This document shows, in pieces, positions 1 through 62,965 of a DNA stretch of 62,965 nucleotides. A program made the position numbers and the translations under genes. The stretch covers positions 1 through 62,965 of the forward strand of contig JAGWPB010000008.1 of assembly GCA_028870665.1 (NCBI GenBank), read 5' to 3'. Position 1 is the stretch's first letter, and every line of letters begins with the position of its first letter. Source of the stretch: Lysobacteraceae bacterium (lineage in GTDB: Bacteria; Pseudomonadota; Gammaproteobacteria; Xanthomonadales; Rhodanobacteraceae). A model generated the notes under the pieces. That model was not told the origin of the DNA. It did not search any database and saw only the letters and a list, made by a program, of their open reading frames with translations.

Positions 1-881
1 CGCTGTCGGCGTCAAGGTCGGCCAGCCAGCCGCCGGCGCGCAGCGCGGCGTGAAAGCGGGCGAGACGGCGTGGCAGCGGTGCACGGACCAGCGTGTGCGC
101 CGGAACCCCGGTCGCGGCCGCTTCCGAGAGCATGTTCACCGAGTCGGGGCTGACGATCACGCGGTCGGCCCAGGCCAGCAGGCCGGGGTACGGATTGGGG
201 CCATCCTGCGCGCCGCGCCAGCGCACGCCGGAGACGCCGGCCAGCGCGTCGCTGACCGCGGCCACCAGTGCCGGCGGCGTGCGTCGCGAGGCGCTGAGCA
301 GCACGCTGCCGCCGTCACGCGCCAGGCGCGCGCGCAGGCCCGCGATCAGAGCCCCGGCCCAGGCCGCGTCGAGCGTGACGCCGCGCCGCGGTCCGCCCAG
401 CAGCAGCGCCAGCCGCGGTCGCGGCAGCGCGGCGAACGCGGCATGCGCTTCGCGTCCGGCGGCCAGCCAGGCCGCGTCCACCGGGTGCAGCGAGCCGATC
501 GGATGCAGCACGTTGCCGCCCTCGAGGTCGTCGTGACGCGGGGCGATCAGCAGGTCCCAATGCCGCGCCGGGGCGCGCGGGTCGAGGATCTGCACGCTGC
601 GGCAGGCACCGGCGCTCAGCCGCCGGATCAGGCGCGTCGCCAGCGCGGCATCGCGGCCGCAGCCGATCACCAGCGCCGGCCAGGGCGGCACCAGCGCGGA
701 CCGTTGCGCGGCGGGCCAGGCCATGCGGCCGCCCAGCGTCAGCCGCGGCGCCAGCCACGACCAGGGCGCGCGGCTGGCGAGGACCAGGCTGCGATTGTCC
801 AGGCCCAGCGCCCGCGCCAGCGCGAGCGCCTGGCGCCGGTTGCCGGCACCGCCGTCGGTGATCACCCATGCGTCCTGCATC
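1..881 (-). CDS. ELM1-like (mitochondrial fission ELM1 / DUF1022) family protein, partial
   Basis: Reads from an ATG at 881 leftwards and runs off the window edge, so the C-terminus is missing. The N-terminus [20 protein letters not shown] is the usual opening of the ELM1/DUF1022 family, GT-B-fold proteins often found in LPS loci of proteobacteria. Further on, residues like LLLGGPRRG and the [11 protein letters not shown] stretch fit the nucleotide-sugar-binding half of the fold. No biochemical role is firmly established; neighbouring LPS genes suggest envelope sugar metabolism. It is transcribed away from the nitroreductase gene, with about 130 bp between them. Family assignment is from recognition of motifs only. 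Confidence 0.7.
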
Positions 882-1013
882 GCCGCGGACCTCACGCCGC
901 ATTGTCAATCGGTTGCGCACATTGTGTTGCCGGCACGCGCGCTGCGGCGTGGCGGAGCAGCGCCTACACTGCCGAGTCTCGCGCCGCCGCCGCGGCCTGC
1001 CAAGGGAATATCG

Positions 1014-1607
1014 ATGACGCATCCGCTCAATGACGCCGCGCTCGACCAGCTGTTCCGCAACGCCCGCACCCACAATGCGTGGCTGCCGCGCGAGGTCAGC
1101 GACGCGCAGCTGCGGCAGATCTATGACCTGGCCAAGATGGCGCCGACCAGCGCCAACTGCTCGCCGGCACGGATCGTGTTCGTGAAGACGGCCGCGGCCA
1201 AGGAGCGGCTGGCGCCGGCCTTGTCGGACGGCAACCGCGCCAAGACCCTGGCCGCGCCGGTGACCGCGATCGTCGGCACCGACGCGGCGTTCTACGAGCA
1301 CCTGCCCAAGCTGTTTCCGCACGCCGACGCCCGCAGCTGGTTCGCCGGCAACAAGGCGCTGGCGGAAATCACCGCGTTTCGCAACGGTACCCTGCAGGGC
1401 GCCTACCTGATCCTCGCCGCGCGCTCGCTGGGCCTCGACTGCGGTCCGATGTCGGGTTTCGACAACGCCAGGGTCGACGCGGCATTTTTCAGCGGCACCA
1501 CGGTCCAGTCCAATTTCCTGATCAACATCGGTTACGGCGACGCCAGCCGCGACCTGTTCCCGCGCAGCCCGCGCTTCACTTTCGACGAAGCCTGCTCAAT
1601 CGCCTGA
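1014..1607 (+). CDS. rutE: Nitroreductase-family protein, malonic semialdehyde reductase RutE-like
   Basis: Product of 197 aa, almost the length of E. coli RutE (196 aa). This FMN-dependent family reduces malonic semialdehyde to 3-hydroxypropionate in the Rut pyrimidine pathway, but many members outside rut operons have no proven substrate. The N-terminal [14 protein letters not shown] segment contributes FMN/substrate contacts and the late [12 protein letters not shown] segment is typical of the RutE branch. The ATG at 1014 was chosen because family alignment starts there; the same frame is open upstream but contains non-homologous sequence. No other rut genes are in the window, so a general nitroreductase/quinone-reductase role is equally possible. 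Confidence 0.82.
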
Positions 1608-1639
1608 CCCGCCCGCATCCCTCACCGAGGACATCCGTC

Positions 1640-2260
1640 ATGCGCACCTTCCGTTATGCCCTGCTCGCCGCGCTCGTCTTCGCCGCAGCGCCTGCCTTTG
1701 CCGCACCGATGACCTACACGCTCGATCCCAATCACACCCAGGTCAGTTTCTGCTGGAACCACTTCGGCTTCTCCAATCCCTGCGCCAACTTCAACACCAT
1801 CCGCGGCACGCTGGTCTACGACGCCGCCGATCCGGCCCGCTCCTCGGTCACGGTGACCCTGCCGCTGGCGGGTCTGGACACCCATGTGCCGGCGCTGGAC
1901 GAGCACCTGAAGCTGCCCGACTTTTTCGATGCCGCCAAATATCCGGACGTCACGTTCAAGAGCACCCGGGTGATTCCGGGCGCCAGGCCCGGCGAGCTGA
2001 CCGTGGACGGCGAACTGACCGCGCACGGCGTGACCCGGCCGGTGACGCTGGCGGTCCATCTGAACCGGATCGGCGAGCAGCCGATGCTGAAGGCGCCGGC
2101 CATCGGCTTCAACGCCACCACCACGATCCGGCGCAGCGCGTTCGGCGTCGGCGCCTACGTGCCGATGGTCAGCGATGCGGTGCGCGTGCGCATCACCGTC
2201 GAGGCCGACGAGGCCGGCGCCTTCGCCAAGGCGATGGCCGCGATGGCCGGCAAGAAGTAA
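1640..2260 (+). CDS. YceI family periplasmic protein
   Basis: A 206 aa protein with a clear Sec signal peptide (residues 1-22, cleavage after AFAA). Mature YceI-domain sequence follows: YTLDPNHTQVSF, then PLAGLDTHVPALDEHLKLPDFFD and YPDVTFKSTRV, all family hallmarks. YceI proteins form a lipocalin-like barrel binding an isoprenoid/fatty amide in the periplasm; a role in quinone-precursor transport or storage or in stress is proposed but unproven. It lies 32 bp after the nitroreductase and may be cotranscribed. A GC-rich inverted repeat follows its stop and probably ends the transcript. Confidence 0.92.
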   Translation: MRTFRYALLAALVFAAAPAFAAPMTYTLDPNHTQVSFCWNHFGFSNPCANFNTIRGTLVYDAADPARSSVTVTLPLAGLDTHVPALDEHLKLPDFFDAAKYPDVTFKSTRVIPGARPGELTVDGELTAHGVTRPVTLAVHLNRIGEQPMLKAPAIGFNATTTIRRSAFGVGAYVPMVSDAVRVRITVEADEAGAFAKAMAAMAGKK

Positions 2261-2266
2261 GCCCCG

Positions 2267-2309
2267 CCGGCTCCGCCGCCATCTCCCTCCCCGGTGGCGA
2301 CGGAGCCGG
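2267..2309 (+). terminator. GC-rich inverted repeat after yceI-type gene
   Basis: A perfect 9-bp inverted repeat, CCGGCTCCG (2267-2275) and CGGAGCCGG (2301-2309), with an additional inner GCCA/TGGC pairing separated by a 2x2 mismatch. It lies 7 bp after the stop of the YceI gene. There is no T-run, so factor-independent termination is only a guess; it could simply be an mRNA-stabilising hairpin. Confidence 0.4.
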
Positions 2310-2422
2310 TCTGTTCGCGGGCAGCCACGGACCGGGGCCCGGCGCGCCCTGAGGGCGTGGGCGCGGTCGCCGGTGGCCAAGGCGCCCTTGCTACACTGGG
2401 CGCCTGACTGACGGAATGCGTC

Positions 2423-2632
2423 ATGACCCGATCCGATCCTGCCGTGCCCGCGTTGCGGCTCGCCAATGCCGAGCAGCGTTACGAGGTGACCCGCGCCGAC
2501 CTGCCGCTGGCGTGCCCGATGCCGGGGATGACGCTGTGGAACTCGCATCCGCGCGTCTACCTGCCGATCGAGGACGAGGGCGGTGAATCGGTCTGTCCCT
2601 ATTGCGGTGCGCACTACGTGCTGCGCGGCTGA
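2423..2632 (+). CDS. Small zinc-finger domain protein (zf-CHCC type, NDUFS6-like)
   Basis: A 69 aa protein whose second half holds a C-x(n)-H-x(n)-C-P-Y-C-G pattern: Cys in LACPMPG, His in WNSHPRVYLP, then CPYCGAHY. This is the zf-CHCC domain shared with mitochondrial complex I subunit NDUFS6. In gammaproteobacteria it is a small conserved gene of unknown function, typically near LPS or housekeeping genes. It precedes the GT4 gene by about 30 bp, in the same direction. Length is normal for the family. Confidence 0.85.
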   Translation: MTRSDPAVPALRLANAEQRYEVTRADLPLACPMPGMTLWNSHPRVYLPIEDEGGESVCPYCGAHYVLRG

Positions 2633-2665
2633 TCCCGGCATCGAACTTGCTTGGTATCGGGCGCC

Positions 2666-3832
2666 ATGTATCGTCCGGTCCGTCCCGCACCCGTGATGCC
2701 TGCCCCGACCGCCAGCGGACGGCGGCTGACCGTTGTCCAGATGATCCCCGCGCTCGACAGCGGCGGGGCCGAGCGCAGCACGCTGGAGATCGGCCGCGCG
2801 TTGGTGGCCGCAGGGCACTGGTCGCTGGTGATCTCGTCCGGCGGCCGGCTGGTCGAGCAGCTGCGCGCCGAGGGCAGCGAGCACGTGCCGCTGGATCTGG
2901 GCCGCAAGTCGTTGCGCACGCTGCAGCACGTGGCGCCGCTGAAGCGGCTGCTGGCCGAGATCAAGCCCGACGTCGTTCATGCGCGCTCCCGTCTGCCGGC
3001 CTGGATGGCGCGGCTGGCGCTGCGCGGGCTGCACCCGCAGCCGCATTTCGTCACCACCGTGCACGGCCTCAATTCGCCCGGCATCTACAGCGGCGTGATG
3101 GTGCGCGGCGAGCGCGTGATCGCGGTTTCGCAGACGGTGCGCGATTACGTGCTGGCGCACTATCCGCAGCTTGACCAAGCCCGCATCCGGGTGATCCCGC
3201 GCGGCATCGACCGCGCGGCGTTTCCCTACGGCCATCGTGCCGACGAGGCCTGGCGCTCGGCGTTCTTCGCCGAGTATCCGGCGCTGGCCGGCGCACCGCT
3301 GCTGACCCTGCCCGGCCGCGGCACGCGGTTGAAAGGCCATGCCGAGGCGATCGAGCTGGTCGCCGCACTGAAGTCGCGCGGCATCACCACACGCCTGCTG
3401 CTGTTGGGCGTGGTCGAGACCGGCCGCGAGGCCTATCGGGCGGAGTTGCGCGATCTGGCGGCGGCTCGCGGCGTTGCCGATGCGGTGGTGATGGCGCCGC
3501 CGCGCACCGACGTGCGCGACATCTACGCGATATCCGATCTGGTGCTGCAGCTGTCGACGCAACCGGAAGCATTCGGCCGTACCGTGATCGAGGCGCTGGC
3601 CCTGTGCCGGCCGGTGCTGGGCTACGCCCACGGCGGCGTCGGCGAACTGCTGGCCGAGCTGTATCCGGCCGGGCGCGTGCCGGCCGGTGATCGCGAGCGG
3701 CTGGTCGAGCGCGCCGCCGAGCTGCTGCGACTGGCGCCGCCGATCGCGCCGCTCACCCGCTACCGGCTCGACGACATGCAGCGGGCGACGCTGGAGCTGT
3801 ACGCCGAACTGGCCGCCGCGCCGAGCGACTGA
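2666..3832 (+). CDS. Glycosyltransferase family 4 protein (LPS core/O-antigen type)
   Basis: 388 aa GT-B-fold retaining glycosyltransferase. The N-terminal half has the GT4 acceptor-domain start MIPALDSGGAERSTLEIG. The C-terminal half carries the donor-binding E-x7-E region (PEAFGRTVIEAL) followed by the GGVGEL loop. It probably transfers a nucleotide-activated sugar onto lipid A-core at the inner membrane. The ATG at 2666 is preferred; a TTG five codons upstream is in frame but has no better Shine-Dalgarno sequence. It heads a same-strand run of GT4, O-antigen ligase and GT2 genes, suggesting one LPS-assembly transcript. Confidence 0.9.
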   Translation: MYRPVRPAPVMPAPTASGRRLTVVQMIPALDSGGAERSTLEIGRALVAAGHWSLVISSGGRLVEQLRAEGSEHVPLDLGRKSLRTLQHVAPLKRLLAEIKPDVVHARSRLPAWMARLALRGLHPQPHFVTTVHGLNSPGIYSGVMVRGERVIAVSQTVRDYVLAHYPQLDQARIRVIPRGIDRAAFPYGHRADEAWRSAFFAEYPALAGAPLLTLPGRGTRLKGHAEAIELVAALKSRGITTRLLLLGVVETGREAYRAELRDLAAARGVADAVVMAPPRTDVRDIYAISDLVLQLSTQPEAFGRTVIEALALCRPVLGYAHGGVGELLAELYPAGRVPAGDRERLVERAAELLRLAPPIAPLTRYRLDDMQRATLELYAELAAAPSD

Positions 3833-3910
3833 GCGGACGCCGCGCGCGACGATGACCCTGCGCATCGCAGGCGCGCCGTACAATCGCGCGTCCCCGTTGC
3901 GCGCGCCGCC

Positions 3911-5185
3911 ATGACCGATTCCGTTCCGCTGCGTGCCCGGCCGATCGCCGCGCTGCGTTCGCCGCTGCTGCCGCTGTGGGCGATTCTCGCGCTGCTGCCG
4001 TTCGCACGCAGTGCCGAAGCGGGCGTGCTGGCCTGCATTGTCGCTGCCGCGATCGTGCTGGCGCGCGACCCGCGCGCCCTGCTCGCCACGCCCGCTGCGC
4101 GTCTCGCGCTGGCATTGTGGGCCTGCTACGTGCTGGCGGCCGTGCTGTCGCTGGTTGCGGCCGTTGCGCCCGGACGCAGCGCACTGACCGTGCTGGCGCT
4201 GCTGCGCTATCTGCCGCTGATGCTCTATGCCGCCTGGGCGCTGCGCGGCGAGGGCCGCGTGCGGGCGCTGACGACCGCCGTCGCGACGCTGGCGGCGCTG
4301 TGGACGGCCGATGCCTGGATCCAGGCCCTGACCGGCTGGAGCCTGCGCGGGGCGCCGGAGCCGCATCGCTTGACCGGCATCTTCGGCGCCGGTGATCCCA
4401 AGCTCGGCCAGGTGCTGGCGGTGCTGGCGCCGTTCCTGTTCGAGACCGTGCGACGGCGATTCGGGCGGCGCGGACTGGGCCTTGCCTTCCTGTTCCTGCT
4501 CGGTCCGATCCTGCTGGCCGGATCGCGCGCGGCGTGGATCACCTACGCGGTGGTGACGCTGGCGTTTCTCTGGCGCGAGGCGGCCTCGCCGCGGCGCTTT
4601 CTGCTCGGATCCGCGGCGCTGGCGGTGATCGCGGTTTCGGGCATGGCCGTGGCGTGGCAGACCTCGCACCGGTTCGATGCGCGCATGGGTCGCACCCTGC
4701 TGGCGCTGTCGGGTTCGGAGCAGGGCCTGAATGCCGCGCTGTCCTACCGGCTGAGCCTGTGGGGGACCACGCTGCGCATGATCGCGGCGCATCCGCTGAC
4801 CGGTGTCGGCGTGCGCGGCTTCCGTTACGCCTATCCGGCCTACGCGCGGCCGGGCGATCCGTTCGTGCACCCGGGCTCCGATGAGGGCGCGTTCCACGCG
4901 CACCAGATCGTGCTCGAGGTGCTCAGTGAAACCGGTACCGCCGGCTTCGCGCTGTGGCTGGCCGGTGTCGTCGCGGCGGTGCGCGCCTGGTGGCGTGCCG
5001 GTACCGCGGCGCGCGCGCGCGCCTGGCCGGCGACCGTGGCGCTGGGTGCGGCGGTGTTTCCGCTCAACACCTCGCTGGCCTTCTACTCGGCATGGTGGGG
5101 GCTGCTGTTTTTCTGGCTGCTGGCGCTCTGGGTCGGGGCCCTGCTGGCGCCTGCGGACACGCGGGAGGATGCGCATGGCGCGTGA
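3911..5185 (+). CDS. waaL: O-antigen ligase family membrane protein (WaaL/Wzy_C type)
   Basis: 424 aa polytopic membrane protein with roughly ten hydrophobic segments. The large periplasmic loop carries the Wzy_C signature: an Arg-rich segment GSRAAWITY, then ASHPLTGVGVRGF-like and HAHQIVLEVLSETGTAG sequences. Such proteins join undecaprenyl-linked glycan to lipid A-core in the periplasm (WaaL), but sequence alone cannot separate ligases from O-antigen polymerases. Its 3' end overlaps the GT2 gene start, consistent with translational coupling. The waaL symbol is a best guess from context beside waaA and lpxL. Confidence 0.82.
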   Translation: MTDSVPLRARPIAALRSPLLPLWAILALLPFARSAEAGVLACIVAAAIVLARDPRALLATPAARLALALWACYVLAAVLSLVAAVAPGRSALTVLALLRYLPLMLYAAWALRGEGRVRALTTAVATLAALWTADAWIQALTGWSLRGAPEPHRLTGIFGAGDPKLGQVLAVLAPFLFETVRRRFGRRGLGLAFLFLLGPILLAGSRAAWITYAVVTLAFLWREAASPRRFLLGSAALAVIAVSGMAVAWQTSHRFDARMGRTLLALSGSEQGLNAALSYRLSLWGTTLRMIAAHPLTGVGVRGFRYAYPAYARPGDPFVHPGSDEGAFHAHQIVLEVLSETGTAGFALWLAGVVAAVRAWWRAGTAARARAWPATVALGAAVFPLNTSLAFYSAWWGLLFFWLLALWVGALLAPADTREDAHGA

Positions 5186-5951
5186 GCCGCTGTCGCTGGT
5201 GGTGACCACGTTCAACAACGCCGCCACGCTGGCGCGCTGTCTCGATTCGGCGGCCTTTGCCGACGAAATCGTGGTTCTCGATTCGGGCTCGACCGACGTC
5301 ACGCTGGCGATCGCCGCGGCGCACGGTGCCCGGGTCGCGGCGCACGCCTTCGACGACTACGGACCGCAGAAGCAGCGCGCGATCGATCTCGCCGCGCACG
5401 ACTGGGTGCTGCTGCTGGACGCCGACGAGGCGCTGACGCCGCAGGCACGCGGCGCGATCGAGGCCGCGCTGGTGGCGCCGCGTGTCGCCGGCTTTCGCCT
5501 GCCGCGGCGCGAGCTGATGTTCTGGGCGTTCCAGCACCGCGGCAGCCGGATCAACACGCACCTGCGGCTGTTCGATCGCCGCCGCGTTCGCATGAACCCC
5601 GTGCCGGTGCACGCCGCTCCGGTCAGCGACGCCCCGCTGCGCACGCTGCGCCGGGCGGTGTTCCTGCACTACGGCGAGCCTGACATCGCCACCAAGGTGG
5701 CCAAGATCAACGCCTATTCGAGCGGGCTGGTCGCGCACAAGCAGGCGCAGCGCGTGCGTTTCGTGCGCACGCGCATGCTGCTCTATCCGCCGGTGTTCTT
5801 CCTGCGCCAGTATCTCGGCAAGCGCTATTTGCTCAACGGCTGGGCCGGCTTCATCAGCGCGGCGACCGGCGCCTACTACGTGTTCCTCAAGTACGCCAAG
5901 CTGCACGAGGCACGCGTGCACGCCGCCCGCCGCGCCGCCCGCGATCAGTAG
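5175..5951 (+). CDS. Glycosyltransferase family 2 protein (WaaE/KdtX-like)
   Basis: 258 aa GT-A-fold transferase. The start LSLVVTTFNNAATLARCLDS and the DEIVVLDSGSTD segment form the nucleotide-binding part; LLDADEALTP is the metal-binding DxD-like site. The overall pattern resembles WaaE/KdtX beta-1,4-glucosyltransferases that decorate the inner LPS core. An ATG at 5175 is chosen over 5169 because the GGGAGG at 5163-5168 gives correct spacing only to the second. It overlaps the ligase gene end by 11 bp, and its stop overlaps the convergent lauroyltransferase gene by 7 bp. Confidence 0.88.
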   Translation: MAREPLSLVVTTFNNAATLARCLDSAAFADEIVVLDSGSTDVTLAIAAAHGARVAAHAFDDYGPQKQRAIDLAAHDWVLLLDADEALTPQARGAIEAALVAPRVAGFRLPRRELMFWAFQHRGSRINTHLRLFDRRRVRMNPVPVHAAPVSDAPLRTLRRAVFLHYGEPDIATKVAKINAYSSGLVAHKQAQRVRFVRTRMLLYPPVFFLRQYLGKRYLLNGWAGFISAATGAYYVFLKYAKLHEARVHAARRAARDQ

Positions 5952-6868
5952 ATCGGTGCGGCGCCGGGCGGGCGCGTCTTGAAGCGCTTGTGCACCCACA
6001 GGTACTGCTCCGGCGCCGCGCGCACCATCCGCTCGATCGCGGCGTTGACGCGTGCGGTGTCGGCGATCGCGTCGACGCCGGGAAAGTCCGCGAGCGGTGC
6101 CTCGATGCGGATCGCGTAGCCGCCGCCGGGCAGGCGCCGGTGCGCGAACGGCAGCACCGCGGCGCCGGACAGCCGGGCCAGGTGATGCGTCGCGGGAATG
6201 GTTGCCGCCGGCACGCCGAAGAACGGCACGAACACGTGATCCTTGCCGCGCATGTCCTGGTCGGGCGCGTACCAGACCGTGCCGCCACCGCGCAGGTACT
6301 TCACCGTCGCGCGCAACTGCTCGCGGGTGAACATCGCATCGGCGTAGTGCAGACGCGCCTGCAGCACCACGTGTTCGAACACCGGGTTGTCCATCACCCG
6401 GTACATGCCGGCGATGCGGATGCGCTGCGAGACCAGCCGGGCGCAGAGCTCGAGGTGCGAGAAATGGCCGCCGACCAGCAGCACGCCGTGTCCGGCGGCA
6501 CGCGCCGCGGCGAGATGCTCCAGTCCGTCGATGGTCAGCGGCACGCGCGCCAGCGCGGCGTCGCTGCCCATCCAGCCCAGCGCGAACTCCGCCAGCATGC
6601 AGCCGAGGTCGCGCAGATTCGCCGCCAGCAGCCGCGCGCGCGCGCCGGCGTCGAGTTCGGGAAAGCACAGCGCCAGATTGCGCGCGGCGACGCGACGCCG
6701 CGCGGGCAGCAACGGTGCAGCGAGATGACCGAGCGCGCCGCCCAGTGTCAGCAGCATCGGATAGGGCAAGGCCGCGACCGCGCGGATGGCGGCCACGCCG
6801 ATCCACGCCGGCCAGTGGCGCGGCGCCAGCAGGCGGCGGGGGACGGGCAAGCGGGACGACGACGGCAT
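5945..6868 (-). CDS. lpxL: Lipid A biosynthesis acyltransferase (LpxL/HtrB family)
   Basis: 307 aa inner-membrane-associated acyltransferase that adds a secondary acyl chain to Kdo2-lipid IVA. The catalytic H-x4-E motif is visible as HFSHLE after LLVGGH. Other family blocks are VWYAPDQDMRGKDHVFVPFFGV and a late RFKTRPPG segment. The ATG at 6868 is used; another six codons upstream (6886) is possible. It is convergent with the GT2 gene and divergent from waaA, fitting an LPS locus. Which acyl chain (lauroyl, myristoyl or other) it transfers cannot be told from sequence. Confidence 0.9.
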   Translation of the reverse strand: MPSSSRLPVPRRLLAPRHWPAWIGVAAIRAVAALPYPMLLTLGGALGHLAAPLLPARRRVAARNLALCFPELDAGARARLLAANLRDLGCMLAEFALGWMGSDAALARVPLTIDGLEHLAAARAAGHGVLLVGGHFSHLELCARLVSQRIRIAGMYRVMDNPVFEHVVLQARLHYADAMFTREQLRATVKYLRGGGTVWYAPDQDMRGKDHVFVPFFGVPAATIPATHHLARLSGAAVLPFAHRRLPGGGYAIRIEAPLADFPGVDAIADTARVNAAIERMVRAAPEQYLWVHKRFKTRPPGAAPIY

Positions 6869-6977
6869 GCGCCGCGATGGTAGCACCGGGCCATGCGCCA
6901 GCGGCCGCAGGCTCCCTTCGCGGCCGGGTGACCGTTGCCGCGCCGCTATACTGCCGCGCCTGCTGCGAGCGAGCGCC

Positions 6978-8300
6978 GTGCTGCCGCGTCTTCTCTACAC
7001 CCTGGCCCTGTATCTGCTGACGCCGCTGGTGATGCTGCGGCTGGCCGCGCGCGGCGTGCGCTACCACGACTACTTCGGCCGTTGGCGCGAGCGCTTCGGT
7101 TTCTTCGATCCCCCGCCGGTCGCCGGTGCGATGTGGGTGCACGCCGTTTCGGTCGGCGAGGTCAATGCGGCGGTGCCGCTGGTCGAAGCGCTGCTGGCGC
7201 AGCATCCCGAGCGTCCCCTGCTGCTGACCACGGTGACGCCGACCGGTTCGGCGCGCGTGCGCCAGCTGTTCGGCGCACGCGTGCTGCACGTCTATCTGCC
7301 ATACGACCTGCCCGGTGCGGTGCGCCGCTTCCTGGCCCGGGTGCGGCCCTGCCTCGGGGTGATCGTCGAGACCGAGATCTGGCCCAATCTCTACGCCGCC
7401 TGCGCGCGCGCGCGCGTGCCGATCGTGATCGCCAACGCGCGGCTGTCGCAGCGTTCGATGCGCGGCTACTGGCCGGGGCGCACGCTGATCCGCACGGCTT
7501 TGCGCAGCGTGGCCCATGTCGCCGCGCAGACGCGCGCCGACGCCCAGCGCTACGGCGAACTGGGCGTGCCGGCCGCACGCATCAGCGTCGTCGGCAATCT
7601 CAAGTACGACATGCCGCCGCCGCTCGCCGCGCAGCGTGCCGGGGCGGCGATGCGCCGGCATTGGGGTTGCGCGCGCCCGGTATGGGTTGCGGCCAGCACC
7701 CACGAGCCCGAGGAGCTGGCCGTGCTGCAGGCCCACCGGGCCGTGATGCGGCGGATGCCGGATGCGCTGCTGCTGATCGCTCCGCGGCATCCCGAACGAT
7801 TCCGTCCGGTCGAGCAGGCGGCGCGCAGCCTCGGCTTTGTGGTGGCCACGCGCCAGTCGGACCGGTTGCCGGAGCTGTCGACCCAGTGCTTCGTGATCGA
7901 CACGCTGGGCGAGCTGCTGGATTTCTACGCCGCCGCCGAGGTCGCGTTCGTCGCCGGCAGCCTGGCGCCGATCGGAGGCCACAATGTGCTGGAACCGGCG
8001 GCCCTGGCGGTGCCGGTGCTGGTCGGTCCGTACACGTTCAATTTCGAGGAGATCACCGACGCACTGCTGGCCGCAGGCGCCGCGCGCCGTATCGCCGATA
8101 TCGCCGGACTGGCTCCGGCGCTCCTGGACTGGCTGGCGGACCCGCCGGCCCGCGAGCAGGCCGGCATGGCCGGGATGAGGGTGATCGCCCAGGGTCGCGG
8201 TGCGCTGGCGGCGACGCTGGCGCCGATCGAGCAGCTGCTGCGCAAAGGCCGCTGCGGCGATGCCGTGCGGATGCCGCCGGTTACTTCAGCAACGCGTTGA
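6978..8300 (+). CDS. waaA: 3-deoxy-D-manno-octulosonic acid (Kdo) transferase
   Basis: 440 aa GT30 enzyme adding Kdo from CMP-Kdo to lipid IVA on the cytoplasmic side of the inner membrane. An N-terminal membrane anchor (about residues 1-25) precedes WVHAVSVGE, where Glu61 matches the catalytic base of known WaaA. The donor domain has VIVETEIWPNLY and GGHNVLEPAA. The start is a GTG at 6978; the frame is open further upstream but that stretch lacks homology. It is divergent from lpxL and its 3' end overlaps the convergent TolC gene by 20 bp. Whether it is mono- or bifunctional cannot be judged. Confidence 0.94.
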   Translation: MLPRLLYTLALYLLTPLVMLRLAARGVRYHDYFGRWRERFGFFDPPPVAGAMWVHAVSVGEVNAAVPLVEALLAQHPERPLLLTTVTPTGSARVRQLFGARVLHVYLPYDLPGAVRRFLARVRPCLGVIVETEIWPNLYAACARARVPIVIANARLSQRSMRGYWPGRTLIRTALRSVAHVAAQTRADAQRYGELGVPAARISVVGNLKYDMPPPLAAQRAGAAMRRHWGCARPVWVAASTHEPEELAVLQAHRAVMRRMPDALLLIAPRHPERFRPVEQAARSLGFVVATRQSDRLPELSTQCFVIDTLGELLDFYAAAEVAFVAGSLAPIGGHNVLEPAALAVPVLVGPYTFNFEEITDALLAAGAARRIADIAGLAPALLDWLADPPAREQAGMAGMRVIAQGRGALAATLAPIEQLLRKGRCGDAVRMPPVTSATR

Positions 8301-9669
8301 CCTGTTCGAGATCCTTGTAGCCGAGCGTGCCGGCGTCGGCCTTGAGCGTGAGCTGGTTGATCACCAGCGAGTGGCGCGCCAGCGAATAGGCGCTCTCGGC
8401 CTGGAACAGCGTCTGCTGAGCCAGCAGCACATCGACGATGGTCTGGGTGCCGACCTCGTAGCCGGCCTGGGTCGCATCCAGCGAGCTCCGGGCCGAGACC
8501 ACCGCCTGGCGGTTGGCCTCGACGCTGCTGATGCCGGCGATGATCGAGCGATAGGCGTTGCGGGTATTGCGAACGAGCGCGCGACGGTCCTGCTCGAGCA
8601 CGTCCTGCTGCACGTCGCGCTGGTCGATCGCCTGACGCACGCGCGACTGCGTGGCGCCGCCGCTGAAGATCGGCACGCTCAGTACCACGCCGATCGCGGT
8701 GTCGCGGCTCATGTTGTTGGTGTGGTAGGCGCCGATGCCGCCGAGCCGGGACGTCTGGTCGCCCCAGCCCGGTGCGCGGGTGTAGGTGAGCTGAGCCGAA
8801 AGGGTCGGCAGATGGCCGGCGCGGGCGGCGCTGATGCTGTCATTGGCCGAGCGCACCTGCTGCTGCTGCGCCAGCAGGGCCGGGTTCTGCGCCAGTGCCT
8901 GGTTGACCCAGGCCTCCTGATCGCTGGGTGTCGGCGGCAGCATCGGAATATCGTTGCGCAGCACGCGCAGATCGGTGGCCGGCTTGCCGGTGATCTGGGT
9001 CAGCGCTTCGCGGGCATCGTCGAGGGCATTGCGCGAGCTGATCACGGTGGCGACCGCGGCATCGTGCTGGGCCTTGGCCTGGTTGACATCGGTGATCGCC
9101 GCAAGACCGACATTGAAACGCTGCTGGGCCTGGTCGAGCTGGCTGGCCAGGGCTTTTTCGTTGGACTCGGCAAAGCTCAGCTGGTCGCGCGCGGTGAGCA
9201 CGGCGAAGTAGGCGGTGGCCACGCGCAGGTAGAGGTTCTGCGCTTGCGACTCGTAGCTGGCGTCCTGGCTGGCGGCTAGCGCCTTGCTCGATTTGTAGTT
9301 GGACCACTTGGAGAAATCGAACAGAGTCTGGCTGAGCGTGCCTTGCAGGGTGGTGCCGTAATTGCTGCTCGACGACGTGAAATTGAAGATCTGGAAGCCG
9401 GTATTGGTGCTGAACGGCTGCGTGCTGCTGGAAGTGCCGTGGCTCTTGGAATAGCTGTAACTGGCGGCGATCTGAGGCAGCAGCAGCGCGCGTGCCTGGG
9501 TGATGCCCTCCTGCGTGGCGCGCTGCTGCGCTCCGGCCTGCGCCAGCACCGGGTCGGAGTCACGCGCCTGCTGATAGGCCTGCAGCAGGTCTTCCGCACC
9601 GGCCAGGCCCGGCAACAGCGCCAGGGCCACGGCGAAAGGCAGCAGCGTGCGGATCATCGGACGGCTCAT
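8281..9669 (-). CDS. tolC: TolC family outer-membrane efflux channel
   Basis: 462 aa outer-membrane factor with a Sec signal peptide ending at LAGAE. Two tandem OEP domains follow, rich in heptad-like coiled-coil sequence, with the usual SYSYSKSH strand region and the C-terminal YEVGTQTIVDVLLAQQTLF repeat. It forms a trimeric channel for type I secretion and RND/MFS efflux. The 9669 ATG has an AAGGA nine bases upstream. It is followed (upstream on the same strand) by the pcm-type gene; that order is common in Xanthomonadales. It is not a lipoprotein, unlike the outer-membrane factor of the RND operon near 49 kb. Confidence 0.92.
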   Translation of the reverse strand: MSRPMIRTLLPFAVALALLPGLAGAEDLLQAYQQARDSDPVLAQAGAQQRATQEGITQARALLLPQIAASYSYSKSHGTSSSTQPFSTNTGFQIFNFTSSSSNYGTTLQGTLSQTLFDFSKWSNYKSSKALAASQDASYESQAQNLYLRVATAYFAVLTARDQLSFAESNEKALASQLDQAQQRFNVGLAAITDVNQAKAQHDAAVATVISSRNALDDAREALTQITGKPATDLRVLRNDIPMLPPTPSDQEAWVNQALAQNPALLAQQQQVRSANDSISAARAGHLPTLSAQLTYTRAPGWGDQTSRLGGIGAYHTNNMSRDTAIGVVLSVPIFSGGATQSRVRQAIDQRDVQQDVLEQDRRALVRNTRNAYRSIIAGISSVEANRQAVVSARSSLDATQAGYEVGTQTIVDVLLAQQTLFQAESAYSLARHSLVINQLTLKADAGTLGYKDLEQVNALLK

Positions 9670-9699
9670 GGGGCGGATTCCTTGGAAATTCGAGGGTGC

Positions 9700-10359
9700 T
9701 CAGAGGGCAAAGCGCGGCGGCGGTGCGGCATGCGCGAGATAGGGCAGATCGGTCTCGAACAGGCTCTCTTCGCTGAAACGGCCGGCGCCGCTGTCCTGCA
9801 CCCGCACCGCCTGCATCGCCGGCGACTCGCCGCGGATGGCGAACAGGCGGCCGCCCGGGCGCAGCCAGTCGAGGAACCGTTCGGGAATACGGTACAGGGC
9901 ACCGGTCACGGCGATGGCGTCGAAACGGCGCCCGGGCACGAAACCGCACACCGCCTCGGCGACCACCAGTTCGACATTGCCCAGCCCGGCGGCCAGTAGT
10001 CGGGTCTGCGCGGCATGGACGAAATCGCCGTGCAGATCCACGCTGATGACACGGCGCGCCAGCGTCGCCAGGCAGGCGGTGAGGAAGCCCGAGCCGGTGC
10101 CGATCTCCAGGACCTCGTCGCCCGGTTGCAGCGCCAGCGCCTGCAGCAGGCGTCCCTCGACCACCGGTTTCATCATGACTTCATCATGGCCGAGTGGCAG
10201 CTCGAGATCGGCGAATGCCAGCGCGCGATGCGCCGCCGGCACGAAATCCTCGCGGTGCACGCGCGACAGCACGTCGAGCACGCGCGGGTCGAGCACATCC
10301 CAGGTGCGCACCTGGCTTTCGACCATGGTCTGGCGGGCTTGGGCGAAATCGAGGGTCAT
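9700..10359 (-). CDS. pcm: Protein-L-isoaspartate O-methyltransferase family protein
   Basis: 219 aa SAM-dependent methyltransferase with the motif I glycine loop EIGTGSGFLTACLA. The N-terminus TLDFAQARQTMVESQVRTWDVLD is that of the proteobacterial Pcm paralogue beside tolC. In this branch the canonical substrate-loop sequence of E. coli Pcm is replaced by PLGHDEVMMKPVVEGRLLQA, so true isoaspartate-repair activity is uncertain. The ATG at 10359 was selected because homology starts there. The gene is 30 bp upstream of tolC on the same strand and probably cotranscribed. Confidence 0.82.
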   Translation of the reverse strand: MTLDFAQARQTMVESQVRTWDVLDPRVLDVLSRVHREDFVPAAHRALAFADLELPLGHDEVMMKPVVEGRLLQALALQPGDEVLEIGTGSGFLTACLATLARRVISVDLHGDFVHAAQTRLLAAGLGNVELVVAEAVCGFVPGRRFDAIAVTGALYRIPERFLDWLRPGGRLFAIRGESPAMQAVRVQDSGAGRFSEESLFETDLPYLAHAAPPPRFAL

Positions 10360-10464
10360 GAGCAGGTTCACTTGCGGCGCGGGAAGACGCAAAGCATAGG
10401 CGCAGGTGTCGGCAGCGGCAACGCGAAACTGCCTCAGCGCAGGCCGTCTGCGCAGTGCCGGAGG

Positions 10465-10800
10465 TCATCCGGCGCGATTGACGGACGTCATCTCGAAGCG
10501 TGCATCGCGTCCGCGGCGCTGCGGCAGGCGACGGCTGGCCGCCATCACCGCGCGCGCCAGGGTGGCATCCAGATGCAGCAGTCGTTCACCCAGCGGCAGT
10601 TTGTCGCGCAGCGCTTCGCTGACACCGAGCCAGGCCAGCCAGCGCGCCAGACGGCTGCGCTCCACCGCGCTCAATGCGCGCAGTGCCGCGCGTGCGCTGA
10701 ATGCGTGACGACGCACGCCGTCGGTCGCGTCCAGCCAGGCGGCAAAGTTGCGTTGCGCGTGGCGATACGCGGGGTTGAGCACGAGTTCGGCTGCGGTCAT
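10465..10800 (-). CDS. Small hypothetical protein, Arg/Ala-rich, divergent from TetR regulator
   Basis: 111 aa, soluble, strongly basic and alpha-helical in appearance (many Ala, Arg and Leu), with no signal peptide or membrane segment. No family recognised. Its ATG at 10800 is 67 bp from the divergent TetR-type regulator, and the intervening DNA carries a strong inverted repeat, so it is likely repressed by that regulator. Coding status is supported by position and typical high-GC codon pattern only, so moderate confidence. Confidence 0.55.
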   Translation of the reverse strand: MTAAELVLNPAYRHAQRNFAAWLDATDGVRRHAFSARAALRALSAVERSRLARWLAWLGVSEALRDKLPLGERLLHLDATLARAVMAASRRLPQRRGRDARFEMTSVNRAG

Positions 10801-10833
10801 GGCATCGGGGCCGGCGGCTTGGGTACCGCGCTG

Positions 10834-10864
10834 GATTATTAGTGAACTTGATCGTATAATAATC
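10834..10864. promoter_or_regulatory. Inverted-repeat operator and -10 box in the TetR divergent intergenic region
   Basis: Perfect 8-bp arms GATTATTA (10834-10841) and TAATAATC (10857-10864) are separated by 15 bp, in an AT-rich island within otherwise GC-rich DNA. The right arm overlaps a consensus TATAAT (10855-10860) only 8 bp before the regulator ATG, so transcript and start codon are close together, near-leaderless. Position and symmetry fit an autoregulatory TetR operator controlling both divergent genes. Binding is inferred. Confidence 0.6.
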
Positions 10865-10867
10865 AGC

Positions 10868-11530
10868 ATGAACCCGGCAAGCAAGCCCGTCGATCCCGCT
10901 CGTCCCTGCGGCCCTGGCCGGCCCAAGGACATGGGCAAGCGGCTGGCCATACTCGAGGCCGCAAAGCAGCTGTTCGTGCAGCACGGCTACGAAGGCACCA
11001 GCATGGACGCGGTGGCGGCGGAAGCCGGCGTTTCCAAGCTCACCGTCTACAGCCACTTCGGCGACAAGGACCGCCTGTTTCGCGAGGCCATCCGGGCCCG
11101 CTGCCAGGCGCTGATCCCGGATGCGCTGTTCCACGCCAATGGCGGCGGCATCCGCGCCGCGCTGCTGCAGATCGCCCAGGCGCATGCCGACGCGATGGTC
11201 AGCGCCGAGGCCATCGGCACGTGGCGGGCCATCGTCAGCGACTGCCGCGAGGGCAACCCGCGCCTCGGTCAGCTGCTGTGGGAGGAAGGTCCGGCGCGCG
11301 GTCATGCGCTGATGGAGCAGTTCCTCGAGGCTGCCGTCGCCGGGGGCGAGCTGGATATCCCCGACGTGCATCGGGCGGCGGTGCAGTTTCTGGCCCTGCT
11401 CAAGGGCGACATGCACCTCAGACGCCTGTTCGGCTGCGAGGGCGACTGCCTCGAGACCATCGAGCGCGAAGTGCGCGCCAACGTGGTCGCGGCCGTGGAG
11501 ATGTTCCTGCGCGCCTACGCGCCGCGCTGA
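10868..11530 (+). CDS. TetR/AcrR family transcriptional regulator
   Basis: 220 aa. The N-terminal helix-turn-helix is clear: AILEAAKQLFVQHGYEGTSM then AVAAEAGVSKLTVYSHFGDK. The C-terminal ligand domain (residues about 85-220) resembles the AefR-like/TetR_C_7 group often linked to efflux control. The start ATG at 10868 is fixed by the adjacent -10 box. The likely targets are itself and the divergent small gene, through the 10834-10864 palindrome. Effector unknown. Confidence 0.88.
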   Translation: MNPASKPVDPARPCGPGRPKDMGKRLAILEAAKQLFVQHGYEGTSMDAVAAEAGVSKLTVYSHFGDKDRLFREAIRARCQALIPDALFHANGGGIRAALLQIAQAHADAMVSAEAIGTWRAIVSDCREGNPRLGQLLWEEGPARGHALMEQFLEAAVAGGELDIPDVHRAAVQFLALLKGDMHLRRLFGCEGDCLETIEREVRANVVAAVEMFLRAYAPR

Positions 11531-11576
11531 CCGGCGGCTCGCCGGCCGCATCCGCTTCGTGCTTGAATAGAGGACG

Positions 11577-13585
<2,009 letters not shown>

Positions 13586-13631
13586 GGGAAATCGTGGTCA
13601 AGTCCAGGCCGGTGCACGAGGGGCGCTCGCG

Positions 13632-15473
13632 ATGAAGTTGCAGGTACCGTTCGTCCAGCTGCCGCTGCAGTTTGACGCCGCGCGGTTGGCATCCGAGGTC
13701 CGTGCGCTCGGCGATCAGCCCTGGCGACCGCACCCGCAGGGGTTTCCGGGCAACTTCGCGCTGCCCCTGATCTCCGCGCACGGCAATCCCGACAGCGACA
13801 GCATCGCCGGGCCGATGCGACCCACGCCATGGCTCGACCGCTGCCCGTACCTGATGCAAGTCCTGGCGCGTCTGGGCGCGGTCTGGGGTCGCACGCGCCT
13901 GATGAAATTGTCGGGACAGGCGGAGGTGACGCCGCACGCCGACATCAACTACTACTGGCGCGATCGCGTGCGTGTGCACGTGCCGGTCCTGACCCGGCCC
14001 AGCGTGCGTTTCATCTGCGGCGACGCCGAGGTGAACATGGCAGCCGGCGAATGCTGGATCTTCGATACCTGGCGCGAGCATCGCGTCATCAACGCGGCGG
14101 ACGACGAACGCATCCATCTGGTCGCCGACACCGTCGGCAGCGAGGCGTTCTGGGACCTGGTCGGGCAGGGCCGGGCACCCGGGCGCGATCAGCGTCCCGG
14201 CTGGCAGGCGCAACCGCATGCGCCGGTCGCCGACAGCCGGCCCGGGTTGCGCTTCGAGACGATGAACGTGCCGCAGGTGATGACGCCGTGGGAGCTGCGC
14301 GACCATATCGGTTTCCTGCTGGGTGATCTGCGCCCGCATCCGCAGGCGCCGGTCGTGCAGCAGCTGGCGGCGCGCTTCGTGACCACCTGGCAGGCGCTGT
14401 GGTCGCAGTACGGCAGCGAACGCGAGGGCTGGGCCGCTTATCGAGCCGCGATCGATGCCCTGATCGCGTCACTGCAGCCGCTCGCGGCGCCGTTGCAGCT
14501 GGTCAACGGGACCCAGTTCATGCCCACCTTGCGGTCGATGGTGCTGAAGGTGGCGCTGGCCGATCGCCAGGATCAGCCGGGCGCCGACGAGCCGCGTGCG
14601 CCGCAGGCAAAGCCCGCGGCGCGGGCCGTCGCCGGCAGCGCGGATGCCGTGTTCGATCGGCCGATCTTCATCGTGTCACCGCCGCGATCGGGCTCGACGC
14701 TGCTGTTCGAGACGCTGGCGCGCGCCCGCGGGCTGTGCACGATCGGCCGCGAAAGTCATGCGCTGATGGAAGGGATCGCGGAGCTGCATCCCGCGCAGCG
14801 CGGTTACGACTCCAATCGTCTCGACGCGACCGCGGTGGCGCCCGGGCTGGCCGATGCGCTGCGCGAGCGATTCCGTGCCGAGCTGCGCGATCGCGATGGC
14901 GATCCGCCGGCAGCGGGCCGCGTCCGCATGCTGGAAAAAACCCCGAAGAACGCGCTGCGCGTCCCGTTCCTGGCGCGCATTTTTCCGGAGGCGCGCTTCG
15001 TCTATCTCCACCGCGATCCGCGCCCGGTGCTGAGCAGCATGATCGAGGCCTGGCAATCGGGCCGATTTTGCACCTACCCCCAGCTGCCGGATTGGCAGGG
15101 GCCTGCCTGGTCGATGCTGCTGACGCCCGGCTGGCGCGCGCTGGCGGGCAAGTCGCTGCCCGAGATCGTCGCCGCGCAATGGGAGAGCACGACCCGGCTG
15201 CTGCTGGACGATCTCGACGCCTTGCCCGCCGAGCGTCGTTGCGTGGCTCGCTACGAGAGCCTGCTCGATGATCCGGCCACGGAAATCCTGCGCCTGTGCC
15301 AGGCCCTGGATCTGGATTGGGATCTGCCGCCGCCGACGGCATTGCCGCTGGCGCGCTACGCCGTGTCGCCGCCGGACCCGGAGAAGTGGCGGCGCCATGC
15401 CGATGTGATCGAGACCGTGTGGCCGGGCCTGGTCACGACGCACGAGCGGGCCCGGCGGTTCGCCGCCGGCTGA
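13632..15473 (+). CDS. Aspartyl/asparaginyl beta-hydroxylase-like and sulfotransferase fusion protein
   Basis: 613 aa two-domain protein. Residues about 10-170 form a 2-oxoglutarate/Fe(II) hydroxylase of the Asp/Asn beta-hydroxylase family: His102-x-Asp104 (PHADINYYW) and His150 (REHRVIN) are the metal ligands and Arg151 probably binds 2OG. A linker with an Ala/Pro-rich stretch (about 315-335) leads to a sulfotransferase domain with the 5'-PAPS loop SPPRSGSTLLFE (about 349-360) and the 3'-phosphate motif YLHRDPRPVLSSM (about 460-472). No signal peptide. It begins 46 bp after thiC. Substrate unknown: it might hydroxylate and then sulfate one molecule. Confidence 0.85.
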   Translation: MKLQVPFVQLPLQFDAARLASEVRALGDQPWRPHPQGFPGNFALPLISAHGNPDSDSIAGPMRPTPWLDRCPYLMQVLARLGAVWGRTRLMKLSGQAEVTPHADINYYWRDRVRVHVPVLTRPSVRFICGDAEVNMAAGECWIFDTWREHRVINAADDERIHLVADTVGSEAFWDLVGQGRAPGRDQRPGWQAQPHAPVADSRPGLRFETMNVPQVMTPWELRDHIGFLLGDLRPHPQAPVVQQLAARFVTTWQALWSQYGSEREGWAAYRAAIDALIASLQPLAAPLQLVNGTQFMPTLRSMVLKVALADRQDQPGADEPRAPQAKPAARAVAGSADAVFDRPIFIVSPPRSGSTLLFETLARARGLCTIGRESHALMEGIAELHPAQRGYDSNRLDATAVAPGLADALRERFRAELRDRDGDPPAAGRVRMLEKTPKNALRVPFLARIFPEARFVYLHRDPRPVLSSMIEAWQSGRFCTYPQLPDWQGPAWSMLLTPGWRALAGKSLPEIVAAQWESTTRLLLDDLDALPAERRCVARYESLLDDPATEILRLCQALDLDWDLPPPTALPLARYAVSPPDPEKWRRHADVIETVWPGLVTTHERARRFAAG

Positions 15474-15546
15474 TGCCGCGGCGCGGACGCGGCGGCGCGC
15501 CGATCGCACGGTGTTGCTGCCAGGTGCTGCCGAGGTTCCGAACCGA

Positions 15547-16095
15547 TCAGAAGTTGGGCCGGGTCGGCGCCGCGTTGAAACGCGCCACGCTGGCTTCGAT
15601 CTCGGCGCGCGCGGCCGCGGCATCGCCCCAGCCCGACAGCTTCACCCACTTGCCCTTCTCGAGATCCTTGTAGTGCTCGAAGAAGTGGCCGATGCGCTCC
15701 AGCCAGTGGCCCGACACCTGGTTGATGTCACTGATGTGGGCGTAGCCGTTGAACACCTTCGACGTCGGTACCGCGATCAGCTTGGTGTCCTCGCCGGCCT
15801 CGTCGGTCATGTTGAGCATGCCGACCGGGCGGCAGCGGATCACCGCGCCGGGAATCAGCGACAGCGGCAGGATCACCAGCACGTCGACCGGGTCGCCGTC
15901 ACCGCACAGCGTGTGCGGCACGTAGCCGTAGTTGCAGGGATAGCGCATCGGCGTCGACAGGATGCGGTCGACGAAGATCGCGCCGGTGGCCTTGTCGACC
16001 TCGTATTTGACCGGCTCGGCGTCTTTCGGGATTTCGATGACGACGTTGATCTCGTGCGGGACGTCGCGGCCGGCGGGGACCAGGTCCAGGCCCAT
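15547..16095 (-). CDS. ppa: Inorganic pyrophosphatase
   Basis: 182 aa family I soluble pyrophosphatase hydrolysing PPi to phosphate in the cytoplasm. The active-site signature appears as DGDPVDVLV (Asp ligands for Mg), with [13 protein letters not shown] before it and [15 protein letters not shown] after it. Start taken at ATG 16095 (MGLDLVPAG), matching family N-termini; an upstream in-frame ATG adds 14 non-conserved residues. It is a housekeeping gene, convergent with the fusion gene before it. Confidence 0.96.
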
Positions 16096-16244
16096 GGCGT
16101 GCTCCTGTGGGGCGATCGGGCGCGCAGGATAAGGCAATGCCTGCTGCGCCGCAGCAGGGCGGGGCTCCGGCGTTCAGCCGGGTGTCGGGCATGCGCGCTG
16201 CGACGGCCGCGTCGAGGGTGCCGGTGCGGCCGCCGTGCCGATGC

Positions 16245-16871
16245 TCACGGCCATGCCGGCAGGCCTTCGATCTCCGCGGCGCGGCGCCATGCCGGGCGCG
16301 CGGTCACCCGCGCCGCCAGCTCGGCCAGCGGTGCGAACGCCGGCGCCGGCCGCGGCAGGTGACGCGACCAGCGCATCAGCATGGTCGCGTACGGATCGAC
16401 GAGGCTGAAGGAGCGGCCGAGCAGCCAGGGGCCTGCGGACGCGAGTCGCGTCGCCAGATGCTGCCAGGCGCTTTCGATGCGCGCCGCGGCGGCGGTCTTG
16501 ACCGCTTCGGGATCGCCACCGGCTTCCTGCGGATAAAACCAGTGGCGGAACGCCGGCTGCACGCTGTTGGCGAGATACAGCATCAGTTCGAGGTAATCCG
16601 CGCGCTCCGCGGTGCCGGGCGCGGGCGCCAGGGCGGCGTCGGGATGGCGTTCGGCGAGCAGCATCGCCAGCGCCGCGCATTCGTGCTGCGGACGTCCGTC
16701 GACGATCAGCGTCGGCACATGACCGTGCGGGTTGAGCGCGCGGTAGGCGGTGCCGTGCTGCTGGCCGCCTTCGAGATCGACGCGTTCGAGGCGATAGGGC
16801 GCGCCGCACTCCAGCAAGGCGACATGCACCAGCTGGCTGGCGGCACCGGGGGCGTAGTGGAGGGTGTACAT
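16245..16871 (-). CDS. Glutathione S-transferase family protein
   Basis: 208 aa with a thioredoxin-fold N-terminus (MYTLHYAPGAASQLVHVALLE, cis-Pro in HGHVPTLIVDG, then CAALAMLLAERHPDAALAP) and an all-helical C-terminal domain ending near FSLVDPYATMLMRW. It probably conjugates or reduces via glutathione; a substrate cannot be assigned. The catalytic position looks Ser/Ala rather than Cys (PGAASQ). Same strand as ppa but about 150 bp away. Confidence 0.88.
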   Translation of the reverse strand: MYTLHYAPGAASQLVHVALLECGAPYRLERVDLEGGQQHGTAYRALNPHGHVPTLIVDGRPQHECAALAMLLAERHPDAALAPAPGTAERADYLELMLYLANSVQPAFRHWFYPQEAGGDPEAVKTAAAARIESAWQHLATRLASAGPWLLGRSFSLVDPYATMLMRWSRHLPRPAPAFAPLAELAARVTARPAWRRAAEIEGLPAWP

Positions 16872-16917
16872 CGGGCAAGGCTCCGCGGACGGGTCCGCGA
16901 GCCTAGCGCATCGTCGC

Positions 16918-17205
16918 TCAGACGCAGAGCCGCTGGGATGAACCGATCGCGGCGTGGCCGCCATTGCCGGCGCAGGCCTGCGCGAAGGTCTGTGCCGAAT
17001 CCGGCGCCGGCAGCTGTGCCAGTGCCTGCTGCAGGGTGGCGCCGGCGCCGACCGCGCGGATCACCGCGGCGGCGCGGGCATCGATGCGGATCGTCAGCTG
17101 CATCGTGGCGTGTGCCGGAGCTTCGCCGGCCGCGGCGCCGGTCGCCACGGCGAGCAGTGCGGCACACAGGATTCTGAGCACAAGCCGGATGGTTCCGGAT
17201 GACAT
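16918..17205 (-). CDS. Small secreted hypothetical protein
   Basis: 95 aa with a Sec-type signal peptide (basic start MSSGTIRLVLR, hydrophobic core, AAAGEAP cleavage region). The mature part is short, with two Cys near the C-terminus (QACAGNGG and RLCV) that could form a disulfide. No family recognised. It is divergent from the MscS channel gene and just upstream of the GST gene on the same strand. Coding confidence is moderate and rests on the signal peptide. Confidence 0.55.
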   Translation of the reverse strand: MSSGTIRLVLRILCAALLAVATGAAAGEAPAHATMQLTIRIDARAAAVIRAVGAGATLQQALAQLPAPDSAQTFAQACAGNGGHAAIGSSQRLCV

Positions 17206-17415
17206 GACACGCTCCCATCGACCGAATCGCTGTCCGCTGTGCGCAATGCGCCGGAGGACGAGGCTCATGCTCCGCCGCGGGAGCCGCCGCGAATGCGATG
17301 CGCGGCACCGAATCCGGCCCGCTCTGTCACAGTTCGTGACGGCCGTGGTCACACGTCACATTCGGGAGCCGGATCGACCCGGTGCTAACCTGCGTGCCTT
17401 TTCGAGGAAGCCGGC

Positions 17416-18258
17416 ATGCGGGACCTGCTGCGACGTCTGGATCTGCCCAATCTGCCCGTCCAGGCGCTGCATGACGGGCTGCGTCTGCTGATCGCGCTGC
17501 TGCTGTTCCTGGTCGGGCTGTGGCTGGCCGCGCGCGTCGCCAACATCGCGCGCCGCGCGCTGCAGCGCGCGCGCGTCGAGCCGACGCTGGTCAGCTTCCT
17601 GCGCAACGGTTTCTACGGCGTGCTGATCGCGATGATGAGCGTGGCGGTGCTGGATTTCGCCGGCATCCCCACCGCCTCGCTGGTGGCGGCGATCGGCGCC
17701 GCCGGCATCGCCATCGGTCTGGCGCTGCAGGGCTCGCTGTCCAATCTGGCGTGGGGCGTGCTGCTGATCCTGTTCCGGCCGTTCCGCGTCGGCGACTACG
17801 TCGATGCCGCCGGCGTCAGCGGCACCGTGGAGAGCATCAGCCTGATGCACACCGTGCTGGTGCTCGCCGACAACCGCGAGGCGGTGATCCCCAACGCCAA
17901 GGTCGGCGCCGACACCGTCATCAACTACAACCGTCGCGGCACGCGCCGCGCGCAGGTGCAGGTGGGCATCGGCTACGGCGCCGACCTCGGCCGCGCGCTG
18001 CAGATCCTGCAGGCGATGCTGGCTGCCGATGCGCGCGTGCTCGCCGAGCCGGCGCCGGCGGTCTTCGTCGCCGGGCTGGGCGACAGCGCGGTCAATCTGA
18101 CCGTGTGGGCATGGGCGCGCCGCGGCGACTGGTGGCCGCTGCAGCAGGACCTGCCGCGGCGGGTGAAGGAGACGCTGGATGCCGCCGGCATCTCGATCCC
18201 GTTCCCGCAGCGCGAACTCATCCTGCGACGGGTTCCTGCGACCCCGTCCGCGCAGTGA
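17416..18258 (+). CDS. mscS: Small-conductance mechanosensitive channel (MscS family)
   Basis: 280 aa, the length of E. coli MscS. Three membrane segments are visible: about residues 17-40, 55-80 and the pore helix, whose Gly/Ala-rich GAAGIAIGLALQGSLSNLAWG is the family signature. The cytoplasmic beta domain starts PFRVGDYVDAAGVSGTVESI. It opens on membrane tension to release solutes during hypo-osmotic shock. The divergent small secreted protein gene shares its upstream region, which contains a short GTCAC-AGTTC-GTGAC palindrome near 17327. Confidence 0.93.
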   Translation: MRDLLRRLDLPNLPVQALHDGLRLLIALLLFLVGLWLAARVANIARRALQRARVEPTLVSFLRNGFYGVLIAMMSVAVLDFAGIPTASLVAAIGAAGIAIGLALQGSLSNLAWGVLLILFRPFRVGDYVDAAGVSGTVESISLMHTVLVLADNREAVIPNAKVGADTVINYNRRGTRRAQVQVGIGYGADLGRALQILQAMLAADARVLAEPAPAVFVAGLGDSAVNLTVWAWARRGDWWPLQQDLPRRVKETLDAAGISIPFPQRELILRRVPATPSAQ

Positions 18259-18418
18259 CGGCGGCGCTACGCCGTGACCTCCCGATCGCGCCGGGTTCGG
18301 GAATCGCGGTGCTGCCGGTCGCGGCCGGTGCGGCGCCGCCGTGCCGCGATCGGATCATGGGCTGACGGCTGGCCCGCTCTGCAGCGGGGTGACCGGCAGC
18401 CGGGCGTGGCGCACGTTC

Positions 18419-19066
18419 TCAGTCGCCGCCACCGCCACCGCCACCGCCCTTGCCATCCGGTGGCTGGTGTCCGCCGTGACCCTGGCCATGACCCGGTCCA
18501 TGCGGCTGCTCTTTGCCACCGTGACCGGGGCCGCCGCCCTGCGGCCCGTGGCCGTGATCCGGGCCGCCCGGCTGGGGGTGCTGATTGTCCTGTCGCCGGG
18601 GCGGGTAGTGCGGTCGGGTCCGGTCGTTCGGCTGCGGGCGGTAGCCGGGGCGGGGTTGCCGGTAGCCACGCCCGGGTTGCTCCCAGCGTTGGCGTTCGCC
18701 GTACCACGACCGGTTGCTGTAGTGATCACCCCAATAGGCATTGAGCACGAAGCTGACGATCGGGATGCCGATGCGGGCGCCATAGGTGGAGAGCACGACG
18801 CGCTGGTTGTTGTAGGGATACTGCACGAAGTCGCCGGCGATCCAGCCGCGTTCGCCCTGCGTTCCGACATCGCACCAGCTCCAGTTGTCGAGGCAGCCAT
18901 AGACCGCGATGGCGGTGCCGGGTCGCAGGGTCATGATGCGCGGGTAACGCGTGTCGGGTCCGGCGCGCAGGTTCACGTAGCCGTTGACGTAGCCATCGGC
19001 GGCCAGCGCCGGCAAGGCGGTCAGCAGGGCGACGGCGAGCAACGCGGATTTCAGTGGATATGCCAT
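18419..19066 (-). CDS. Secreted bacterial SH3 domain protein with Gly/His/Pro-rich tail
   Basis: 215 aa. The signal peptide (about 1-22, LPALAAD) is followed by a bacterial SH3 domain: VNLRAGPDTRYPRIMTLRPG, YGCLDNWSWCDV and RGWIAGDFVQY. From about residue 125 the sequence becomes low complexity: Arg/Pro/Tyr, then Gly/His/Pro, ending in eight or so Gly. SH3b domains commonly bind cell-wall peptides; the tail suggests metal binding or an unstructured surface. It ends before a gene-poor gap after mscS. Confidence 0.85.
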   Translation of the reverse strand: MAYPLKSALLAVALLTALPALAADGYVNGYVNLRAGPDTRYPRIMTLRPGTAIAVYGCLDNWSWCDVGTQGERGWIAGDFVQYPYNNQRVVLSTYGARIGIPIVSFVLNAYWGDHYSNRSWYGERQRWEQPGRGYRQPRPGYRPQPNDRTRPHYPPRRQDNQHPQPGGPDHGHGPQGGGPGHGGKEQPHGPGHGQGHGGHQPPDGKGGGGGGGGD

Positions 19067-19401
19067 GGCGATAGCCTCCGAGGAAGCGAGTGGAGTCGCC
19101 GCCACGAGCTGGCGGCCACCGGTCTGCCGGCGCATCCGTTGCCCGGCTTGATTGCGATTCGCAGCATGGCCCTGATCCGGGTCGGGTGCGAGTGCCGGCG
19201 CAGGGGCGCGGGACCCGGTCTTGCACGCGGAGGATGAGGCTCGCCGGTTTGCCGTCGCGGCAGGATCCCCAGCGCCGCGCCGCTTTCCACAGCGACGACG
19301 CCCTTGCGACGGGCCGCGCGGGATGACGCCTGCGGCGCGATGCGCGACACTTGCGGCTTTGGCGCGATCCGCGATCCGCGCCGCGCCGCCCGGGAGATCC
19401 C
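19067..19401. other. Gene-free gap between SH3 gene and aceF
   Basis: 335 bp of GC-rich DNA between two divergent genes. It must contain the promoters of both. Short open frames here are Arg-rich shadows with no family resemblance. No convincing -35/-10 pair, repeat or RNA was recognised. Confidence 0.5.
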
Positions 19402-20733
19402 ATGTCCGATCTACGCGAAGCCAGGGTGCCGGATATCGGCAACTACCACGATGTGCCGGTGATCGAGCTGCTGGTGCAGCCGGGCGACACGGTGAAGAAG
19501 GACCAGGGTCTGCTGACGCTGGAATCGGACAAGGCGACGATGGAGGTGCCGGCGCCTTTCGCCGGCGTGGTGCGCGCGATCCAGGTCAAGCTGGGCGACA
19601 GCGTGTCCGAGGGGACCGTGGTGGCGCTGATCGAGGCCGGCGAGGCCGCCAGGGCGACCGCCGCGCCGGTCGCAGCGCCTGTGCCCGCGCCGGCCACGGC
19701 GGCCCCCGTCATGGTCGCGCCGGCCGCCGCCGCGACCACCGGTGCCGCATCGCGGCCGGCAGCGGTGCCCGCAGCCGTTGTCGCGCCGATGCCGCCGGTG
19801 GCTACCGGCGCCGCGGCCGTCATGCCCGATCGCGTGCCGTATGCCACGCCGGCGGTGCGCCTGTTCGCGCGCGAGCTGGGCGTGGATCTGGCGCGGGTCA
19901 CGGGCAGCGGTCGCGGCGGACGCATCCTGCGCGAGGACGTGCAAGCTTTCGTCAAGCAGGTGCTGGCCGGCGCGGCGCCGCAAGCCGCGGGCGGCGGCGG
20001 GCTCAACCTGCTGCCCTGGCCGCAGATCGATTTCGCCAAGTTCGGGCCGATCGAGGCGCAGCCACTGGGCAAGATCAAGCGCGCCACCGGCGCCAACCTG
20101 GCGCGCAACTGGGCGCTGATCCCGCACGTCACCCAGCACGACGAGGCTGACATCACCGCGATGGAGGCGTTCCGCAAGCAGCTCGGCGCCGAGCACAAGG
20201 ATCTGAAGATCACGCCGCTGGTGTTCCTGATCAAGGCCGCGGTCGCGGCGCTGCAGGCCTTCCCGACCTTCAATGCGTCGCTGAACGCCGCCGGCGACAC
20301 GCTGACGCTGAAGAAGTATTTCCACATCGGCATCGCCGTGGACACGCCCGACGGCCTGGTGGTGCCGGTGCTGCGCGACTGCGACCGCAAGGGCGTGCTG
20401 GAGCTGGCGCGCGAGCTGGGCGAGATCTCGGTCAAGGCGCGCGACAAGAAGCTGACGCCGGCCGACATGTCCGGCGGCTGCTTCTCGATCTCCTCGCTGG
20501 GCGGCATCGGCGGTACCGCGTTCACGCCGATCATCAACGCGCCCGAGGTCGCCATCCTCGGCGTCAGCAAGAGCAGCCTGCAGCCGGTGTGGAACGGTAC
20601 GGCGTTTGAGCCGCGCCTGCTGCTGCCGCTGTCGCTGAGCTACGACCACCGCGTGATCGACGGCGCGGCGGCGGCGCGCTTCACCGCCTTCCTCGCCCGT
20701 GCGCTGGGCGACCTGCGCCGGCTGCTGCTGTGA
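19402..20733 (+). CDS. aceF: Pyruvate dehydrogenase complex E2, dihydrolipoyl acetyltransferase
   Basis: 443 aa. One N-terminal lipoyl domain with the lipoylated Lys in LESDKATMEVPAP; an Ala/Pro-rich flexible linker (about 85-145); a peripheral-subunit-binding domain starting TPAVRLFARELGVDL; and the catalytic acyltransferase domain ending with SYDHRVIDGAAAARF, which has the active His and Asp. It transfers acetyl groups from lipoate to CoA in the cytoplasmic complex. A GGGAG precedes the ATG. It is followed at 13 bp by lpd; the E1 gene (aceE) is not in the window. Confidence 0.95.
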   Translation: MSDLREARVPDIGNYHDVPVIELLVQPGDTVKKDQGLLTLESDKATMEVPAPFAGVVRAIQVKLGDSVSEGTVVALIEAGEAARATAAPVAAPVPAPATAAPVMVAPAAAATTGAASRPAAVPAAVVAPMPPVATGAAAVMPDRVPYATPAVRLFARELGVDLARVTGSGRGGRILREDVQAFVKQVLAGAAPQAAGGGGLNLLPWPQIDFAKFGPIEAQPLGKIKRATGANLARNWALIPHVTQHDEADITAMEAFRKQLGAEHKDLKITPLVFLIKAAVAALQAFPTFNASLNAAGDTLTLKKYFHIGIAVDTPDGLVVPVLRDCDRKGVLELARELGEISVKARDKKLTPADMSGGCFSISSLGGIGGTAFTPIINAPEVAILGVSKSSLQPVWNGTAFEPRLLLPLSLSYDHRVIDGAAAARFTAFLARALGDLRRLLL

Positions 20734-20746
20734 TCGGGGCCGGACG

Positions 20747-22519
20747 ATGAGCACGATCGAGATCAAGGTTCCCGACATCGGCAACTACCATGACGTGCCG
20801 GTGATCGAGTTGCTGGTCAAGCCCGGGGATGCGGTGAAGAAGGACCAGGGCTTGGTCACGCTGGAGTCCGACAAGGCGACCATGGAAGTGCCGGCGCCCG
20901 CGGCCGGCGTAGTGCGCGAGCTCCGCGTCAAGCTGGGCGACGCGGTGTCGGAAGGCGTGGTGATCGCGCTGCTGGAGACGGTCGCCGCCACGACTGCCGC
21001 CGCGCCTGCAGCGACCGCGTCGAAAACGGCATCCGCAAATGCCGCGATACCCGTACCCCCGCCTGCGGCCACCGCAACGCCGACCGCGTCGAGCAGCGGC
21101 CGTACTGCCGATGTCGACTGCCAGCTGCTGGTGCTGGGCGCCGGCCCCGGCGGCTACAGTGCCGCCTTTCGCGCCGCCGATCTCGGCCTCGACGTGGTCC
21201 TGGTCGAGCGCTATCCGGCGCTGGGCGGCGTCTGCCTCAATGTCGGCTGCATCCCCTCCAAGGCGCTGCTGCACACCGCGGCGGTGATCGACGAGGCGGC
21301 GGCGATGGCCGCGCACGGCGTCCGCTTCGGCGCGCCCGCGCTCGATCTCGACCTGCTGCGCGCATTCAAGGACGGTGTGGTCGGCAAGCTCACCGCCGGT
21401 CTCGCCGGCATGGCCAGACAGCGCAAGGTGCGGGTGCTGCAGGGTGCGGGCACGTTCGTCTCGGCGCACGAGCTGGAGATCGCGAGCGCCGGGGGAAGCC
21501 GGCGCGTGTCGTTCGCGCAGGCGATCATCGCCGCCGGCTCGCAGCCGGTGAAGCTGCCCGGGTTCCCCTGGGACGATCCGCGCGTGATGGATTCCACCGA
21601 CGCGCTGGCACTGAAGGACATACCGAAGTCGCTGCTGGTGGTCGGCGGCGGCATCATCGGTCTGGAGATGGCCTGCGTGTACGCGGCGCTGGGCAGCGCG
21701 GTGACCGTGGTCGAGCTGGCCGACCAGCTGATGCCGGGCGCCGATCCCGATCTGGTCAAGCCGCTGGCGCAGCGCCTCGGCAAGCGCCTCGCCGGCATCC
21801 ATTTGCGCACGAAGGTGATCGAGGCCAAGGCGCAGAAGAACGGCATCGCCGTCCTCTTCGATGGTGAGTCGAAGCCGGCGACGACCCTGTTCGACCGCGT
21901 GCTGGTGTCCGTGGGGCGCACGCCCAACGGCCAGCGCGTCGGTGCCGCGGCGGCGGGTGTGGCGGTCGACGCGCGCGGCTACATCAAGGTCGATGCGCAG
22001 ATGCGCAGCAACGTGCCGCACATCTTCGCGATCGGCGACATCGTCGGCAACCCGATGCTGGCGCACAAGGCCACGCACGAGGGCCATGTCGCCGCCGAGG
22101 TCGCCGCCGGCAGGAAGCGCGCCTTCGAGGCACGGGTGATCCCGTCGGTGGCCTATACCGATCCCGAGATCGCCTGGGTCGGCCTGACCGAGCAGCAGGC
22201 GCAGGCGCAGGGCCTCGCGATCGGCGTCGGCAAGTTTCCGTGGGCCGCCAGCGGGCGAGCGATCGGCATCGATCGCACCGAGGGCTTCACCAAGCTGCTG
22301 TTCGACGAGACCACGCACCGCATCGTCGGCGCCGGCATCGTCGGCCCGCACGCCGGCGATCTGATCGCCGAGCTGGCGCTGGCGATCGAGATGGGGGCCG
22401 AAGCCGCCGACATCGCCCTGACCATCCACCCGCACCCGACCCTGAGCGAGTCGGTGGGCCTCGCCGCCGAGGTCTACGAGGGCACGGTCACCGATCTGTA
22501 CCTGCCGAAGCGCAAGTAG
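20747..22519 (+). CDS. lpdA: Dihydrolipoyl dehydrogenase (E3) with N-terminal lipoyl domain
   Basis: 590 aa, about 120 longer than ordinary E3 because residues 1-80 form a lipoyl domain almost identical in pattern to that of AceF (DIGNYHDVPVIELLVKPGD, Lys in LESDKATMEVPAP). An Ala-rich linker leads to the FAD domain (LLVLGAGPGGYSAAFRAADL), the redox disulfide GGVCLNVGCIPSK, the NAD domain VVGGGIIGLEMA, and the C-terminal HPHPTLSE catalytic His. It reoxidises dihydrolipoamide to make NADH. The lipoyl-E3 fusion is known in Neisseria and Xanthomonadales. Cotranscribed with aceF. Confidence 0.95.
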   Translation: MSTIEIKVPDIGNYHDVPVIELLVKPGDAVKKDQGLVTLESDKATMEVPAPAAGVVRELRVKLGDAVSEGVVIALLETVAATTAAAPAATASKTASANAAIPVPPPAATATPTASSSGRTADVDCQLLVLGAGPGGYSAAFRAADLGLDVVLVERYPALGGVCLNVGCIPSKALLHTAAVIDEAAAMAAHGVRFGAPALDLDLLRAFKDGVVGKLTAGLAGMARQRKVRVLQGAGTFVSAHELEIASAGGSRRVSFAQAIIAAGSQPVKLPGFPWDDPRVMDSTDALALKDIPKSLLVVGGGIIGLEMACVYAALGSAVTVVELADQLMPGADPDLVKPLAQRLGKRLAGIHLRTKVIEAKAQKNGIAVLFDGESKPATTLFDRVLVSVGRTPNGQRVGAAAAGVAVDARGYIKVDAQMRSNVPHIFAIGDIVGNPMLAHKATHEGHVAAEVAAGRKRAFEARVIPSVAYTDPEIAWVGLTEQQAQAQGLAIGVGKFPWAASGRAIGIDRTEGFTKLLFDETTHRIVGAGIVGPHAGDLIAELALAIEMGAEAADIALTIHPHPTLSESVGLAAEVYEGTVTDLYLPKRK

Positions 22520-22684
22520 GACCGGGCACTGCCGGTTCGGGTCGCGCCGTCGCGCCACTGTTGCCGCGGCGTGCACACGGCATTGCACCGGATGCGCTCG
22601 ACGGCCGCCGCCACCGGCGCCACCATGGCGGCTTGCCTGATGCGGCCTCGCTCCCACCCGTCCCCTGTCCCGCAAGGAGTTGCC

Positions 22685-23299
22685 ATGAAGCTCTATTTCG
22701 CCCCCGGTGCCTGCTCGTTCTCGCCGCACATCGTGCTGCGCGAGCTGGGTCTGCCGTTCGATCTGGTCCAGGTCGACCTGCGCAGCAAGGCCACCCGTGA
22801 CGGACGCGACTTTCGCGCGATCAATCCCAAGGGCTACGTGCCGACGCTGGAACTCGACGACGGTCGCATCCTGACCGAGGGTCCGGCGATCGTGCAGTAC
22901 CTCGCCGACCGCAAACCCGAGGCGGGTCTGGCGCCGGCCAACGGCAGCTTCGAGCGCTACCAGCTGCAGGAATGGCTGAACTTCATCTCCACCGAGATCC
23001 ACAAGCAGTTCAGCCCGCTGTTCAATCCGGACACGCCGGATGCCGTGAAACGGCAGCAGATCGAGAAGCTCGGCGGCCGTTTCACCGAGGTCGGCGCGGT
23101 GCTCGGCAAGCACGATTATCTGCTGGCCGGCGGCTACAGCGTGGCTGATGCCTACCTCTATACCGTGCTGGTGTGGACGCGCTTCGTCGGTATCGACCTG
23201 GCGCCGTGGCCGGTGCTGGTGCGCTACATGCAGCGCATGGAAGCGCGCCCGGCGGTGCAGGCGGCGCAGGCGGCCGAACAGGACGCCAAGAAGATCTGA
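22685..23299 (+). CDS. gstA: Glutathione S-transferase, bacterial beta-class (GstA-like)
   Basis: 204 aa. MKLYFAPGACSFSPHIVLRE has the beta-class catalytic Cys10; NPKGYVPTLELDDGRILTEGPAIVQYLAD is the GSH site with cis-Pro; SVADAYLYTVLVW is the helical-domain N-capping box. The ATG at 22685 follows an AAGGAG. It lies about 165 bp after lpd and may have its own promoter. Beta-class enzymes bind GSH in a mixed disulfide and act in detoxification and redox balance. Confidence 0.93.
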   Translation: MKLYFAPGACSFSPHIVLRELGLPFDLVQVDLRSKATRDGRDFRAINPKGYVPTLELDDGRILTEGPAIVQYLADRKPEAGLAPANGSFERYQLQEWLNFISTEIHKQFSPLFNPDTPDAVKRQQIEKLGGRFTEVGAVLGKHDYLLAGGYSVADAYLYTVLVWTRFVGIDLAPWPVLVRYMQRMEARPAVQAAQAAEQDAKKI

Positions 23300-23362
23300 T
23301 CCGGCGGCGCGGAGCCCCGCGCCGCACGGCGCGCTCGCCCGCCAGCGCGGGCGTGCGCGTGT

Positions 23363-23806
23363 TCAGTCCTTGCCGCGCGCCACCGGCAGATCGGCCTGCT
23401 GCCAGGCGCCGATGCCGCCGCCCAGGCTGTGCACCTGCTTGAAGCCGGCCTTGACCAGGCGTGCCGCAGCCTTGCCGGAGGTCACGCCGCTGCGGCAGTA
23501 GACCGCGATCGGCAGATCCTTCACCTTGGCCAGATCCTTGTGCTCGGGATCGAACTGCGCCATCGCCACGTGGCGTGCGCCGGGGATGTGGGCCTTCTCG
23601 AAATCCGCCCGCGACGAGACATCGATCAGCAGCGCGTTCTGGCGGTTGATCAGCTGGGTCAGCGTCGCCGGCGTGACCTCCCTCCAGCCGCGCATCAGGC
23701 GCAGCACCTCGGTGGCGATCAGCGCCAGCAGCAGGCCGACGAAGGCGGCGACGAGCAGCGCGTGCTGGCTGGCGAACGCGGGCAGGCGATGCAGGAAATC
23801 ATTCAT
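23363..23806 (-). CDS. Membrane-anchored rhodanese-like protein (YibN type)
   Basis: 147 aa with a single N-terminal membrane helix (about residues 15-32, LLVAAFVGLLLALIATEVL) and a rhodanese domain with the active loop AVYCRSGVTSGKAA, where Cys would carry persulfide sulfur. The domain order and anchor match E. coli YibN. Sulfur-transfer partner unknown. It stands alone, convergent with gstA. Confidence 0.9.
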   Translation of the reverse strand: MNDFLHRLPAFASQHALLVAAFVGLLLALIATEVLRLMRGWREVTPATLTQLINRQNALLIDVSSRADFEKAHIPGARHVAMAQFDPEHKDLAKVKDLPIAVYCRSGVTSGKAAARLVKAGFKQVHSLGGGIGAWQQADLPVARGKD

Positions 23807-23909
23807 GGGGTACGGCCGGGCGCGATGGAAGACCGGCGATTATCCCGAAAACGCCGCTGCCTTGCCGGAAGCATCGAAACCGCGGCCTCGTGCGGGAGCG
23901 GGGGCGGCT

Positions 23910-25007
23910 TCAGGCCGGCGTCGATGCATACAGCTTCAGGCCCTGCAGGTCGGGTGACGCGTCCAGCAGCAGCGAGGCGACGCGTTCCGGCGTGACCGGC
24001 ACCAGGCACTGCGCCGTCGCGCCCAGCCGGCAGCGCTTGCCGTAGCAGTTGAGGCAGCCGACATCCGCCTGGATCGCGCGCACCCGCGGACCCAGCGGCA
24101 TGACCCGCTGCGGATCGGTGGGGCCGCAGATCACCAGCAGCGGCGTGCCGGCCGCGGCGGCGATGTGCGCCGTGCCGGTGTCGTTGGCGACGATCAGGGT
24201 TGCGGCCGCGCTGATCGGCACGATCTGCAGCAGGCTCAGCGTCGTCAGCGCGATCGCGGCACCCGGGCGGTGCCGGTTGATGGCCGCGACGAGGGCCGCG
24301 CACTCGTCGCGCTCGTCGCATCCGCCGATCACGACGATGCGCTGCAGCCCGCGCGCGAGCAGCAGGCCCGCCAGCTCCGCGTAGCGCGCGACACCCCAGC
24401 GCTTGAGCCAGCCGGCTGCCTGCGAACCGGGCAGCAGGATGGCGAACCGCGCGGACAGCAGTCCGTGATCGCGCAGCAGCCGTTGCGCCTGCGCGGTCGC
24501 GGCGGACGAGGGGTGCAGGACCGGCCGCGCGGTCGTCGCCGCGATGCCGGCGCAGGCCAGCAGGGCGCGCATGCGGGTGACCGCGGGCGCGGCGCGCGCC
24601 AGTCCGCGCGGCGCCAGGGTATAGGGCCAGCCCGGCCGCACGCCCCAGCGCCGGCGGATGCCGCAGCCGGTCAGCCAGGCCAGCGCCACCAGGCCGCGCG
24701 TGTGGTCGCTGCCTTGCAGGTCGATCAGCAGGTCGTAGCGACCCGCACGGACGCCGCGCAGCCAGGCCGCGATCATGCGCAGACGCTGTCCGCGCGCACG
24801 CGAGTCGATCACCAGCACGCGCTCGAAGCGCGGATCGTGCGCGAACAGACCGGCTGCGGCCGGCAGCGTGTCGAGATCGATCCGCGCCTGCGGAAACGCG
24901 CAACGGATGTCCTCGATGATCGCGCTGGCCAGGGCGACATCGCCGAGCGCGCTCCACTTGAGGATCAGGATGCGGCTGATGTCGCGGCGATCCGGAAGGG
25001 CTTTCAT
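23910..25007 (-). CDS. Glycosyltransferase family 9 protein (heptosyltransferase-like)
   Basis: 365 aa GT-B enzyme. The N-terminus RILILKWSALGDVALASAII and the C-terminal NDTGTAHIAAAAGTPLLVICGPTDP block are the GT9 hallmarks, the latter binding ADP-heptose. Cys residues near the end (CLNCYGKRCRLGATAQC) resemble those of the lipopolysaccharide heptosyltransferase family. Likely adds heptose to the LPS inner core. Chosen start ATG 25007. It is about 16 kb from the other LPS genes and monocistronic in appearance. Confidence 0.9.
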   Translation of the reverse strand: MKALPDRRDISRILILKWSALGDVALASAIIEDIRCAFPQARIDLDTLPAAAGLFAHDPRFERVLVIDSRARGQRLRMIAAWLRGVRAGRYDLLIDLQGSDHTRGLVALAWLTGCGIRRRWGVRPGWPYTLAPRGLARAAPAVTRMRALLACAGIAATTARPVLHPSSAATAQAQRLLRDHGLLSARFAILLPGSQAAGWLKRWGVARYAELAGLLLARGLQRIVVIGGCDERDECAALVAAINRHRPGAAIALTTLSLLQIVPISAAATLIVANDTGTAHIAAAAGTPLLVICGPTDPQRVMPLGPRVRAIQADVGCLNCYGKRCRLGATAQCLVPVTPERVASLLLDASPDLQGLKLYASTPA

Positions 25008-25070
25008 GGCGGGGGCTGACGGCGTTCCATCCGCGCAGGGTCGCATTGTCCCCTTCCGGATCGCGAGGCC

Positions 25071-25379
25071 TCAGCGCGGCCCCGTGCCGCCCTCCTGCGC
25101 GAGGTAGTGACGTTCGCCGTGCGTCGGGTCGAAGTACACCGCCGTCAGCTGTCCGCTCTCGGGATCGATGAAGCGTTCGCCGGTGTCCATCCAGCGCGGG
25201 TCCGGCCGCTCCCGACGGACCGGCTTGTAGCGCCAGCGCTCGACGGCCAGGCCAAGCACCAGCAGCAGGCCGCCGAACAGCAGCGACGGCAGCATCGCCG
25301 CGAGCACGCCGGTGAGCGCGGACACCAGCGCGCCGAGCAGCAGCAGCCCGGCCAGTGCGTAGAGCGCGACCGCGAGCAT
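25071..25379 (-). CDS. Small two-TM hypothetical membrane protein
   Basis: 102 aa. Two hydrophobic segments (about 1-20 and 25-45) are followed by a soluble tail with ERWRYKPVRR, DTGERFIDPESGQLTAVYFDPTHGERHYL. The tail pattern (membrane helices plus an acidic/aromatic conserved patch) recurs in proteobacterial unknowns; no function recognised. It lies 11 bp after the YbjQ gene on the same strand and is probably cotranscribed with it. Confidence 0.72.
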   Translation of the reverse strand: MLAVALYALAGLLLLGALVSALTGVLAAMLPSLLFGGLLLVLGLAVERWRYKPVRRERPDPRWMDTGERFIDPESGQLTAVYFDPTHGERHYLAQEGGTGPR

Positions 25380-25390
25380 GCGCGGCGGTC

Positions 25391-25714
25391 TCAGGTCGGC
25401 GGATCGAGCACCACGGCGGTGCCGTAGGCCACGATCTCGCTCATCGTCTGCCCGATTTCGGCGGAATCGAAGCGCATCATCACCACCGCGTTGGCGCCCA
25501 TCGCGCTGGCGTTGGCGACCAGGCGGTCCAGCGCATGCCGACGCGCCTCCTCCAGCATCTGCGTGTATTCGTGGATTTCGCCGCCAACCAGCGAGCGCAG
25601 GCCGGCCATCACGTTGCCGCCGATGCCGCGGCTGCGCACCACCACCCCGAACACCTGCCCCTTGACCTGCAGGACCTGGTGACCCGGCACGTTCTCGGTC
25701 GTGACCACGATCAT
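25391..25714 (-). CDS. YbjQ family (heavy-metal-binding domain, DUF74) protein
   Basis: 107 aa. MIVVTTENVPGHQVLQVKGQVFGVVVRS, GGEIHEYTQMLEEARRHALDRL and the ANAVVMMRFDS strand are the conserved UPF0145/YbjQ blocks. The proteins form pentameric rings; a metal link is suggested by the name but not proven. A GGAGG sits 7 bases from ATG 25714 and only 1 base from the upstream ATG 25720, so 25714 is preferred. Confidence 0.92.
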   Translation of the reverse strand: MIVVTTENVPGHQVLQVKGQVFGVVVRSRGIGGNVMAGLRSLVGGEIHEYTQMLEEARRHALDRLVANASAMGANAVVMMRFDSAEIGQTMSEIVAYGTAVVLDPPT

Positions 25715-26040
25715 CGCCATCCCTCCTTCGTCGAGCGGAAAGGCCGCGCCGGCACGGCAGCGCGGGCGCCTCACGATACGCGGCGTGCGCGAGGCGGGGA
25801 AGCGGCGCCATCGGCACGCCGCGGTCGCCGGCCGGCCGGGCACGCAGGCGCTGCCCAGGAGGCGGCTGCGTGCCGGTCTTGCCAGGGCCGGGTCATCGGC
25901 AGCGGGCCGCGCTCGCCGATCCCCCCGGTGGTGGCGTTCGGCACTGTCGGGCCGGAGCCCGAACCGCGTCGGGTCCAGCACGAACGGCGTCTGGCCGCAC
26001 CGGGGCAGGGTTGGACTTCGCCGCTACCCGTCGCGCCGAC

Positions 26041-26069
26041 TTGCCTGCACGGATAATGTTTCATATATT
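26041..26069 (+). promoter_or_regulatory. Sigma-70-type promoter for the XRE-hyf operon
   Basis: TTGCCT (26041-26046), a 17-bp spacer, and TATATT (26064-26069), followed 33 bp later by the regulator ATG. The surrounding 60 bp is strikingly AT-rich against the GC-rich background. Two TGATGT direct repeats (26075 and 26089) between promoter and gene might be regulator contacts but are too short to assert. The rest of the gap from 25715 to 26040 shows no gene. Confidence 0.6.
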
Positions 26070-26101
26070 ACTTGTGATGTTTTTGAATTGATGTCTGATA
26101 C

Positions 26102-26368
26102 ATGATCACCGCCGCCCAACTGCGCGCCGCGCGCGCCCTGCTCGGCTTCGACCAGCGTCAGCTGGCCGAGCGCAGCGGGCTGTCGCTGCCGACCATCCAG
26201 CGCATGGAAGCCAGCGACGGCACGGTGCGCGGCAACGTCGATTCGCTGGTCAAGCTGATCGACGCGCTGGAGCGGGCCGGCGTGGTTCTGCTCGGCGAAG
26301 GTCAGCCCAGTACCGAGGGCGGGCGCGGGGTGCGTCTGCAACCCCAGACGCAGGAGTCGCGTGCGTGA
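26102..26368 (+). CDS. Small XRE/Cro-type HTH regulator coupled to the hyf-like operon
   Basis: 88 aa. Nearly the whole protein is one helix-turn-helix domain: LRAARALLGFDQRQLAERSGLSLPTIQRME, then a helix SLVKLIDALERAGVVLL. No effector domain. Its stop overlaps the hyfB GTG start (GTGA at 26365-26368), so it is translated with the complex. Small XRE proteins of this type are often autoregulators or cofactor-free repressors; here it is likely the operon switch. Its own promoter lies in the AT-rich patch just upstream. Confidence 0.88.
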   Translation: MITAAQLRAARALLGFDQRQLAERSGLSLPTIQRMEASDGTVRGNVDSLVKLIDALERAGVVLLGEGQPSTEGGRGVRLQPQTQESRA

Positions 26369-28371
26369 ACACGGGAGCCCTGGCGCTGGCGCTGGCCGGC
26401 GCGGCCGTGGTCGCGGCGCTGGCCTCGGCAGCCAGCGGGCTGCTCGCGACGCGCTGGCCGCGCACGCTGTCGTGGCTGGCGTTTCCGCTGCTGGCCCTGT
26501 GCGGCGCGACGGCGCTGGCGGCGGGGTTGCTGGCGCTCGCCGGCGACACCACGACCACCGCGATCCTGCCGCTCGGCCTGCCGTGGCTGCCGTGGCATGT
26601 GCGCCTCGATCCGCTGAGCGGCGTGTTTCTGCTGATTCTCGGCGCGGTGCTGGTGCCGGTGGCGATCTACGGCCCGGGCTATACGCGCGCGTTTCGCAAC
26701 GGCCGCGACTCGCTGGCGGCGCTGGGCGTGTTCACCGGGCTGTTCGTGACCGGCATGCTGGGCGTGGTGCTGGCCGCCGACGCCTTCCTGTTCATGGTGG
26801 CGTGGGAGCTGATGTCGCTGGCGTCGTATTTTCTGGTGACGTTCCAGCACGAGGTCGCCGAGCATCGGCGCGCGGCCTTTCTGTATCTGCTGATGGCGCA
26901 TGTCGCCGGGCTGGCGATCCTGCTTGCCTTCGGCGTGCTGGCCGCCAGCGGCGGCAGTTTCGCGTTTGCGGCGATGCGTTCGCATCCGCCGGATGCGCTG
27001 TGGGCATCGGTGGCGTTTGCGCTGGCGCTGCTGGGTTTCGGCACCAAGGCCGGTCTGCTGCCGCTGCATCTGTGGCTGCCGGAAGCGCATCCGGCCGCGC
27101 CCTCGCACATCTCGGCGCTGATGTCGGCGGTGATGCTCAAGGTCGCGGTCTACGGTTTCATGCGCGTGGTGTTCGAACTGCTCGGCCCGCCGCAGTGGGG
27201 CTGGGGCGTGACGCTGGTGCTGGTCGGCGCCACGACGGCGGTGGTCGGCGTGCTGTTCGCGCTGCAGCAGACCGACCTCAAGCGCCTGCTGGCCTACTCC
27301 TCGGTGGAAAATCTCGGCATCGTGTTCCTGGCGCTGGGTCTGGCGCTGATTTTCCTCGGCAGCGGCCATCCCGCGCTGGCCGCGCTGGCGCTGGTGGCGG
27401 CGCTGTATCAGTCGCTCAATCACGCGCTGCTGAAAGGCCTGCTGTTTCTCGGCGCCGGCGCAGTGCTGCATGGCGCTCACGAGCGCAACCTCGAGCGCCT
27501 GGGCGGACTGCAGCGGCGCATGCCGCGCACCGGACTGTTTTTCCTGATCGGCTGCATGGGCATGGCGGCGCTGCCGCCGCTGAACGGCTTCGTGTCGGAG
27601 TGGCTGACCTTCCAGGCGGCGCTGCAGGCATGGCAGCTCGGCAGCGGCCTGCTGCGCATCCTGGTGCCGGTGGCGGCGGCGGCACTGGCGCTGACCGCGG
27701 CGCTGGGTGCGGCTGCCTTCGTGCGCGCCTACGGCAGCGCGTTCCTGGGTCGCGCGCGCACCCGCCATGTGCGCCGCGCCCATGAGGTCGGCGTCGGGAT
27801 GCGCCTGGCGCAGGCGCTGCTGGTGGCCGCCTGCGCCGCGGCCGCCCTGCTGCCGACCACGCTGGTCGGCCTGTTCGCGACGGCGACGCGGCAGCTGACC
27901 GGCGCCGGTCTGGATCAGGCCGGCAGCCGCGGCTGGCTGTGGCTGACGCCGATCGCGCCCGACGTGGCCAGCTACGCGCCGATCCCGATCCTGCTGGTAC
28001 TGGCGCTGCTCGGCGCCTCGCTGGTCTGGGCGTTGCGACCGTCGCGCCAGGTGCCGGTGCGGCGGGCCGATCCCTGGGATTGCGGTTTCGCGCCGCCGAC
28101 GCCGCGCATGCAGTATTCCGCGGCGGGTTTCGCGCAGCCGATCCGGCGCGTCTTCGCGATGGTCTACGCGCTCGACGAGGACACCGATGCGGCGGCCGCG
28201 ACGCACCGGCTGCTGGTGCGCGATCGCCTCTGGGGCTGGCTGTATGCGCCGCTGGGCGTCGCCCTGGACCGGCTTGCCGAATTGGCGCGCCGCGCCCAGA
28301 CCGGGCATGTGCGGCGCTATCTCTCCTGGTCGCTGATCACCCTGCTGGTGCTGCTGTGGATCATTTCCTGA
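26365..28371 (+). CDS. hyfB: Ehr/Hyf complex antiporter-like membrane subunit (HyfB-like)
   Basis: 668 aa, NuoL/NuoM/MrpA-type proton-translocating subunit with about 14 or more hydrophobic segments. The proton-channel region is visible in LLMAHVAGLAILLAF, GTKAGLLPLHLWLPEAHPAAPSHISALMSAVMLK (the Lys/Glu pairs of antiporter-like subunits) and SLNHALLKGLLFLGAG. It would pump protons or Na+ using redox energy from HyfG/HyfI. GTG start overlapping the XRE stop. Closest named family is hydrogenase-4 subunit B; a respiratory hydrogenase role is not implied here (see HyfG). Confidence 0.92.
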   Translation: MNTGALALALAGAAVVAALASAASGLLATRWPRTLSWLAFPLLALCGATALAAGLLALAGDTTTTAILPLGLPWLPWHVRLDPLSGVFLLILGAVLVPVAIYGPGYTRAFRNGRDSLAALGVFTGLFVTGMLGVVLAADAFLFMVAWELMSLASYFLVTFQHEVAEHRRAAFLYLLMAHVAGLAILLAFGVLAASGGSFAFAAMRSHPPDALWASVAFALALLGFGTKAGLLPLHLWLPEAHPAAPSHISALMSAVMLKVAVYGFMRVVFELLGPPQWGWGVTLVLVGATTAVVGVLFALQQTDLKRLLAYSSVENLGIVFLALGLALIFLGSGHPALAALALVAALYQSLNHALLKGLLFLGAGAVLHGAHERNLERLGGLQRRMPRTGLFFLIGCMGMAALPPLNGFVSEWLTFQAALQAWQLGSGLLRILVPVAAAALALTAALGAAAFVRAYGSAFLGRARTRHVRRAHEVGVGMRLAQALLVAACAAAALLPTTLVGLFATATRQLTGAGLDQAGSRGWLWLTPIAPDVASYAPIPILLVLALLGASLVWALRPSRQVPVRRADPWDCGFAPPTPRMQYSAAGFAQPIRRVFAMVYALDEDTDAAAATHRLLVRDRLWGWLYAPLGVALDRLAELARRAQTGHVRRYLSWSLITLLVLLWIIS

Positions 28372-29324
28372 GTCCGCTCGCGCACGCGCTCTCCGCGCTG
28401 CTGCAGCCGCTGCTGCTGCTGACGGTCGCGCCGCTGCTGGTGGCGTGGATCCGCCGCGTCAAGGCGCGCCTGCAGAACCGTCGCGGCGCGTCGCTGCTGC
28501 AGCCGTATCGCGATCTGCGCAAGCTGTTCGCCAAGGAGGCGGTGGTGGCGCGCACGGCATCGCCGCTGTTTCGCGTCGCGCCGTATCTGGTGTTCGCCGC
28601 GACGCTGGTGGCCGCCGGCGCGCTGCCGCTGCTGTCGCTGCGCCTGCCCAGCGCGGCGGTAGCCGATGCGATCGCGGTGATCGGCCTGCTGGGGCTCGCG
28701 CGTTTCCTGCTGGTGCTGGCCGGCCTCGATGCCGGCACCCCGTTCGGGGGCATGGGCTCCTCGCGCGAGATGCTGGTGAGCACCTTTGCCGAGCCGGCGC
28801 TGCTGCTGGTGGTGTTCACCCTGGCGATGACCGCGCACAGCACCAATCTCGCCAGCATGGCGCAGACGACGCTGCATGCCGGCCTCGTCCTGCGACCCTC
28901 GTATTTGTTCGCGCTGGCGGCGTTGCTGCTGGTGGCGATCGCCGAATGCGGACGCATTCCGGTGGACAACCCCGCCACCCATCTCGAGCTGACCATGATC
29001 CACGAGGGCATGCTGCTCGAGTACAGCGGTCGCCACCTGGCGCTGATGGAGTGGGCGGCGCAGCTGAAGCTGGCGCTGTTCGCGGTGCTGATCGTGGATC
29101 TGTTCCTGCCCTGGGGCATCGCCGCCGGCTTCGCGCCGGGTGCGCTGGCCCGGGCGGCGCTGGCGCTGGCGCTGAAGCTGGGCGCGCTGGGCGCGCTGCT
29201 GGCGGTGGCCGAGACGGCGCTGGCCAAGATGCGCCTGTTCCGCGTGCCGGGCTTTCTCAATCTGGCTTTCATGCTGGCCCTGCTCGGCCTGCTCAGCCAC
29301 GTCATCCTGGAGGCCGCGACGTGA
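28356..29324 (+). CDS. hyfC: Ehr/Hyf complex membrane anchor subunit (HyfC/NuoH-like)
   Basis: 322 aa with about eight membrane helices. The NuoH-type quinone-chamber loops are seen as GASLLQPYRDLRKLFAKE after the first helix and NPATHLELTMIHEGMLLEYSGRHLALMEW with conserved acids. It connects the soluble redox arm to the antiporter subunits. GTG start, overlapping the hyfB end by 16 bp. The same fold serves complex I and group 4 hydrogenases. Confidence 0.92.
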   Translation: MDHFLSPLAHALSALLQPLLLLTVAPLLVAWIRRVKARLQNRRGASLLQPYRDLRKLFAKEAVVARTASPLFRVAPYLVFAATLVAAGALPLLSLRLPSAAVADAIAVIGLLGLARFLLVLAGLDAGTPFGGMGSSREMLVSTFAEPALLLVVFTLAMTAHSTNLASMAQTTLHAGLVLRPSYLFALAALLLVAIAECGRIPVDNPATHLELTMIHEGMLLEYSGRHLALMEWAAQLKLALFAVLIVDLFLPWGIAAGFAPGALARAALALALKLGALGALLAVAETALAKMRLFRVPGFLNLAFMLALLGLLSHVILEAAT

Positions 29325-30025
29325 ATCCCGCCGCGCTGCCGCTGCTCGACCAGGCGCTGCTGGTGCTGGCCGCGATGGCGTTGTTCACCGCCTTCGCGCT
29401 GCTGGCGCAGACGCGGCTGACCGCGGCGATCCACACCTTCGCCTGGCAGGGCGCGCTGGTGGCGGCGGTGGCGGCGTTGACCGGACGCGCCAGCGGGGAT
29501 GCGCATCTGTATGTGTCGGCGCTGATCACGCTGGCGCTGAAGGTGGCGCTGATTCCGTGGATGCTGCACCGGTTGGTGCGGCGGCTGGCGCTGGAGCGGC
29601 AGGCCGACCCGCTGGAGCATCCCGCGCTGACCCTGCTGGCCGGCGCCGGCATCGTGGTGTTCAGCGACTGGGTCGCCGAGCCGGTGGCGCACTTCGATGC
29701 CAGCGCGACGCGCAACGTCATCGCCATCAGCCTGGCGATCGTGCTGCTCGGCATGCTGATGATGGTGGTACGACGGCAGGCAGTGGCGCAGGTACTGGGC
29801 TTCATGGCGATGGAGAACGGCCTGTTCCTGGCCGCGGTCGCCAGCACCCACGGCATGCCGCTGGTGGTCGAGCTGGGCGTCGCCTTCGACGTGCTGGTGG
29901 CGATGGTGCTGTTCGGCGTGTTCTTCCTGCAGATCAAGAACAGCATCGATTCCCTGGACATCGACCGCCTCAGCCAGCTCGCCGAACCGGTCGAGGATGA
30001 CGACGTGCGCGGAGACGCGCCGTGA
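29321..30025 (+). CDS. hyfE: Ehr/Hyf complex membrane subunit (HyfE-like)
   Basis: 234 aa membrane protein. The first half is three to four helices; the second half (VVRRQAVAQVLGFMAMENGLFLAAV) is a NuoK/MrpC-like segment with a buried Glu in MENGLF, typical of HyfE. An acidic cytoplasmic C-terminus follows. GTG start with 4-bp GTGA overlap with the hyfC stop, and a GTGA overlap with hyfF at its own end. Confidence 0.9.
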   Translation: MNPAALPLLDQALLVLAAMALFTAFALLAQTRLTAAIHTFAWQGALVAAVAALTGRASGDAHLYVSALITLALKVALIPWMLHRLVRRLALERQADPLEHPALTLLAGAGIVVFSDWVAEPVAHFDASATRNVIAISLAIVLLGMLMMVVRRQAVAQVLGFMAMENGLFLAAVASTHGMPLVVELGVAFDVLVAMVLFGVFFLQIKNSIDSLDIDRLSQLAEPVEDDDVRGDAP

Positions 30026-31497
30026 TCGCGCTGCTGCTGACGGTGTTCACGCCGCTGGCCGGGATGCTGCTGCTCGGCGCCCTGCGCAGCGCGCGTGTCG
30101 CCGGCTGGCTGAATCTGGCGCTTTGCGCGCTGAGCCTCGCCGGCGCGCTGTGGCTGGCCGCCGACGTGCTGGCGCACGGTGCCGTCGCCGGCGCCAGCTT
30201 CCGCGTCGATGCGCTGAGCGTCTATCTGGTCGTGCTGACGGCGCTGGTCGGTCTGACCACGGCGATCTTCTCGCGTCCCTACATGCGCTACGTGCACGAG
30301 GAAAGGCGTGTCACCCGCGGCGGCTTGCGCCTGTACCACAGCATGTACCAGGGCTTCCTGTTCACCATGCTGCTGGCGCTGACCACCGACAATCTCGGCA
30401 TCCTCTGGGTGGCGGTGGAAGGCGCCACGCTGGCGACCGTGCTGCTGGTGTCGCTGTACCGCACGCCGGCGGCGATCGAGGCGGCGTGGAAGTACTTCAT
30501 CCTCTGCGGCGTCGGCATCGCGCAGGCGCTGTTCGGTACCGTGACCCTGTATTTTGCGGCCCAGCACGCGCTGGCGGATCCCGCCGCCAACGGCCTGAGC
30601 TGGAGCGCGCTGTATGCGGTCGCGCCGCAGCTGGAGCCGCGGGTGATGAGCGTCGCCTTCGTGTTCCTGCTGGTCGGCTACGGCACCAAGGTCGGCCTGG
30701 TGCCGCTGCACAGCTGGCTGCCGGATGCGCATTCGGAGGGCCCGACGCCGATGTCGGCGGTGCTCTCGGGCCTGCTGCTCAACGTCGCCCTGTACGCGGT
30801 GGTGCGCATGAAGATGCTGACCGACGCCGCGCTCGCCGGCAGCGCCACGCCCGATCTTGCCGGGCATCTGCTGATGGGCTTCGGCCTGGTCAGCTTCCTG
30901 GTGGCGGCGATCTCGCTGCAGCGCCGGCGCGACATCAAGCGGCTCTTCAGCTATTCGTCGATCGAGCACATGGGCCTGATGACGTTCGGTTTCGGCGTCG
31001 GCGGCCCGCTGGCCACCTTCGCCGCGCTGCTGCACATGCTGGTGCACGCGCTGACCAAGTCGGCGATCTTCATCACCGTCGGTCATGCCACCCACATCAG
31101 CCGCACCCAGCGCATCGACCGCATCCGCGGCCTGATCCGCACCCAGCCCGCGGTCGGCTGGGGCCTGCTGATCGGTGTCGCCGCGATCGCCGGCTTTCCG
31201 CCGTTCGGCATCTTCACCAGCGAGTTTCTGCTGCTGTCGGCGACCATGCATGCGTGGCCGTGGCTGACGATCCCGCTGATGATCGGCCTGGTGGTGGCCT
31301 TCGCCGGATTGTTCCGGTCGGTGCAGCCGATGGTGTTCGGCGCGGCGCCGCCGGGGCAGTATCCGGTGCGCGCCAACATGCTGCCGGTGATCATGCAGCT
31401 GGCGCTGGTGCTGCTGCTCGGCATCGCGCTGCCGGGGCTGCTGGCGCACTGGCTCGACCAGGCCACGCAACTGATCACCGGGAGGCATCTGCTGTGA
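30022..31497 (+). CDS. hyfF: Ehr/Hyf complex antiporter-like membrane subunit (HyfF-like)
   Basis: 491 aa, second NuoL/M/N-type subunit. Conserved blocks: VEGATLATVLLVSLY, KYFILCGVGIAQALFG, GTKVGLVPLHSWLPDAHSEGPTPMSAVLSGLLLNVALY (channel Lys and Glu region) and LLHMLVHALTKSAIFI. With HyfB it gives the complex two putative ion channels. GTG start, coupled to hyfE; its stop overlaps the hyfG start. There is no third antiporter-like subunit (HyfD) in the cluster. Confidence 0.92.
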   Translation: MIALLLTVFTPLAGMLLLGALRSARVAGWLNLALCALSLAGALWLAADVLAHGAVAGASFRVDALSVYLVVLTALVGLTTAIFSRPYMRYVHEERRVTRGGLRLYHSMYQGFLFTMLLALTTDNLGILWVAVEGATLATVLLVSLYRTPAAIEAAWKYFILCGVGIAQALFGTVTLYFAAQHALADPAANGLSWSALYAVAPQLEPRVMSVAFVFLLVGYGTKVGLVPLHSWLPDAHSEGPTPMSAVLSGLLLNVALYAVVRMKMLTDAALAGSATPDLAGHLLMGFGLVSFLVAAISLQRRRDIKRLFSYSSIEHMGLMTFGFGVGGPLATFAALLHMLVHALTKSAIFITVGHATHISRTQRIDRIRGLIRTQPAVGWGLLIGVAAIAGFPPFGIFTSEFLLLSATMHAWPWLTIPLMIGLVVAFAGLFRSVQPMVFGAAPPGQYPVRANMLPVIMQLALVLLLGIALPGLLAHWLDQATQLITGRHLL

Positions 31498-33074
31498 TGG
31501 CCCAGGCTTTCGCCGAGCGCCTGCGTGCGGCCCTGCCGGGCGTGGCGCTGTCGCCGCGCACCGAGTCCGGGCTGATGCCGGCGATGGTGCTCGCGGTGAG
31601 CGCCGCCGACTGGGCCGCGCTGGGCACGGCCGCGCACGCTCTCGGCGCGCGCTGGGCGGCGTGCTGGGTCGATCCCGAGCCGGACCATTGGCGTGCCTGG
31701 GTCCTGTACGAACAGGGCGGCGCCTACGTGCTGGCGCAGACGCTGCTCGATCCGCGGGCGCCGCGGCTGCCCAGCCTCGCCGCGGTCTACGCCGCCGCCG
31801 ATCGCCCGGAACGCGCGATCCGCGACCTGCTCGGCGTCGACTTCGAGGGTCATCCCGATGCGCGGCGCTGGCTGCGCCATCAGGCCTGGCGTGCGCAGGA
31901 GCATCCGCTGCGGCCGGAACAACCGCTGGCCGGTGCGCCGCCGGCCCGCGCGCCCGCCGACACCGGATACCCGTTCCGCCGGATCGCCGGCGACGCCGTG
32001 CACGAGGTCGCCGTCGGGCCGATTCACGCCGGCACCATCGAGCCGGGGCACTTCCGCTTCGCCGCCGTCGGCGAGCAGGCGCTGACGCTGGAGACGCGGC
32101 TGGGCTACACCCATCGCGGCGTCGAGAAACTCGCCGTCGGTCGCGACGCCGAGGGCCTGCTGCGGCTGGCCGCGCGGGTGGCCGGCGATTCGACCGTGGC
32201 GCACGCCTGGGCCGCCTGCATGGCGATGGAGCGCGCCGCCGGCTGCGCGGTACCGGCGCGCGCGCTGGCGCTGCGCGCCCTGCTGGCCGAGCGCGAGCGG
32301 GTGGCCAATCACCTGGGCGACGTCGGCGGCATCGCCAACGACGTCGGCTTCAGCTTCGCCCAGATGCAGTTCGGCGCACTGCGCGAGCGCTGGCAGCGGC
32401 GCAGCGCGGTGCTGTTCGGTCATCGCCTGCTGATGGATGCACTGTGCGCAGGCGGCGTGCGTACCGATCTCGACCTCGCAGGCACGCAGGCGCTGCTGCA
32501 GGATCACGCCCGGTTGCGCGCCGAGCTGGCGCCGCTGGTCGACATCCTGCTCGACCACCCTTCGCTCGAGGATCGCCTGGTCGGCGCCGGCGTGCTGGGC
32601 ACGGCCGATGCGCGGGCGCTGGGTTGCCTGGGCTATCTCGGGCGCGCGTCGGGACTGGCCTTCGACCTGCGTCGCGACGCGCCGTATCCGCCCTATGACC
32701 GCTTGCCGGTGCGCGTGCCGCTCTACGACAGCGGCGACGTGGCGGCGCGGATGCGCGTGCGGCTGGACGAGATCGACGTCGCGCTGGAGCTGATGGACAC
32801 GCTGCTGGCGGCGCTGCCGCCGGGCCCGGTGTCCACGCACTGGGAGGCGCCGCCGGCCGGCGCGCGCGGTCTCGGTCTGGTCGAGGGCTGGCGCGGCGAG
32901 ACCCTGGCGTTCGTGCGCTTCGGCGCCGACGGCCGCGTTGCACGCTACGCGCCGCGCGACCCCGGCGTGTTCGCCTGGCCGGCGCTGGAGCGCCTGCTGC
33001 CGGGCAACATCATTCCCGACTTCCCGGTCTGCAACAAATCCGTCAACGGCTCCTACGCCGGCGGCGATCTCTGA
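31497..33074 (+). CDS. hyfG: Hydrogenase-like large subunit lacking Ni-Fe ligands (HyfG/NuoCD-like)
   Basis: 525 aa: a NuoC-like domain (about 1-150, FEGHPDARRWLRHQAW near its end) fused to a NuoD/HycE-like domain (VGPIHAGTIEPGHFRF, TRLGYTHRGVEKL). In true group 4 hydrogenases an N-terminal CxxC and a C-terminal CxxC bind Ni-Fe. Here the first site reads RVAGDSTVAHAWA (about 227-239) and the C-terminus reads NKSVNGSYAGGDL; both pairs are gone, as in complex I NuoD and in Ehr complexes. No hydrogenase maturation protease site or hyp genes are present. A GGAGG at 31481 supports ATG 31497, though GTG 31494 is possible. It cannot be a H2 enzyme on this evidence; substrate unknown. Confidence 0.9.
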   Translation: MAQAFAERLRAALPGVALSPRTESGLMPAMVLAVSAADWAALGTAAHALGARWAACWVDPEPDHWRAWVLYEQGGAYVLAQTLLDPRAPRLPSLAAVYAAADRPERAIRDLLGVDFEGHPDARRWLRHQAWRAQEHPLRPEQPLAGAPPARAPADTGYPFRRIAGDAVHEVAVGPIHAGTIEPGHFRFAAVGEQALTLETRLGYTHRGVEKLAVGRDAEGLLRLAARVAGDSTVAHAWAACMAMERAAGCAVPARALALRALLAERERVANHLGDVGGIANDVGFSFAQMQFGALRERWQRRSAVLFGHRLLMDALCAGGVRTDLDLAGTQALLQDHARLRAELAPLVDILLDHPSLEDRLVGAGVLGTADARALGCLGYLGRASGLAFDLRRDAPYPPYDRLPVRVPLYDSGDVAARMRVRLDEIDVALELMDTLLAALPPGPVSTHWEAPPAGARGLGLVEGWRGETLAFVRFGADGRVARYAPRDPGVFAWPALERLLPGNIIPDFPVCNKSVNGSYAGGDL

Positions 33075-33081
33075 GGCGGCC

Positions 33082-33594
33082 ATGCTGCGCATCCTGCATC
33101 GCGTGATCACCACCGGCACCCTGACCGAGCCGCTCGACACGTCGGCCTCGCTCGAGTCGCTGGGGATCGAGGTACGGCGCACGCTGGGTGCGCGCTACGC
33201 CGGCAGCTTCGCCATCCGCCACGTCGATGCCGGCTCCTGCAACGGCTGCGAACTGGAGATCCACGCGCTCGGCAACCCCTATCACGACCTTGAGCGCTTC
33301 GGCGTGCGTTTCGTCGCCTCGCCGCGCCATGCCGACGCGCTGCTGGTCACCGGCGTGGTCAGCCGGCACATGCAGGAGGCCTTGCTGCGCGCGCACGCGG
33401 CGATGGCCAAACCCGGCCTGGTGATCGCCGCCGGCGCCTGCGCCTGCGATGGCGGCGAGTTCGGCGCGAACTATGCCAGCCTCGGCGCGGTGGCGAACGT
33501 GCTGCCGGTGGACGTGCGCATTCCCGGCTGCCCGCCGCCGCCCGCGCTGCTGTTGCGCGGACTGCTGGCGGCGCTGGGCCGCGCGACGCCCTGA
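33082..33594 (+). CDS. hyfI: Ehr/Hyf complex small subunit (HyfI/NuoB-like)
   Basis: 170 aa. Ligands for one proximal [4Fe-4S] cluster are kept: Cys53-x2-Cys56 (GSCNGCELE), Cys120 (GACACDGG) and Cys150 (IPGCPPPP). It uses the hydrogenase-type CxxC, not the adjacent-Cys pair of NuoB. It docks between HyfG and HyfC. No NuoI/HyfH-type subunit with two [4Fe-4S] clusters follows, so the electron path beyond this cluster is undefined. The gene ends the operon and its stop is only 4 bp from the convergent S10 peptidase stop. Confidence 0.92.
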   Translation: MLRILHRVITTGTLTEPLDTSASLESLGIEVRRTLGARYAGSFAIRHVDAGSCNGCELEIHALGNPYHDLERFGVRFVASPRHADALLVTGVVSRHMQEALLRAHAAMAKPGLVIAAGACACDGGEFGANYASLGAVANVLPVDVRIPGCPPPPALLLRGLLAALGRATP

Positions 33595-33598
33595 GCGG

Positions 33599-35188
33599 CT
33601 ACTTCGCGGTGGCCGGCTCGCGGTCGCTGGCGCGAATGAAGGACGCGATGTTGGCGTGCAGCGTGGCGAGGTCCGCGGGCCGCACGTAGATCATGTGCCC
33701 GGTGTGATAGAACCGGTATTCGATGTTCTTCTGCAGCCGGGCCTGCATCGGCAGCTGCCGCATCTGGTACACCGCCGCGTAGTACGGGGTGGCCAGATCG
33801 TAGTAGCCGGCGTTGACCATCACCTTCAGATCGGGGTTGTAGCTCATCGCCGCGGCCAGGTCGGGCAGCACGTTGGTGCCGACGAACGCGACCGCGGTCG
33901 TCTGGCCCGGCAGGACGTGGCTGAAGACCCAGTCGTTGCCCACGCTGCCGGCGACCGTCTTGTAGTTGTGGTCGCCGCCGAACTTCAGCGTCTTGCGCAC
34001 GTAGTCGTTGAACGCCGCGGTGTAGGCGGAGCTGATCGCCGCGCTCTGCGGGTCGTAGGCCGCCGTCTCCGCCAGCGGGTCCATGGTCGGGCCGGAGAAG
34101 CGCGCATCCAGGCGCCCGCCGGTCTCGCCGCGCGGCAGCAGCAGGGTCTGCTCGAACTCGGGGCCGGTGACGCGCAGGTCGGCCCTGAGCAGGTAGCTCT
34201 CGGGCAGGCCGGTGTACTGCGCCATCTGCCGGGCGATGGCCTGCTCCTGCGCCGGCGCCAGTGCGCTGCCCTCATTGAGCGCCTGCAGGTACGGTCCCAT
34301 CGCCCAGGTCTGCACCTGGTCCAGCCACGGGTGCAGGGTGGCCGGCGGATGGGCCAGCGCCTTGTGGTACCAGGCAGTGGCGGCATAGGTGGGCAGACCC
34401 AGCGCGTAGGTGAGGTTGACGCCGGGATTGAGATTGGGCGTGTCGATCGCGGTGTCGAAGTTGAGAATGGTCGACAGCAGCACGACGCCGTTGAGATCGA
34501 TGTTGTCCTGCTGCTCGAGGATGTTGGCCAGCACCGCCGAGCGCGTGGTGCCGTAACTTTCGCCGATCAGGTACTTGGGCGAATTCCAGCGCCCGTAGCG
34601 GGACAGGAACGTGCTGATGAACTGGGCAAAGGCCTGGCCGTCGGGATCGACGCCGTAGAACATCTTCGGCGTGCCGACGCCGCCCTGCTGCTTGTCGAGG
34701 ATGCGGCTGAAGCCGGTGCCCACGGCGTCGACGAACACCAGGTCGCTGGCGTCGAGCAGGCTGTCGGCGTTGCTGACCAGCGCATACGGCGCCGGCGGCG
34801 TGTGGCGGTGGCTGTCGGTGACCACGCGGACCGGACCGAAGCCGCCCATGTGCAGCCAGACCGAGGACGAGCCCGGGCCGCCGTTGTAGAGGAAGGCGAT
34901 CGGGCGCCGCGCCGGATCCGCGTCGCGCTTGAAGTAGGCGACATAGAACATCTCGCCGGTGGGCCTGCCCTGCTTGTCATGCAGGATCAGCGTGCCGGCG
35001 TCGGCGGTATAGGCGATGTGCCGGCCGTCGATCGTCACGCCGCCCGCGGTCGTCGCGGTGTGCGCGGTGCTCCAGTAATGCCCGGACGGGGCCGCGGTAG
35101 CCGGCTTCGCGCCGGAGGACGGGGCGGCGACGGCGGCCAGCGGCAGCAGCGCGGCGACCAGGGCGGGCGACAGCAGACGGATGCGCAT
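33599..35188 (-). CDS. Peptidase S10 (serine carboxypeptidase-like) family, secreted
   Basis: 529 aa with a signal peptide (about 1-22, AAVAAP). Oxyanion-hole segment LYNGGPGSSSVWLHMGGFGP and nucleophile Ser211 in LIGESYGTTRS; the Asp is in NAGYYDLATPYYA and the His in HTGHMIY near the C-terminus. The family is common in Xanthomonadales and probably trims C-terminal residues from peptides in the periplasm or outside the cell. Convergent with the hyf operon; solitary otherwise. Confidence 0.92.
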   Translation of the reverse strand: MRIRLLSPALVAALLPLAAVAAPSSGAKPATAAPSGHYWSTAHTATTAGGVTIDGRHIAYTADAGTLILHDKQGRPTGEMFYVAYFKRDADPARRPIAFLYNGGPGSSSVWLHMGGFGPVRVVTDSHRHTPPAPYALVSNADSLLDASDLVFVDAVGTGFSRILDKQQGGVGTPKMFYGVDPDGQAFAQFISTFLSRYGRWNSPKYLIGESYGTTRSAVLANILEQQDNIDLNGVVLLSTILNFDTAIDTPNLNPGVNLTYALGLPTYAATAWYHKALAHPPATLHPWLDQVQTWAMGPYLQALNEGSALAPAQEQAIARQMAQYTGLPESYLLRADLRVTGPEFEQTLLLPRGETGGRLDARFSGPTMDPLAETAAYDPQSAAISSAYTAAFNDYVRKTLKFGGDHNYKTVAGSVGNDWVFSHVLPGQTTAVAFVGTNVLPDLAAAMSYNPDLKVMVNAGYYDLATPYYAAVYQMRQLPMQARLQKNIEYRFYHTGHMIYVRPADLATLHANIASFIRASDREPATAK

Positions 35189-35278
35189 GGGGCGACTCGG
35201 CGTGCGGGATGGATCAGAGATCGCGTCGGCGCCGCGAAGTTCCGCGATCCGCGCCGCGGAGGCGTCGCGCGGGCGCGG

Positions 35279-35716
35279 CTACTCGCCCTGGGTGATGTCG
35301 GGCAGCCCGGACTCCAGCCACCATTTCCGCGCCTTGGCGTCGTAGCGCCAGGTCTGGCGGTCGATGATGCCGCGCTCGACCTGGGTGTTGCGGTTGATCA
35401 GGCCGATCGCGACGATCTGGCGGAATTCACCCGGCGGCGACGGCAGCACGCCCTGGGTGTCGTAGGTGCTGACGCGCACCTGCGCGTAGCGGGCCATGTC
35501 GAAGCGGGTCATCGGGTGCCGGGCCAGCACCTTGGGATCGACGAAGGCCAGCGCCGACTCGAAATCGCCCCAGCGCAGGGTGGCGCCGTAGGCGCTGACG
35601 GTCGATTCCAGCTGGCTGGCCTGGCGATCGCTCGCGCAGCCGCCGAGCAGCAGCACGGCGCCGAGCAGGCCGAGCGCGACGGCACGACGTTGCCGCCGCG
35701 GCTCGCGGCGGATCAT
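35279..35716 (-). CDS. Small lipoprotein, function unknown
   Basis: 145 aa. Type II signal peptide with lipobox LLGGC (Cys27). Mature part has ATLRWGDFESALAFVDP, TRFDMARYAQVRVSTYD, QIVAIGLINRNTQVERGIIDRQTWRYD and a Trp-rich end WWLESGLP: a short alpha/beta domain seen in uncharacterised Xanthomonadales lipoproteins (NTF2-like appearance). Four-base ATGA overlap with the thioesterase gene upstream, hence probably one transcript. Confidence 0.82.
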   Translation of the reverse strand: MIRREPRRQRRAVALGLLGAVLLLGGCASDRQASQLESTVSAYGATLRWGDFESALAFVDPKVLARHPMTRFDMARYAQVRVSTYDTQGVLPSPPGEFRQIVAIGLINRNTQVERGIIDRQTWRYDAKARKWWLESGLPDITQGE

Positions 35717-36210
35717 GCGGCGGAAGCCGACGCGGCATCCGCGGCGACGCGGCGCTTGGCGACGAAGCGCGCGCTCATGCTGCAGGCGGCGGTGCCGGCC
35801 CCGTCGTGCACCTCGATGACCGTCGCCAGCCGGCCGCGGCCGCGCGCGGCCAGCTGGGCGAAAAACGTCTGCCAGTCCTCGCCGTCGCCCAGTCGCGCCG
35901 CGGCGCGCAGGTCGCCCCGGACCGGCGCCTGATAGCGCAGGGTGGAATCCTGGACGTAGACGTCGCAATCCTCGCCCTGCGCCTGCAGCGCGAGCTCGAT
36001 CAGGCCCCAGCCGGCCAGCGTCATCAGCGAGGCCAGGCTGCCGCCGAAGGCGCAGCCCTTGTCGTTGACATTCGGCGCCAGCGGTGCGGCCAGTACCAGC
36101 GACTGCTGCGGCGTGTGGGCGTCCACCCGCACCTGCATGGTGGCGGCGAGCGGGATGTGGTTGTGCAGGTACTGCTGCAGGCGGGTGGTCGGACTGGCGA
36201 AGGTGGGCAT
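35713..36210 (-). CDS. Hotdog-fold thioesterase domain protein (YiiD C-terminal type)
   Basis: 165 aa. The hotdog region with LAAPLAPNVNDKGCAFGGSLASLMTLAGWGLIEL is the YiiD_C (putative acyl-CoA thioesterase) signature. In E. coli this domain is fused to a GNAT acetyltransferase; here it stands alone. Likely hydrolyses a small acyl-CoA. Divergent from hemD by 73 bp and coupled to the lipoprotein downstream. Confidence 0.87.
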   Translation of the reverse strand: MPTFASPTTRLQQYLHNHIPLAATMQVRVDAHTPQQSLVLAAPLAPNVNDKGCAFGGSLASLMTLAGWGLIELALQAQGEDCDVYVQDSTLRYQAPVRGDLRAAARLGDGEDWQTFFAQLAARGRGRLATVIEVHDGAGTAACSMSARFVAKRRVAADAASASAA

Positions 36211-36283
36211 GGCCGCGAGTCTGCACGGCTGTCGTGGCGATCACAAGTTCGGCGCCGCCGGGCCGGACGGTTAGCATGCGCCG

Positions 36284-37060
36284 ATGAGCGCTGCCGTCCA
36301 GCGCCCGCTCGCGGGCGCCCATGTCGTGATCACCCGCCCCGCGGGTGACGGCGCCGCGCTGGCGCGCCGGGTCCGCGGACTCGGTGGCGTGCCGCTGCGG
36401 CTGCCGGGCAGCAGCCTGCGCGCCGTCGCGGATGTCGCGTCGGCGCGCGCGGCGCTGGCCGCGGCGCTGCGTGGCGCTGCGCTGGTGTTCGTCAGCCCGG
36501 CCGCGGTGCGTTTCGCGGCGCGATTGGCACCGCTGCGGCCGGCGCCGGCGACGCGCGTGCTGGCGGTCGGTCAGGCCACCGCGCGTGCCTTGCTGCGCCA
36601 CGGCGTCCCGGATGCCGGCGTGCCGCGGCGCCAGGACAGCGAAGGCCTGCTGGGGCTGGCGCCGCTGGATGCGCCGCGCGGTCGCATGATCGCCGTCGTC
36701 GGCGCCGCCGGCGGTCGCGGCCTGCTGCAGCGGCAGCTGCGCGCGCGGGGCGCCACGCTGCGCGAGGTCACGGTGTATCGACGCCTGCCGGCGCGGCTCG
36801 ATACGCGCCACCTGGCCCCGCTCGCCGCCGCGCGCGATCCGCTGTACCTGCTGCTGTCGAGCAGCGAGGCGCTGAATCATCTGCGCGCCGCACTGCCCGC
36901 GCCGGCGTGGGCGCGCCTGCGGCGCGCCACCGCGATTGTCAGCAGCGAGCGCCTGGCGGCGGCGGCGCGTGCGGCCGGCTTGCTGCGCGTGCACGTGGCG
37001 GCCTCCGCGCTGGCGCCCGATCTGCTGTCCGCCGTCATCGCCGCGCATGCGCGGCAATGA
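36284..37060 (+). CDS. hemD: Uroporphyrinogen-III synthase
   Basis: 258 aa, the family length. It cyclises hydroxymethylbilane with D-ring inversion to uroporphyrinogen III for heme. The sequence is poorly conserved as usual; recognisable parts are VVITRPAGDGAALARRVRGLGG, LVFVSPAAVRFAARL and the C-terminal SSEALNHL region. Followed by hemX and hemY, the standard HemCDXY order (hemC is not in the window). Confidence 0.9.
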   Translation: MSAAVQRPLAGAHVVITRPAGDGAALARRVRGLGGVPLRLPGSSLRAVADVASARAALAAALRGAALVFVSPAAVRFAARLAPLRPAPATRVLAVGQATARALLRHGVPDAGVPRRQDSEGLLGLAPLDAPRGRMIAVVGAAGGRGLLQRQLRARGATLREVTVYRRLPARLDTRHLAPLAAARDPLYLLLSSSEALNHLRAALPAPAWARLRRATAIVSSERLAAAARAAGLLRVHVAASALAPDLLSAVIAAHARQ

Positions 37061-37118
37061 GCCGCGACCGGGCCTGTTGCACGTGGCTATTTGCCGGGAG
37101 GGACACTAGCATTCACGC

Positions 37119-38183
37119 ATGAACGATCCCGATCCCGATGGCGCTGCAGGCAAGGCGTCGCGTGCCCGCGGCGGCGTGCGCATCCGGCTGCTGCTGTTCG
37201 TCTGCGTAGCGCTTGCCGCGCTGTTTGCCGCGCTGGTCTGGCGCGTCTGGCAGGACCACCGCGCCGGCGCCGTGACCCAGGCGGGGGTGGGCGCGCTGTC
37301 CGGTCGCGTCGCGACGCTCGAGGACGCCCTTGCCAGCCTGCAGCAGGAGCGCGCCGGCCTGCGCCAACGCCTGCAGGATGCCGACACCACCAATCGCGCA
37401 CTGCGCGAGCAGCTGTTCGGGCTGGACCTGCGCACACGCACCCTCGAGGGCGCCGTCGCCAGCCTCTCCGAGCAGCACTTCGCCGTTGCCGATGCGCTGC
37501 GTCTCGATGAGGTCGAGATGCTGCTGCGCATGGCCCAGGAGCGCTACCTGCTGTTTCATGACGCGGCCGGCGCCCTGCAGGCGACCACGCTGGCGGGGCA
37601 GGTGCTGGCGGCGGTCAGCGATCCCGCCTATGCCGAACTCGCGCCGACCGTCGAGGCGCAGCGGCAGGCGCTGCTGGCGGCGCAATTGCCGGCGCGCACC
37701 GCGGATCTGGCGACGCTCGGGCGTCTGCGCGCGCAGGTGCCGCTGCTGCCGATTCGTCGCGATGATCGCGCGTCGACCGCATCGCCGCAGGGCGTGCTGG
37801 CGCGCATCGGCGCCGCCTTGTCGGGTCTGGTCCGCATCCAGCGCAGCGCACACGCGCCGCTCGCCGCCGCCAGCGCCGGTCTCGCGCGCGAGCTGCTGAT
37901 GCTGGATCTGGCGCAGGCGCAGTCGGCGCTGCTGGCGTGGGACCGCGCCGGCTTCCACGCCGCGCTGCAGGACGCGCGCACCCTGCTCGTGCTGCGCTTC
38001 GATCCCGCCGCCGACGACGTGCGGGCCGCGACGGCGGATCTGGCCCGACTGCTCGCGCAACCGCAGCCCGCCGCCGCGCCCGATCTCGACGCCGCGCTGG
38101 CGCAGCTGCGCAATCTGCGCGCGACCCATGCACTCAAGCCGGTTGTGCCGGCGACGGTTCCGGCCAAGGGTCGTGCGCGATGA
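37119..38183 (+). CDS. hemX: HemX-type membrane protein (uroporphyrinogen-III C-methyltransferase-like annotation)
   Basis: 354 aa with one membrane helix (about 24-43, LLLFVCVALAALFAALVWRV) and a long coiled-coil domain with LQQERAGLRQRLQDADTTNR and VASLSEQHFAVADALRLDEVEMLLRMAQERYLL. The product is commonly called a uroporphyrinogen C-methyltransferase, but no SAM-binding motif is visible, so that name should not be taken literally. It is thought to assist heme synthesis with HemY. Coupled to hemY by an ATGA overlap. Confidence 0.9.
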   Translation: MNDPDPDGAAGKASRARGGVRIRLLLFVCVALAALFAALVWRVWQDHRAGAVTQAGVGALSGRVATLEDALASLQQERAGLRQRLQDADTTNRALREQLFGLDLRTRTLEGAVASLSEQHFAVADALRLDEVEMLLRMAQERYLLFHDAAGALQATTLAGQVLAAVSDPAYAELAPTVEAQRQALLAAQLPARTADLATLGRLRAQVPLLPIRRDDRASTASPQGVLARIGAALSGLVRIQRSAHAPLAAASAGLARELLMLDLAQAQSALLAWDRAGFHAALQDARTLLVLRFDPAADDVRAATADLARLLAQPQPAAAPDLDAALAQLRNLRATHALKPVVPATVPAKGRAR

Positions 38184-39448
38184 ACGCCTGGCGCTGGCTG
38201 CTGCTGTTGCTGCTGCTGGCGCTGGCTGCGGCGCTGGGCTGGCACTGGCTGGCCAGCGATCCGGGCTACGTGCTGCTGCGCTGGCGCGGCTGGCAGCTCG
38301 AGACCACGGTGATCGCCGGCGCCGCGCTGGTGCTGCTGGGCTGGGCGCTGCTGAGCGTGCTGTGGCGCACGCTGCGCTGGCCGTTCGGCGCGCTGTCGCG
38401 ACGCCATCGGCGGATCAGCCGCAAGCGTTTCTCGGAGGGCCTGATCGCCCTGATCGAGGGTCGCCATGGCGAGGCCGAGCGCGCGCTGGCGCGCGCCGCG
38501 CGCTATCCGCCGCTGCGCGCGGTCGCGTTGCTGGTCGAGGCCGAGGCCGCCTGGCGCCGCGGCGAACCCGAGCGCGCGCTGGAGGCGCTGGACGAGGCCA
38601 CCCAGCATGCGCCGCGCGCGGCGCGCGTGCTGCGCGCCCGCGTGCTGCGGCGCGAGGGTCGGGCCCAGGAGGCGTTGGCGCTGCTGGTGCCGGAGGCCGA
38701 GACCCAGCGCCTGGCGCCGGCCGGCTGGCTGGAGCTGGCCGAGGCCGCGCTCGCCGCCGGTCGCATCGATCGCGCCCGTGCCGCGCTGGATCCTCTGCGT
38801 GCCAGCGGCGCGCTCAGTCCGCGCGCCTATGGCGCGTTCGAGGCGCGGGTGCTGGCGGCGGCGCTGGAGGATGCCTCGGGCGCGGCGGCGCTGAATGCAC
38901 TGTGGGCCGGCCTCGCGCGCGGTCAGCGCCATGTCCCCGGCGTGGTGGCGGCCTACGCGCGCCGGGCCGCTGCCTGTGGCGCCGGGCTCGCGGCGCAGGA
39001 CGAGATCGAGACGGCGCTGGCCGGCGACTGGTCGCCGGAGCTGGTACTGGCCTATGCCGACCTCGATGACGGCACGCTCGACGCGCGTCGCCGTCGCGCC
39101 GAGCAATGGCTGGAGGCACACCCCAACGATGCCGCGCTGCTGATCGCGCTGGGGCGCATGGCGGTGCGCCGGCAGCAGTGGTCGCCGGCGCGCGACTGGC
39201 TGGAGCGGGCGGTGGCACTGGAGCCCTCGAGCCTGGCCTGGGAGTCGCTCGGCGATGCGCACGGCGGGCAGGGCGACGTCGCGCGTGCCGCCACCTGCTA
39301 CCGCAATGCCCTGCGGCTGGCGCGCGGGGAGGGCACCGATGCCCTGGCGGGCCGCGGCGGGCGCATGGACACGCGGCCGATCGCGGTCGAGGAGCGCAGC
39401 GAACTGGGCGTGCCGCGGCTGCCCGGCGGGTCGCCCGCGTCGCGCTGA
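38180..39448 (+). CDS. hemY: HemY heme biosynthesis-associated TPR protein
   Basis: 422 aa: two N-terminal membrane helices (about 4-22 and 42-62), then TPR-like repeats (about 100-400, e.g. ALLIALGRMAVRRQQWSPARDWLERA). The conserved FPFGALSRRHRRISRKR-type loop follows the second helix. Role in the late steps of heme synthesis is indirect; it should not be confused with the Bacillus HemY oxidase. It ends the hem operon. Confidence 0.93.
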   Translation: MNAWRWLLLLLLLALAAALGWHWLASDPGYVLLRWRGWQLETTVIAGAALVLLGWALLSVLWRTLRWPFGALSRRHRRISRKRFSEGLIALIEGRHGEAERALARAARYPPLRAVALLVEAEAAWRRGEPERALEALDEATQHAPRAARVLRARVLRREGRAQEALALLVPEAETQRLAPAGWLELAEAALAAGRIDRARAALDPLRASGALSPRAYGAFEARVLAAALEDASGAAALNALWAGLARGQRHVPGVVAAYARRAAACGAGLAAQDEIETALAGDWSPELVLAYADLDDGTLDARRRRAEQWLEAHPNDAALLIALGRMAVRRQQWSPARDWLERAVALEPSSLAWESLGDAHGGQGDVARAATCYRNALRLARGEGTDALAGRGGRMDTRPIAVEERSELGVPRLPGGSPASR

Positions 39449-39626
39449 GCCTGGTCGCCGGGCCCGCGGCGGCGTGACATTCGTTGACACTGCGGGCGCG
39501 CCCGCGTGAGAGCGCTCACGGTTGCGCCGGCGCGCCTTGCCCAGACTGGCGCCACCTCGGGGCGGCGATGGCGCCGCACGCGATGGCAACGCGCAACCGG
39601 TGCGGCCGCGGCCGCGCGGTACGGCG

Positions 39627-40517
39627 ATGAGGACGGACATGCATACCGACGTGGTCGAGCAGTTCTTTGACGAGGGCCTGGTGGCCCTGTTGCCGAGCGC
39701 GTCGGTGGCGCCCGCGATCGCGGGGTCGTGCGCCCGGACCTTCGCGTTCGTGTCCGCCGATGCCGCGCTCGGCGCGCGCCTGGACGCCGCGCTGCGCAGC
39801 CATGGCATCACCCTGGTGCAACGCGCCGATGATCCCGTCGCTCCCGGTCACGGATGCAGGGGCCTCGATGGCGCCCTGCTCGATTGCCGCAGCGAGTCCG
39901 AGCTGACACCGCTCGCCTCGCGTTGGCGCGACGCCTGCCGCACGCAGTCGGTGCCGCTGTTCGCGCTGACCCCGCAGGCCGATCGCGAGCGCCGCGTCGA
40001 TATGCTGGCCTTCGGCATGGCGTTCATCGACGATCATGGCGGCGACGTCGCGGCGATTGCCGCCGACCTCGCCACCGGCAGCGACCTGCTCGCTGACGAA
40101 CCGATCCGGGTGATGATCGTCGATGACGACTTCGGCACCTCGTTCTGCGTCAAGAAGATCCTCGAGTCCGCGGGCATCGACTGCCATGCCTTCATCGACG
40201 CCGACATGGCGATCGCCCAGCTCGACAAGCTTCGCCCCGACGTCGTGGTGCTCGATTTCATGATGCCGGGCTGCGACGGCGTGGACGTCTGCGACCGCAT
40301 CCGCGCGCGGCCCGACGGCGGCGGCACGCAGATCCTGTTTTTCTCCGGCAACGTCGATGCATCCTCGCGCGGCGGGTTGCTGAGCGTGCTCGGCGACGAC
40401 TATCTCGGCAAGGGCGCGCGCCCGCGTGACCTGGTCGCCGCGGTGTTCGCGCGCGGTGTCCGCGCGCGGACCTGGCGCCGCAGCGTTCGCGTGGCCGCGG
40501 GGCTGGCCCCGGCCTAG
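39627..40517 (+). CDS. Two-receiver response regulator without output domain
   Basis: 296 aa. Residues about 30-155 have a receiver-like fold but lack the N-terminal acidic pair (FVSAD) and the conserved Lys (AFIDDHGG): a pseudo-receiver. Residues about 160-285 are a functional receiver with DDDFG acids, phospho-acceptor in VVVLDFMMPGCDG and Lys in YLGKG. No HTH, GGDEF, EAL or kinase domain follows. A TTGACA (39484) and a CGTGAG-AGCG-CTCACG hairpin lie upstream without a clear -10. No partner kinase is in view. Confidence 0.8.
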   Translation: MRTDMHTDVVEQFFDEGLVALLPSASVAPAIAGSCARTFAFVSADAALGARLDAALRSHGITLVQRADDPVAPGHGCRGLDGALLDCRSESELTPLASRWRDACRTQSVPLFALTPQADRERRVDMLAFGMAFIDDHGGDVAAIAADLATGSDLLADEPIRVMIVDDDFGTSFCVKKILESAGIDCHAFIDADMAIAQLDKLRPDVVVLDFMMPGCDGVDVCDRIRARPDGGGTQILFFSGNVDASSRGGLLSVLGDDYLGKGARPRDLVAAVFARGVRARTWRRSVRVAAGLAPA

Positions 40518-40542
40518 GCCCGGGTCGGCGCCCGGCGGCCCG

Positions 40543-40557
40543 GCACCGCATCGGTGC
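40543..40557. terminator. Hairpin between convergent response-regulator and uvrD genes
   Basis: GCACCG (40543-40548) and CGGTGC (40552-40557) form a short perfect stem in the 64-bp space between two convergent genes. No T-run; a bidirectional terminator is plausible but weakly supported. Confidence 0.3.
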
Positions 40558-40581
40558 TGCGGGTCGGCCGCGCCGCAGCGC

Positions 40582-42771
40582 TCACAGCGCCGCGAGGTTG
40601 GCGTAAGCCAGCACCAGCCACTTGGCGCCGGCGTCGGCGAAGTTGACCTGCACGCGCGTGTGCGCGCCGGAACCCTCGGCGCTGACCACCACGCCCTCGC
40701 CGAAGCTGGGGTGACGCACGCGCTGGCCCAGCCGCAGCGGGCGCTCCTCCTCGAGCGGCGACGATGCGGCGGCCGGCCGGCCGGCATGGAAGGGCCGGCT
40801 GACCTGCACGCGCGGCCGCACCTCGTCGATCAGCGCGGCCGGGATCTCGCCCAGAAAGCGCGACGGCCGCGCCAGCATTTCCGCGCCGTGCAGGCGCCGC
40901 GATTCGGCACAGGTCAGCACCAGCCGGCGCTCGGCGCGGGTGATGCCGACGTAGGCCAGCCGGCGCTCCTCCTCGAGCCGGCCTTCCTCTTCGGCGGAGC
41001 GCTGGCTGGGAAACAGGCCTTCCTCGAGGCCGACCAGGAACACCACCGGAAACTCCAGGCCCTTGGCCGAGTGCAGCGTCATCAGCTGGACGCAGTCGTC
41101 TCCGTGCTGGCCCTGCGCCTCGCCGGCTTCCAGCGCGGCGTGGGCGAGGAAGGCCGCCAGCTCGCCGAGGCCCGCCTCGAGGTCGTCGGGGGTGCGCTCG
41201 AAGCGGGCGGCGACGTTGACCAGCTCGTCGAGGTTTTCCACCCGCGATTCGGCGTTGCCGCGACTGTCCTTCTCGTAGAACGCGCGCAGTCCGCTGACGG
41301 TGAACGCGTGCTCGACCTGTTCGGGGAGCGAAAGGCCGGAACCTGAAGAGCCGGGTCCCGATGCCTGAAGTCCATCGATCAGCATCAGAAACGCCTTCAG
41401 CGCATGCTTCGCGCGCCCGGCCAGATCGGCCGCCGTCAGCTCGGCCAACGTCGCTTCCCACAGCGACACATCACTGGCGCGCGCGCGCCGGCGCAGCGTG
41501 TCGAGGGTGCGCTCGCCGATGCCGCGCGGCGGCGTGTTGACCGCGCGCTCGAAGGCGGCGTCGTCGTGGCGGTTGGCGGTCAGGCGCAGGTAGGCCAGCG
41601 CGTCCTTGATCTCGGCGCGCTCGAAGAAGCGCTGGCCGCCGTAGACGCGATAGGGCATGCCGCGCTGGACCAGCTGCTCCTCGAAGGTGCGCGACTGCGC
41701 GTTGGAGCGGTACAGGATCGCGTGATCGCGCAGGTTGGCGCCGGCGTCCGCCGACTCGCGGATGCGCTCGATCACGAAGCGCGCCTCGTCCTGCTCGTTG
41801 TAGGCGGTGTACAGGGCGATGCGCTCGCCGGGCGCGCCGGCGGTCCACAGCTGCTTGCCCAGGCGGCCGTCGTTGCGCGCGATGACCGCGTTCGCGGCCT
41901 CGAGAATGATCGCGCTGGAGCGGTAGTTCTGCTCCAGCTTGAGCGTGCGCGCGCCGGGGAAGTCGCGCAGGAAGTGCTGCACATTCTCGACCCGTGCGCC
42001 GCGCCAGCCGTAGATCGCCTGATCGTCGTCGCCGACCACGAACACGCTGCCGGTCTGGCCCGCGAGTACGCGCACCCAGGCGTACTGCAGCGCGTTGGTG
42101 TCCTGGAACTCGTCGATCAGCAGGTGGCGCCAGCGTTCGCGGTAGTGCGCCAGCAGCGCGGCGTCGCCGAGCATCAGCTCGTGCGCGCGCAGCAGCAGTT
42201 CGGCGAAATCGACCAGGCCGGCGCGCCGGCAGGCGTCCTCGTAGGCGCCGTAGATGTCCACCAGCGTGCGCGTGGCCGGATGGTCGCGGTGCTCGATCGT
42301 CGCCGGGCGCCGGCCCTCGTCCTTCCAGCCGTTGATGGTCCACGCCGCCTGGCGCGGCGGGAAGCGTGCCTCGTCGAGGCCGAGTCCGGCGATCACGCGC
42401 TTGACCAGGCGCTGCTGGTCGTCGGCGTCGAGGATCTGGAACGTCTCCGGCAGCCGCGCCTCGCGCCAGTGCCGGCGCAGCAGGCGATGGGCGATGCCGT
42501 GGAAGGTGCCGACGGTCAGGCCCGACAGCCCGCGCGGCAGCAGACTGTCGAGCCGTCCGCGCATCTCGCCGGCGGCCTTGTTGGTGAAGGTCACCGCCAG
42601 GATCGCCCACGGCGGCACGCGCTCGACCTCGGTCAGCCAGGCGATGCGGTGGGTGAGCACGCGGGTCTTGCCGGAGCCGGCGCCGGCCAGCACCAGCAAC
42701 GGGCCGGGCGGCGCGCTGACGGCCTCGCGCTGGGCCGGATTGAGCGCGTCGAGCAGGTGCGAGACATCCAT
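40582..42771 (-). CDS. uvrD: DNA helicase II (UvrD/PcrA/Rep superfamily)
   Basis: 729 aa SF1A 3'-5' helicase. Walker A LVLAGAGSGKTRVLTHRI, motif II LIDEFQDTNALQY, QAIYGWRGARVENV (motif III region), QNYRSSAIIL, and the late VQLMTLHSAKGLEFPVVFLVG (motif V). The C-terminal 60 residues with RVRHPSFGEGVVVSAEG end in the UvrD-type small domain. Acts in nucleotide-excision and mismatch repair. ATG 42771 matches family starts (MDVSHLLDALNPAQREAVSAP). Confidence 0.96.
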   Translation of the reverse strand: MDVSHLLDALNPAQREAVSAPPGPLLVLAGAGSGKTRVLTHRIAWLTEVERVPPWAILAVTFTNKAAGEMRGRLDSLLPRGLSGLTVGTFHGIAHRLLRRHWREARLPETFQILDADDQQRLVKRVIAGLGLDEARFPPRQAAWTINGWKDEGRRPATIEHRDHPATRTLVDIYGAYEDACRRAGLVDFAELLLRAHELMLGDAALLAHYRERWRHLLIDEFQDTNALQYAWVRVLAGQTGSVFVVGDDDQAIYGWRGARVENVQHFLRDFPGARTLKLEQNYRSSAIILEAANAVIARNDGRLGKQLWTAGAPGERIALYTAYNEQDEARFVIERIRESADAGANLRDHAILYRSNAQSRTFEEQLVQRGMPYRVYGGQRFFERAEIKDALAYLRLTANRHDDAAFERAVNTPPRGIGERTLDTLRRRARASDVSLWEATLAELTAADLAGRAKHALKAFLMLIDGLQASGPGSSGSGLSLPEQVEHAFTVSGLRAFYEKDSRGNAESRVENLDELVNVAARFERTPDDLEAGLGELAAFLAHAALEAGEAQGQHGDDCVQLMTLHSAKGLEFPVVFLVGLEEGLFPSQRSAEEEGRLEEERRLAYVGITRAERRLVLTCAESRRLHGAEMLARPSRFLGEIPAALIDEVRPRVQVSRPFHAGRPAAASSPLEEERPLRLGQRVRHPSFGEGVVVSAEGSGAHTRVQVNFADAGAKWLVLAYANLAAL

Positions 42772-43078
42772 CCCGCAATTGTAGTCGCCCGGCCGCGCTC
42801 GCCGTCCCGGTGCCGTGCCCGCGTTGCTGCCATCCCGAACGCCGCGAAGGGTGAGGGTGGTGCCTTCGCACCCAAGTACACCGCGCCAGGGATGGCGTGG
42901 CCGGGGACACTGACGCATGGATACAGGGTGCCGACGGCCTGCTCACCCTGCGCCGGTCGCCGTCCCGATCCTTCGGGCTGCGCCCTCAGGAGGACAGCAT
43001 TCTGGGTGTCACCCCGAGCGCAGCGAAGGGTCTGTGCTGATGACGAGGGTGCAGCAGCGAGCCCGAAGGCCCCGGCGC
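42772..43078. repeat. Gene-free gap with imperfect palindromic repeat
   Basis: No gene. It holds an imperfect inverted repeat at about 42975-43032: GATCCTTCGGGCTGCGCCCT facing CCCCGAGCGCAGCGAAGGGTC, separated by a short spacer. Sequences like GTCACCCCGAGCGCAGCGAAGG recur in many GC-rich bacterial genomes, including Xanthomonadales, as dispersed extragenic palindromes. A related GAACGCCGCGAAGGGTGAGG lies at about 42837. Confidence 0.5.
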
Positions 43079-43297
43079 TCAGCGCTTGCGCAGCGCGCCG
43101 ACGGCGAGCAGGACGCCGCCGACCACGATCAGGCCGTAGCCGATCGGTACCGGAATCGTCTTGTCGCTGGTGGTCTGCAGCGTGAGCGGTCCGACCTTGG
43201 CCGCGGTCTCCGTGCTCTGATAACTGCCGTTGCCGAAAACGACCCAAAGGCCGCCCAGGGCGACCAGCAGACCTACCACGATCATGGCCATGCGCAT
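43079..43297 (-). CDS. DUF3185 family small membrane protein
   Basis: 72 aa with two membrane helices (about 4-24 and 50-68, each ending near a Gly pair) and a short polar loop VGPLTLQTTSDKTIPVPI between them. This is the DUF3185 pattern. No function known. It follows the TIGR00645 gene on the same strand by 25 bp. Confidence 0.85.
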   Translation of the reverse strand: MRMAMIVVGLLVALGGLWVVFGNGSYQSTETAAKVGPLTLQTTSDKTIPVPIGYGLIVVGGVLLAVGALRKR

Positions 43298-43322
43298 AGC
43301 GGTGATTCTCGTGCAGTGAAGG

Positions 43323-43892
43323 TCAGGCAGTATGCACTGATACCGCGCGCGCGCCCGGCTGCATGATGCGGTCGATCAGGGCGATGGCCACCGCCGAGAC
43401 CACGAAGGTCAGGTGCAGCAGCAGCTGCCAGAGGATCACGCGGTCGCTGAGCTCGCTGGCCTTGATGAAGGTCGCCAGCAGGTGGATCGAGGAGATGCCG
43501 ATGATGGCGGTGGCCAGCTTGACCTTGAGCACCGTGGCGTTGACGTGGTTGAGCCACTCCGGCTGGTCGGGATGACCCTCCAGCCGCAGCCGCGAGACGA
43601 AGGTCTCGTAGCCGCCGACGATCACCATCACCAGCAGATTGGAGATCATCACCACGTCGATCAGGCCGAGCACGGTCAGCATGATCGCGGTTTCGGCGGA
43701 GTAGGGACTGCCGGCCGCGCCGCCGCTGAGCAGCGTGGTGTCGATCAGATGCCACAGTTCGCGCAGGAACTGCACCACGTAGATGCCCTGCGCGACGATC
43801 AGGCCGAGATACAGCGGCAGCTGCAGCCAGCGCGAGGAGAAGATCAGCGCGGGCAGCGGGCCGAGGGCGGACGTGTTCGATCGCGGTTGCAT
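43323..43892 (-). CDS. TIGR00645 / UPF0114 (YqhA) family membrane protein
   Basis: 189 aa with four predicted membrane helices. [32 protein letters not shown] and [19 protein letters not shown] are family blocks, and [35 protein letters not shown] is highly conserved. Function unknown, possibly a stress-related inner-membrane protein. Upstream of DUF3185, likely cotranscribed. Confidence 0.93.
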
Positions 43893-44014
43893 GCCGGGAC
43901 CACAGCGGGACGGAGCCCGATTCTATTCGGGACCCCGTCCTCGCACCGCATGCCGATCGTCACGCTGCCCGGCTCAGGTGCATGGCGGCCGACCCGGGCG
44001 GCCGACCCGGGCGC

Positions 44015-44041
44015 TGTCGATTCCGGGCGGCTGTGCGCGTC
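44015..44041 (+). promoter_or_regulatory. Predicted ECF42-type promoter 1 (TGTCGA-N17-CGTC)
   Basis: TGTCGA at 44015-44020, 17-bp spacer, CGTC at 44038-44041 (continuing GT, giving CGTCGT). It ends 47 bp before the first YCII gene start. TGTCGA/CG(A/T)C is the promoter type recalled for ECF42 sigma factors; the same spacing recurs at two other sites in the island. Activity is inferred. Confidence 0.65.
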
Positions 44042-44088
44042 GTAGTATCGGGGCCGCATCCTGCGCGCCCCGAAGCCGGGAGATGTCC

Positions 44089-44511
44089 ATGCGCTACATG
44101 ATCCTCGTCAAGTCCACCCCCGCATTCGAAGCCGAGTCCGGGATCGATTTCCAGCCCGATCCTGCCGTCTTCGCCCAAATGGCCGCCTACCACGAGGAAC
44201 TGGCCCGCGCCGGCGTGCTGCTCGACGCCAACGGCCTCAAGCCCAGCCGCGCGGGCTGGCGCGTGCGCCATGACGGCGCGCGCCGCACCGTCATCGACGG
44301 GCCGTTCACCGAGACCAAGGAGCTGATCGCCGGTTACACCCTGATCCAGGTGGCCTCGCGCGCCGAGGCGCTGGAATGGGCGCGGCGCTTTCCCAACCCG
44401 GTCGGCGCCGATCAGCCGGCCGAGATCGAGGTGCGCGAGCTGTTCGAACTGGACGACTTCGCGCCTTCCGCCGAGCTCGAGCGCTTTCGCGCGCTGGACG
44501 CGGGGAAATGA
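44089..44511 (+). CDS. YCII-related (DGPF) domain protein
   Basis: 140 aa. MRYMILVKSTP, a helix, then TVIDGPFTETKELIAGYTLIQVASRAEALEWA: the DGPF motif gives the family its name. YCII domains form a small dimeric ferredoxin-like fold; a catalytic role is unproven. It is the first gene of the ECF42 island. The GGGAG at 44079-44083 fits ATG 44089 better than 44083. DGPF genes are the typical neighbours of ECF42 sigma genes. Confidence 0.92.
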   Translation: MRYMILVKSTPAFEAESGIDFQPDPAVFAQMAAYHEELARAGVLLDANGLKPSRAGWRVRHDGARRTVIDGPFTETKELIAGYTLIQVASRAEALEWARRFPNPVGADQPAEIEVRELFELDDFAPSAELERFRALDAGK

Positions 44512-44523
44512 TTCCGGCGCGCG

Positions 44524-44550
44524 TGTCGATTTCTCCCGCCCCGGCGCGTC
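44524..44550 (+). promoter_or_regulatory. Predicted ECF42-type promoter 2 (TGTCGA-N17-CGTC)
   Basis: TGTCGA at 44524-44529, 17-bp spacer, CGTC at 44547-44550 followed by GT, the same pattern as promoter 1. It lies in the 91-bp gap and ends 52 bp before the VOC gene. Both hexamer and spacing are identical to promoter 1. Confidence 0.65.
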
Positions 44551-44602
44551 GTCTCCACAGGGCGCCGCGCGGCGTCCGCAACCCACCCGAGGAGAGAAGA
44601 CC

Positions 44603-45064
44603 ATGAGCAAGGTCCAGGCCATTCCCGACGGCATGCACAGCCTCACCCCGCACCTGGTCTGCCGCGACGCCGCGCAGGCCATCGACTTCTACAACCGCGC
44701 CTTCGGCGCCATCGAGCGGTTCCGCCTGCCCGCGCCCGATGGCAAGCTGATCCACGCCTGCGTGCAGATCGGCGACTCGCAACTGTTCCTGGTCGACGAG
44801 ATGCCGGCCATGGGCGCGCTCGGGCCGCAGGCGCTGAAGGGCTCGCCCGTCACCCTCCACCTGCAGGTCGAGGACGCCGATGCCGTGTTCGCGCGTGCGG
44901 TCGCTGCCGGCGCCACGGTCACCATGCCGCTGGCCGACATGTTCTGGGGCGACCGCTACGGCCAGCTGCAAGACCCCTTCGGTCATCGCTGGTCGGTGGC
45001 CACTCACGTGCGCGACCTGAGCCCCGAGCAGATCCGCGCCGCGGCCGCCGCCGCCATGCGCTGA
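44603..45064 (+). CDS. VOC (glyoxalase/PhnB-like) family protein
   Basis: 153 aa. HSLTPHLVCRDAAQAIDFYNRAFGAIE, LQVEDADAVFARAVAAGATVTMPLADMFWGDRYGQLQDPFGHRW form the PhnB-like vicinal-oxygen-chelate fold, dimer of beta-alpha-beta modules. Candidate metal ligands include His17 and the conserved DPFGH. No substrate known; detoxification of a small electrophile is plausible. Confidence 0.92.
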   Translation: MSKVQAIPDGMHSLTPHLVCRDAAQAIDFYNRAFGAIERFRLPAPDGKLIHACVQIGDSQLFLVDEMPAMGALGPQALKGSPVTLHLQVEDADAVFARAVAAGATVTMPLADMFWGDRYGQLQDPFGHRWSVATHVRDLSPEQIRAAAAAAMR

Positions 45065-45100
45065 GCGGTCACAACATCCTCCCCGCCCCGGAGCCAGGCC

Positions 45101-45451
45101 ATGCCTTATCTGCTGCTGATCCTCGAACCGCGCGGCCAGCGCGAGGCGTGCAGTGACGTCGAGGCCCACGCGCGCTACGCCGAGATGGTGGCCTTTGGCG
45201 AGAGCCTGGGCGGCAAGCGGCTGGCCAGCGAATCGCTGCGGCCCGACCGCCACGGCGTGCGCGTGCAGGTACAGCACGCCAAACCGGTGCTGCGCGACGG
45301 CCCGTTCACCGAATCCAAGGAAATGCTCGGCGGCTTTTTCCTGGTGGACTGCGTCAGCCGCGACGAAGCGCTGGCGCTGGCGCAGCGCTGCCCCGCGGCG
45401 CGCTTCGCCAGCGTGGAAGTGCGCGAGTGCGCGCCCTGCTACGAGGGCTGA
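45101..45451 (+). CDS. YCII-related (DGPF) domain protein
   Basis: 116 aa, second DGPF protein: MPYLLLILEPRGQREA, then VLRDGPFTESKEMLGGFFLVDCVSRDEALALAQRCP. It is 36 bp after the VOC gene and likely cotranscribed. Its stop codon forms the first bases of a 93-bp palindromic element. Function as for the neighbour. Confidence 0.92.
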   Translation: MPYLLLILEPRGQREACSDVEAHARYAEMVAFGESLGGKRLASESLRPDRHGVRVQVQHAKPVLRDGPFTESKEMLGGFFLVDCVSRDEALALAQRCPAARFASVEVRECAPCYEG

Positions 45452-45543
45452 GAGGCTGTGATTTTTCAGCCTCTCAGCCCGGCCATGGATGGCCGGACGC
45501 GCCGATGAAAATTCCGCACGACGCGGAATTTTTCACAGGCTCT
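45449..45543. repeat. Small MITE-like/REP-like element of three nested hairpins
   Basis: Three hairpins in tandem: TGAGAGGCTG/CAGCCTCTCA (45449-45476, 10-bp perfect arms), CCGGCCAT-GG-ATGGCCGG (45479-45496), and AAAATTCCGC-ACGAC-GCGGAATTTT (45508-45532). The ends AGAGGCTGTGA and TCACAGGCTCT form 11-bp terminal inverted repeats with one mismatch. That layout suggests a mobile non-autonomous element or extragenic palindrome inserted right at a stop codon. Confidence 0.6.
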
Positions 45544-45585
45544 GAGCCCAGCCGACTGCCCGCAACACCCCTGGGAGCAAGCCCC

Positions 45586-46041
45586 ATGACCCCGCAAACC
45601 GTACAACTGCACCGCGTGCTGCGCGCCCCGCCCGGGCGCGTCTACCGCGCCTTTCTCGATGCCGAGGCCCTCGCCAAATGGCTGCCGCCGCACGGCTTCA
45701 CGGGCAAGGTGCTCGAACTCGACGCGCGCGTCGGCGGTCGCTACCGCATGGTCTTCACCCAATTCGGCACGGGCCAGAGCCATGCCTTCGGCGGCGAGTA
45801 TCTGGAGCTGGCGCCCAACGCGCGCATCCGCCATACGGATGCATTCGACGATCCGAATCTGCCTGGCGTGATGGAGACCACCATCACTTTGCGCGCCGTG
45901 TTCTGCGGCACCGAACTGCAGGTGGTGCAGGCGGGCATCCCGGCGGCCATCCCGCTCGAAGCCTGCTACCTCGGCTGGCAGGAGTCGCTGCAACTGCTGG
46001 CGCTGCTGGTCGAGGCCGACGCCGGCCCGCCGCAGCATTGA
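45586..46041 (+). CDS. SRPBCC / AHSA1 family protein
   Basis: 151 aa. HRVLRAPPGRVYRAFLDAEALAKWLPPHGFTGKVLELDARVGGRYRM is the Aha1-like hydrophobic-ligand-binding barrel, ending in YLGWQESLQLLALLVEA. Binds an unknown hydrophobic ligand. Sits between the repeat element and the DHFR-like gene. Confidence 0.92.
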   Translation: MTPQTVQLHRVLRAPPGRVYRAFLDAEALAKWLPPHGFTGKVLELDARVGGRYRMVFTQFGTGQSHAFGGEYLELAPNARIRHTDAFDDPNLPGVMETTITLRAVFCGTELQVVQAGIPAAIPLEACYLGWQESLQLLALLVEADAGPPQH

Positions 46042-46055
46042 TGGAGGATCGCACC

Positions 46056-46712
46056 ATGTCCCGCTTGCGCGTGTGCAACTTCGGCGTCTCACTCGACGGC
46101 TTTTCTGCCGGGCCGCGGCAGGACGTGCACAACCCGTTGGGTGTGCGCGGGCCGGAACTGATGCAGTGGTTCTTCCCCACGCAGGCGTGGCGACAAATGC
46201 ACGGCCAGCCCGGAGGCGAAACCGGCGTCGATCACCGCATGGCGGCCCAGGGTTTCGACCACATCGGCGCCTGGATCCTCGGCCGCAACATGTTCGGCCC
46301 CGTGCGCGGGCCGTGGCCGGACGAAGCCTGGCGCGGCTGGTGGGGCGAAGAGCCGCCGTACCACACACCCGTGTTCGTGCTCACCCATCACGCCCGCGCC
46401 CCGCTGGCCATGCAGGGCAGCACCACCTTCCACTTCGTCACCGGCGGCATCCACGCCGCGCTGGAACAGGCGCGGGCCGCCGCCGCTGGGCTGGACGTGC
46501 GCCTGGGCGGCGGCGTGGCCACGGTGCGGCAATACCTGCAGGCCGGGCTGGTGGACGAACTGCATCTTGCCCTCAGCCCGGTGTTGCTGGGACAGGGCGA
46601 GGCGCTGTTCGCCGGCCTCGACCTGCCCGCGCTGGGCTATGCCTGCACCGAATCGATTCCCGGCGAACGCGCCACCCACCTGCGGCTGCAACGCGCCGCG
46701 TCCGCGCACTGA
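46056..46712 (+). CDS. Dihydrofolate reductase family (RibD C-terminal-like) protein
   Basis: 218 aa. CNFGVSLDGFSAGPRQDV, AWILGRNMFGPVRGPWPDE, VFVLTHHARAPL and LGGGVATVRQYLQAGLVDELHLALSPVLLG are RibD_C/DHFR-fold blocks. Probably an NADPH-dependent reductase of unknown substrate, not housekeeping DHFR. A GGAGG at 46043 positions the ATG at 46056. Confidence 0.92.
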   Translation: MSRLRVCNFGVSLDGFSAGPRQDVHNPLGVRGPELMQWFFPTQAWRQMHGQPGGETGVDHRMAAQGFDHIGAWILGRNMFGPVRGPWPDEAWRGWWGEEPPYHTPVFVLTHHARAPLAMQGSTTFHFVTGGIHAALEQARAAAAGLDVRLGGGVATVRQYLQAGLVDELHLALSPVLLGQGEALFAGLDLPALGYACTESIPGERATHLRLQRAASAH

Positions 46713-46724
46713 AGGAGAACCCGC

Positions 46725-47210
46725 ATGAGCCCCATCGCCCGCAACACCATCTGTCTCTGGTTCGATAAAGACGCCGAAGACGCCGCGCGCTTCTACGCCG
46801 CGACCTTTCCCGACAGCGCGGTGACCGCCGTCCACCGCGCACCGGGCGACTATCCCGCCGGCAAACAGGGCGACGTGCTGACGGTGGAATTCACCGTGTG
46901 CGGCATTCCGTGCCTGGGACTGAACGGCGGCCCGGAGTTCAAGCACAGCGAAGCGTTTTCCTTCGTGATCGCCACCGACGACCAGGCCGAGACCGACCGC
47001 CTGTGGCACGCGATCGTCGGCAACGGCGGCGAGGAAAGCGCGTGCGGCTGGTGCAAGGACCGCTGGGGCCTGTCCTGGCAGATCACCCCGCGCGTCCTCA
47101 TCGAAGGCTATACCGACCCCGACCCGGCCGTGGCCAAGCGCACCTTCGAGGCGATGATGACGATGCGCAAGATCGACATCGCGGCGATCGAGGCCGCGCG
47201 CCGCGGCTGA
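46725..47210 (+). CDS. VOC family protein (3-demethylubiquinone methyltransferase-like domain)
   Basis: 161 aa. NTICLWFDKDAEDAARFYAATFPDSAV, FTVCGIPCLGLNGGPEFKHSEAFSFVI and GWCKDRWGLSWQITPRVL fit the PF06983-type double-glyoxalase fold. Despite the family name it has no SAM site, so methyltransferase activity is unlikely. 12 bp after the DHFR-like gene. Confidence 0.92.
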   Translation: MSPIARNTICLWFDKDAEDAARFYAATFPDSAVTAVHRAPGDYPAGKQGDVLTVEFTVCGIPCLGLNGGPEFKHSEAFSFVIATDDQAETDRLWHAIVGNGGEESACGWCKDRWGLSWQITPRVLIEGYTDPDPAVAKRTFEAMMTMRKIDIAAIEAARRG

Positions 47211-47238
47211 ATCCACTCTCGACACAAGGGAGAACCTC

Positions 47239-48006
47239 ATGCCTTACATCGACGGTTTCGTGCTCGCGGTGCCGACCGCGAACAAGCAGACGTTCATCGA
47301 CCACGCCAGTACGACCGGTGGCGCCATGATGGAGTACGGCGCGACGCGGGTGGTCGAGTGCTGGGGCGCCGACGTGCCCAAGGGCAAGACCACGGACTTC
47401 CAGGGCGCAGTCGCGGCCAGGCACGACGAGACGGTCGTGTTCTCGTGGATCGAGTGGCCCGGCAAGGCCGCTCGCGACAAGGTGATGGGTCGGATGCAGG
47501 AACTGAGCCAGACCGACGCGCGCCTCGACCCGGCGCAGAACCCGATGCCGTTCGACGGCAAGCGGCTCATCTACGGCGGCTTCGAGCCGATCGTCGAGCG
47601 CGGTGAGGAGACCAGCGACAGCTACGTCCAGGGCTTCATCGTCCCGGTGCCGATGGCCAGGCGCGAGGATTACCGCAAGTTGGCCGAAGAGGCCTGGGCG
47701 ATGTTCAGGGACTACGGCGCGCTGCGCTTGGTCGAAGCCTGGGGCGACGATGTGCCCAATGGCAAGGTGACCGATTTCCGCCGCGCCGTGAAGGCCGAGC
47801 CGGACGAGGCGATCGTGTTCGCTTTCATCGAGTGGCCGTCGCGCGCCGTTTGCGACGCCGCGGCGGAACGAATGAAGCAGGACGAGCGCATGCAGCCGCC
47901 GGAAGGTGCGCAGATGCCGTTCGACATGCAGCGCCTGGTTTTCGGCGGATTCGCGCGGGTGGTGAGCCTGGACACTGGTCAAAGAGGCGCTCGATCCGCA
48001 GCGTGA
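47239..48006 (+). CDS. Tandem DUF1428 protein
   Basis: 255 aa made of two copies of the roughly 117-residue DUF1428 domain: residues 1-118 (MPYIDGFVLAVP, VVECWGADVPKGKTTDFQGAV, NPMPFDGKRLIYGGFEPI) and 127-245 (SYVQGFIVPVP, LVEAWGDDVPNGKVTDFRRAV, AQMPFDMQRLVFGGFARV). Single-domain forms are the rule; duplication suggests a pseudo-dimer in one chain. Function unknown. Confidence 0.93.
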   Translation: MPYIDGFVLAVPTANKQTFIDHASTTGGAMMEYGATRVVECWGADVPKGKTTDFQGAVAARHDETVVFSWIEWPGKAARDKVMGRMQELSQTDARLDPAQNPMPFDGKRLIYGGFEPIVERGEETSDSYVQGFIVPVPMARREDYRKLAEEAWAMFRDYGALRLVEAWGDDVPNGKVTDFRRAVKAEPDEAIVFAFIEWPSRAVCDAAAERMKQDERMQPPEGAQMPFDMQRLVFGGFARVVSLDTGQRGARSAA

Positions 48007-48036
48007 GCGCGCCGCCTCCACACCCCGGGAGCAAGC

Positions 48037-48492
48037 ATGAAATTCATCTGCCTGATCAGCGCCGAAACGATGATGGAACACCTGAGCGAGGCCGACGCCG
48101 CCGCGCTGTTTCAGGACTACGCCGTATTCACCGCGCGCATCCGGGCCAGCGGCCAGTTCGTCAGCGCCAACCGCCTGCTGCCGCCCGAAACGGCGAAGAC
48201 ACTGCGCGTGCGCGACGGCAAGCTGCAAATCACCGACGGCCCGTTTGCCGAAACCAAGGAAATGCTCGGCGGCTATTACCTGATCGAGGCGGCGGATTTG
48301 AACGCCGCCATGGCGATTGCCGCCGACATCCCCGGCGCGCGCTTCGGCTGCGTTGAAGTGCGCGCGGTTGCCGATGACGCCCCGACCCGCGCGCTGGGGT
48401 TCGATGTGCCCTTGCCACCCCGTCCCGACCCGGCCACAGGCCAACCGGCGACCGTCGCGCCAGGCGCTCGGCTCGGACAAGATTCGCGTTGA
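48037..48492 (+). CDS. YCII-related (DGPF) domain protein with Pro-rich tail
   Basis: 151 aa. MKFICLISAETMME, then LQITDGPFAETKEMLGGYYLIEAADLNAAMAIA: third DGPF protein of the island. The C-terminal 35 residues (VPLPPRPDPATGQPATVAPGA) form a disordered tail absent in the other two. Begins 31 bp after the DUF1428 gene. Confidence 0.9.
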   Translation: MKFICLISAETMMEHLSEADAAALFQDYAVFTARIRASGQFVSANRLLPPETAKTLRVRDGKLQITDGPFAETKEMLGGYYLIEAADLNAAMAIAADIPGARFGCVEVRAVADDAPTRALGFDVPLPPRPDPATGQPATVAPGARLGQDSR

Positions 48493-48506
48493 CGCCTGGA
48501 TGAGAC

Positions 48507-49070
48507 ATGACACCAGGCAACACAAAATCCAGGTTCACGGCAAAACTGCTTCGTCCGGAGCAGCCGGACAACGATGGCGCCTGGGCATTCGTGGTGCTGC
48601 CAAAAGCGGTGAGCGCCACACTGCCCAGACGCGGCCGCACGACGATCATGGGCAGCCTCAACGGCCACCCATTTCAGGCCACGCTGGAGCCGGACGGCGA
48701 GCAAAGTCACTGGCTGAAAATCAGCCCGGCATTGCTCGCAGCGACCGGCACGAACTATGGCGAAATCGCCACGTTCGAGATCAGTCCGGTCGAACAGGAA
48801 CCGGAGCCCGCGATCCCGCCGGATTTGCAAGCCGCGCTGGATGCAGCGCCCGCAGCGCGGGCCGTCTGGGCGCAAACCACAACGATCGCGCGCGTCGACT
48901 GGATCCACTGGGTCACCTCGGCCAAGCAGGCCAAAACCCGCGCGCAGCGCATCGCGAATGCCTGCGAGATGCTGGCATCCGGCAAGCGGCGGGTGTGCTG
49001 TTTCGACCCGTCGGGGTATTACAGCAAGGCGTTCTGCGCACCCAGGGATGCCGATCAGGACAAACCCTAG
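48507..49070 (+). CDS. YdeI/OmpD-associated family protein (DUF1905-containing)
   Basis: 187 aa. The N-terminal DUF1905 domain (FTAKLLRPEQPDNDGAWAFVVLPKAVSA, GSLNGHPFQATL) is followed by the YdeI/OmpD-associated helical domain (IARVDWIHWVTSAKQAKTRAQRIANACEML). Family members are reported to affect polymyxin/bacteriocin tolerance; no activity known. Upstream of a truncated DUF1801 gene. Confidence 0.9.
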   Translation: MTPGNTKSRFTAKLLRPEQPDNDGAWAFVVLPKAVSATLPRRGRTTIMGSLNGHPFQATLEPDGEQSHWLKISPALLAATGTNYGEIATFEISPVEQEPEPAIPPDLQAALDAAPAARAVWAQTTTIARVDWIHWVTSAKQAKTRAQRIANACEMLASGKRRVCCFDPSGYYSKAFCAPRDADQDKP

Positions 49071-49139
49071 TCATGCCTGTGTTGCTGTCTGGCGCTGTGT
49101 TGCAGACGGCGCGGTCGATTCCAGTGAAGGAGGAACACG

Positions 49140-49250
49140 ATGCATCCCGACATCCGGAGTTACAACGAACACCACGCGCCCGATCATCGGCAGGTATGCG
49201 AACTGCTCGCCCGCGAGATCGACACCCATCTGCCGGAAGCCGAAAAATGA
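49140..49250 (+). pseudogene. N-terminal fragment of an interrupted DUF1801 gene
   Basis: 36 codons, preceded by AAGGAGG, encoding MHPDIRSYNEHHAPDHRQVC...LAREIDTHLPEAEK, then TGA. This matches the first third of a DUF1801 domain protein, but the expected KIWHAHPVWFLDG continuation is missing. The matching C-terminal part lies about 6.1 kb away at 55374-55472, beyond the RND operon. Its stop overlaps the outer-membrane-factor start (ATGA). A short real peptide cannot be excluded. Confidence 0.65.
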
Positions 49251-50818
49251 CGTATCCCATGATCCAATTGGAGACCGCCATCCGGCGGGCCGCGGTGGCG
49301 ATGACTGCGCTTGCGCTGGCCGGCTGCGCCGTCGGACCGAATTTCCGCGAGCCGGCCACGCCGCACGTCGAGCGTTACACGACGGCGCCGCTGCCGAAAT
49401 CGACGGTTGCGACCAACACCGCCGGCGGCGATGCGCAGCGCTTCCTGCAAGGCGAATCGGTGCCGCGGCACTGGTGGTCGACGTTCGGCAATGCCGAACT
49501 GGATCGCCGCGTGCAACAGGCGTTCCGGCACAGCCCGAGCATCGCTGCCGCCGAGGCCTCGCTCAAGCAGGCCGAGGAAAACGCCAGGGCCGCGGACGGT
49601 ACGTTGTTCCCGGCGCTGGACGCGAAAGCGGGCGTGACACGGCAGAAACAATCCGGGGCGTCGTTCGGCGACGCTTTCCAGTTTCCGCCGTTGACCGTCT
49701 ACAACGCCTCGGTGAACGTGAGCTACACGTTCGACTTGTTCGGCGGCGTGCGCCGCGGCATCGAAGCGCAAAAGGCCCAGGCCGACTATCAGCGCGCCCT
49801 GCTCGACGCGACCTACCTGACGCTGGCGGCGAACGTGGTCACCGCATCGCTGCAAGAAGCCTCGCTGAGCGAGCAGATCCAGGCGACCCGCGACATCCTC
49901 GACTCGCTCGAGAAACAACTCGACATTACCCGCAAGCAGCAGGCGATCGGCGCCAAGTCGCTGTCCGACACGCTGGCAGTGCGCGCGCAGTTGTCCGCGA
50001 CCATGGCGACGCTGCCGCCGCTGGAACAACGGCTCGCGGCAACCCGGAACCAGCTCGCGACTTATCTCGGCGTCACACCGGCGCAACTGAAGCTGCAAAC
50101 GCTGACGCTGGCACAAGTGACCCTTCCCACCGACATTCCGGTCAGCCTGCCCTCGGCCATGGTCGCGCAGCGTCCGGACATCCGCGCGGCCTCGGCGTCG
50201 CTGCACGCGGCGACCGCCGAGGTCGGCGTCGCGATCGCGAACATGCTGCCGCAGATCACTCTGTCCGGCAGTGGCGGCTCCGCCGCGCTGCATGCGGGCG
50301 ATCTGTTTTCCGCCGGCAGCGGTGCGTGGTCGATCGGACTGAACCTGCTGCAACCGTTGTTCCACGGCGGCGAGCTGCTGCACAAGCAACGCGCTTCGCG
50401 GGCCGGCATGCAGGCGGCGCTGGCCGACTGGCAGCAGACCGTGCTGCTGGCGTTCCAGAACGTCGCCGACACCCTGCAGGCGCTCGAATACGACGCGCAG
50501 TCGCTGCGGGCGCAGGCCAGCGCCGAGCGGGATGCCGAAAAGCTGCTGTCGCTGAGCCGCGCCCAGTACCGGGTCGGCGCCGTCGATTACCTGACATTGC
50601 TGTCCGCCGAGCGCCAGTACCAGCAGGCCCGCATCGCCGCGATCGCCGCGCGCAGCGCGCGTCTTGCCGACACCGCCGCGTTGTATGCCGCGCTGGGTGG
50701 CGGCTTGGCAGGACGGCAAGGCCGTGGTTTCAACGAAAAAGTAGCCCCTGGTTTCAGCCAACGACATGTTCCCTGGTCGCCGCGATCAGGGACGATCGCA
50801 AAAGAGATGACCCCATGA
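49247..50818 (+). CDS. RND efflux outer-membrane factor lipoprotein (NodT family)
   Basis: 523 aa. Lipobox LALAGC (Cys27), the typical start GCAVGPNFREPATP, two OEP domains with coiled-coil stretches, and the conserved LYALGGGLAGRQ-like end. It forms the outer-membrane channel of the following pump. Its ATG overlaps the TGA of the broken DUF1801 gene; ATG 49259 is an alternative. ATGA overlap with the adaptor gene. Confidence 0.94.
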   Translation: MTYPMIQLETAIRRAAVAMTALALAGCAVGPNFREPATPHVERYTTAPLPKSTVATNTAGGDAQRFLQGESVPRHWWSTFGNAELDRRVQQAFRHSPSIAAAEASLKQAEENARAADGTLFPALDAKAGVTRQKQSGASFGDAFQFPPLTVYNASVNVSYTFDLFGGVRRGIEAQKAQADYQRALLDATYLTLAANVVTASLQEASLSEQIQATRDILDSLEKQLDITRKQQAIGAKSLSDTLAVRAQLSATMATLPPLEQRLAATRNQLATYLGVTPAQLKLQTLTLAQVTLPTDIPVSLPSAMVAQRPDIRAASASLHAATAEVGVAIANMLPQITLSGSGGSAALHAGDLFSAGSGAWSIGLNLLQPLFHGGELLHKQRASRAGMQAALADWQQTVLLAFQNVADTLQALEYDAQSLRAQASAERDAEKLLSLSRAQYRVGAVDYLTLLSAERQYQQARIAAIAARSARLADTAALYAALGGGLAGRQGRGFNEKVAPGFSQRHVPWSPRSGTIAKEMTP

Positions 50819-52041
50819 ACGCATACGCAATCTCCGCCCGGCCCAGGCAGCGCAAGCGCCTGATCATCGTGATCCTGGCGGTGCTGATCCTGTTCGCGCT
50901 GCTGATCGGCTTCAACACCTTCAAGGGCATCATGATGGGCAAATTCATGGTGTCCATGGCCAACCCGCCGCAGACCGTCAGCACCATGATTGCCGAGTAC
51001 CAGGCGTGGCAACCGCACGTCGAGGCGGTCGGCGACGTGCGCGCCGTGCACGGCGCGGACCTCGCCTTCGACGTCGCCGGTCTGGTCGAGAGCGTGGACG
51101 TGAAATCCGGCGCCGACGTGGACAAAGGCCAGGTGCTGGTCAGGCTGGTGGATGCCGACGATCGCGGCAAGCTCGCCTCGCTGCAGGCCACCGCGCAGCT
51201 GGCGAAGCTGACCGCCGGGCGCGCCCGGCAACAGCTGGCGGTGCAGGCGATCAGCAAGGCCCAGTACGACACCGACATGGCCAACCTGAAAGGTGCGCAG
51301 GCCAACGTCGCCGCGCAACAGGCGCTGGTCGACAAGAAGACCCTGCGCGCGCCGTTTTCCGGCCGCATCGGCATCATCACCGTGAATCCCGGCGACTACA
51401 TCAAGGTCGGCACCGCGGTCGTGACGCTGCAACAGCTCGATCCGGTGTACGTCGACTTCACCGTGCCGCAGTCCTCGCTGGACACGCTGAAGGTCGGCGG
51501 CAAGGTCGAGGTCAGTGTGGATGCCTTCAAGGACAAGACGTTCAACGGCAAGGTTTCGGCGACTGCGCCCAAGGTCGATCTCTCCACCCGCAACGCTGCG
51601 GCCGAGGCGATCGTGGCCAATCCGGACAAACTGCTGGTGCCCGGCATGTTCGCCAGGATCGCGGCGAACGCGGGCGCTACGCAACGTTATTTGACGCTGC
51701 CGCAGACCGCGGTCGCGTACGCGCCATACGGCGACACCGTGTTCGTGGTCCACGAAGGCACGCCGCCCGAGCGCGATGCCAACGGCAATCCGGTCAAGGC
51801 GAAGGCACCTGCGCCTTCGGATGCGGCCAAAGGCGAGCACGGCCCGTCGCACTACGCGACCCTGGCGGTGGTCACGCTGGGTCCGCGCCGTGGCGACCAG
51901 GTCGCGATCCTGTCGGGCATCAAGCAGGGCGATGTCATCGTCACCAGCGGCCAGTTGAAACTCAGGAACGACACCCCGGTGGACATCAACAACAAGGTGC
52001 AGCCGGCCTTCGACCCGAATCCGCATCCGGTGGAGCAGTAG
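50815..52041 (+). CDS. RND efflux periplasmic adaptor (membrane fusion protein)
   Basis: 408 aa. Inner-membrane anchor helix about 16-36 (LIIVILAVLILFALLIGF). Biotinyl-lipoyl-like domain with VAGLVESVDVKSGADVDKGQVLVRL, alpha-hairpin, then the beta-barrel domain with LRAPFSGRIGIITVNPGDYI and YVDFTVPQSSL. The MexH/AcrA-type adaptor links pump and outer-membrane factor. A 30-residue charged insertion (about 330-345, DANGNPVKAKAPAPSDAAKG) is unusual. Stop codon lies inside a GTAG-type REP sequence. Confidence 0.94.
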   Translation: MNAYAISARPRQRKRLIIVILAVLILFALLIGFNTFKGIMMGKFMVSMANPPQTVSTMIAEYQAWQPHVEAVGDVRAVHGADLAFDVAGLVESVDVKSGADVDKGQVLVRLVDADDRGKLASLQATAQLAKLTAGRARQQLAVQAISKAQYDTDMANLKGAQANVAAQQALVDKKTLRAPFSGRIGIITVNPGDYIKVGTAVVTLQQLDPVYVDFTVPQSSLDTLKVGGKVEVSVDAFKDKTFNGKVSATAPKVDLSTRNAAAEAIVANPDKLLVPGMFARIAANAGATQRYLTLPQTAVAYAPYGDTVFVVHEGTPPERDANGNPVKAKAPAPSDAAKGEHGPSHYATLAVVTLGPRRGDQVAILSGIKQGDVIVTSGQLKLRNDTPVDINNKVQPAFDPNPHPVEQ

Positions 52042-52094
52042 GAGCGCGCTTGCGCGCGATTGATGCAGTGGTCGCCGGCCAGCCGGCTCCTGCC
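52038..52094. repeat. GTAG-type REP element after adaptor gene
   Basis: Begins GTAGGAGC (52038), which includes the adaptor stop codon, and ends GGCTCCTGCC. Two internal hairpins: GAGCGCGC-TT-GCGCGCG and GCCGG-CCAG-CCGGC. GTAG-headed REPs of this shape are typical of Stenotrophomonas/Xanthomonadales and Pseudomonas and are moved by RAYT transposases. It might stabilise or stop the polycistronic mRNA. Confidence 0.65.
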
Positions 52095-52127
52095 ACACAC
52101 CACAAACCCTATGCGCAGATTGCCGAC

Positions 52128-55100
52128 ATGAAATTCACCGATCTTTTCATCAAGCGCCCGGTCCTCGCCGCCACGGTCAGCCTGCTGATCCTGGTGCTGG
52201 GGCTGCGCGCGGTGACGTCCCTGCCGATCCGCCAGTATCCGAAGACGGAAAGCGCCACCATCGTGGTGCAGACGGTCTACTACGGCGCCAATGCGCAGAC
52301 CATGGCGGGCTTCATCACCCAGCCGCTGGAGCAGGCCATCGCGCAGGCGCAGGGCATTGATTACATGACCTCGTCGTCGACGCCGGGCGTGTCGCTGATC
52401 ACGGCGACGCTGCGCCTGAACTACGATGGCAACAAGGCGCTCACCGAAATCTCGGCACTGGTCAACTCGGTGAAGAACCAGCTGCCGCAACAGGCGCAGC
52501 AGCCCGTGATCACGCTGCAGACCGGCGAGCAGGTCGCCTCGATGTATCTCGGTTTCTCGTCGAAGACACTGCCTTCCAACAAGATCACCGACTACCTGAC
52601 CCGCGTGGTGCAGCCACAGCTGAGCGCGGTCGAGGGCGTGCAGAGCGCCGAGATCATCGGCGCGCGAACCTTCGCGCTGCGCGCGTGGCTGGATCCGGTC
52701 AAGATGGCCGCGCACGGCGTCACCGCGACCGACGTCAACCAGGCGCTGGCGGCCAACAATTTCCTCTCGGCGATCGGCACCACCAAGGGCCAGATGGTCA
52801 GCGTCAACCTGACCGCTGCCACCGACCTGCACACGGTCGACGAGTTCAAGAACCTGGTGGTGAAGGCCGATGGCGCCGACATCGTGCGCCTGCGGGATGT
52901 CGCCGACGTCACCCTGGGCGCCGAGAGCTACAACACCGACTTCTCCTTCGACGGCCAGCCAACGGTCGCGATCGGCATCAAGGCCGCGCCGGACGCCAAC
53001 GTGCTGGACGTGATCGGGCGGGTGCGCAGGTTGTTTCCGCAGATCCAGTCGCAACTGCCGACCGGGCTCAGCGGCCGCATCGCCTACGACGGCACCGACT
53101 TCATTCGCGCCTCGATCGACGAGGTGGTGAAGACCCTCGCCGAGACCCTGATCATCGTCACCGTGGTGATTTTCCTGTTCCTCGGCACCCTGCGTTCGGT
53201 GCTGATCCCGGTGCTGGCGATGCCGCTGTCGCTGATCGGCGCGTTCGTGGTGATGCTGATCCTGGGCTATTCGATCAACCTGCTGACCCTGCTGGCGCTG
53301 GTGCTGGCGATCGGCCTGGTGGTGGACGACGCGATCATCGTGGTCGAGAACGTCGACCGCCACATGAAGGACGCGCACTCGCCGTTCAAGGCGGCGCTGC
53401 TGGCGGCGCGCGAACTGGCCTCGCCGATCATCGCGATGACCATCGTGCTGATCGCGGTGTACGTGCCGGTCGGTTTCCAGGGTGGACTGACCGGCGCGCT
53501 GTTCACCGAGTTCGCCTTCACCCTCGCCGGCGCGGTGGTGATTTCGGCGATCGTGGCCTTGACGCTGTCGCCGATGCTGTGCTCGAAGGTGCTGCGCGAA
53601 TCCGACCACCGGAAACCCTTCGTCAAGCGCATCGACAAGGTTTCCAACTGGGTCCGCGACCGCTACCGGCGCACGTTGCATTCCTCGCTGGATACCTGGC
53701 TGGTCGCGATCGTGTTCGGCGCCCTGATCCTTGCCGGCAACGTGTACCTGTTCAGGACCGCCAGTTCGGAGTTGGCGCCGCAGGAAGACCAGGGCATCGT
53801 GCTGGCGCAGACCCAGGGTCCGCCCGACGCCACCATCACCCAGATGGACCTGTACACCAGGCAGATTTTCGACGTCGCCAAGTCGCTGCCCGAATACACC
53901 CACACCTTCCAGTTCACCGGCATGGGTGCGGTGAACTCGGGATTCTCCGGCATCATGCTGAAGCCGTGGGGCGAGCGCAGCCGCAGCGCGACCGAGATCC
54001 AGCAAGCCATCCAGCCCAAGCTCGACGGCATCGCCGGCGCGCGCATGGCGGTGTTCCAGTTCCCGTCGTTGCCGGGTGCGTTCGGCATGCCGGTGCAGTT
54101 CGTGATCAAGACCACCGAGCCGCTGCAGAACCTCGACGACGTGGCGCAGCAGGTGCTGGCCAAGGCTCAGGCCTCAGGCATGTTCTTCTTCGTCGATTCC
54201 GACCTCAAGATCGACCAGCCGCAGGCAACCGTGACGCTCGACCGCGACAAGGTCGCGGCGTTGGGCCTGACCCAGCAGAGCGTCGGTGCGGCGCTGTCGG
54301 CGGCGCTGGGCGGCAACTACGTCAATTATTTCTCGATCTCGGGGCGCGCCTATCGCGTGATCTCTCAGGTCGCGCAGGTCGACCGCCTGAATCCCGCGCA
54401 GCTCGAGAACTACTACATCAAGACGCCGACCGGCGGCATGATCCCGGCATCCACCGTTGCGCACCTGACCTACCAGACGGTGCCGGAGTCGATCAACCAC
54501 TTCCAGCAGCTCAATTCGGCGACGATCTCGGGCGTGATCGTGCCGGGCGTATCGCTGGGCAGCGCGCTTGCCTTCATGCAGGACACGCTGAAGCAGGTCG
54601 CGCCTACCGGCTACACGGCCGATTATGCGGGCGAGTCGCGCCAGTTCCAGCAGGAATCCGGCGGTTTCCTGTTCACGCTGCTGTTCGCGATCGTGATCGT
54701 GTTCCTGGCGTTGTCCGCGCAGTTCGAGAGCTTCCGCGACCCGCTGGTGATCCTGGTGGCGGTGCCGATGGCGACCTTCGGCGCGCTGCTGTTCATCAAC
54801 CTCGGCCTGTCCACGCTCAACATCTACACCGAGGTCGGCCTGGTCACGCTGGTCGGCCTGATCAGCAAACACGGCATCCTGATGGTGGAGTTCGCCAACC
54901 AGCTGCAGCGCGAGCACGGCCTGTCCAAGCGCGAGGCGATCGAGGAAGCCGCGACCGTGCGCCTGCGCCCGATCCTGATGACGACCCTGGCCATGGTGCT
55001 GGGTGTGGTGCCGCTGGTGTTCGCCGGCGGCGCTGGCGCTGCCGGACGCCACGACATGGGCCTGGTGATCTTCACCGGTCTTTCCATCGGCACCCTGTTC

Positions 55101-55214
55101 ACCCTGTTCGTGGTGCCGGCGGTGTATCTGGTGCTGGGCGAAAGCCACAAGGCCGAACGCAGCGAGGGTGATGAAGATCCCGAGATCTTGCCGCCGCCAC
55201 AGCCAGCGGAGTGA
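52128..55214 (+). CDS. RND multidrug efflux pump, HAE1 family permease
   Basis: 1028 aa inner-membrane pump with 12 membrane segments. The proton-relay Asp pair is in TM4 (GLVVDDAIIVVENVDRH); FIKRPVLA opens the protein; TM and pore regions include DFSFDGQPTVAIGIKAAPDAN and RLRPILMTTLAMVLGVVPLVFAGGAG. Resembles MexI/AcrB-type drug exporters. Third gene of the operon, 86 bp after the adaptor because of the REP element. Substrate unknown. Confidence 0.95.
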   Translation: MKFTDLFIKRPVLAATVSLLILVLGLRAVTSLPIRQYPKTESATIVVQTVYYGANAQTMAGFITQPLEQAIAQAQGIDYMTSSSTPGVSLITATLRLNYDGNKALTEISALVNSVKNQLPQQAQQPVITLQTGEQVASMYLGFSSKTLPSNKITDYLTRVVQPQLSAVEGVQSAEIIGARTFALRAWLDPVKMAAHGVTATDVNQALAANNFLSAIGTTKGQMVSVNLTAATDLHTVDEFKNLVVKADGADIVRLRDVADVTLGAESYNTDFSFDGQPTVAIGIKAAPDANVLDVIGRVRRLFPQIQSQLPTGLSGRIAYDGTDFIRASIDEVVKTLAETLIIVTVVIFLFLGTLRSVLIPVLAMPLSLIGAFVVMLILGYSINLLTLLALVLAIGLVVDDAIIVVENVDRHMKDAHSPFKAALLAARELASPIIAMTIVLIAVYVPVGFQGGLTGALFTEFAFTLAGAVVISAIVALTLSPMLCSKVLRESDHRKPFVKRIDKVSNWVRDRYRRTLHSSLDTWLVAIVFGALILAGNVYLFRTASSELAPQEDQGIVLAQTQGPPDATITQMDLYTRQIFDVAKSLPEYTHTFQFTGMGAVNSGFSGIMLKPWGERSRSATEIQQAIQPKLDGIAGARMAVFQFPSLPGAFGMPVQFVIKTTEPLQNLDDVAQQVLAKAQASGMFFFVDSDLKIDQPQATVTLDRDKVAALGLTQQSVGAALSAALGGNYVNYFSISGRAYRVISQVAQVDRLNPAQLENYYIKTPTGGMIPASTVAHLTYQTVPESINHFQQLNSATISGVIVPGVSLGSALAFMQDTLKQVAPTGYTADYAGESRQFQQESGGFLFTLLFAIVIVFLALSAQFESFRDPLVILVAVPMATFGALLFINLGLSTLNIYTEVGLVTLVGLISKHGILMVEFANQLQREHGLSKREAIEEAATVRLRPILMTTLAMVLGVVPLVFAGGAGAAGRHDMGLVIFTGLSIGTLFTLFVVPAVYLVLGESHKAERSEGDEDPEILPPPQPAE

Positions 55215-55261
55215 ATGACCGCCCTCGCCCTGCGGGAGGGGTGGGGGTGAGCGCACGAATC

Positions 55262-55369
55262 CGCTCCGTCCGGCCATGCGCGGGCCAGGTCCATCAGCGT
55301 CAGACGCCGACCGTGAACCATCGCCTCGACGGCGCGCAACAGCACCCGGCTTCGCAGTGCATGCATCAT
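55262..55369 (-). mobile_element. IS4-family transposase N-terminal remnant
   Basis: Minus-strand reading from ATG 55369: LLRAVEAMVHGRRLTLMDLA then RAWPDGADS. The RLTLxDLARAWPG pattern is that of IS4-group transposase N-termini; the rest of the gene is absent. It sits directly beside the surviving DUF1801 C-terminal piece and after a CCCTCGCCCTGCGGGAGGGG repeat-like stretch (about 55224). No terminal inverted repeats were seen. Confidence 0.5.
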
Positions 55370-55373
55370 CGGT

Positions 55374-55472
55374 GTAGAGGATTTGCAGCGCTGGCTCGCG
55401 AAAGCGCGGGAAATCCAGTGGGACTACAAGAACATCGTCCGTCGCAAGGGACTGCTGGCGCGGCTGAGATAG
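55374..55472 (+). pseudogene. C-terminal fragment of the interrupted DUF1801 gene
   Basis: Codons for VEDLQRWLAKAREIQWDYKN then IVRRKGLLARLR and TAG. This is the characteristic C-terminus of the DUF1801 family whose N-terminus is at 49140-49250. There is no start codon of its own. Together the two pieces account for about 67 residues of an expected 130 or so, so part of the middle is lost. Confidence 0.6.
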
Positions 55473-55516
55473 CGAACATGGCAAAGTCCGTCGCATAAGC
55501 GGATCAAGGAGCCTCC

Positions 55517-56032
55517 ATGCCGCGTTACCTTGCCTTTCTTCGCGGCGTGAGCCCGATGAACGCCAGGATGTCCGAGTTGAAGCGCTGCTTCGAGGCGGCG
55601 GGCTTTACCGGCGTCAGAACCGTGCTCTCAAGCGGCAACGTCGCGTTCGACGCGCGTGCCGCGTCGGAAGCCGCGCTCGAACGCAGGATCGAAGCGGCGA
55701 TGGCAACGCACCTCGACCGCAGCTTCCACACCATCGTGCGCCCGACCGATGCGCTGCACGCGCTGATCGAGGCCACCCCCTACGCCGTCTTCGACCTGCC
55801 GACGAACGCCAAGCGCGTGGTCACGTTTCTGCGCGATCCTCCGACAGCGAATCTCTCGCTCCCGATCGAGCTCGACGGCGCAGGCATCCTTGCCATGCAT
55901 GGCCGGGAAGTATTCTCCGCTTACGTACCGAACCCGCGCGGCCCAGTGTTCATGACGCTGATCGAGAAGACGTTCGGCACCGACGTGACCACGCGCACCT
56001 GGGATACCGTCGGCAAATGCGCGAAGGCTTGA
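55517..56032 (+). CDS. DUF1697 family protein
   Basis: 171 aa. MPRYLAFLRGVSPMNARMSELKRCFEAAGFTGVRTVLSSGNVAFDA and FMTLIEKTFGTDVTTRTWDTV are the DUF1697 blocks. The fold is small alpha/beta; function unknown. An AAGGAG lies 8 bp before the ATG. The first gene of the island's right half after the inserted segment. Confidence 0.93.
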   Translation: MPRYLAFLRGVSPMNARMSELKRCFEAAGFTGVRTVLSSGNVAFDARAASEAALERRIEAAMATHLDRSFHTIVRPTDALHALIEATPYAVFDLPTNAKRVVTFLRDPPTANLSLPIELDGAGILAMHGREVFSAYVPNPRGPVFMTLIEKTFGTDVTTRTWDTVGKCAKA

Positions 56033-56061
56033 ACCGCATCGGTTCGATACCCGAAAGGAAA

Positions 56062-56649
56062 ATGAAACCAAAATCACCTCAAGCGCCGCCCATTCTCCAC
56101 TGCGCGCAGCAGGCCGACTGGTTTGCCTGGCTGGAAGACCATCACGCCACATCGCCTGGTGTGTGGTTGAAACTTGCAAGAAAAGGCAGCGATGCTCGCT
56201 CGCTGACGTACGACGAGGCCATCGAGGCCGCGCTGTGTTTTGGCTGGATCGACGGACAAAAACAGGCGCAGGATGCGCAGTTCTGGCGACAGAAATTCAC
56301 CCGGCGCACGAACAAAAGCATCTGGTCGAAGATCAACAAAGCCAAGGCGCTTGCCCTGGTCGAGGCCGGCCGGATGAAGCCGGCGGGGCTGAGCGAGATG
56401 GCGCGCGCAAAGCACGATGGCCGTTGGGACGCCGCCTACGATTCGGCCAGCACGGCCACCGTGCCGGCCGATTTTCAGTCCGCGCTGGACCGCCGTCCCC
56501 GCGCCCTTGCTTTCTTTCAGACACTCGATGCCCGCAATCGCTACGCGCTGCTGTTCCGGATACAAACTGCGAAAAAGGCGGAAACACGCGCCGCGCGCAT
56601 TGCGAAATTCGTGCACATGCTGGAACAGCATGAAAAGCTGCATCCGTAG
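56062..56649 (+). CDS. YdeI/OmpD-associated family protein
   Basis: 195 aa. FAWLEDHHATSPGVWLKLARKGSDARSLTYDEAIEAALCFGWIDGQKQ and FTRRTNKSIWSKINKAKALALVEAGRMKPAGLSEM are the classic YdeI bacteriocin-protection domain. It lacks the DUF1905 part found in the other copy at 48.5 kb. AAAGGAAA precedes ATG 56062. Confidence 0.93.
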   Translation: MKPKSPQAPPILHCAQQADWFAWLEDHHATSPGVWLKLARKGSDARSLTYDEAIEAALCFGWIDGQKQAQDAQFWRQKFTRRTNKSIWSKINKAKALALVEAGRMKPAGLSEMARAKHDGRWDAAYDSASTATVPADFQSALDRRPRALAFFQTLDARNRYALLFRIQTAKKAETRAARIAKFVHMLEQHEKLHP

Positions 56650-56681
56650 CCAGGCCAACTTTTTTCCAGGAGCCTCTCCCT

Positions 56682-57341
56682 ATGCCGCTCGCACTCTACG
56701 GCCATCCCTTTTCTTCGTACACCCAGAAAGTGCTGATCGCGCTCTATGAAAACGGGATCGCCTTCGAATTCCGCACCCTCGGGCCGGATGCGCCGCAGCA
56801 CACCGCGCCGTGGCAGCAGCGCTGGCCGTTGCGCAAGTTCCCCCTGCTGGTGGACGGCGATCGCACGGTGGTCGAGAGCAGCATCATCATCGAGCATCTG
56901 CAGCTTGCCCATCCCGGACCGGTGCGCCTGTTGCCCGCGGAGCCGATGGCCGCGCTGGAGGTGCGTTTCCTCGACCGCTTTTTCGATCTGCATGTCATGA
57001 GCCCGGTGCAGTGCGCCGTGGCAGGCGCGCTGACGGGTCGCGCCGACAGGAAAGAAGAAGGGCTCGCCGACGCAGTCAGCAAGCTGGAAGTCGCCTACGC
57101 GTGGCTCGAAGGACAGCTCGCGGAGCGGACCTGGGCGGCCGGCCCCGATTTCACGATGGCGGACTGCGCGGCGGCTCCGGCGCTGTTCTACGCCGACTGG
57201 ACCGTGCCCATTGCCGAGCACTATCCGGCGCTGCGCGCCTACCGCGCGCGATTGCTGGCCCGGCCGTCGTTCGCTCGGGCGGTAGATGAGGCGCGCTGGT
57301 TCCGCCCGTACTTTCCGCTGGGCGCGCCGGACCGCGATTAG
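56682..57341 (+). CDS. Glutathione S-transferase family protein
   Basis: 219 aa. LALYGHPFSSYTQKVLIALYENGIAFEF, RKFPLLVDGDRTVVESSIIIEHL (GSH site) and FTMADCAAAPALFYADW (helical domain N-cap). A Ser at the first turn (FSSYT) suggests Ser-type chemistry. It follows the YdeI gene by 32 bp and likely shares its transcript. Confidence 0.92.
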   Translation: MPLALYGHPFSSYTQKVLIALYENGIAFEFRTLGPDAPQHTAPWQQRWPLRKFPLLVDGDRTVVESSIIIEHLQLAHPGPVRLLPAEPMAALEVRFLDRFFDLHVMSPVQCAVAGALTGRADRKEEGLADAVSKLEVAYAWLEGQLAERTWAAGPDFTMADCAAAPALFYADWTVPIAEHYPALRAYRARLLARPSFARAVDEARWFRPYFPLGAPDRD

Positions 57342-57458
57342 CGTGATGCGAGCGAGGAGCCAGTCCATGAAAAAACCACGACCAGCCAGGATGCATTCTC
57401 TACCCAGCTCATCGACGCAAGGATCGAGGCGCTGGGTGACTGGCGTGGCAAAACCCTG

Positions 57459-57755
57459 ATGCATGTGCGCACGCTCATCCAGCAGGCTGAGCCCGAGGTG
57501 GTCGAGGAGTGGAAGTGGGCTGTGCCGTGCTGGTCTCACGACAGGCTGATCTGCACCGGCGAAACCTACCAGCGCGCCGTGAAGCTGACCTTCGCCAAAG
57601 GCGCCTCGCTGCCGGATCCGGCAGGGCTGTTCAACGCCAGTCTCACGGGCAACACCCGGCGCGCCATCGACCTGCACGAGAGCAATGCGCTGGATGCGGA
57701 TGCCTTCCAAACCCTCATCCGCGCCGCTGCAACCCTGAACAAGTCATCGGCCTGA
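57459..57755 (+). CDS. DUF1801 family protein, 5' end frameshifted
   Basis: The intact 98-codon part (MHVRTLIQQAEPEVVEEWKW, CWSHDRLICTGETYQRAVKLTFAKGA) is a DUF1801 domain. Homology extends upstream in the same frame to about 57372 (KTTTSQDAFSTQLIDARIEALGDWRGKTL), but the obvious start ATG 57367 is one base out of frame because its poly-A tract is A6 where A7 would fit. Hence either an expressed shorter protein, a frameshifted gene, or a sequencing error in the homopolymer. GAGG precedes the 57367 ATG. Confidence 0.75.
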   Translation: MHVRTLIQQAEPEVVEEWKWAVPCWSHDRLICTGETYQRAVKLTFAKGASLPDPAGLFNASLTGNTRRAIDLHESNALDADAFQTLIRAAATLNKSSA

Positions 57756-57773
57756 TAGCCGACGCGCGCCGCC

Positions 57774-57800
57774 GGTCGAAATCGCGCAGCGTCATGCGTC
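57774..57800 (+). promoter_or_regulatory. Predicted ECF42-type promoter 3 (GGTCGA-N17-CGTC)
   Basis: GGTCGA at 57774-57779 (one mismatch to TGTCGA), 17-bp spacer, CGTC at 57797-57800 followed by GT. Same geometry as the two sites near 44 kb. It ends 72 bp before the GyrI-like gene. Confidence 0.55.
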
Positions 57801-57872
57801 GTGTCTGGCAGCGGCACGGCCCAGGCGCGTCCTGTCTGGCCCGCCTCTGCTCAACCTCCACGGAGTCTCCTC

Positions 57873-58337
57873 ATGATCGACACCCCGCACCTCACCGACA
57901 GCGCCGAGCAAATCGCGGCGGTCATCCACCTCGACATTCCGCGCACGGAGATGATGCAGGCCTTTGGCCCGGCGGTAAGCGAACTGCTGGACGTGCTGGC
58001 CGCGCAGCACATCAAGCCCAACGGCTCGGCCTTCGCCCACCACCGACGCATGACGCCGGAGCGTTTCGACTTTGAGCTTGGCTTTTTTGTGAGCACCCCC
58101 GTCGTTGCGGCCGGGCGCGTGCGCCCTGGCGTGCTGCGCGCCGCCCGTGTAGCGCGCACGGTCTACCACGGCGCCTACGAAGGCCTGCCCGATGCGTGGG
58201 GCGAGTTCATGCGCTGGATCGAAACCCACGGCCACGCCCCGGCGGCGGACTTGTGGGAGTGGTACGTCGTCGGCCCGCACCTCAGCCCCAACCCGGCGGA
58301 CTGGCGCACCGAGCTGAACGGGCCGCTCATGGCATGA
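57873..58337 (+). CDS. GyrI-like effector-binding domain protein
   Basis: 154 aa. PRTEMMQAFGPAVSELLDVLAAQHIKPNGSAFAHHRRMTPERFDFELGFFVSTPV is the SHS2-type GyrI/SbmC small-molecule-binding fold, and WGEFMRWIETHGHAPAADLWEWYVVGPH follows with the conserved Glu region. Standing alone, without the DNA-binding domain of MerR/AraC relatives, it may sequester or hydrolyse a compound. Preceded by predicted ECF promoter 3. Confidence 0.9.
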   Translation: MIDTPHLTDSAEQIAAVIHLDIPRTEMMQAFGPAVSELLDVLAAQHIKPNGSAFAHHRRMTPERFDFELGFFVSTPVVAAGRVRPGVLRAARVARTVYHGAYEGLPDAWGEFMRWIETHGHAPAADLWEWYVVGPHLSPNPADWRTELNGPLMA

Positions 58338-58360
58338 TCGGCGGCGAACCGGGAGTTGCC

Positions 58361-58816
58361 ATGCCGAAGATCGATCTTTCCACCGTACCCGTTCACGTCG
58401 GCGCGCGCTACCCGACGCCCTTCGACGACGCCTGTGCTGGCCGCCTGCGCAAGCGCATCGGTGATGCCGCAGGCCTCAGCGCCTTCGGCCTCAACCTGAC
58501 CACCTTGCCGCCGGGCCAGTGGTCCAGCCAGCGCCACTGGCACAGCCACGAAGACGAATTCGTCTACGTTTTGGAAGGGGAGCTGACGCTGGTTGAGAAT
58601 GCCGGAGAAATTCTGCTGCGCGCGGGCGATTGCGCTGCCTTTCCCAAGGGCGGCGAAAACGGTCATCACCTGAAGAATCACTCCACGGCGATGGCGGTCT
58701 ATCTCGAAGTCGGCTCGCGTCATCCGGACGATGTGACGTATTGCGCAGACATCGACATGATGAGCGCCAACCGTGACGGCAGGTTTGTGCATAAGGACGG
58801 CACCCCGTATCCGTAG
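58361..58816 (+). CDS. Cupin domain protein
   Basis: 151 aa. Metal-binding cupin motif 1 HWHSHEDEFVYVLEGELTLVE and motif 2 LRAGDCAAFPKGGENGHHLKNHS. The family includes small sugar- or amine-binding enzymes; none can be assigned. Starts 24 bp after the GyrI-like gene and ends 73 bp before the sigma gene. Confidence 0.92.
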   Translation: MPKIDLSTVPVHVGARYPTPFDDACAGRLRKRIGDAAGLSAFGLNLTTLPPGQWSSQRHWHSHEDEFVYVLEGELTLVENAGEILLRAGDCAAFPKGGENGHHLKNHSTAMAVYLEVGSRHPDDVTYCADIDMMSANRDGRFVHKDGTPYP

Positions 58817-58888
58817 GGAGCGAAGGCATGTTGGATGGTTCTCACGGCGCGATGGGCGCACCGTCTGACGCCGCGTTGCGCGGGCTCC

Positions 58889-60226
58889 ATGCGCCAGCCT
58901 GACTCACCTGATGCGGCTGAGACCGCGCGCGCCGTCGCCGCGATCTGGCGCATCGAATCGGCCAAGGTGGTGGCGCATGCGGCGCGCATCACGCGCGACC
59001 TGGGGCTGGCCGAGGACTGCGCGCAGGACGCGCTGGTGGCCGCGCTGGAGCACTGGCCGGAGCTGGGCGTCCCCGAGCGCCCCGGCGCCTGGCTGATGAC
59101 CGCGGCCAAGCGCCGCGCCCTGGATCATCTGCGCCATCGCACGCTGGCCGCGGCGCAGCACGAGCGGCTGGGCCACGAGGCCGATCTGCGGCAGCAGATC
59201 GCCGCGCACGAGTTCGGCGAGATGCTCGACGCGCATCTCGACGACGCCATCGGTGACGAAATCCTGGCGCTGGTCTTCACCGCCTGTCATCCGCTGCTGG
59301 CGCCGGAGGCGCGCGCCGCGCTGACGCTCAAGGTGATGGGCGGCCTGTCGACCGCCGAGATCGCTCGTGCCTACCTCAAGCCCGAGCCCACCATCGCGCA
59401 GCGCATCGTGCGCGCCAAGCGGGCGCTGGCCGCCGCGCACGTGCCGTTCGAGGTGCCGCGCGGCGACGCGCTGCACGCGCGCCTGGCCTCGGTGCTGGAG
59501 GTGTTGTATCTGATGTTCAACGAGGGCTACGCCGCCACCGCCGGACCGGAGTGGATGCGCCCGGCGCTGTGCGAGGAGGCGCTGCGGCTGGCGCGCGCGC
59601 TGGCCGCGCTGCTGCCGCAACAGGGCGAGGTGCTGGGTCTGCAGGCGCTGATGGAGCTGCAGTCCTCACGCCTGGCCGCGCGGGTGGACGCGCAGGGTGC
59701 ACCGGTGCTGCTGGCCGATCAGGACCGCCGCCGCTGGGATGGGCTGCTGATCCGCCGCGGCCTGGCCGCGCTGGCGCGGGTCGAAGCGCTGTCCGGCCCG
59801 CTCGGCCCCTATGCGCTGCAGGCGGCGATCGCCGCCTGCCATGCGCGCGCGGCCGCGTTTGCCGCGACCGACTGGCCGCGCATCGCCGCGCTGTATGACG
59901 CCCTGTTGCAGGCCGCGCCTTCACCGGTGGTGGCGCTCAACCGTGCCGTGGCCGTGGCCATGACCTACGGTGCGGCCGAGGGCCTGGCACTGGTGGACGC
60001 CTTGCGCGACGCACCGGAGCTGGCCGGCTATCACCTGCTGCCCGCGGTGCGCGGTGACCTGCTGGAAAGACTCGAACGCCACGCCGAGGCCCGCGCGGAG
60101 TTCGACCGCGCCGCGGCACTGGCGGTCAACGCGCGCGAACGTGCGCTGCTGCGGGCGCGGGCGATGGGCGCTCCCGGACGGCGCGATGCGCCGCCGACCA
60201 CGGACGGCGATCCGCAGGCGCCGTAG
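58889..60226 (+). CDS. ECF42-type RNA polymerase sigma factor with TPR-like C-terminal extension
   Basis: 445 aa, more than twice the size of a plain ECF sigma. Sigma2: about 10-85 (WRIESAKVVAHAARITRDLGLAEDCAQDALVAALEHWP). Sigma4: about 120-180 (LTLKVMGGLSTAEIARAYLKPEPTIAQRIVRAKRAL). The extension (about 180-440) is helical and TPR-like, including VLEVLYLMFNEGYAAT and SPVVALNRAVAVAMTYGAAEGLALVDAL. ECF42 members lack a cognate anti-sigma and associate with DGPF genes, as here. It probably drives the sites at 44015, 44524 and 57774. ATG 58889 fits family starts; ATG 58835 is possible. Confidence 0.9.
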   Translation: MRQPDSPDAAETARAVAAIWRIESAKVVAHAARITRDLGLAEDCAQDALVAALEHWPELGVPERPGAWLMTAAKRRALDHLRHRTLAAAQHERLGHEADLRQQIAAHEFGEMLDAHLDDAIGDEILALVFTACHPLLAPEARAALTLKVMGGLSTAEIARAYLKPEPTIAQRIVRAKRALAAAHVPFEVPRGDALHARLASVLEVLYLMFNEGYAATAGPEWMRPALCEEALRLARALAALLPQQGEVLGLQALMELQSSRLAARVDAQGAPVLLADQDRRRWDGLLIRRGLAALARVEALSGPLGPYALQAAIAACHARAAAFAATDWPRIAALYDALLQAAPSPVVALNRAVAVAMTYGAAEGLALVDALRDAPELAGYHLLPAVRGDLLERLERHAEARAEFDRAAALAVNARERALLRARAMGAPGRRDAPPTTDGDPQAP

Positions 60227-60337
60227 CGGCAACGGCATCGATCGGGGCCCGCGCCGCGCAAGTCCGCGTCGCGGACCGGAGCGACCGGGCGCCGCACGCC
60301 GCGGCGCCATCTCCCGCTGCCGCGGCAGCGCGAAGGG

Positions 60338-61393
60338 TCAGGCCGGCTCGATCAGGCGCACGCCGGGCAGGCTGAGCACGAACTCCGCCCCCATCAGCCG
60401 CGACGGAGTGTAGTAGCCGCCGGCCGGCGGCTGCCCGAGCACGCGGCGCGCGATCGCCAGTGCCGCATCCACGGTCAGCGTGTAGCCGTTGGGCGTCAGC
60501 AACTCGAGTCTGGCTTCGCTGCCGTCGGCGCTGCGCACCTCGCCCCAGACATGGGTCGTGGTGGCCGCGCGCTTGGCCTCGTCGGGGCCGCGCACGCGTG
60601 TCTCGATGCGTTTTTTCATCCACGCCTCGAGTACGCCGAAGCGCAGCAGCGGTCGCAGCCAACGCATGCGCCGGATCTGCGCGATCGCGCGCGGCGGCAT
60701 CGCCATGTAGGTCTCGATGCTGGCGATGCCGGTGGACACGAACGCGGTGTAGACGTCGCCCCAGGGGATGGTGACGGCGGTGCGTGCGTTCACGCCGCTG
60801 CCGAAGCTGCGCACCTTCCACGCCAGCGGCACCTCGACCACGCGGCCGTGGATGCGCGCGCGGCCGCCCTTGCGCAGGCCCTCGACGCTGGTCTTGGCGG
60901 TGCCCGGACTCATGCCGCCGCCGCCGTCGAAGGCCAGCACCAGCTCGTCGGCGCGCGGCAGGCGCGCCTTCAGCATCGCCGCGAGGCAGTCGGTCGGCAC
61001 CACGTCGAAGCCGACGCCCGGCGCGACCACGATGCCGGCGGCCTGGGCGCGCTCGTGCTGCGCATGGCAGTGCGCGAAGACATCGATCTCGCCGGTGATG
61101 TCCAGATAATGCACGCGCTTGGCCAGACAGGCTTCCAGCAGCGGCGCGCAGGTCGCCGAGAACGGCCCGGCGCAGTTGAGCACCGCGCCGACGTCGTCGA
61201 GGCTGGCGGCGATCGACTTGGCACCCAGCAGCGGAAACACCCGCTTGTGCAGGCCCAGTTCGCGCGCCAGCGGTTCCAGCGTCTCGCGCGAGCGGCCGGC
61301 CAGCAGCGGCTTCAGCCCGGCGTGCACCGCGGCGCGGGCGATCAGCGCACCGGTGTAGCCGTTGGCGCCGTAGATCATCAGTTGTGCGCTCAT
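60338..61393 (-). CDS. Saccharopine dehydrogenase-like NAD(P)-binding protein
   Basis: 351 aa. The Rossmann start LMIYGANGYTGALIARAAVHAGLKPLLAGRS and VLNCAGPFSATCAPLLEACLAKRVHYLDITGE are hallmark saccharopine-dehydrogenase-family segments. Members act on diverse substrates, often lipids or unknown; no lysine pathway context here. Its ATG overlaps the stop of the SDR gene (ATGA), implying one operon. Confidence 0.9.
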   Translation of the reverse strand: MSAQLMIYGANGYTGALIARAAVHAGLKPLLAGRSRETLEPLARELGLHKRVFPLLGAKSIAASLDDVGAVLNCAGPFSATCAPLLEACLAKRVHYLDITGEIDVFAHCHAQHERAQAAGIVVAPGVGFDVVPTDCLAAMLKARLPRADELVLAFDGGGGMSPGTAKTSVEGLRKGGRARIHGRVVEVPLAWKVRSFGSGVNARTAVTIPWGDVYTAFVSTGIASIETYMAMPPRAIAQIRRMRWLRPLLRFGVLEAWMKKRIETRVRGPDEAKRAATTTHVWGEVRSADGSEARLELLTPNGYTLTVDAALAIARRVLGQPPAGGYYTPSRLMGAEFVLSLPGVRLIEPA

Positions 61394-62196
61394 CGCGGGT
61401 TCCTTGCGCGGACGGCCGCGGTCAGGCGGCGGAAATAGAATTCGGGGAGCAGCTGCTTGAGGCGGTGGAAGCGACGCTCGCGCGCGGTCGGGATCAGCAG
61501 GAAGCGGCCGCGCCGCACGCCGGCGTAGGCGAAATCGGCGACGGCATCGGCGCTGACCGGCGCGCGCTGCATCCACTTCGCCGCCTGCGCGCGGGCGGTT
61601 TCGGGGCCGCGGAAGTTCTCCAGCAATCGGGTCTGGAAGAACGCCGGGCACAGCACCGATACGCCGACGCCGCGATCGGCCAGCTCGGCGCGCAACGCCT
61701 CCGACAGCGCCACCACCGCGGCCTTGGCGGTGCCGTAGGCGGCCAGCCCGGGCGCGCCGGCGAGGCCGGCGAACGAGGCCACGTTGAGCACGTGGCCGCG
61801 GCCCTGGGCGGCGAGGATCGGCGCGAAGGCGCGACAGCCGCGCACCACGCCGAGCAGGTTGATCTCCAGCATCCAGCGCCAATCCTCGACTGCGGTCTCG
61901 ACCAGCGTGCCGGCGCTGGAGACGCCGGCGTTGTTGACCACGTGTTCGACGCCGCCCAGGGTCGCCAGCACGGCGTCGCGCAGCGCCTCGACCGCGGCGT
62001 CATCGCCGACATCGACCGCGTACGACTCCGCATGCGCCCCGGTTGCGCGCAGTTCGTCACGCACCGCGTCGGCGCGTTCGCGCACGAGATCGGCGACCGC
62101 CACCGTCCAGCCGGCGCGGGCGTAGCGATGCGCCAGCGCGCGTCCGAGACCGCTGCCGCCGCCGGTGATCACGACCCTTCGCTGATTCTTGTCCAT
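61390..62196 (-). CDS. SDR family NAD(P)-dependent oxidoreductase
   Basis: 268 aa classical short-chain dehydrogenase. TGGGSGLGRA is the cofactor loop, NNAG the structural motif, Ser in NVASFAG and YGTAK the catalytic Tyr-x3-Lys. A C-terminal extension of about 25 residues ending RNPR is basic. Co-oriented and coupled to the saccharopine-dehydrogenase-like gene, a pairing that suggests a shared lipid or aldehyde pathway. Confidence 0.93.
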   Translation of the reverse strand: MDKNQRRVVITGGGSGLGRALAHRYARAGWTVAVADLVRERADAVRDELRATGAHAESYAVDVGDDAAVEALRDAVLATLGGVEHVVNNAGVSSAGTLVETAVEDWRWMLEINLLGVVRGCRAFAPILAAQGRGHVLNVASFAGLAGAPGLAAYGTAKAAVVALSEALRAELADRGVGVSVLCPAFFQTRLLENFRGPETARAQAAKWMQRAPVSADAVADFAYAGVRRGRFLLIPTARERRFHRLKQLLPEFYFRRLTAAVRARNPR

Positions 62197-62246
62197 CGCT
62201 GCCCCATGCTAGCCTCGCATCTTGGCCATACGCAGGCGTACTGTCC

Positions 62247-62965
62247 ATGCGCGACCCGCTGTTCGACCTCACCGGCAAGACCGCGCTGGTCACCGGCGCC
62301 AGCCGCGGCATCGGCGCCGCGATCGCGACCTTGCTGGCCGCGCACGGCGCCCACGTCGTCCTCAGCAGCCGCAAGGCCGAGGCCTGCGAGGCGGTCGCGG
62401 CCGCGATCCGCGCCGCCGGCGGCGATGCCCGCGTGCAGCCCGCGCACATCGGCGACGTCGCCGCGATCGACGCGCTGTTCGCGGCGCTCGACGCGCAGGG
62501 CCGCGCGCCCGACCTGCTGGTCAACAACGCCGCCGCCAATCCGTACTTCGGGCCGATGCTGGAGATGGATCTCGCGGCCTATGACAAGACCGTCGAAGTC
62601 AACCTGCGCGGCTACTTCTACACCACGCAGCAGGCGGCGCTTCGCATGCGCGCGCAGGGCGGCGGCGCGATCGTCAACGTGGCCTCGGTCAACGCCCGTC
62701 GCGCGGCGCCGGGGCAGGGCGTGTATTCGTTCACCAAGGCCGCGATCGTCAACATGACCGAGGGCTGGGCGAAGGAGCTGGCAGCGCACGGCATCCGCGT
62801 CAACGCGGTCCTGCCCGGCCTGACCGACACCCGCTTCGCCAGCGCGCTGACCCGGAACGCCGACCTGCTGAAGACGATGCTGCGGCTGATTCCGCTGGGC
62901 CGCGTCGCGCAGCCGGAGGAGATCGCGCCGCTGGTGCTGTTCCTGCTGAGCCCGGCGGCGAGCTA
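62247..62965 (+). CDS. SDR family oxidoreductase, partial
   Basis: N-terminal about 239 residues of a classical SDR: ALVTGASRGIGAAIATLL cofactor loop, LLVNNAAANPYFGPMLEMD, catalytic Ser in NVASVNARR and YSFTK, then VNAVLPGLTDTRFASAL. It runs off the right edge, so the C-terminus is missing. Divergent from the previous SDR gene by 50 bp. Confidence 0.92.
   Translation, partial: MRDPLFDLTGKTALVTGASRGIGAAIATLLAAHGAHVVLSSRKAEACEAVAAAIRAAGGDARVQPAHIGDVAAIDALFAALDAQGRAPDLLVNNAAANPYFGPMLEMDLAAYDKTVEVNLRGYFYTTQQAALRMRAQGGGAIVNVASVNARRAAPGQGVYSFTKAAIVNMTEGWAKELAAHGIRVNAVLPGLTDTRFASALTRNADLLKTMLRLIPLGRVAQPEEIAPLVLFLLSPAAS

What the first reader, a model, noticed from the sequence alone, without database searches (positions are those of the whole stretch)
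26365..33594. Hydrogenase-related (Ehr) proton-pumping complex without a Ni-Fe site and without a ferredoxin subunit
Six contiguous genes encode the order hyfB, C, E, F, G, I: two antiporter-like subunits, a NuoH-like anchor, a HyfE subunit, a NuoCD-like large subunit and a one-cluster small subunit. Seen directly: the large subunit has lost both Cys pairs (RVAGDSTVAHAWA in place of the first; NKSVNGSYAGGDL at the end), while HyfI keeps all four cluster ligands. There is no NuoI/HyfH polyferredoxin, no third antiporter-like HyfD and no maturation gene. Known: complexes of this type (Ehr) sit between group 4 hydrogenases and complex I and have no established substrate. Inference: electrons pass through one [4Fe-4S] cluster to or from an unknown donor while ions are moved. 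Automatic naming as hydrogenase 4 would mislead.
Basis: partly seen in the sequence, partly recalled or inferred. Interest (0 to 1): 0.85.

Follow-up and report, generated by a model that had tools for sequence, protein, structure and literature searches.

The report
Hydrogenase-like ion pump without metal site
This stretch of bacterial DNA carries genes for a membrane machine built like a hydrogen-making enzyme and respiratory complex I but lacking the nickel-iron site; such 'Ehr' complexes are already known, and what they react with is still unknown.

Summary
Observation confirmed. Both Ni-Fe cysteine pairs of HyfG are replaced (A229/S232, S519/G522); in 81 sequences (80 loci plus window) none has both cysteines of either pair, one row being cut before the second. 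HyfI keeps four cluster cysteines; most ion-path residues of HyfB, HyfF and HyfC are kept. So: an Ehr complex, probably a redox-driven ion pump without hydrogenase chemistry. The exact hyfBCEFGI set with a non-hydrogenase subunit is published for Acidithiobacillus ferrooxidans (PMC7735108).

Added here: a C-terminal signature NKSxNxxYxxxDL (80 of 81 rows, the other cut); an aspartate called strictly conserved in hydrogenases and complex I is Asn in 81 of 81; complex I's quinone His/Tyr columns are Ile/Gly; three Ehr types in one Cys-less clade; HyfF and HyfI kept where the operon is scattered (6 of 6 genomes). Presence does not track RuBisCO, SoxB or HypD. 'No maturation gene' holds only locally: hyp genes and a group-1 hydrogenase lie elsewhere. 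Substrate and partner remain unknown; ferredoxin:quinone is my leading guess.

The parts
26102..26368 (+). XRE-type helix-turn-helix regulator, 88 aa, overlaps hyfB by 4 bases
   Evidence: HTH_3 E 6e-7; homologue directly upstream of hyfB in 25 of 52 fetched loci that have hyfB and more than 1 kb upstream (its printed 53 counts the window too); 67% identical protein in the same place with the same overlap in Rhizobium ruizarguesonis; not annotated in that place in the four other annotated plasmid loci
26365..28371 (+). HyfB, antiporter-like subunit, 668 aa
   Evidence: NF005086 792 bits; E148, K228, H242, K259, H353, K357, E412 kept in 66-67 of 67 rows; the HycC H328 column is Q349 here (H59 Q8)
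28356..29324 (+). HyfC, NuoH/HycD-like membrane anchor; probable GTG start at 28356 (read by eye)
   Evidence: NADHdh E 6e-42; R112, E134, E142, E193, E207, E213 kept in 70-71 of 71 rows; HycD Y102 is G106, E199 is A203 and E201 is H205
29321..30025 (+). HyfE membrane subunit, 234 aa
   Evidence: NF008556 87 bits, below its cut-off of 136; no Pfam match; 68 rows aligned
30022..31497 (+). HyfF, antiporter-like subunit, 491 aa
   Evidence: NF005045 709 bits; E133, K223, H237, H338, K346, E401 kept in 74-76 of 76 rows; the HycC K239 column is N254 in 76 of 76, as in E. coli HyfF
31497..33074 (+). HyfG, NuoCD/HycE-like large subunit without Ni-Fe ligands, 525 aa
   Evidence: 49 kDa E 3e-30 and 30 kDa E 3e-16; ligand columns; closest solved relative HycE of FHL
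33006..33071 (+). C-terminal signature NIIPDFPVCNKSVNGSYAGGDL, ending the protein where HycE Arg537 aligns
   Evidence: NKSxNxxYxxxDL at the very end in 80 of 81 rows, the other cut by its contig end;
33082..33594 (+). HyfI, one-cluster small subunit, 170 aa
   Evidence: Oxidored_q6 E 3e-29; CxxC + C120 + C150

Best explanation
This is an Ehr (energy-converting hydrogenase-related) complex: a redox-driven ion pump with the frame of a group 4 hydrogenase and no Ni-Fe centre. Shown: gene set, loss of the ligands, intact [4Fe-4S] ligands in HyfI, retained ion-path residues in HyfB and HyfF, and a remodelled but strongly conserved pocket sequence in HyfG. Inferred: one-electron transfer between a soluble low-potential carrier (ferredoxin or flavodoxin) and the single HyfI cluster, on the face that HyfH/NuoI would cover; a second substrate in the former Ni-Fe pocket; reaction there moves the HyfG/HyfC loops and drives ions through HyfC, E, F and B, reversibly. 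My leading guess for the second substrate is membrane quinone in a non-canonical pose (about 0.35), then an unknown small polar substrate (about 0.3). The confidence given here is for the ion-pumping, non-hydrogenase redox complex as a whole, not for quinone.
For: Best solved relative is HycE (315 bits) ahead of MbhL (185) and complex I (168 at best), and HycG for HyfI; the AlphaFold model of HyfG best matches HycE, TM 0.87. No row of 81 has both cysteines of either pair. HyfG ends where HycE Asp536-Arg537 align, and HycE has 32 more residues, so no tail to cleave. Antiporter-type Glu/Lys/His residues are mostly kept. E182, D231, R466, K514, S515, N517 are identical in 81 of 81 and Y520 in 80 with 1 gap, which points to selection on a function. 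In 6 of 6 purple sulfur bacterial genomes checked, HyfI and HyfF are kept although HyfI is away from hyfG, and in three of them HyfF is too. 25 of 45 genomes with the complex gave no HypD match. No redox partner recurs in the flanks, which fits a shared diffusible carrier.
Against: The two quinone residues of complex I are absent: the NuoCD His column is I181 and the NuoCD Tyr column is G230, each in 81 of 81. Two of three HycD loop glutamates and Tyr102 are replaced. No docking partner was found. The HyfG model is unreliable (pLDDT under 50) exactly at the pocket, so the pocket is drawn from alignment alone. No expression or activity data were seen for this organism. The complex tracks none of the three metabolic markers tested.
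Confidence: 0.65

Rival explanations
1. The pocket of HyfG handles an unknown small polar substrate (for example a C1 compound or another carboxylate) rather than quinone; HyfI exchanges electrons with a soluble carrier and ions are pumped.
For: The conserved residues at the former Ni-Fe site are polar or charged (E182, D231, R466, K514, S515, N517: 81 of 81; Y520: 80 and 1 gap) and the quinone residues are gone. Formate links have been proposed by others (PMC6349859, PMC7894505, PMC7735108; passages read).
Against: No formate dehydrogenase or other enzyme family was seen to recur beside the cluster (families read by eye; frames under 90 aa not included and many flanks cut short).
Confidence: 0.3
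2. It reduces or oxidises sulfane sulfur at an open iron of the HyfI cluster, as MBS of Pyrococcus does.
For: MBS also works without a Ni-Fe site and without the quinone residues (PMC7684303, passages read); many of the 80 closest relatives are sulfur oxidisers by name (lifestyle recalled).
Against: HyfI has the hydrogenase CxxC spacing with all four ligands, whereas MBS depends on one cysteine being out of reach; SoxB does not track the complex (16 of 45 against 134 of 324); the window's genome gave no SoxB match.
Confidence: 0.07
3. No redox substrate at HyfG: the soluble arm is a relic or a redox sensor gating an antiporter-like membrane arm.
For: No partner gene and no Ni-Fe, quinone or MBS-type site could be shown.
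Against: The pocket sequence is very strongly conserved, with the same signature in copies from Alpha-, Beta- and Gammaproteobacteria, and the cluster ligands too.
Confidence: 0.12
4. A true group 4 [NiFe] hydrogenase whose cysteines were misread.
For: hyp genes are present in the genome; 3 of 81 rows have one cysteine at a first-pair column.
Against: No row has both cysteines of either pair; no C-terminal extension; 25 of 45 genomes with the complex gave no HypD match; the hyp genes have a group-1-type hydrogenase to serve.
Confidence: 0.01

Closest known systems
hyfBCEFGI cluster of Acidithiobacillus ferrooxidans, DN052_15040-15065 (PMC7735108, passages read)
   Same: Same six gene names in the same order; large subunit classed as non-hydrogenase by HydDB
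   Different: Sequence not fetched here, so identity and the C-terminal signature were not compared
Ehr complexes of Sulfobacillus, comammox Nitrospira, Geobacter and Mycobacterium tuberculosis Rv0082-Rv0087 (PMC4378227, PMC10284858, PMC7894505, PMC6728331, PMC6901956; passages read)
   Same: Complex I/Hyf-like gene sets; described as lacking the Ni-Fe motif or (Geobacter, M. tuberculosis) as Ech- or hydrogenase-related; function unknown
   Different: Their sequences were not aligned here; M. tuberculosis has another regulator (rv0081)
E. coli hydrogenases 3 and 4 (HycE, HycG, HycD, HycC; Hyf)
   Same: Best structural relative; shares canopy Arg, loop Glu and most E-channel residues
   Different: Has Ni-Fe ligands, HycF/HyfH ferredoxin, a C-terminal extension and, in Hyf, a third antiporter-like subunit
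Respiratory complex I (NuoB, CD, H)
   Same: Shared fold and module plan
   Different: Adjacent Cys of NuoB, quinone His/Tyr, NuoI and the NADH module are missing here
MBS of Pyrococcus furiosus (PMC7684303, passages read)
   Same: Ni-Fe-less relative without quinone residues
   Different: Has ferredoxin subunit MbsN and a three-cysteine catalytic cluster
Hyf-like complex of strain Hiromi 1 (PMC4136832, passage read)
   Same: Hydrogenase-4-like complex without a ferredoxin subunit, in a sulfur oxidiser
   Different: Described as a formate hydrogenlyase; cysteine status not stated in the passage

Membership tests
Ehr complexes | Contiguous complex I/group 4-like gene set including HyfB, HyfE, NuoH-like, large and small subunits | tested here: met
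Ehr complexes | Large subunit without the Ni-Fe cysteine pairs | tested here: met
Ehr complexes | Large subunit branches with published Ehr sequences | not tested
   The tree holds only loci fetched here and E. coli references; no published Ehr sequence was fetched
Ehr complexes | Ion translocation | not testable with these tools
   Only retention of path residues was shown
Group 4 [NiFe] hydrogenase | Two CxxC pairs in the large subunit | tested here: not met
Group 4 [NiFe] hydrogenase | C-terminal extension removed by a protease | tested here: not met
   HyfG ends at L525, aligned with R537 of HycE, which has 32 more residues; the cut site itself is recalled
Group 4 [NiFe] hydrogenase | Ferredoxin-type subunit (HyfH/HycF) | tested here: not met
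   None in the cluster; of three NuoI-model matches in the genome only the one in the nuo operon passes the cut-off (144.6 bits; the others 21.3)
Complex I | Adjacent cysteines in NuoB | tested here: not met
   CxxC in HyfI
Complex I | Quinone-binding His and Tyr in NuoD | tested here: not met
   I181 and G230 in 81 of 81
MBS | Shortened Cys motif giving a three-cysteine cluster | tested here: not met
   HyfI aligns to MbhJ and HycG without a gap at the motif

The most novel reading that the evidence does not exclude
The type A Ehr complex (signature NKSxNxxYxxxDL) carries out a fourth chemistry in the complex I superfamily, beside proton, quinone and sulfane-sulfur reduction: a small polar substrate is turned over in the remodelled pocket next to a fully ligated cluster and drives ion pumping. 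It would be found from Rhizobium and Burkholderia to purple sulfur bacteria and methanotrophs.
Probability: 0.3. Interest if true: 0.85.

Novelty: new member of a known kind. Interest (0 to 1): 0.42.

Why it matters
Complexes of this type are common (45 of 369 genomes drawn from this class), are named in records as hydrogenase 4, formate hydrogenlyase or NADH dehydrogenase, and the papers seen give no established substrate. The signature and the residue table offer a way to sort them from real hydrogenases and name the residues to mutate in a cultivated carrier, so the open question becomes testable.

Tried and rejected
Autotrophy or sulfur oxidation as the role: suggested by the names of the 80 closest hits (the best 80 of 359) but not borne out. 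In 369 class genomes: RuBisCO 22 of 45 with the complex against 153 of 324 without (p 0.87), SoxB 16 of 45 against 134 of 324 (p 0.52), HypD 20 of 45 against 122 of 324 (p 0.42). In the 31 closer-scoring genomes: RuBisCO 20 of 31 (p 0.09), SoxB 14 of 31 (p 0.71), HypD 16 of 31 (p 0.18). In the 14 weaker-scoring ones: RuBisCO 2 of 14 (p 0.025, the opposite way), SoxB 2 of 14 (p 0.05), HypD 4 of 14 (p 0.58). Of the 46 genomes over the threshold one (G148, 275 bits) was dropped because its match proved to be of another Ehr type. Relatedness was not corrected for, and some genomes are incomplete.

Partner gene in the flanks (frames of 90 aa or more, families read by eye): besides the HTH family, families in more than 6 of 81 loci were reverse-frame artefacts or thioesterase-like and lipoprotein-like genes whose examples lie in the closest relatives. 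Ferredoxin-motif frames in 2 of 81 loci (L036, L054), a beta-carbonic-anhydrase motif in 1 of 81, SulP transporter matches in 5 of 80, one of them only 23% identical and two directly downstream of hyfI. Many flanks are cut by contig ends: 53 loci (window included) have hyfB and over 1 kb upstream, 61 have hyfI and over 1 kb downstream.

FNR-type box: 9 of 65 upstream regions hold a site with 2 mismatches, none a better one, the window's best has 3; start points are approximate. Not supported.

Structure of the pocket: HyfG model pLDDT under 50 at residues 150-206 and 507-525; not used. The HyfI model was not searched. HyfE columns of the NuoK glutamates are not Glu, but neither are they in E. 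coli HyfE, and the alignment is weak; no conclusion.

Rows dropped before counts: hits under a score limit, and six rows with a stop inside the matched stretch (HyfE of L044, L056, L072, L076; HyfI of L043, L063). Rows counted, window included: HyfB 67, HyfC 71, HyfE 68, HyfF 76, HyfG 81, HyfI 70.
Full report
What is there. The window is one contig (C66) of a 2.6 Mb, 112-contig assembly, 91.5% complete. Its nearest named matches are metagenome-assembled genomes, one titled Rhodanobacter from a sample coded SulCav; that others of the series come from mine drainage is my recollection of the sample codes, not a tool result. From 26102 to 33594 seven genes run on the + strand: an HTH regulator, hyfB, hyfC, hyfE, hyfF, hyfG, hyfI. 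The next frame downstream points the other way and ends 4 bases after hyfI.

Large subunit. Against E. coli HycE the four Ni-Fe ligands fall on A229, S232, S519 and G522. In 81 sequences (80 loci plus the window) these columns are S77 A2 V1 C1; S64 T12 A3 C2; S76 A4 and 1 gap; G79 A1 and 1 gap. No row has both cysteines of either pair; three have one at a first-pair column, and the gapped row is cut by its contig end. The aspartate that PMC9474812 (passages read) calls strictly conserved in hydrogenases and complex I is N517 in 81 of 81. Kept in 81 of 81 are the loop Glu (E182), H272, E425 and the canopy Arg (R466). Different from HycE and identical in 81 of 81 are D231, C512 and K514. The residues aligned with the quinone His and Tyr columns of NuoCD are I181 and G230 in 81 of 81; that these are the columns of Nqo4 H38 and Y87 is read together.

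Signature. NKSxNxxYxxxDL closes the protein in 80 of 81 rows, the other being cut, in all 9 further type A rows taken from class genomes, and in 7 of 7 plasmid-borne copies looked at, from Methylocalor, Rhizobium, Variovorax, two Burkholderia, Cupriavidus and Azospirillum (7 of the 132 records with a match). C512 is not general: it is Ile in 5 of the 9 and in 4 of the 7. The protein ends where HycE Arg537 aligns; that mature HycE ends there is recalled.

Small subunit. HyfI keeps four cysteines in the hydrogenase spacing CxxC. That differs from the adjacent pair of complex I and from the shortened motif of MBS (PMC7684303, passages read).

Membrane subunits. HyfB E148, K228, H242, K259, H353, K357, E412 and HyfF E133, K223, H237, H338, K346, E401 are kept in nearly all rows, gaps aside. 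Not kept: the HycC H328 column in HyfB is Gln in the window and 7 others of 67, and the HycC K239 column in HyfF is Asn in 76 of 76, as in E. coli HyfF. HyfC keeps six E-channel residues but not Tyr102 (Gly in 67 of 71), and two HycD loop glutamates are A203 (A54 T10 S7) and H205 (71 of 71). This loop lies near the active site in FHL, so it seems to have changed along with the pocket (inference).

Relatives. Of 81 loci, 60 have BCEFGI in this order, 6 BCEFG, 1 CEFGIB, and 14 show fewer genes, many at contig ends. Of 369 class genomes 45 have the complex. In the window's genus 11 of 13 genomes do (one of the other two has only weaker matches), in 12 other genera of the family 0 of 12 (two have weaker matches), elsewhere in the order 1 of 16: mostly a genus trait. 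I fetched 17 stretches around matches. They hold 9 type A rows and two further types: order C, E, F, G, I, B with a ferredoxin motif in the HyfI frame (type B, 5 rows; motif seen in 4, the fifth contig is cut), and a similar order without it, two rows with HyfB twice (type C, 4 rows). None of these 9 type B and C rows has either Cys pair. In a 39-row tree types A, B and C each have 100% bootstrap, B with C 97/93, and all three together apart from HycE/HyfG and NuoD 98/94; the tool warns of long branches. Types are my labels.

Scattered operons. Six genomes of purple sulfur bacteria in which HyfI was missing next to hyfG (in three hyfG stood alone) were searched: 6 of 6 have HyfI elsewhere (284-310 bits) and 6 of 6 have HyfF, in one of them in two adjacent pieces. 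The neighbours I looked at, in four HyfI and two hyfG stretches, gave no hint of a redox partner (read by eye).

Rest of the genome. It has a complex I locus, a complete group-1-type [NiFe] large subunit on C61 with a small-subunit frame and two electron-transfer frames before it, a second, partial large-subunit match at the end of C64, and hypD with frames that look like hypA, B, E and F (frames other than HypD and the large subunits named by eye). These hydrogenases explain the hyp genes. No RuBisCO or SoxB match was found in it.

How it most likely works. See Best explanation. Shown: parts and residues. Inferred: electron entry at HyfI from a diffusible carrier, a second substrate in HyfG, coupling to ion movement. 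I rate the redox-pump reading at 0.65 and quinone as second substrate at about 0.35.

Known or new. Ehr complexes are described in PMC6349859, PMC10284858, PMC6688271, PMC10432482, PMC4378227, PMC7894505 and PMC6728331 (passages read). The hyfBCEFGI set with a non-hydrogenase subunit is in PMC7735108. Other papers call hyf clusters of this make-up hydrogenases (PMC13109103, PMC3826726; passages; their sequences not checked). PMC4136832 noted a missing ferredoxin subunit in such a complex. PMC6901956 describes the M. tuberculosis operon as regulated by rv0081. Marreiros et al. 2013, the founding comparison, was not read; I saw it only cited. I did not search the literature for the C-terminal signature or for the HTH gene, so I make no claim that they are unreported. 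Hence: a new member of a known kind, with useful detail.

Noticed in passing
L006 (C61) 11023-15909 and L007 (C64) 9202-15615: A group-1-type [NiFe] hydrogenase (small subunit, membrane and HdrD-like electron-transfer frames, large subunit) with a HycI-type protease at L006 10017-10613, and hyp-like frames on another contig whose end holds a second, partial large-subunit match.
   Followed up: partly
L049, L061, L089, L038, L065, L077: Ehr operon broken up in purple sulfur bacteria, hyfG standing alone or hyfI moved, yet HyfF and HyfI found in 6 of 6 genomes.
   Followed up: yes
L096, L097, L098, L101, L110; L095, L098, L099, L100: Two further Cys-less Ehr types with order C, E, F, G, I, B; type B has a ferredoxin motif in the HyfI frame; L098 holds two such clusters facing each other, and the Variovorax plasmid (L139) has the end of what looks like a second cluster upstream.
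   Followed up: partly
L137, L139, L140, L141: Plasmid Ehr clusters lie near YoaK-family (L137, L140, L141), spermidine-synthase (L139, L140, L141) or universal stress protein (L137, L139) genes, which might hint at a stress or low-oxygen role.
   Followed up: no
L044 12450-14195, L092 10017-11765: A SulP-like anion transporter gene (named by eye) directly downstream of hyfI on the same strand.
   Followed up: partly
window 33599-35188 and 25391-25807: Neighbours on the - strand: a serine-carboxypeptidase-like frame (by eye) and a YbjQ protein; no link to the complex is apparent.
   Followed up: no
window 36284-39448: Frames that look like heme-synthesis genes hemD, hemX and hemY (by eye).
   Followed up: no
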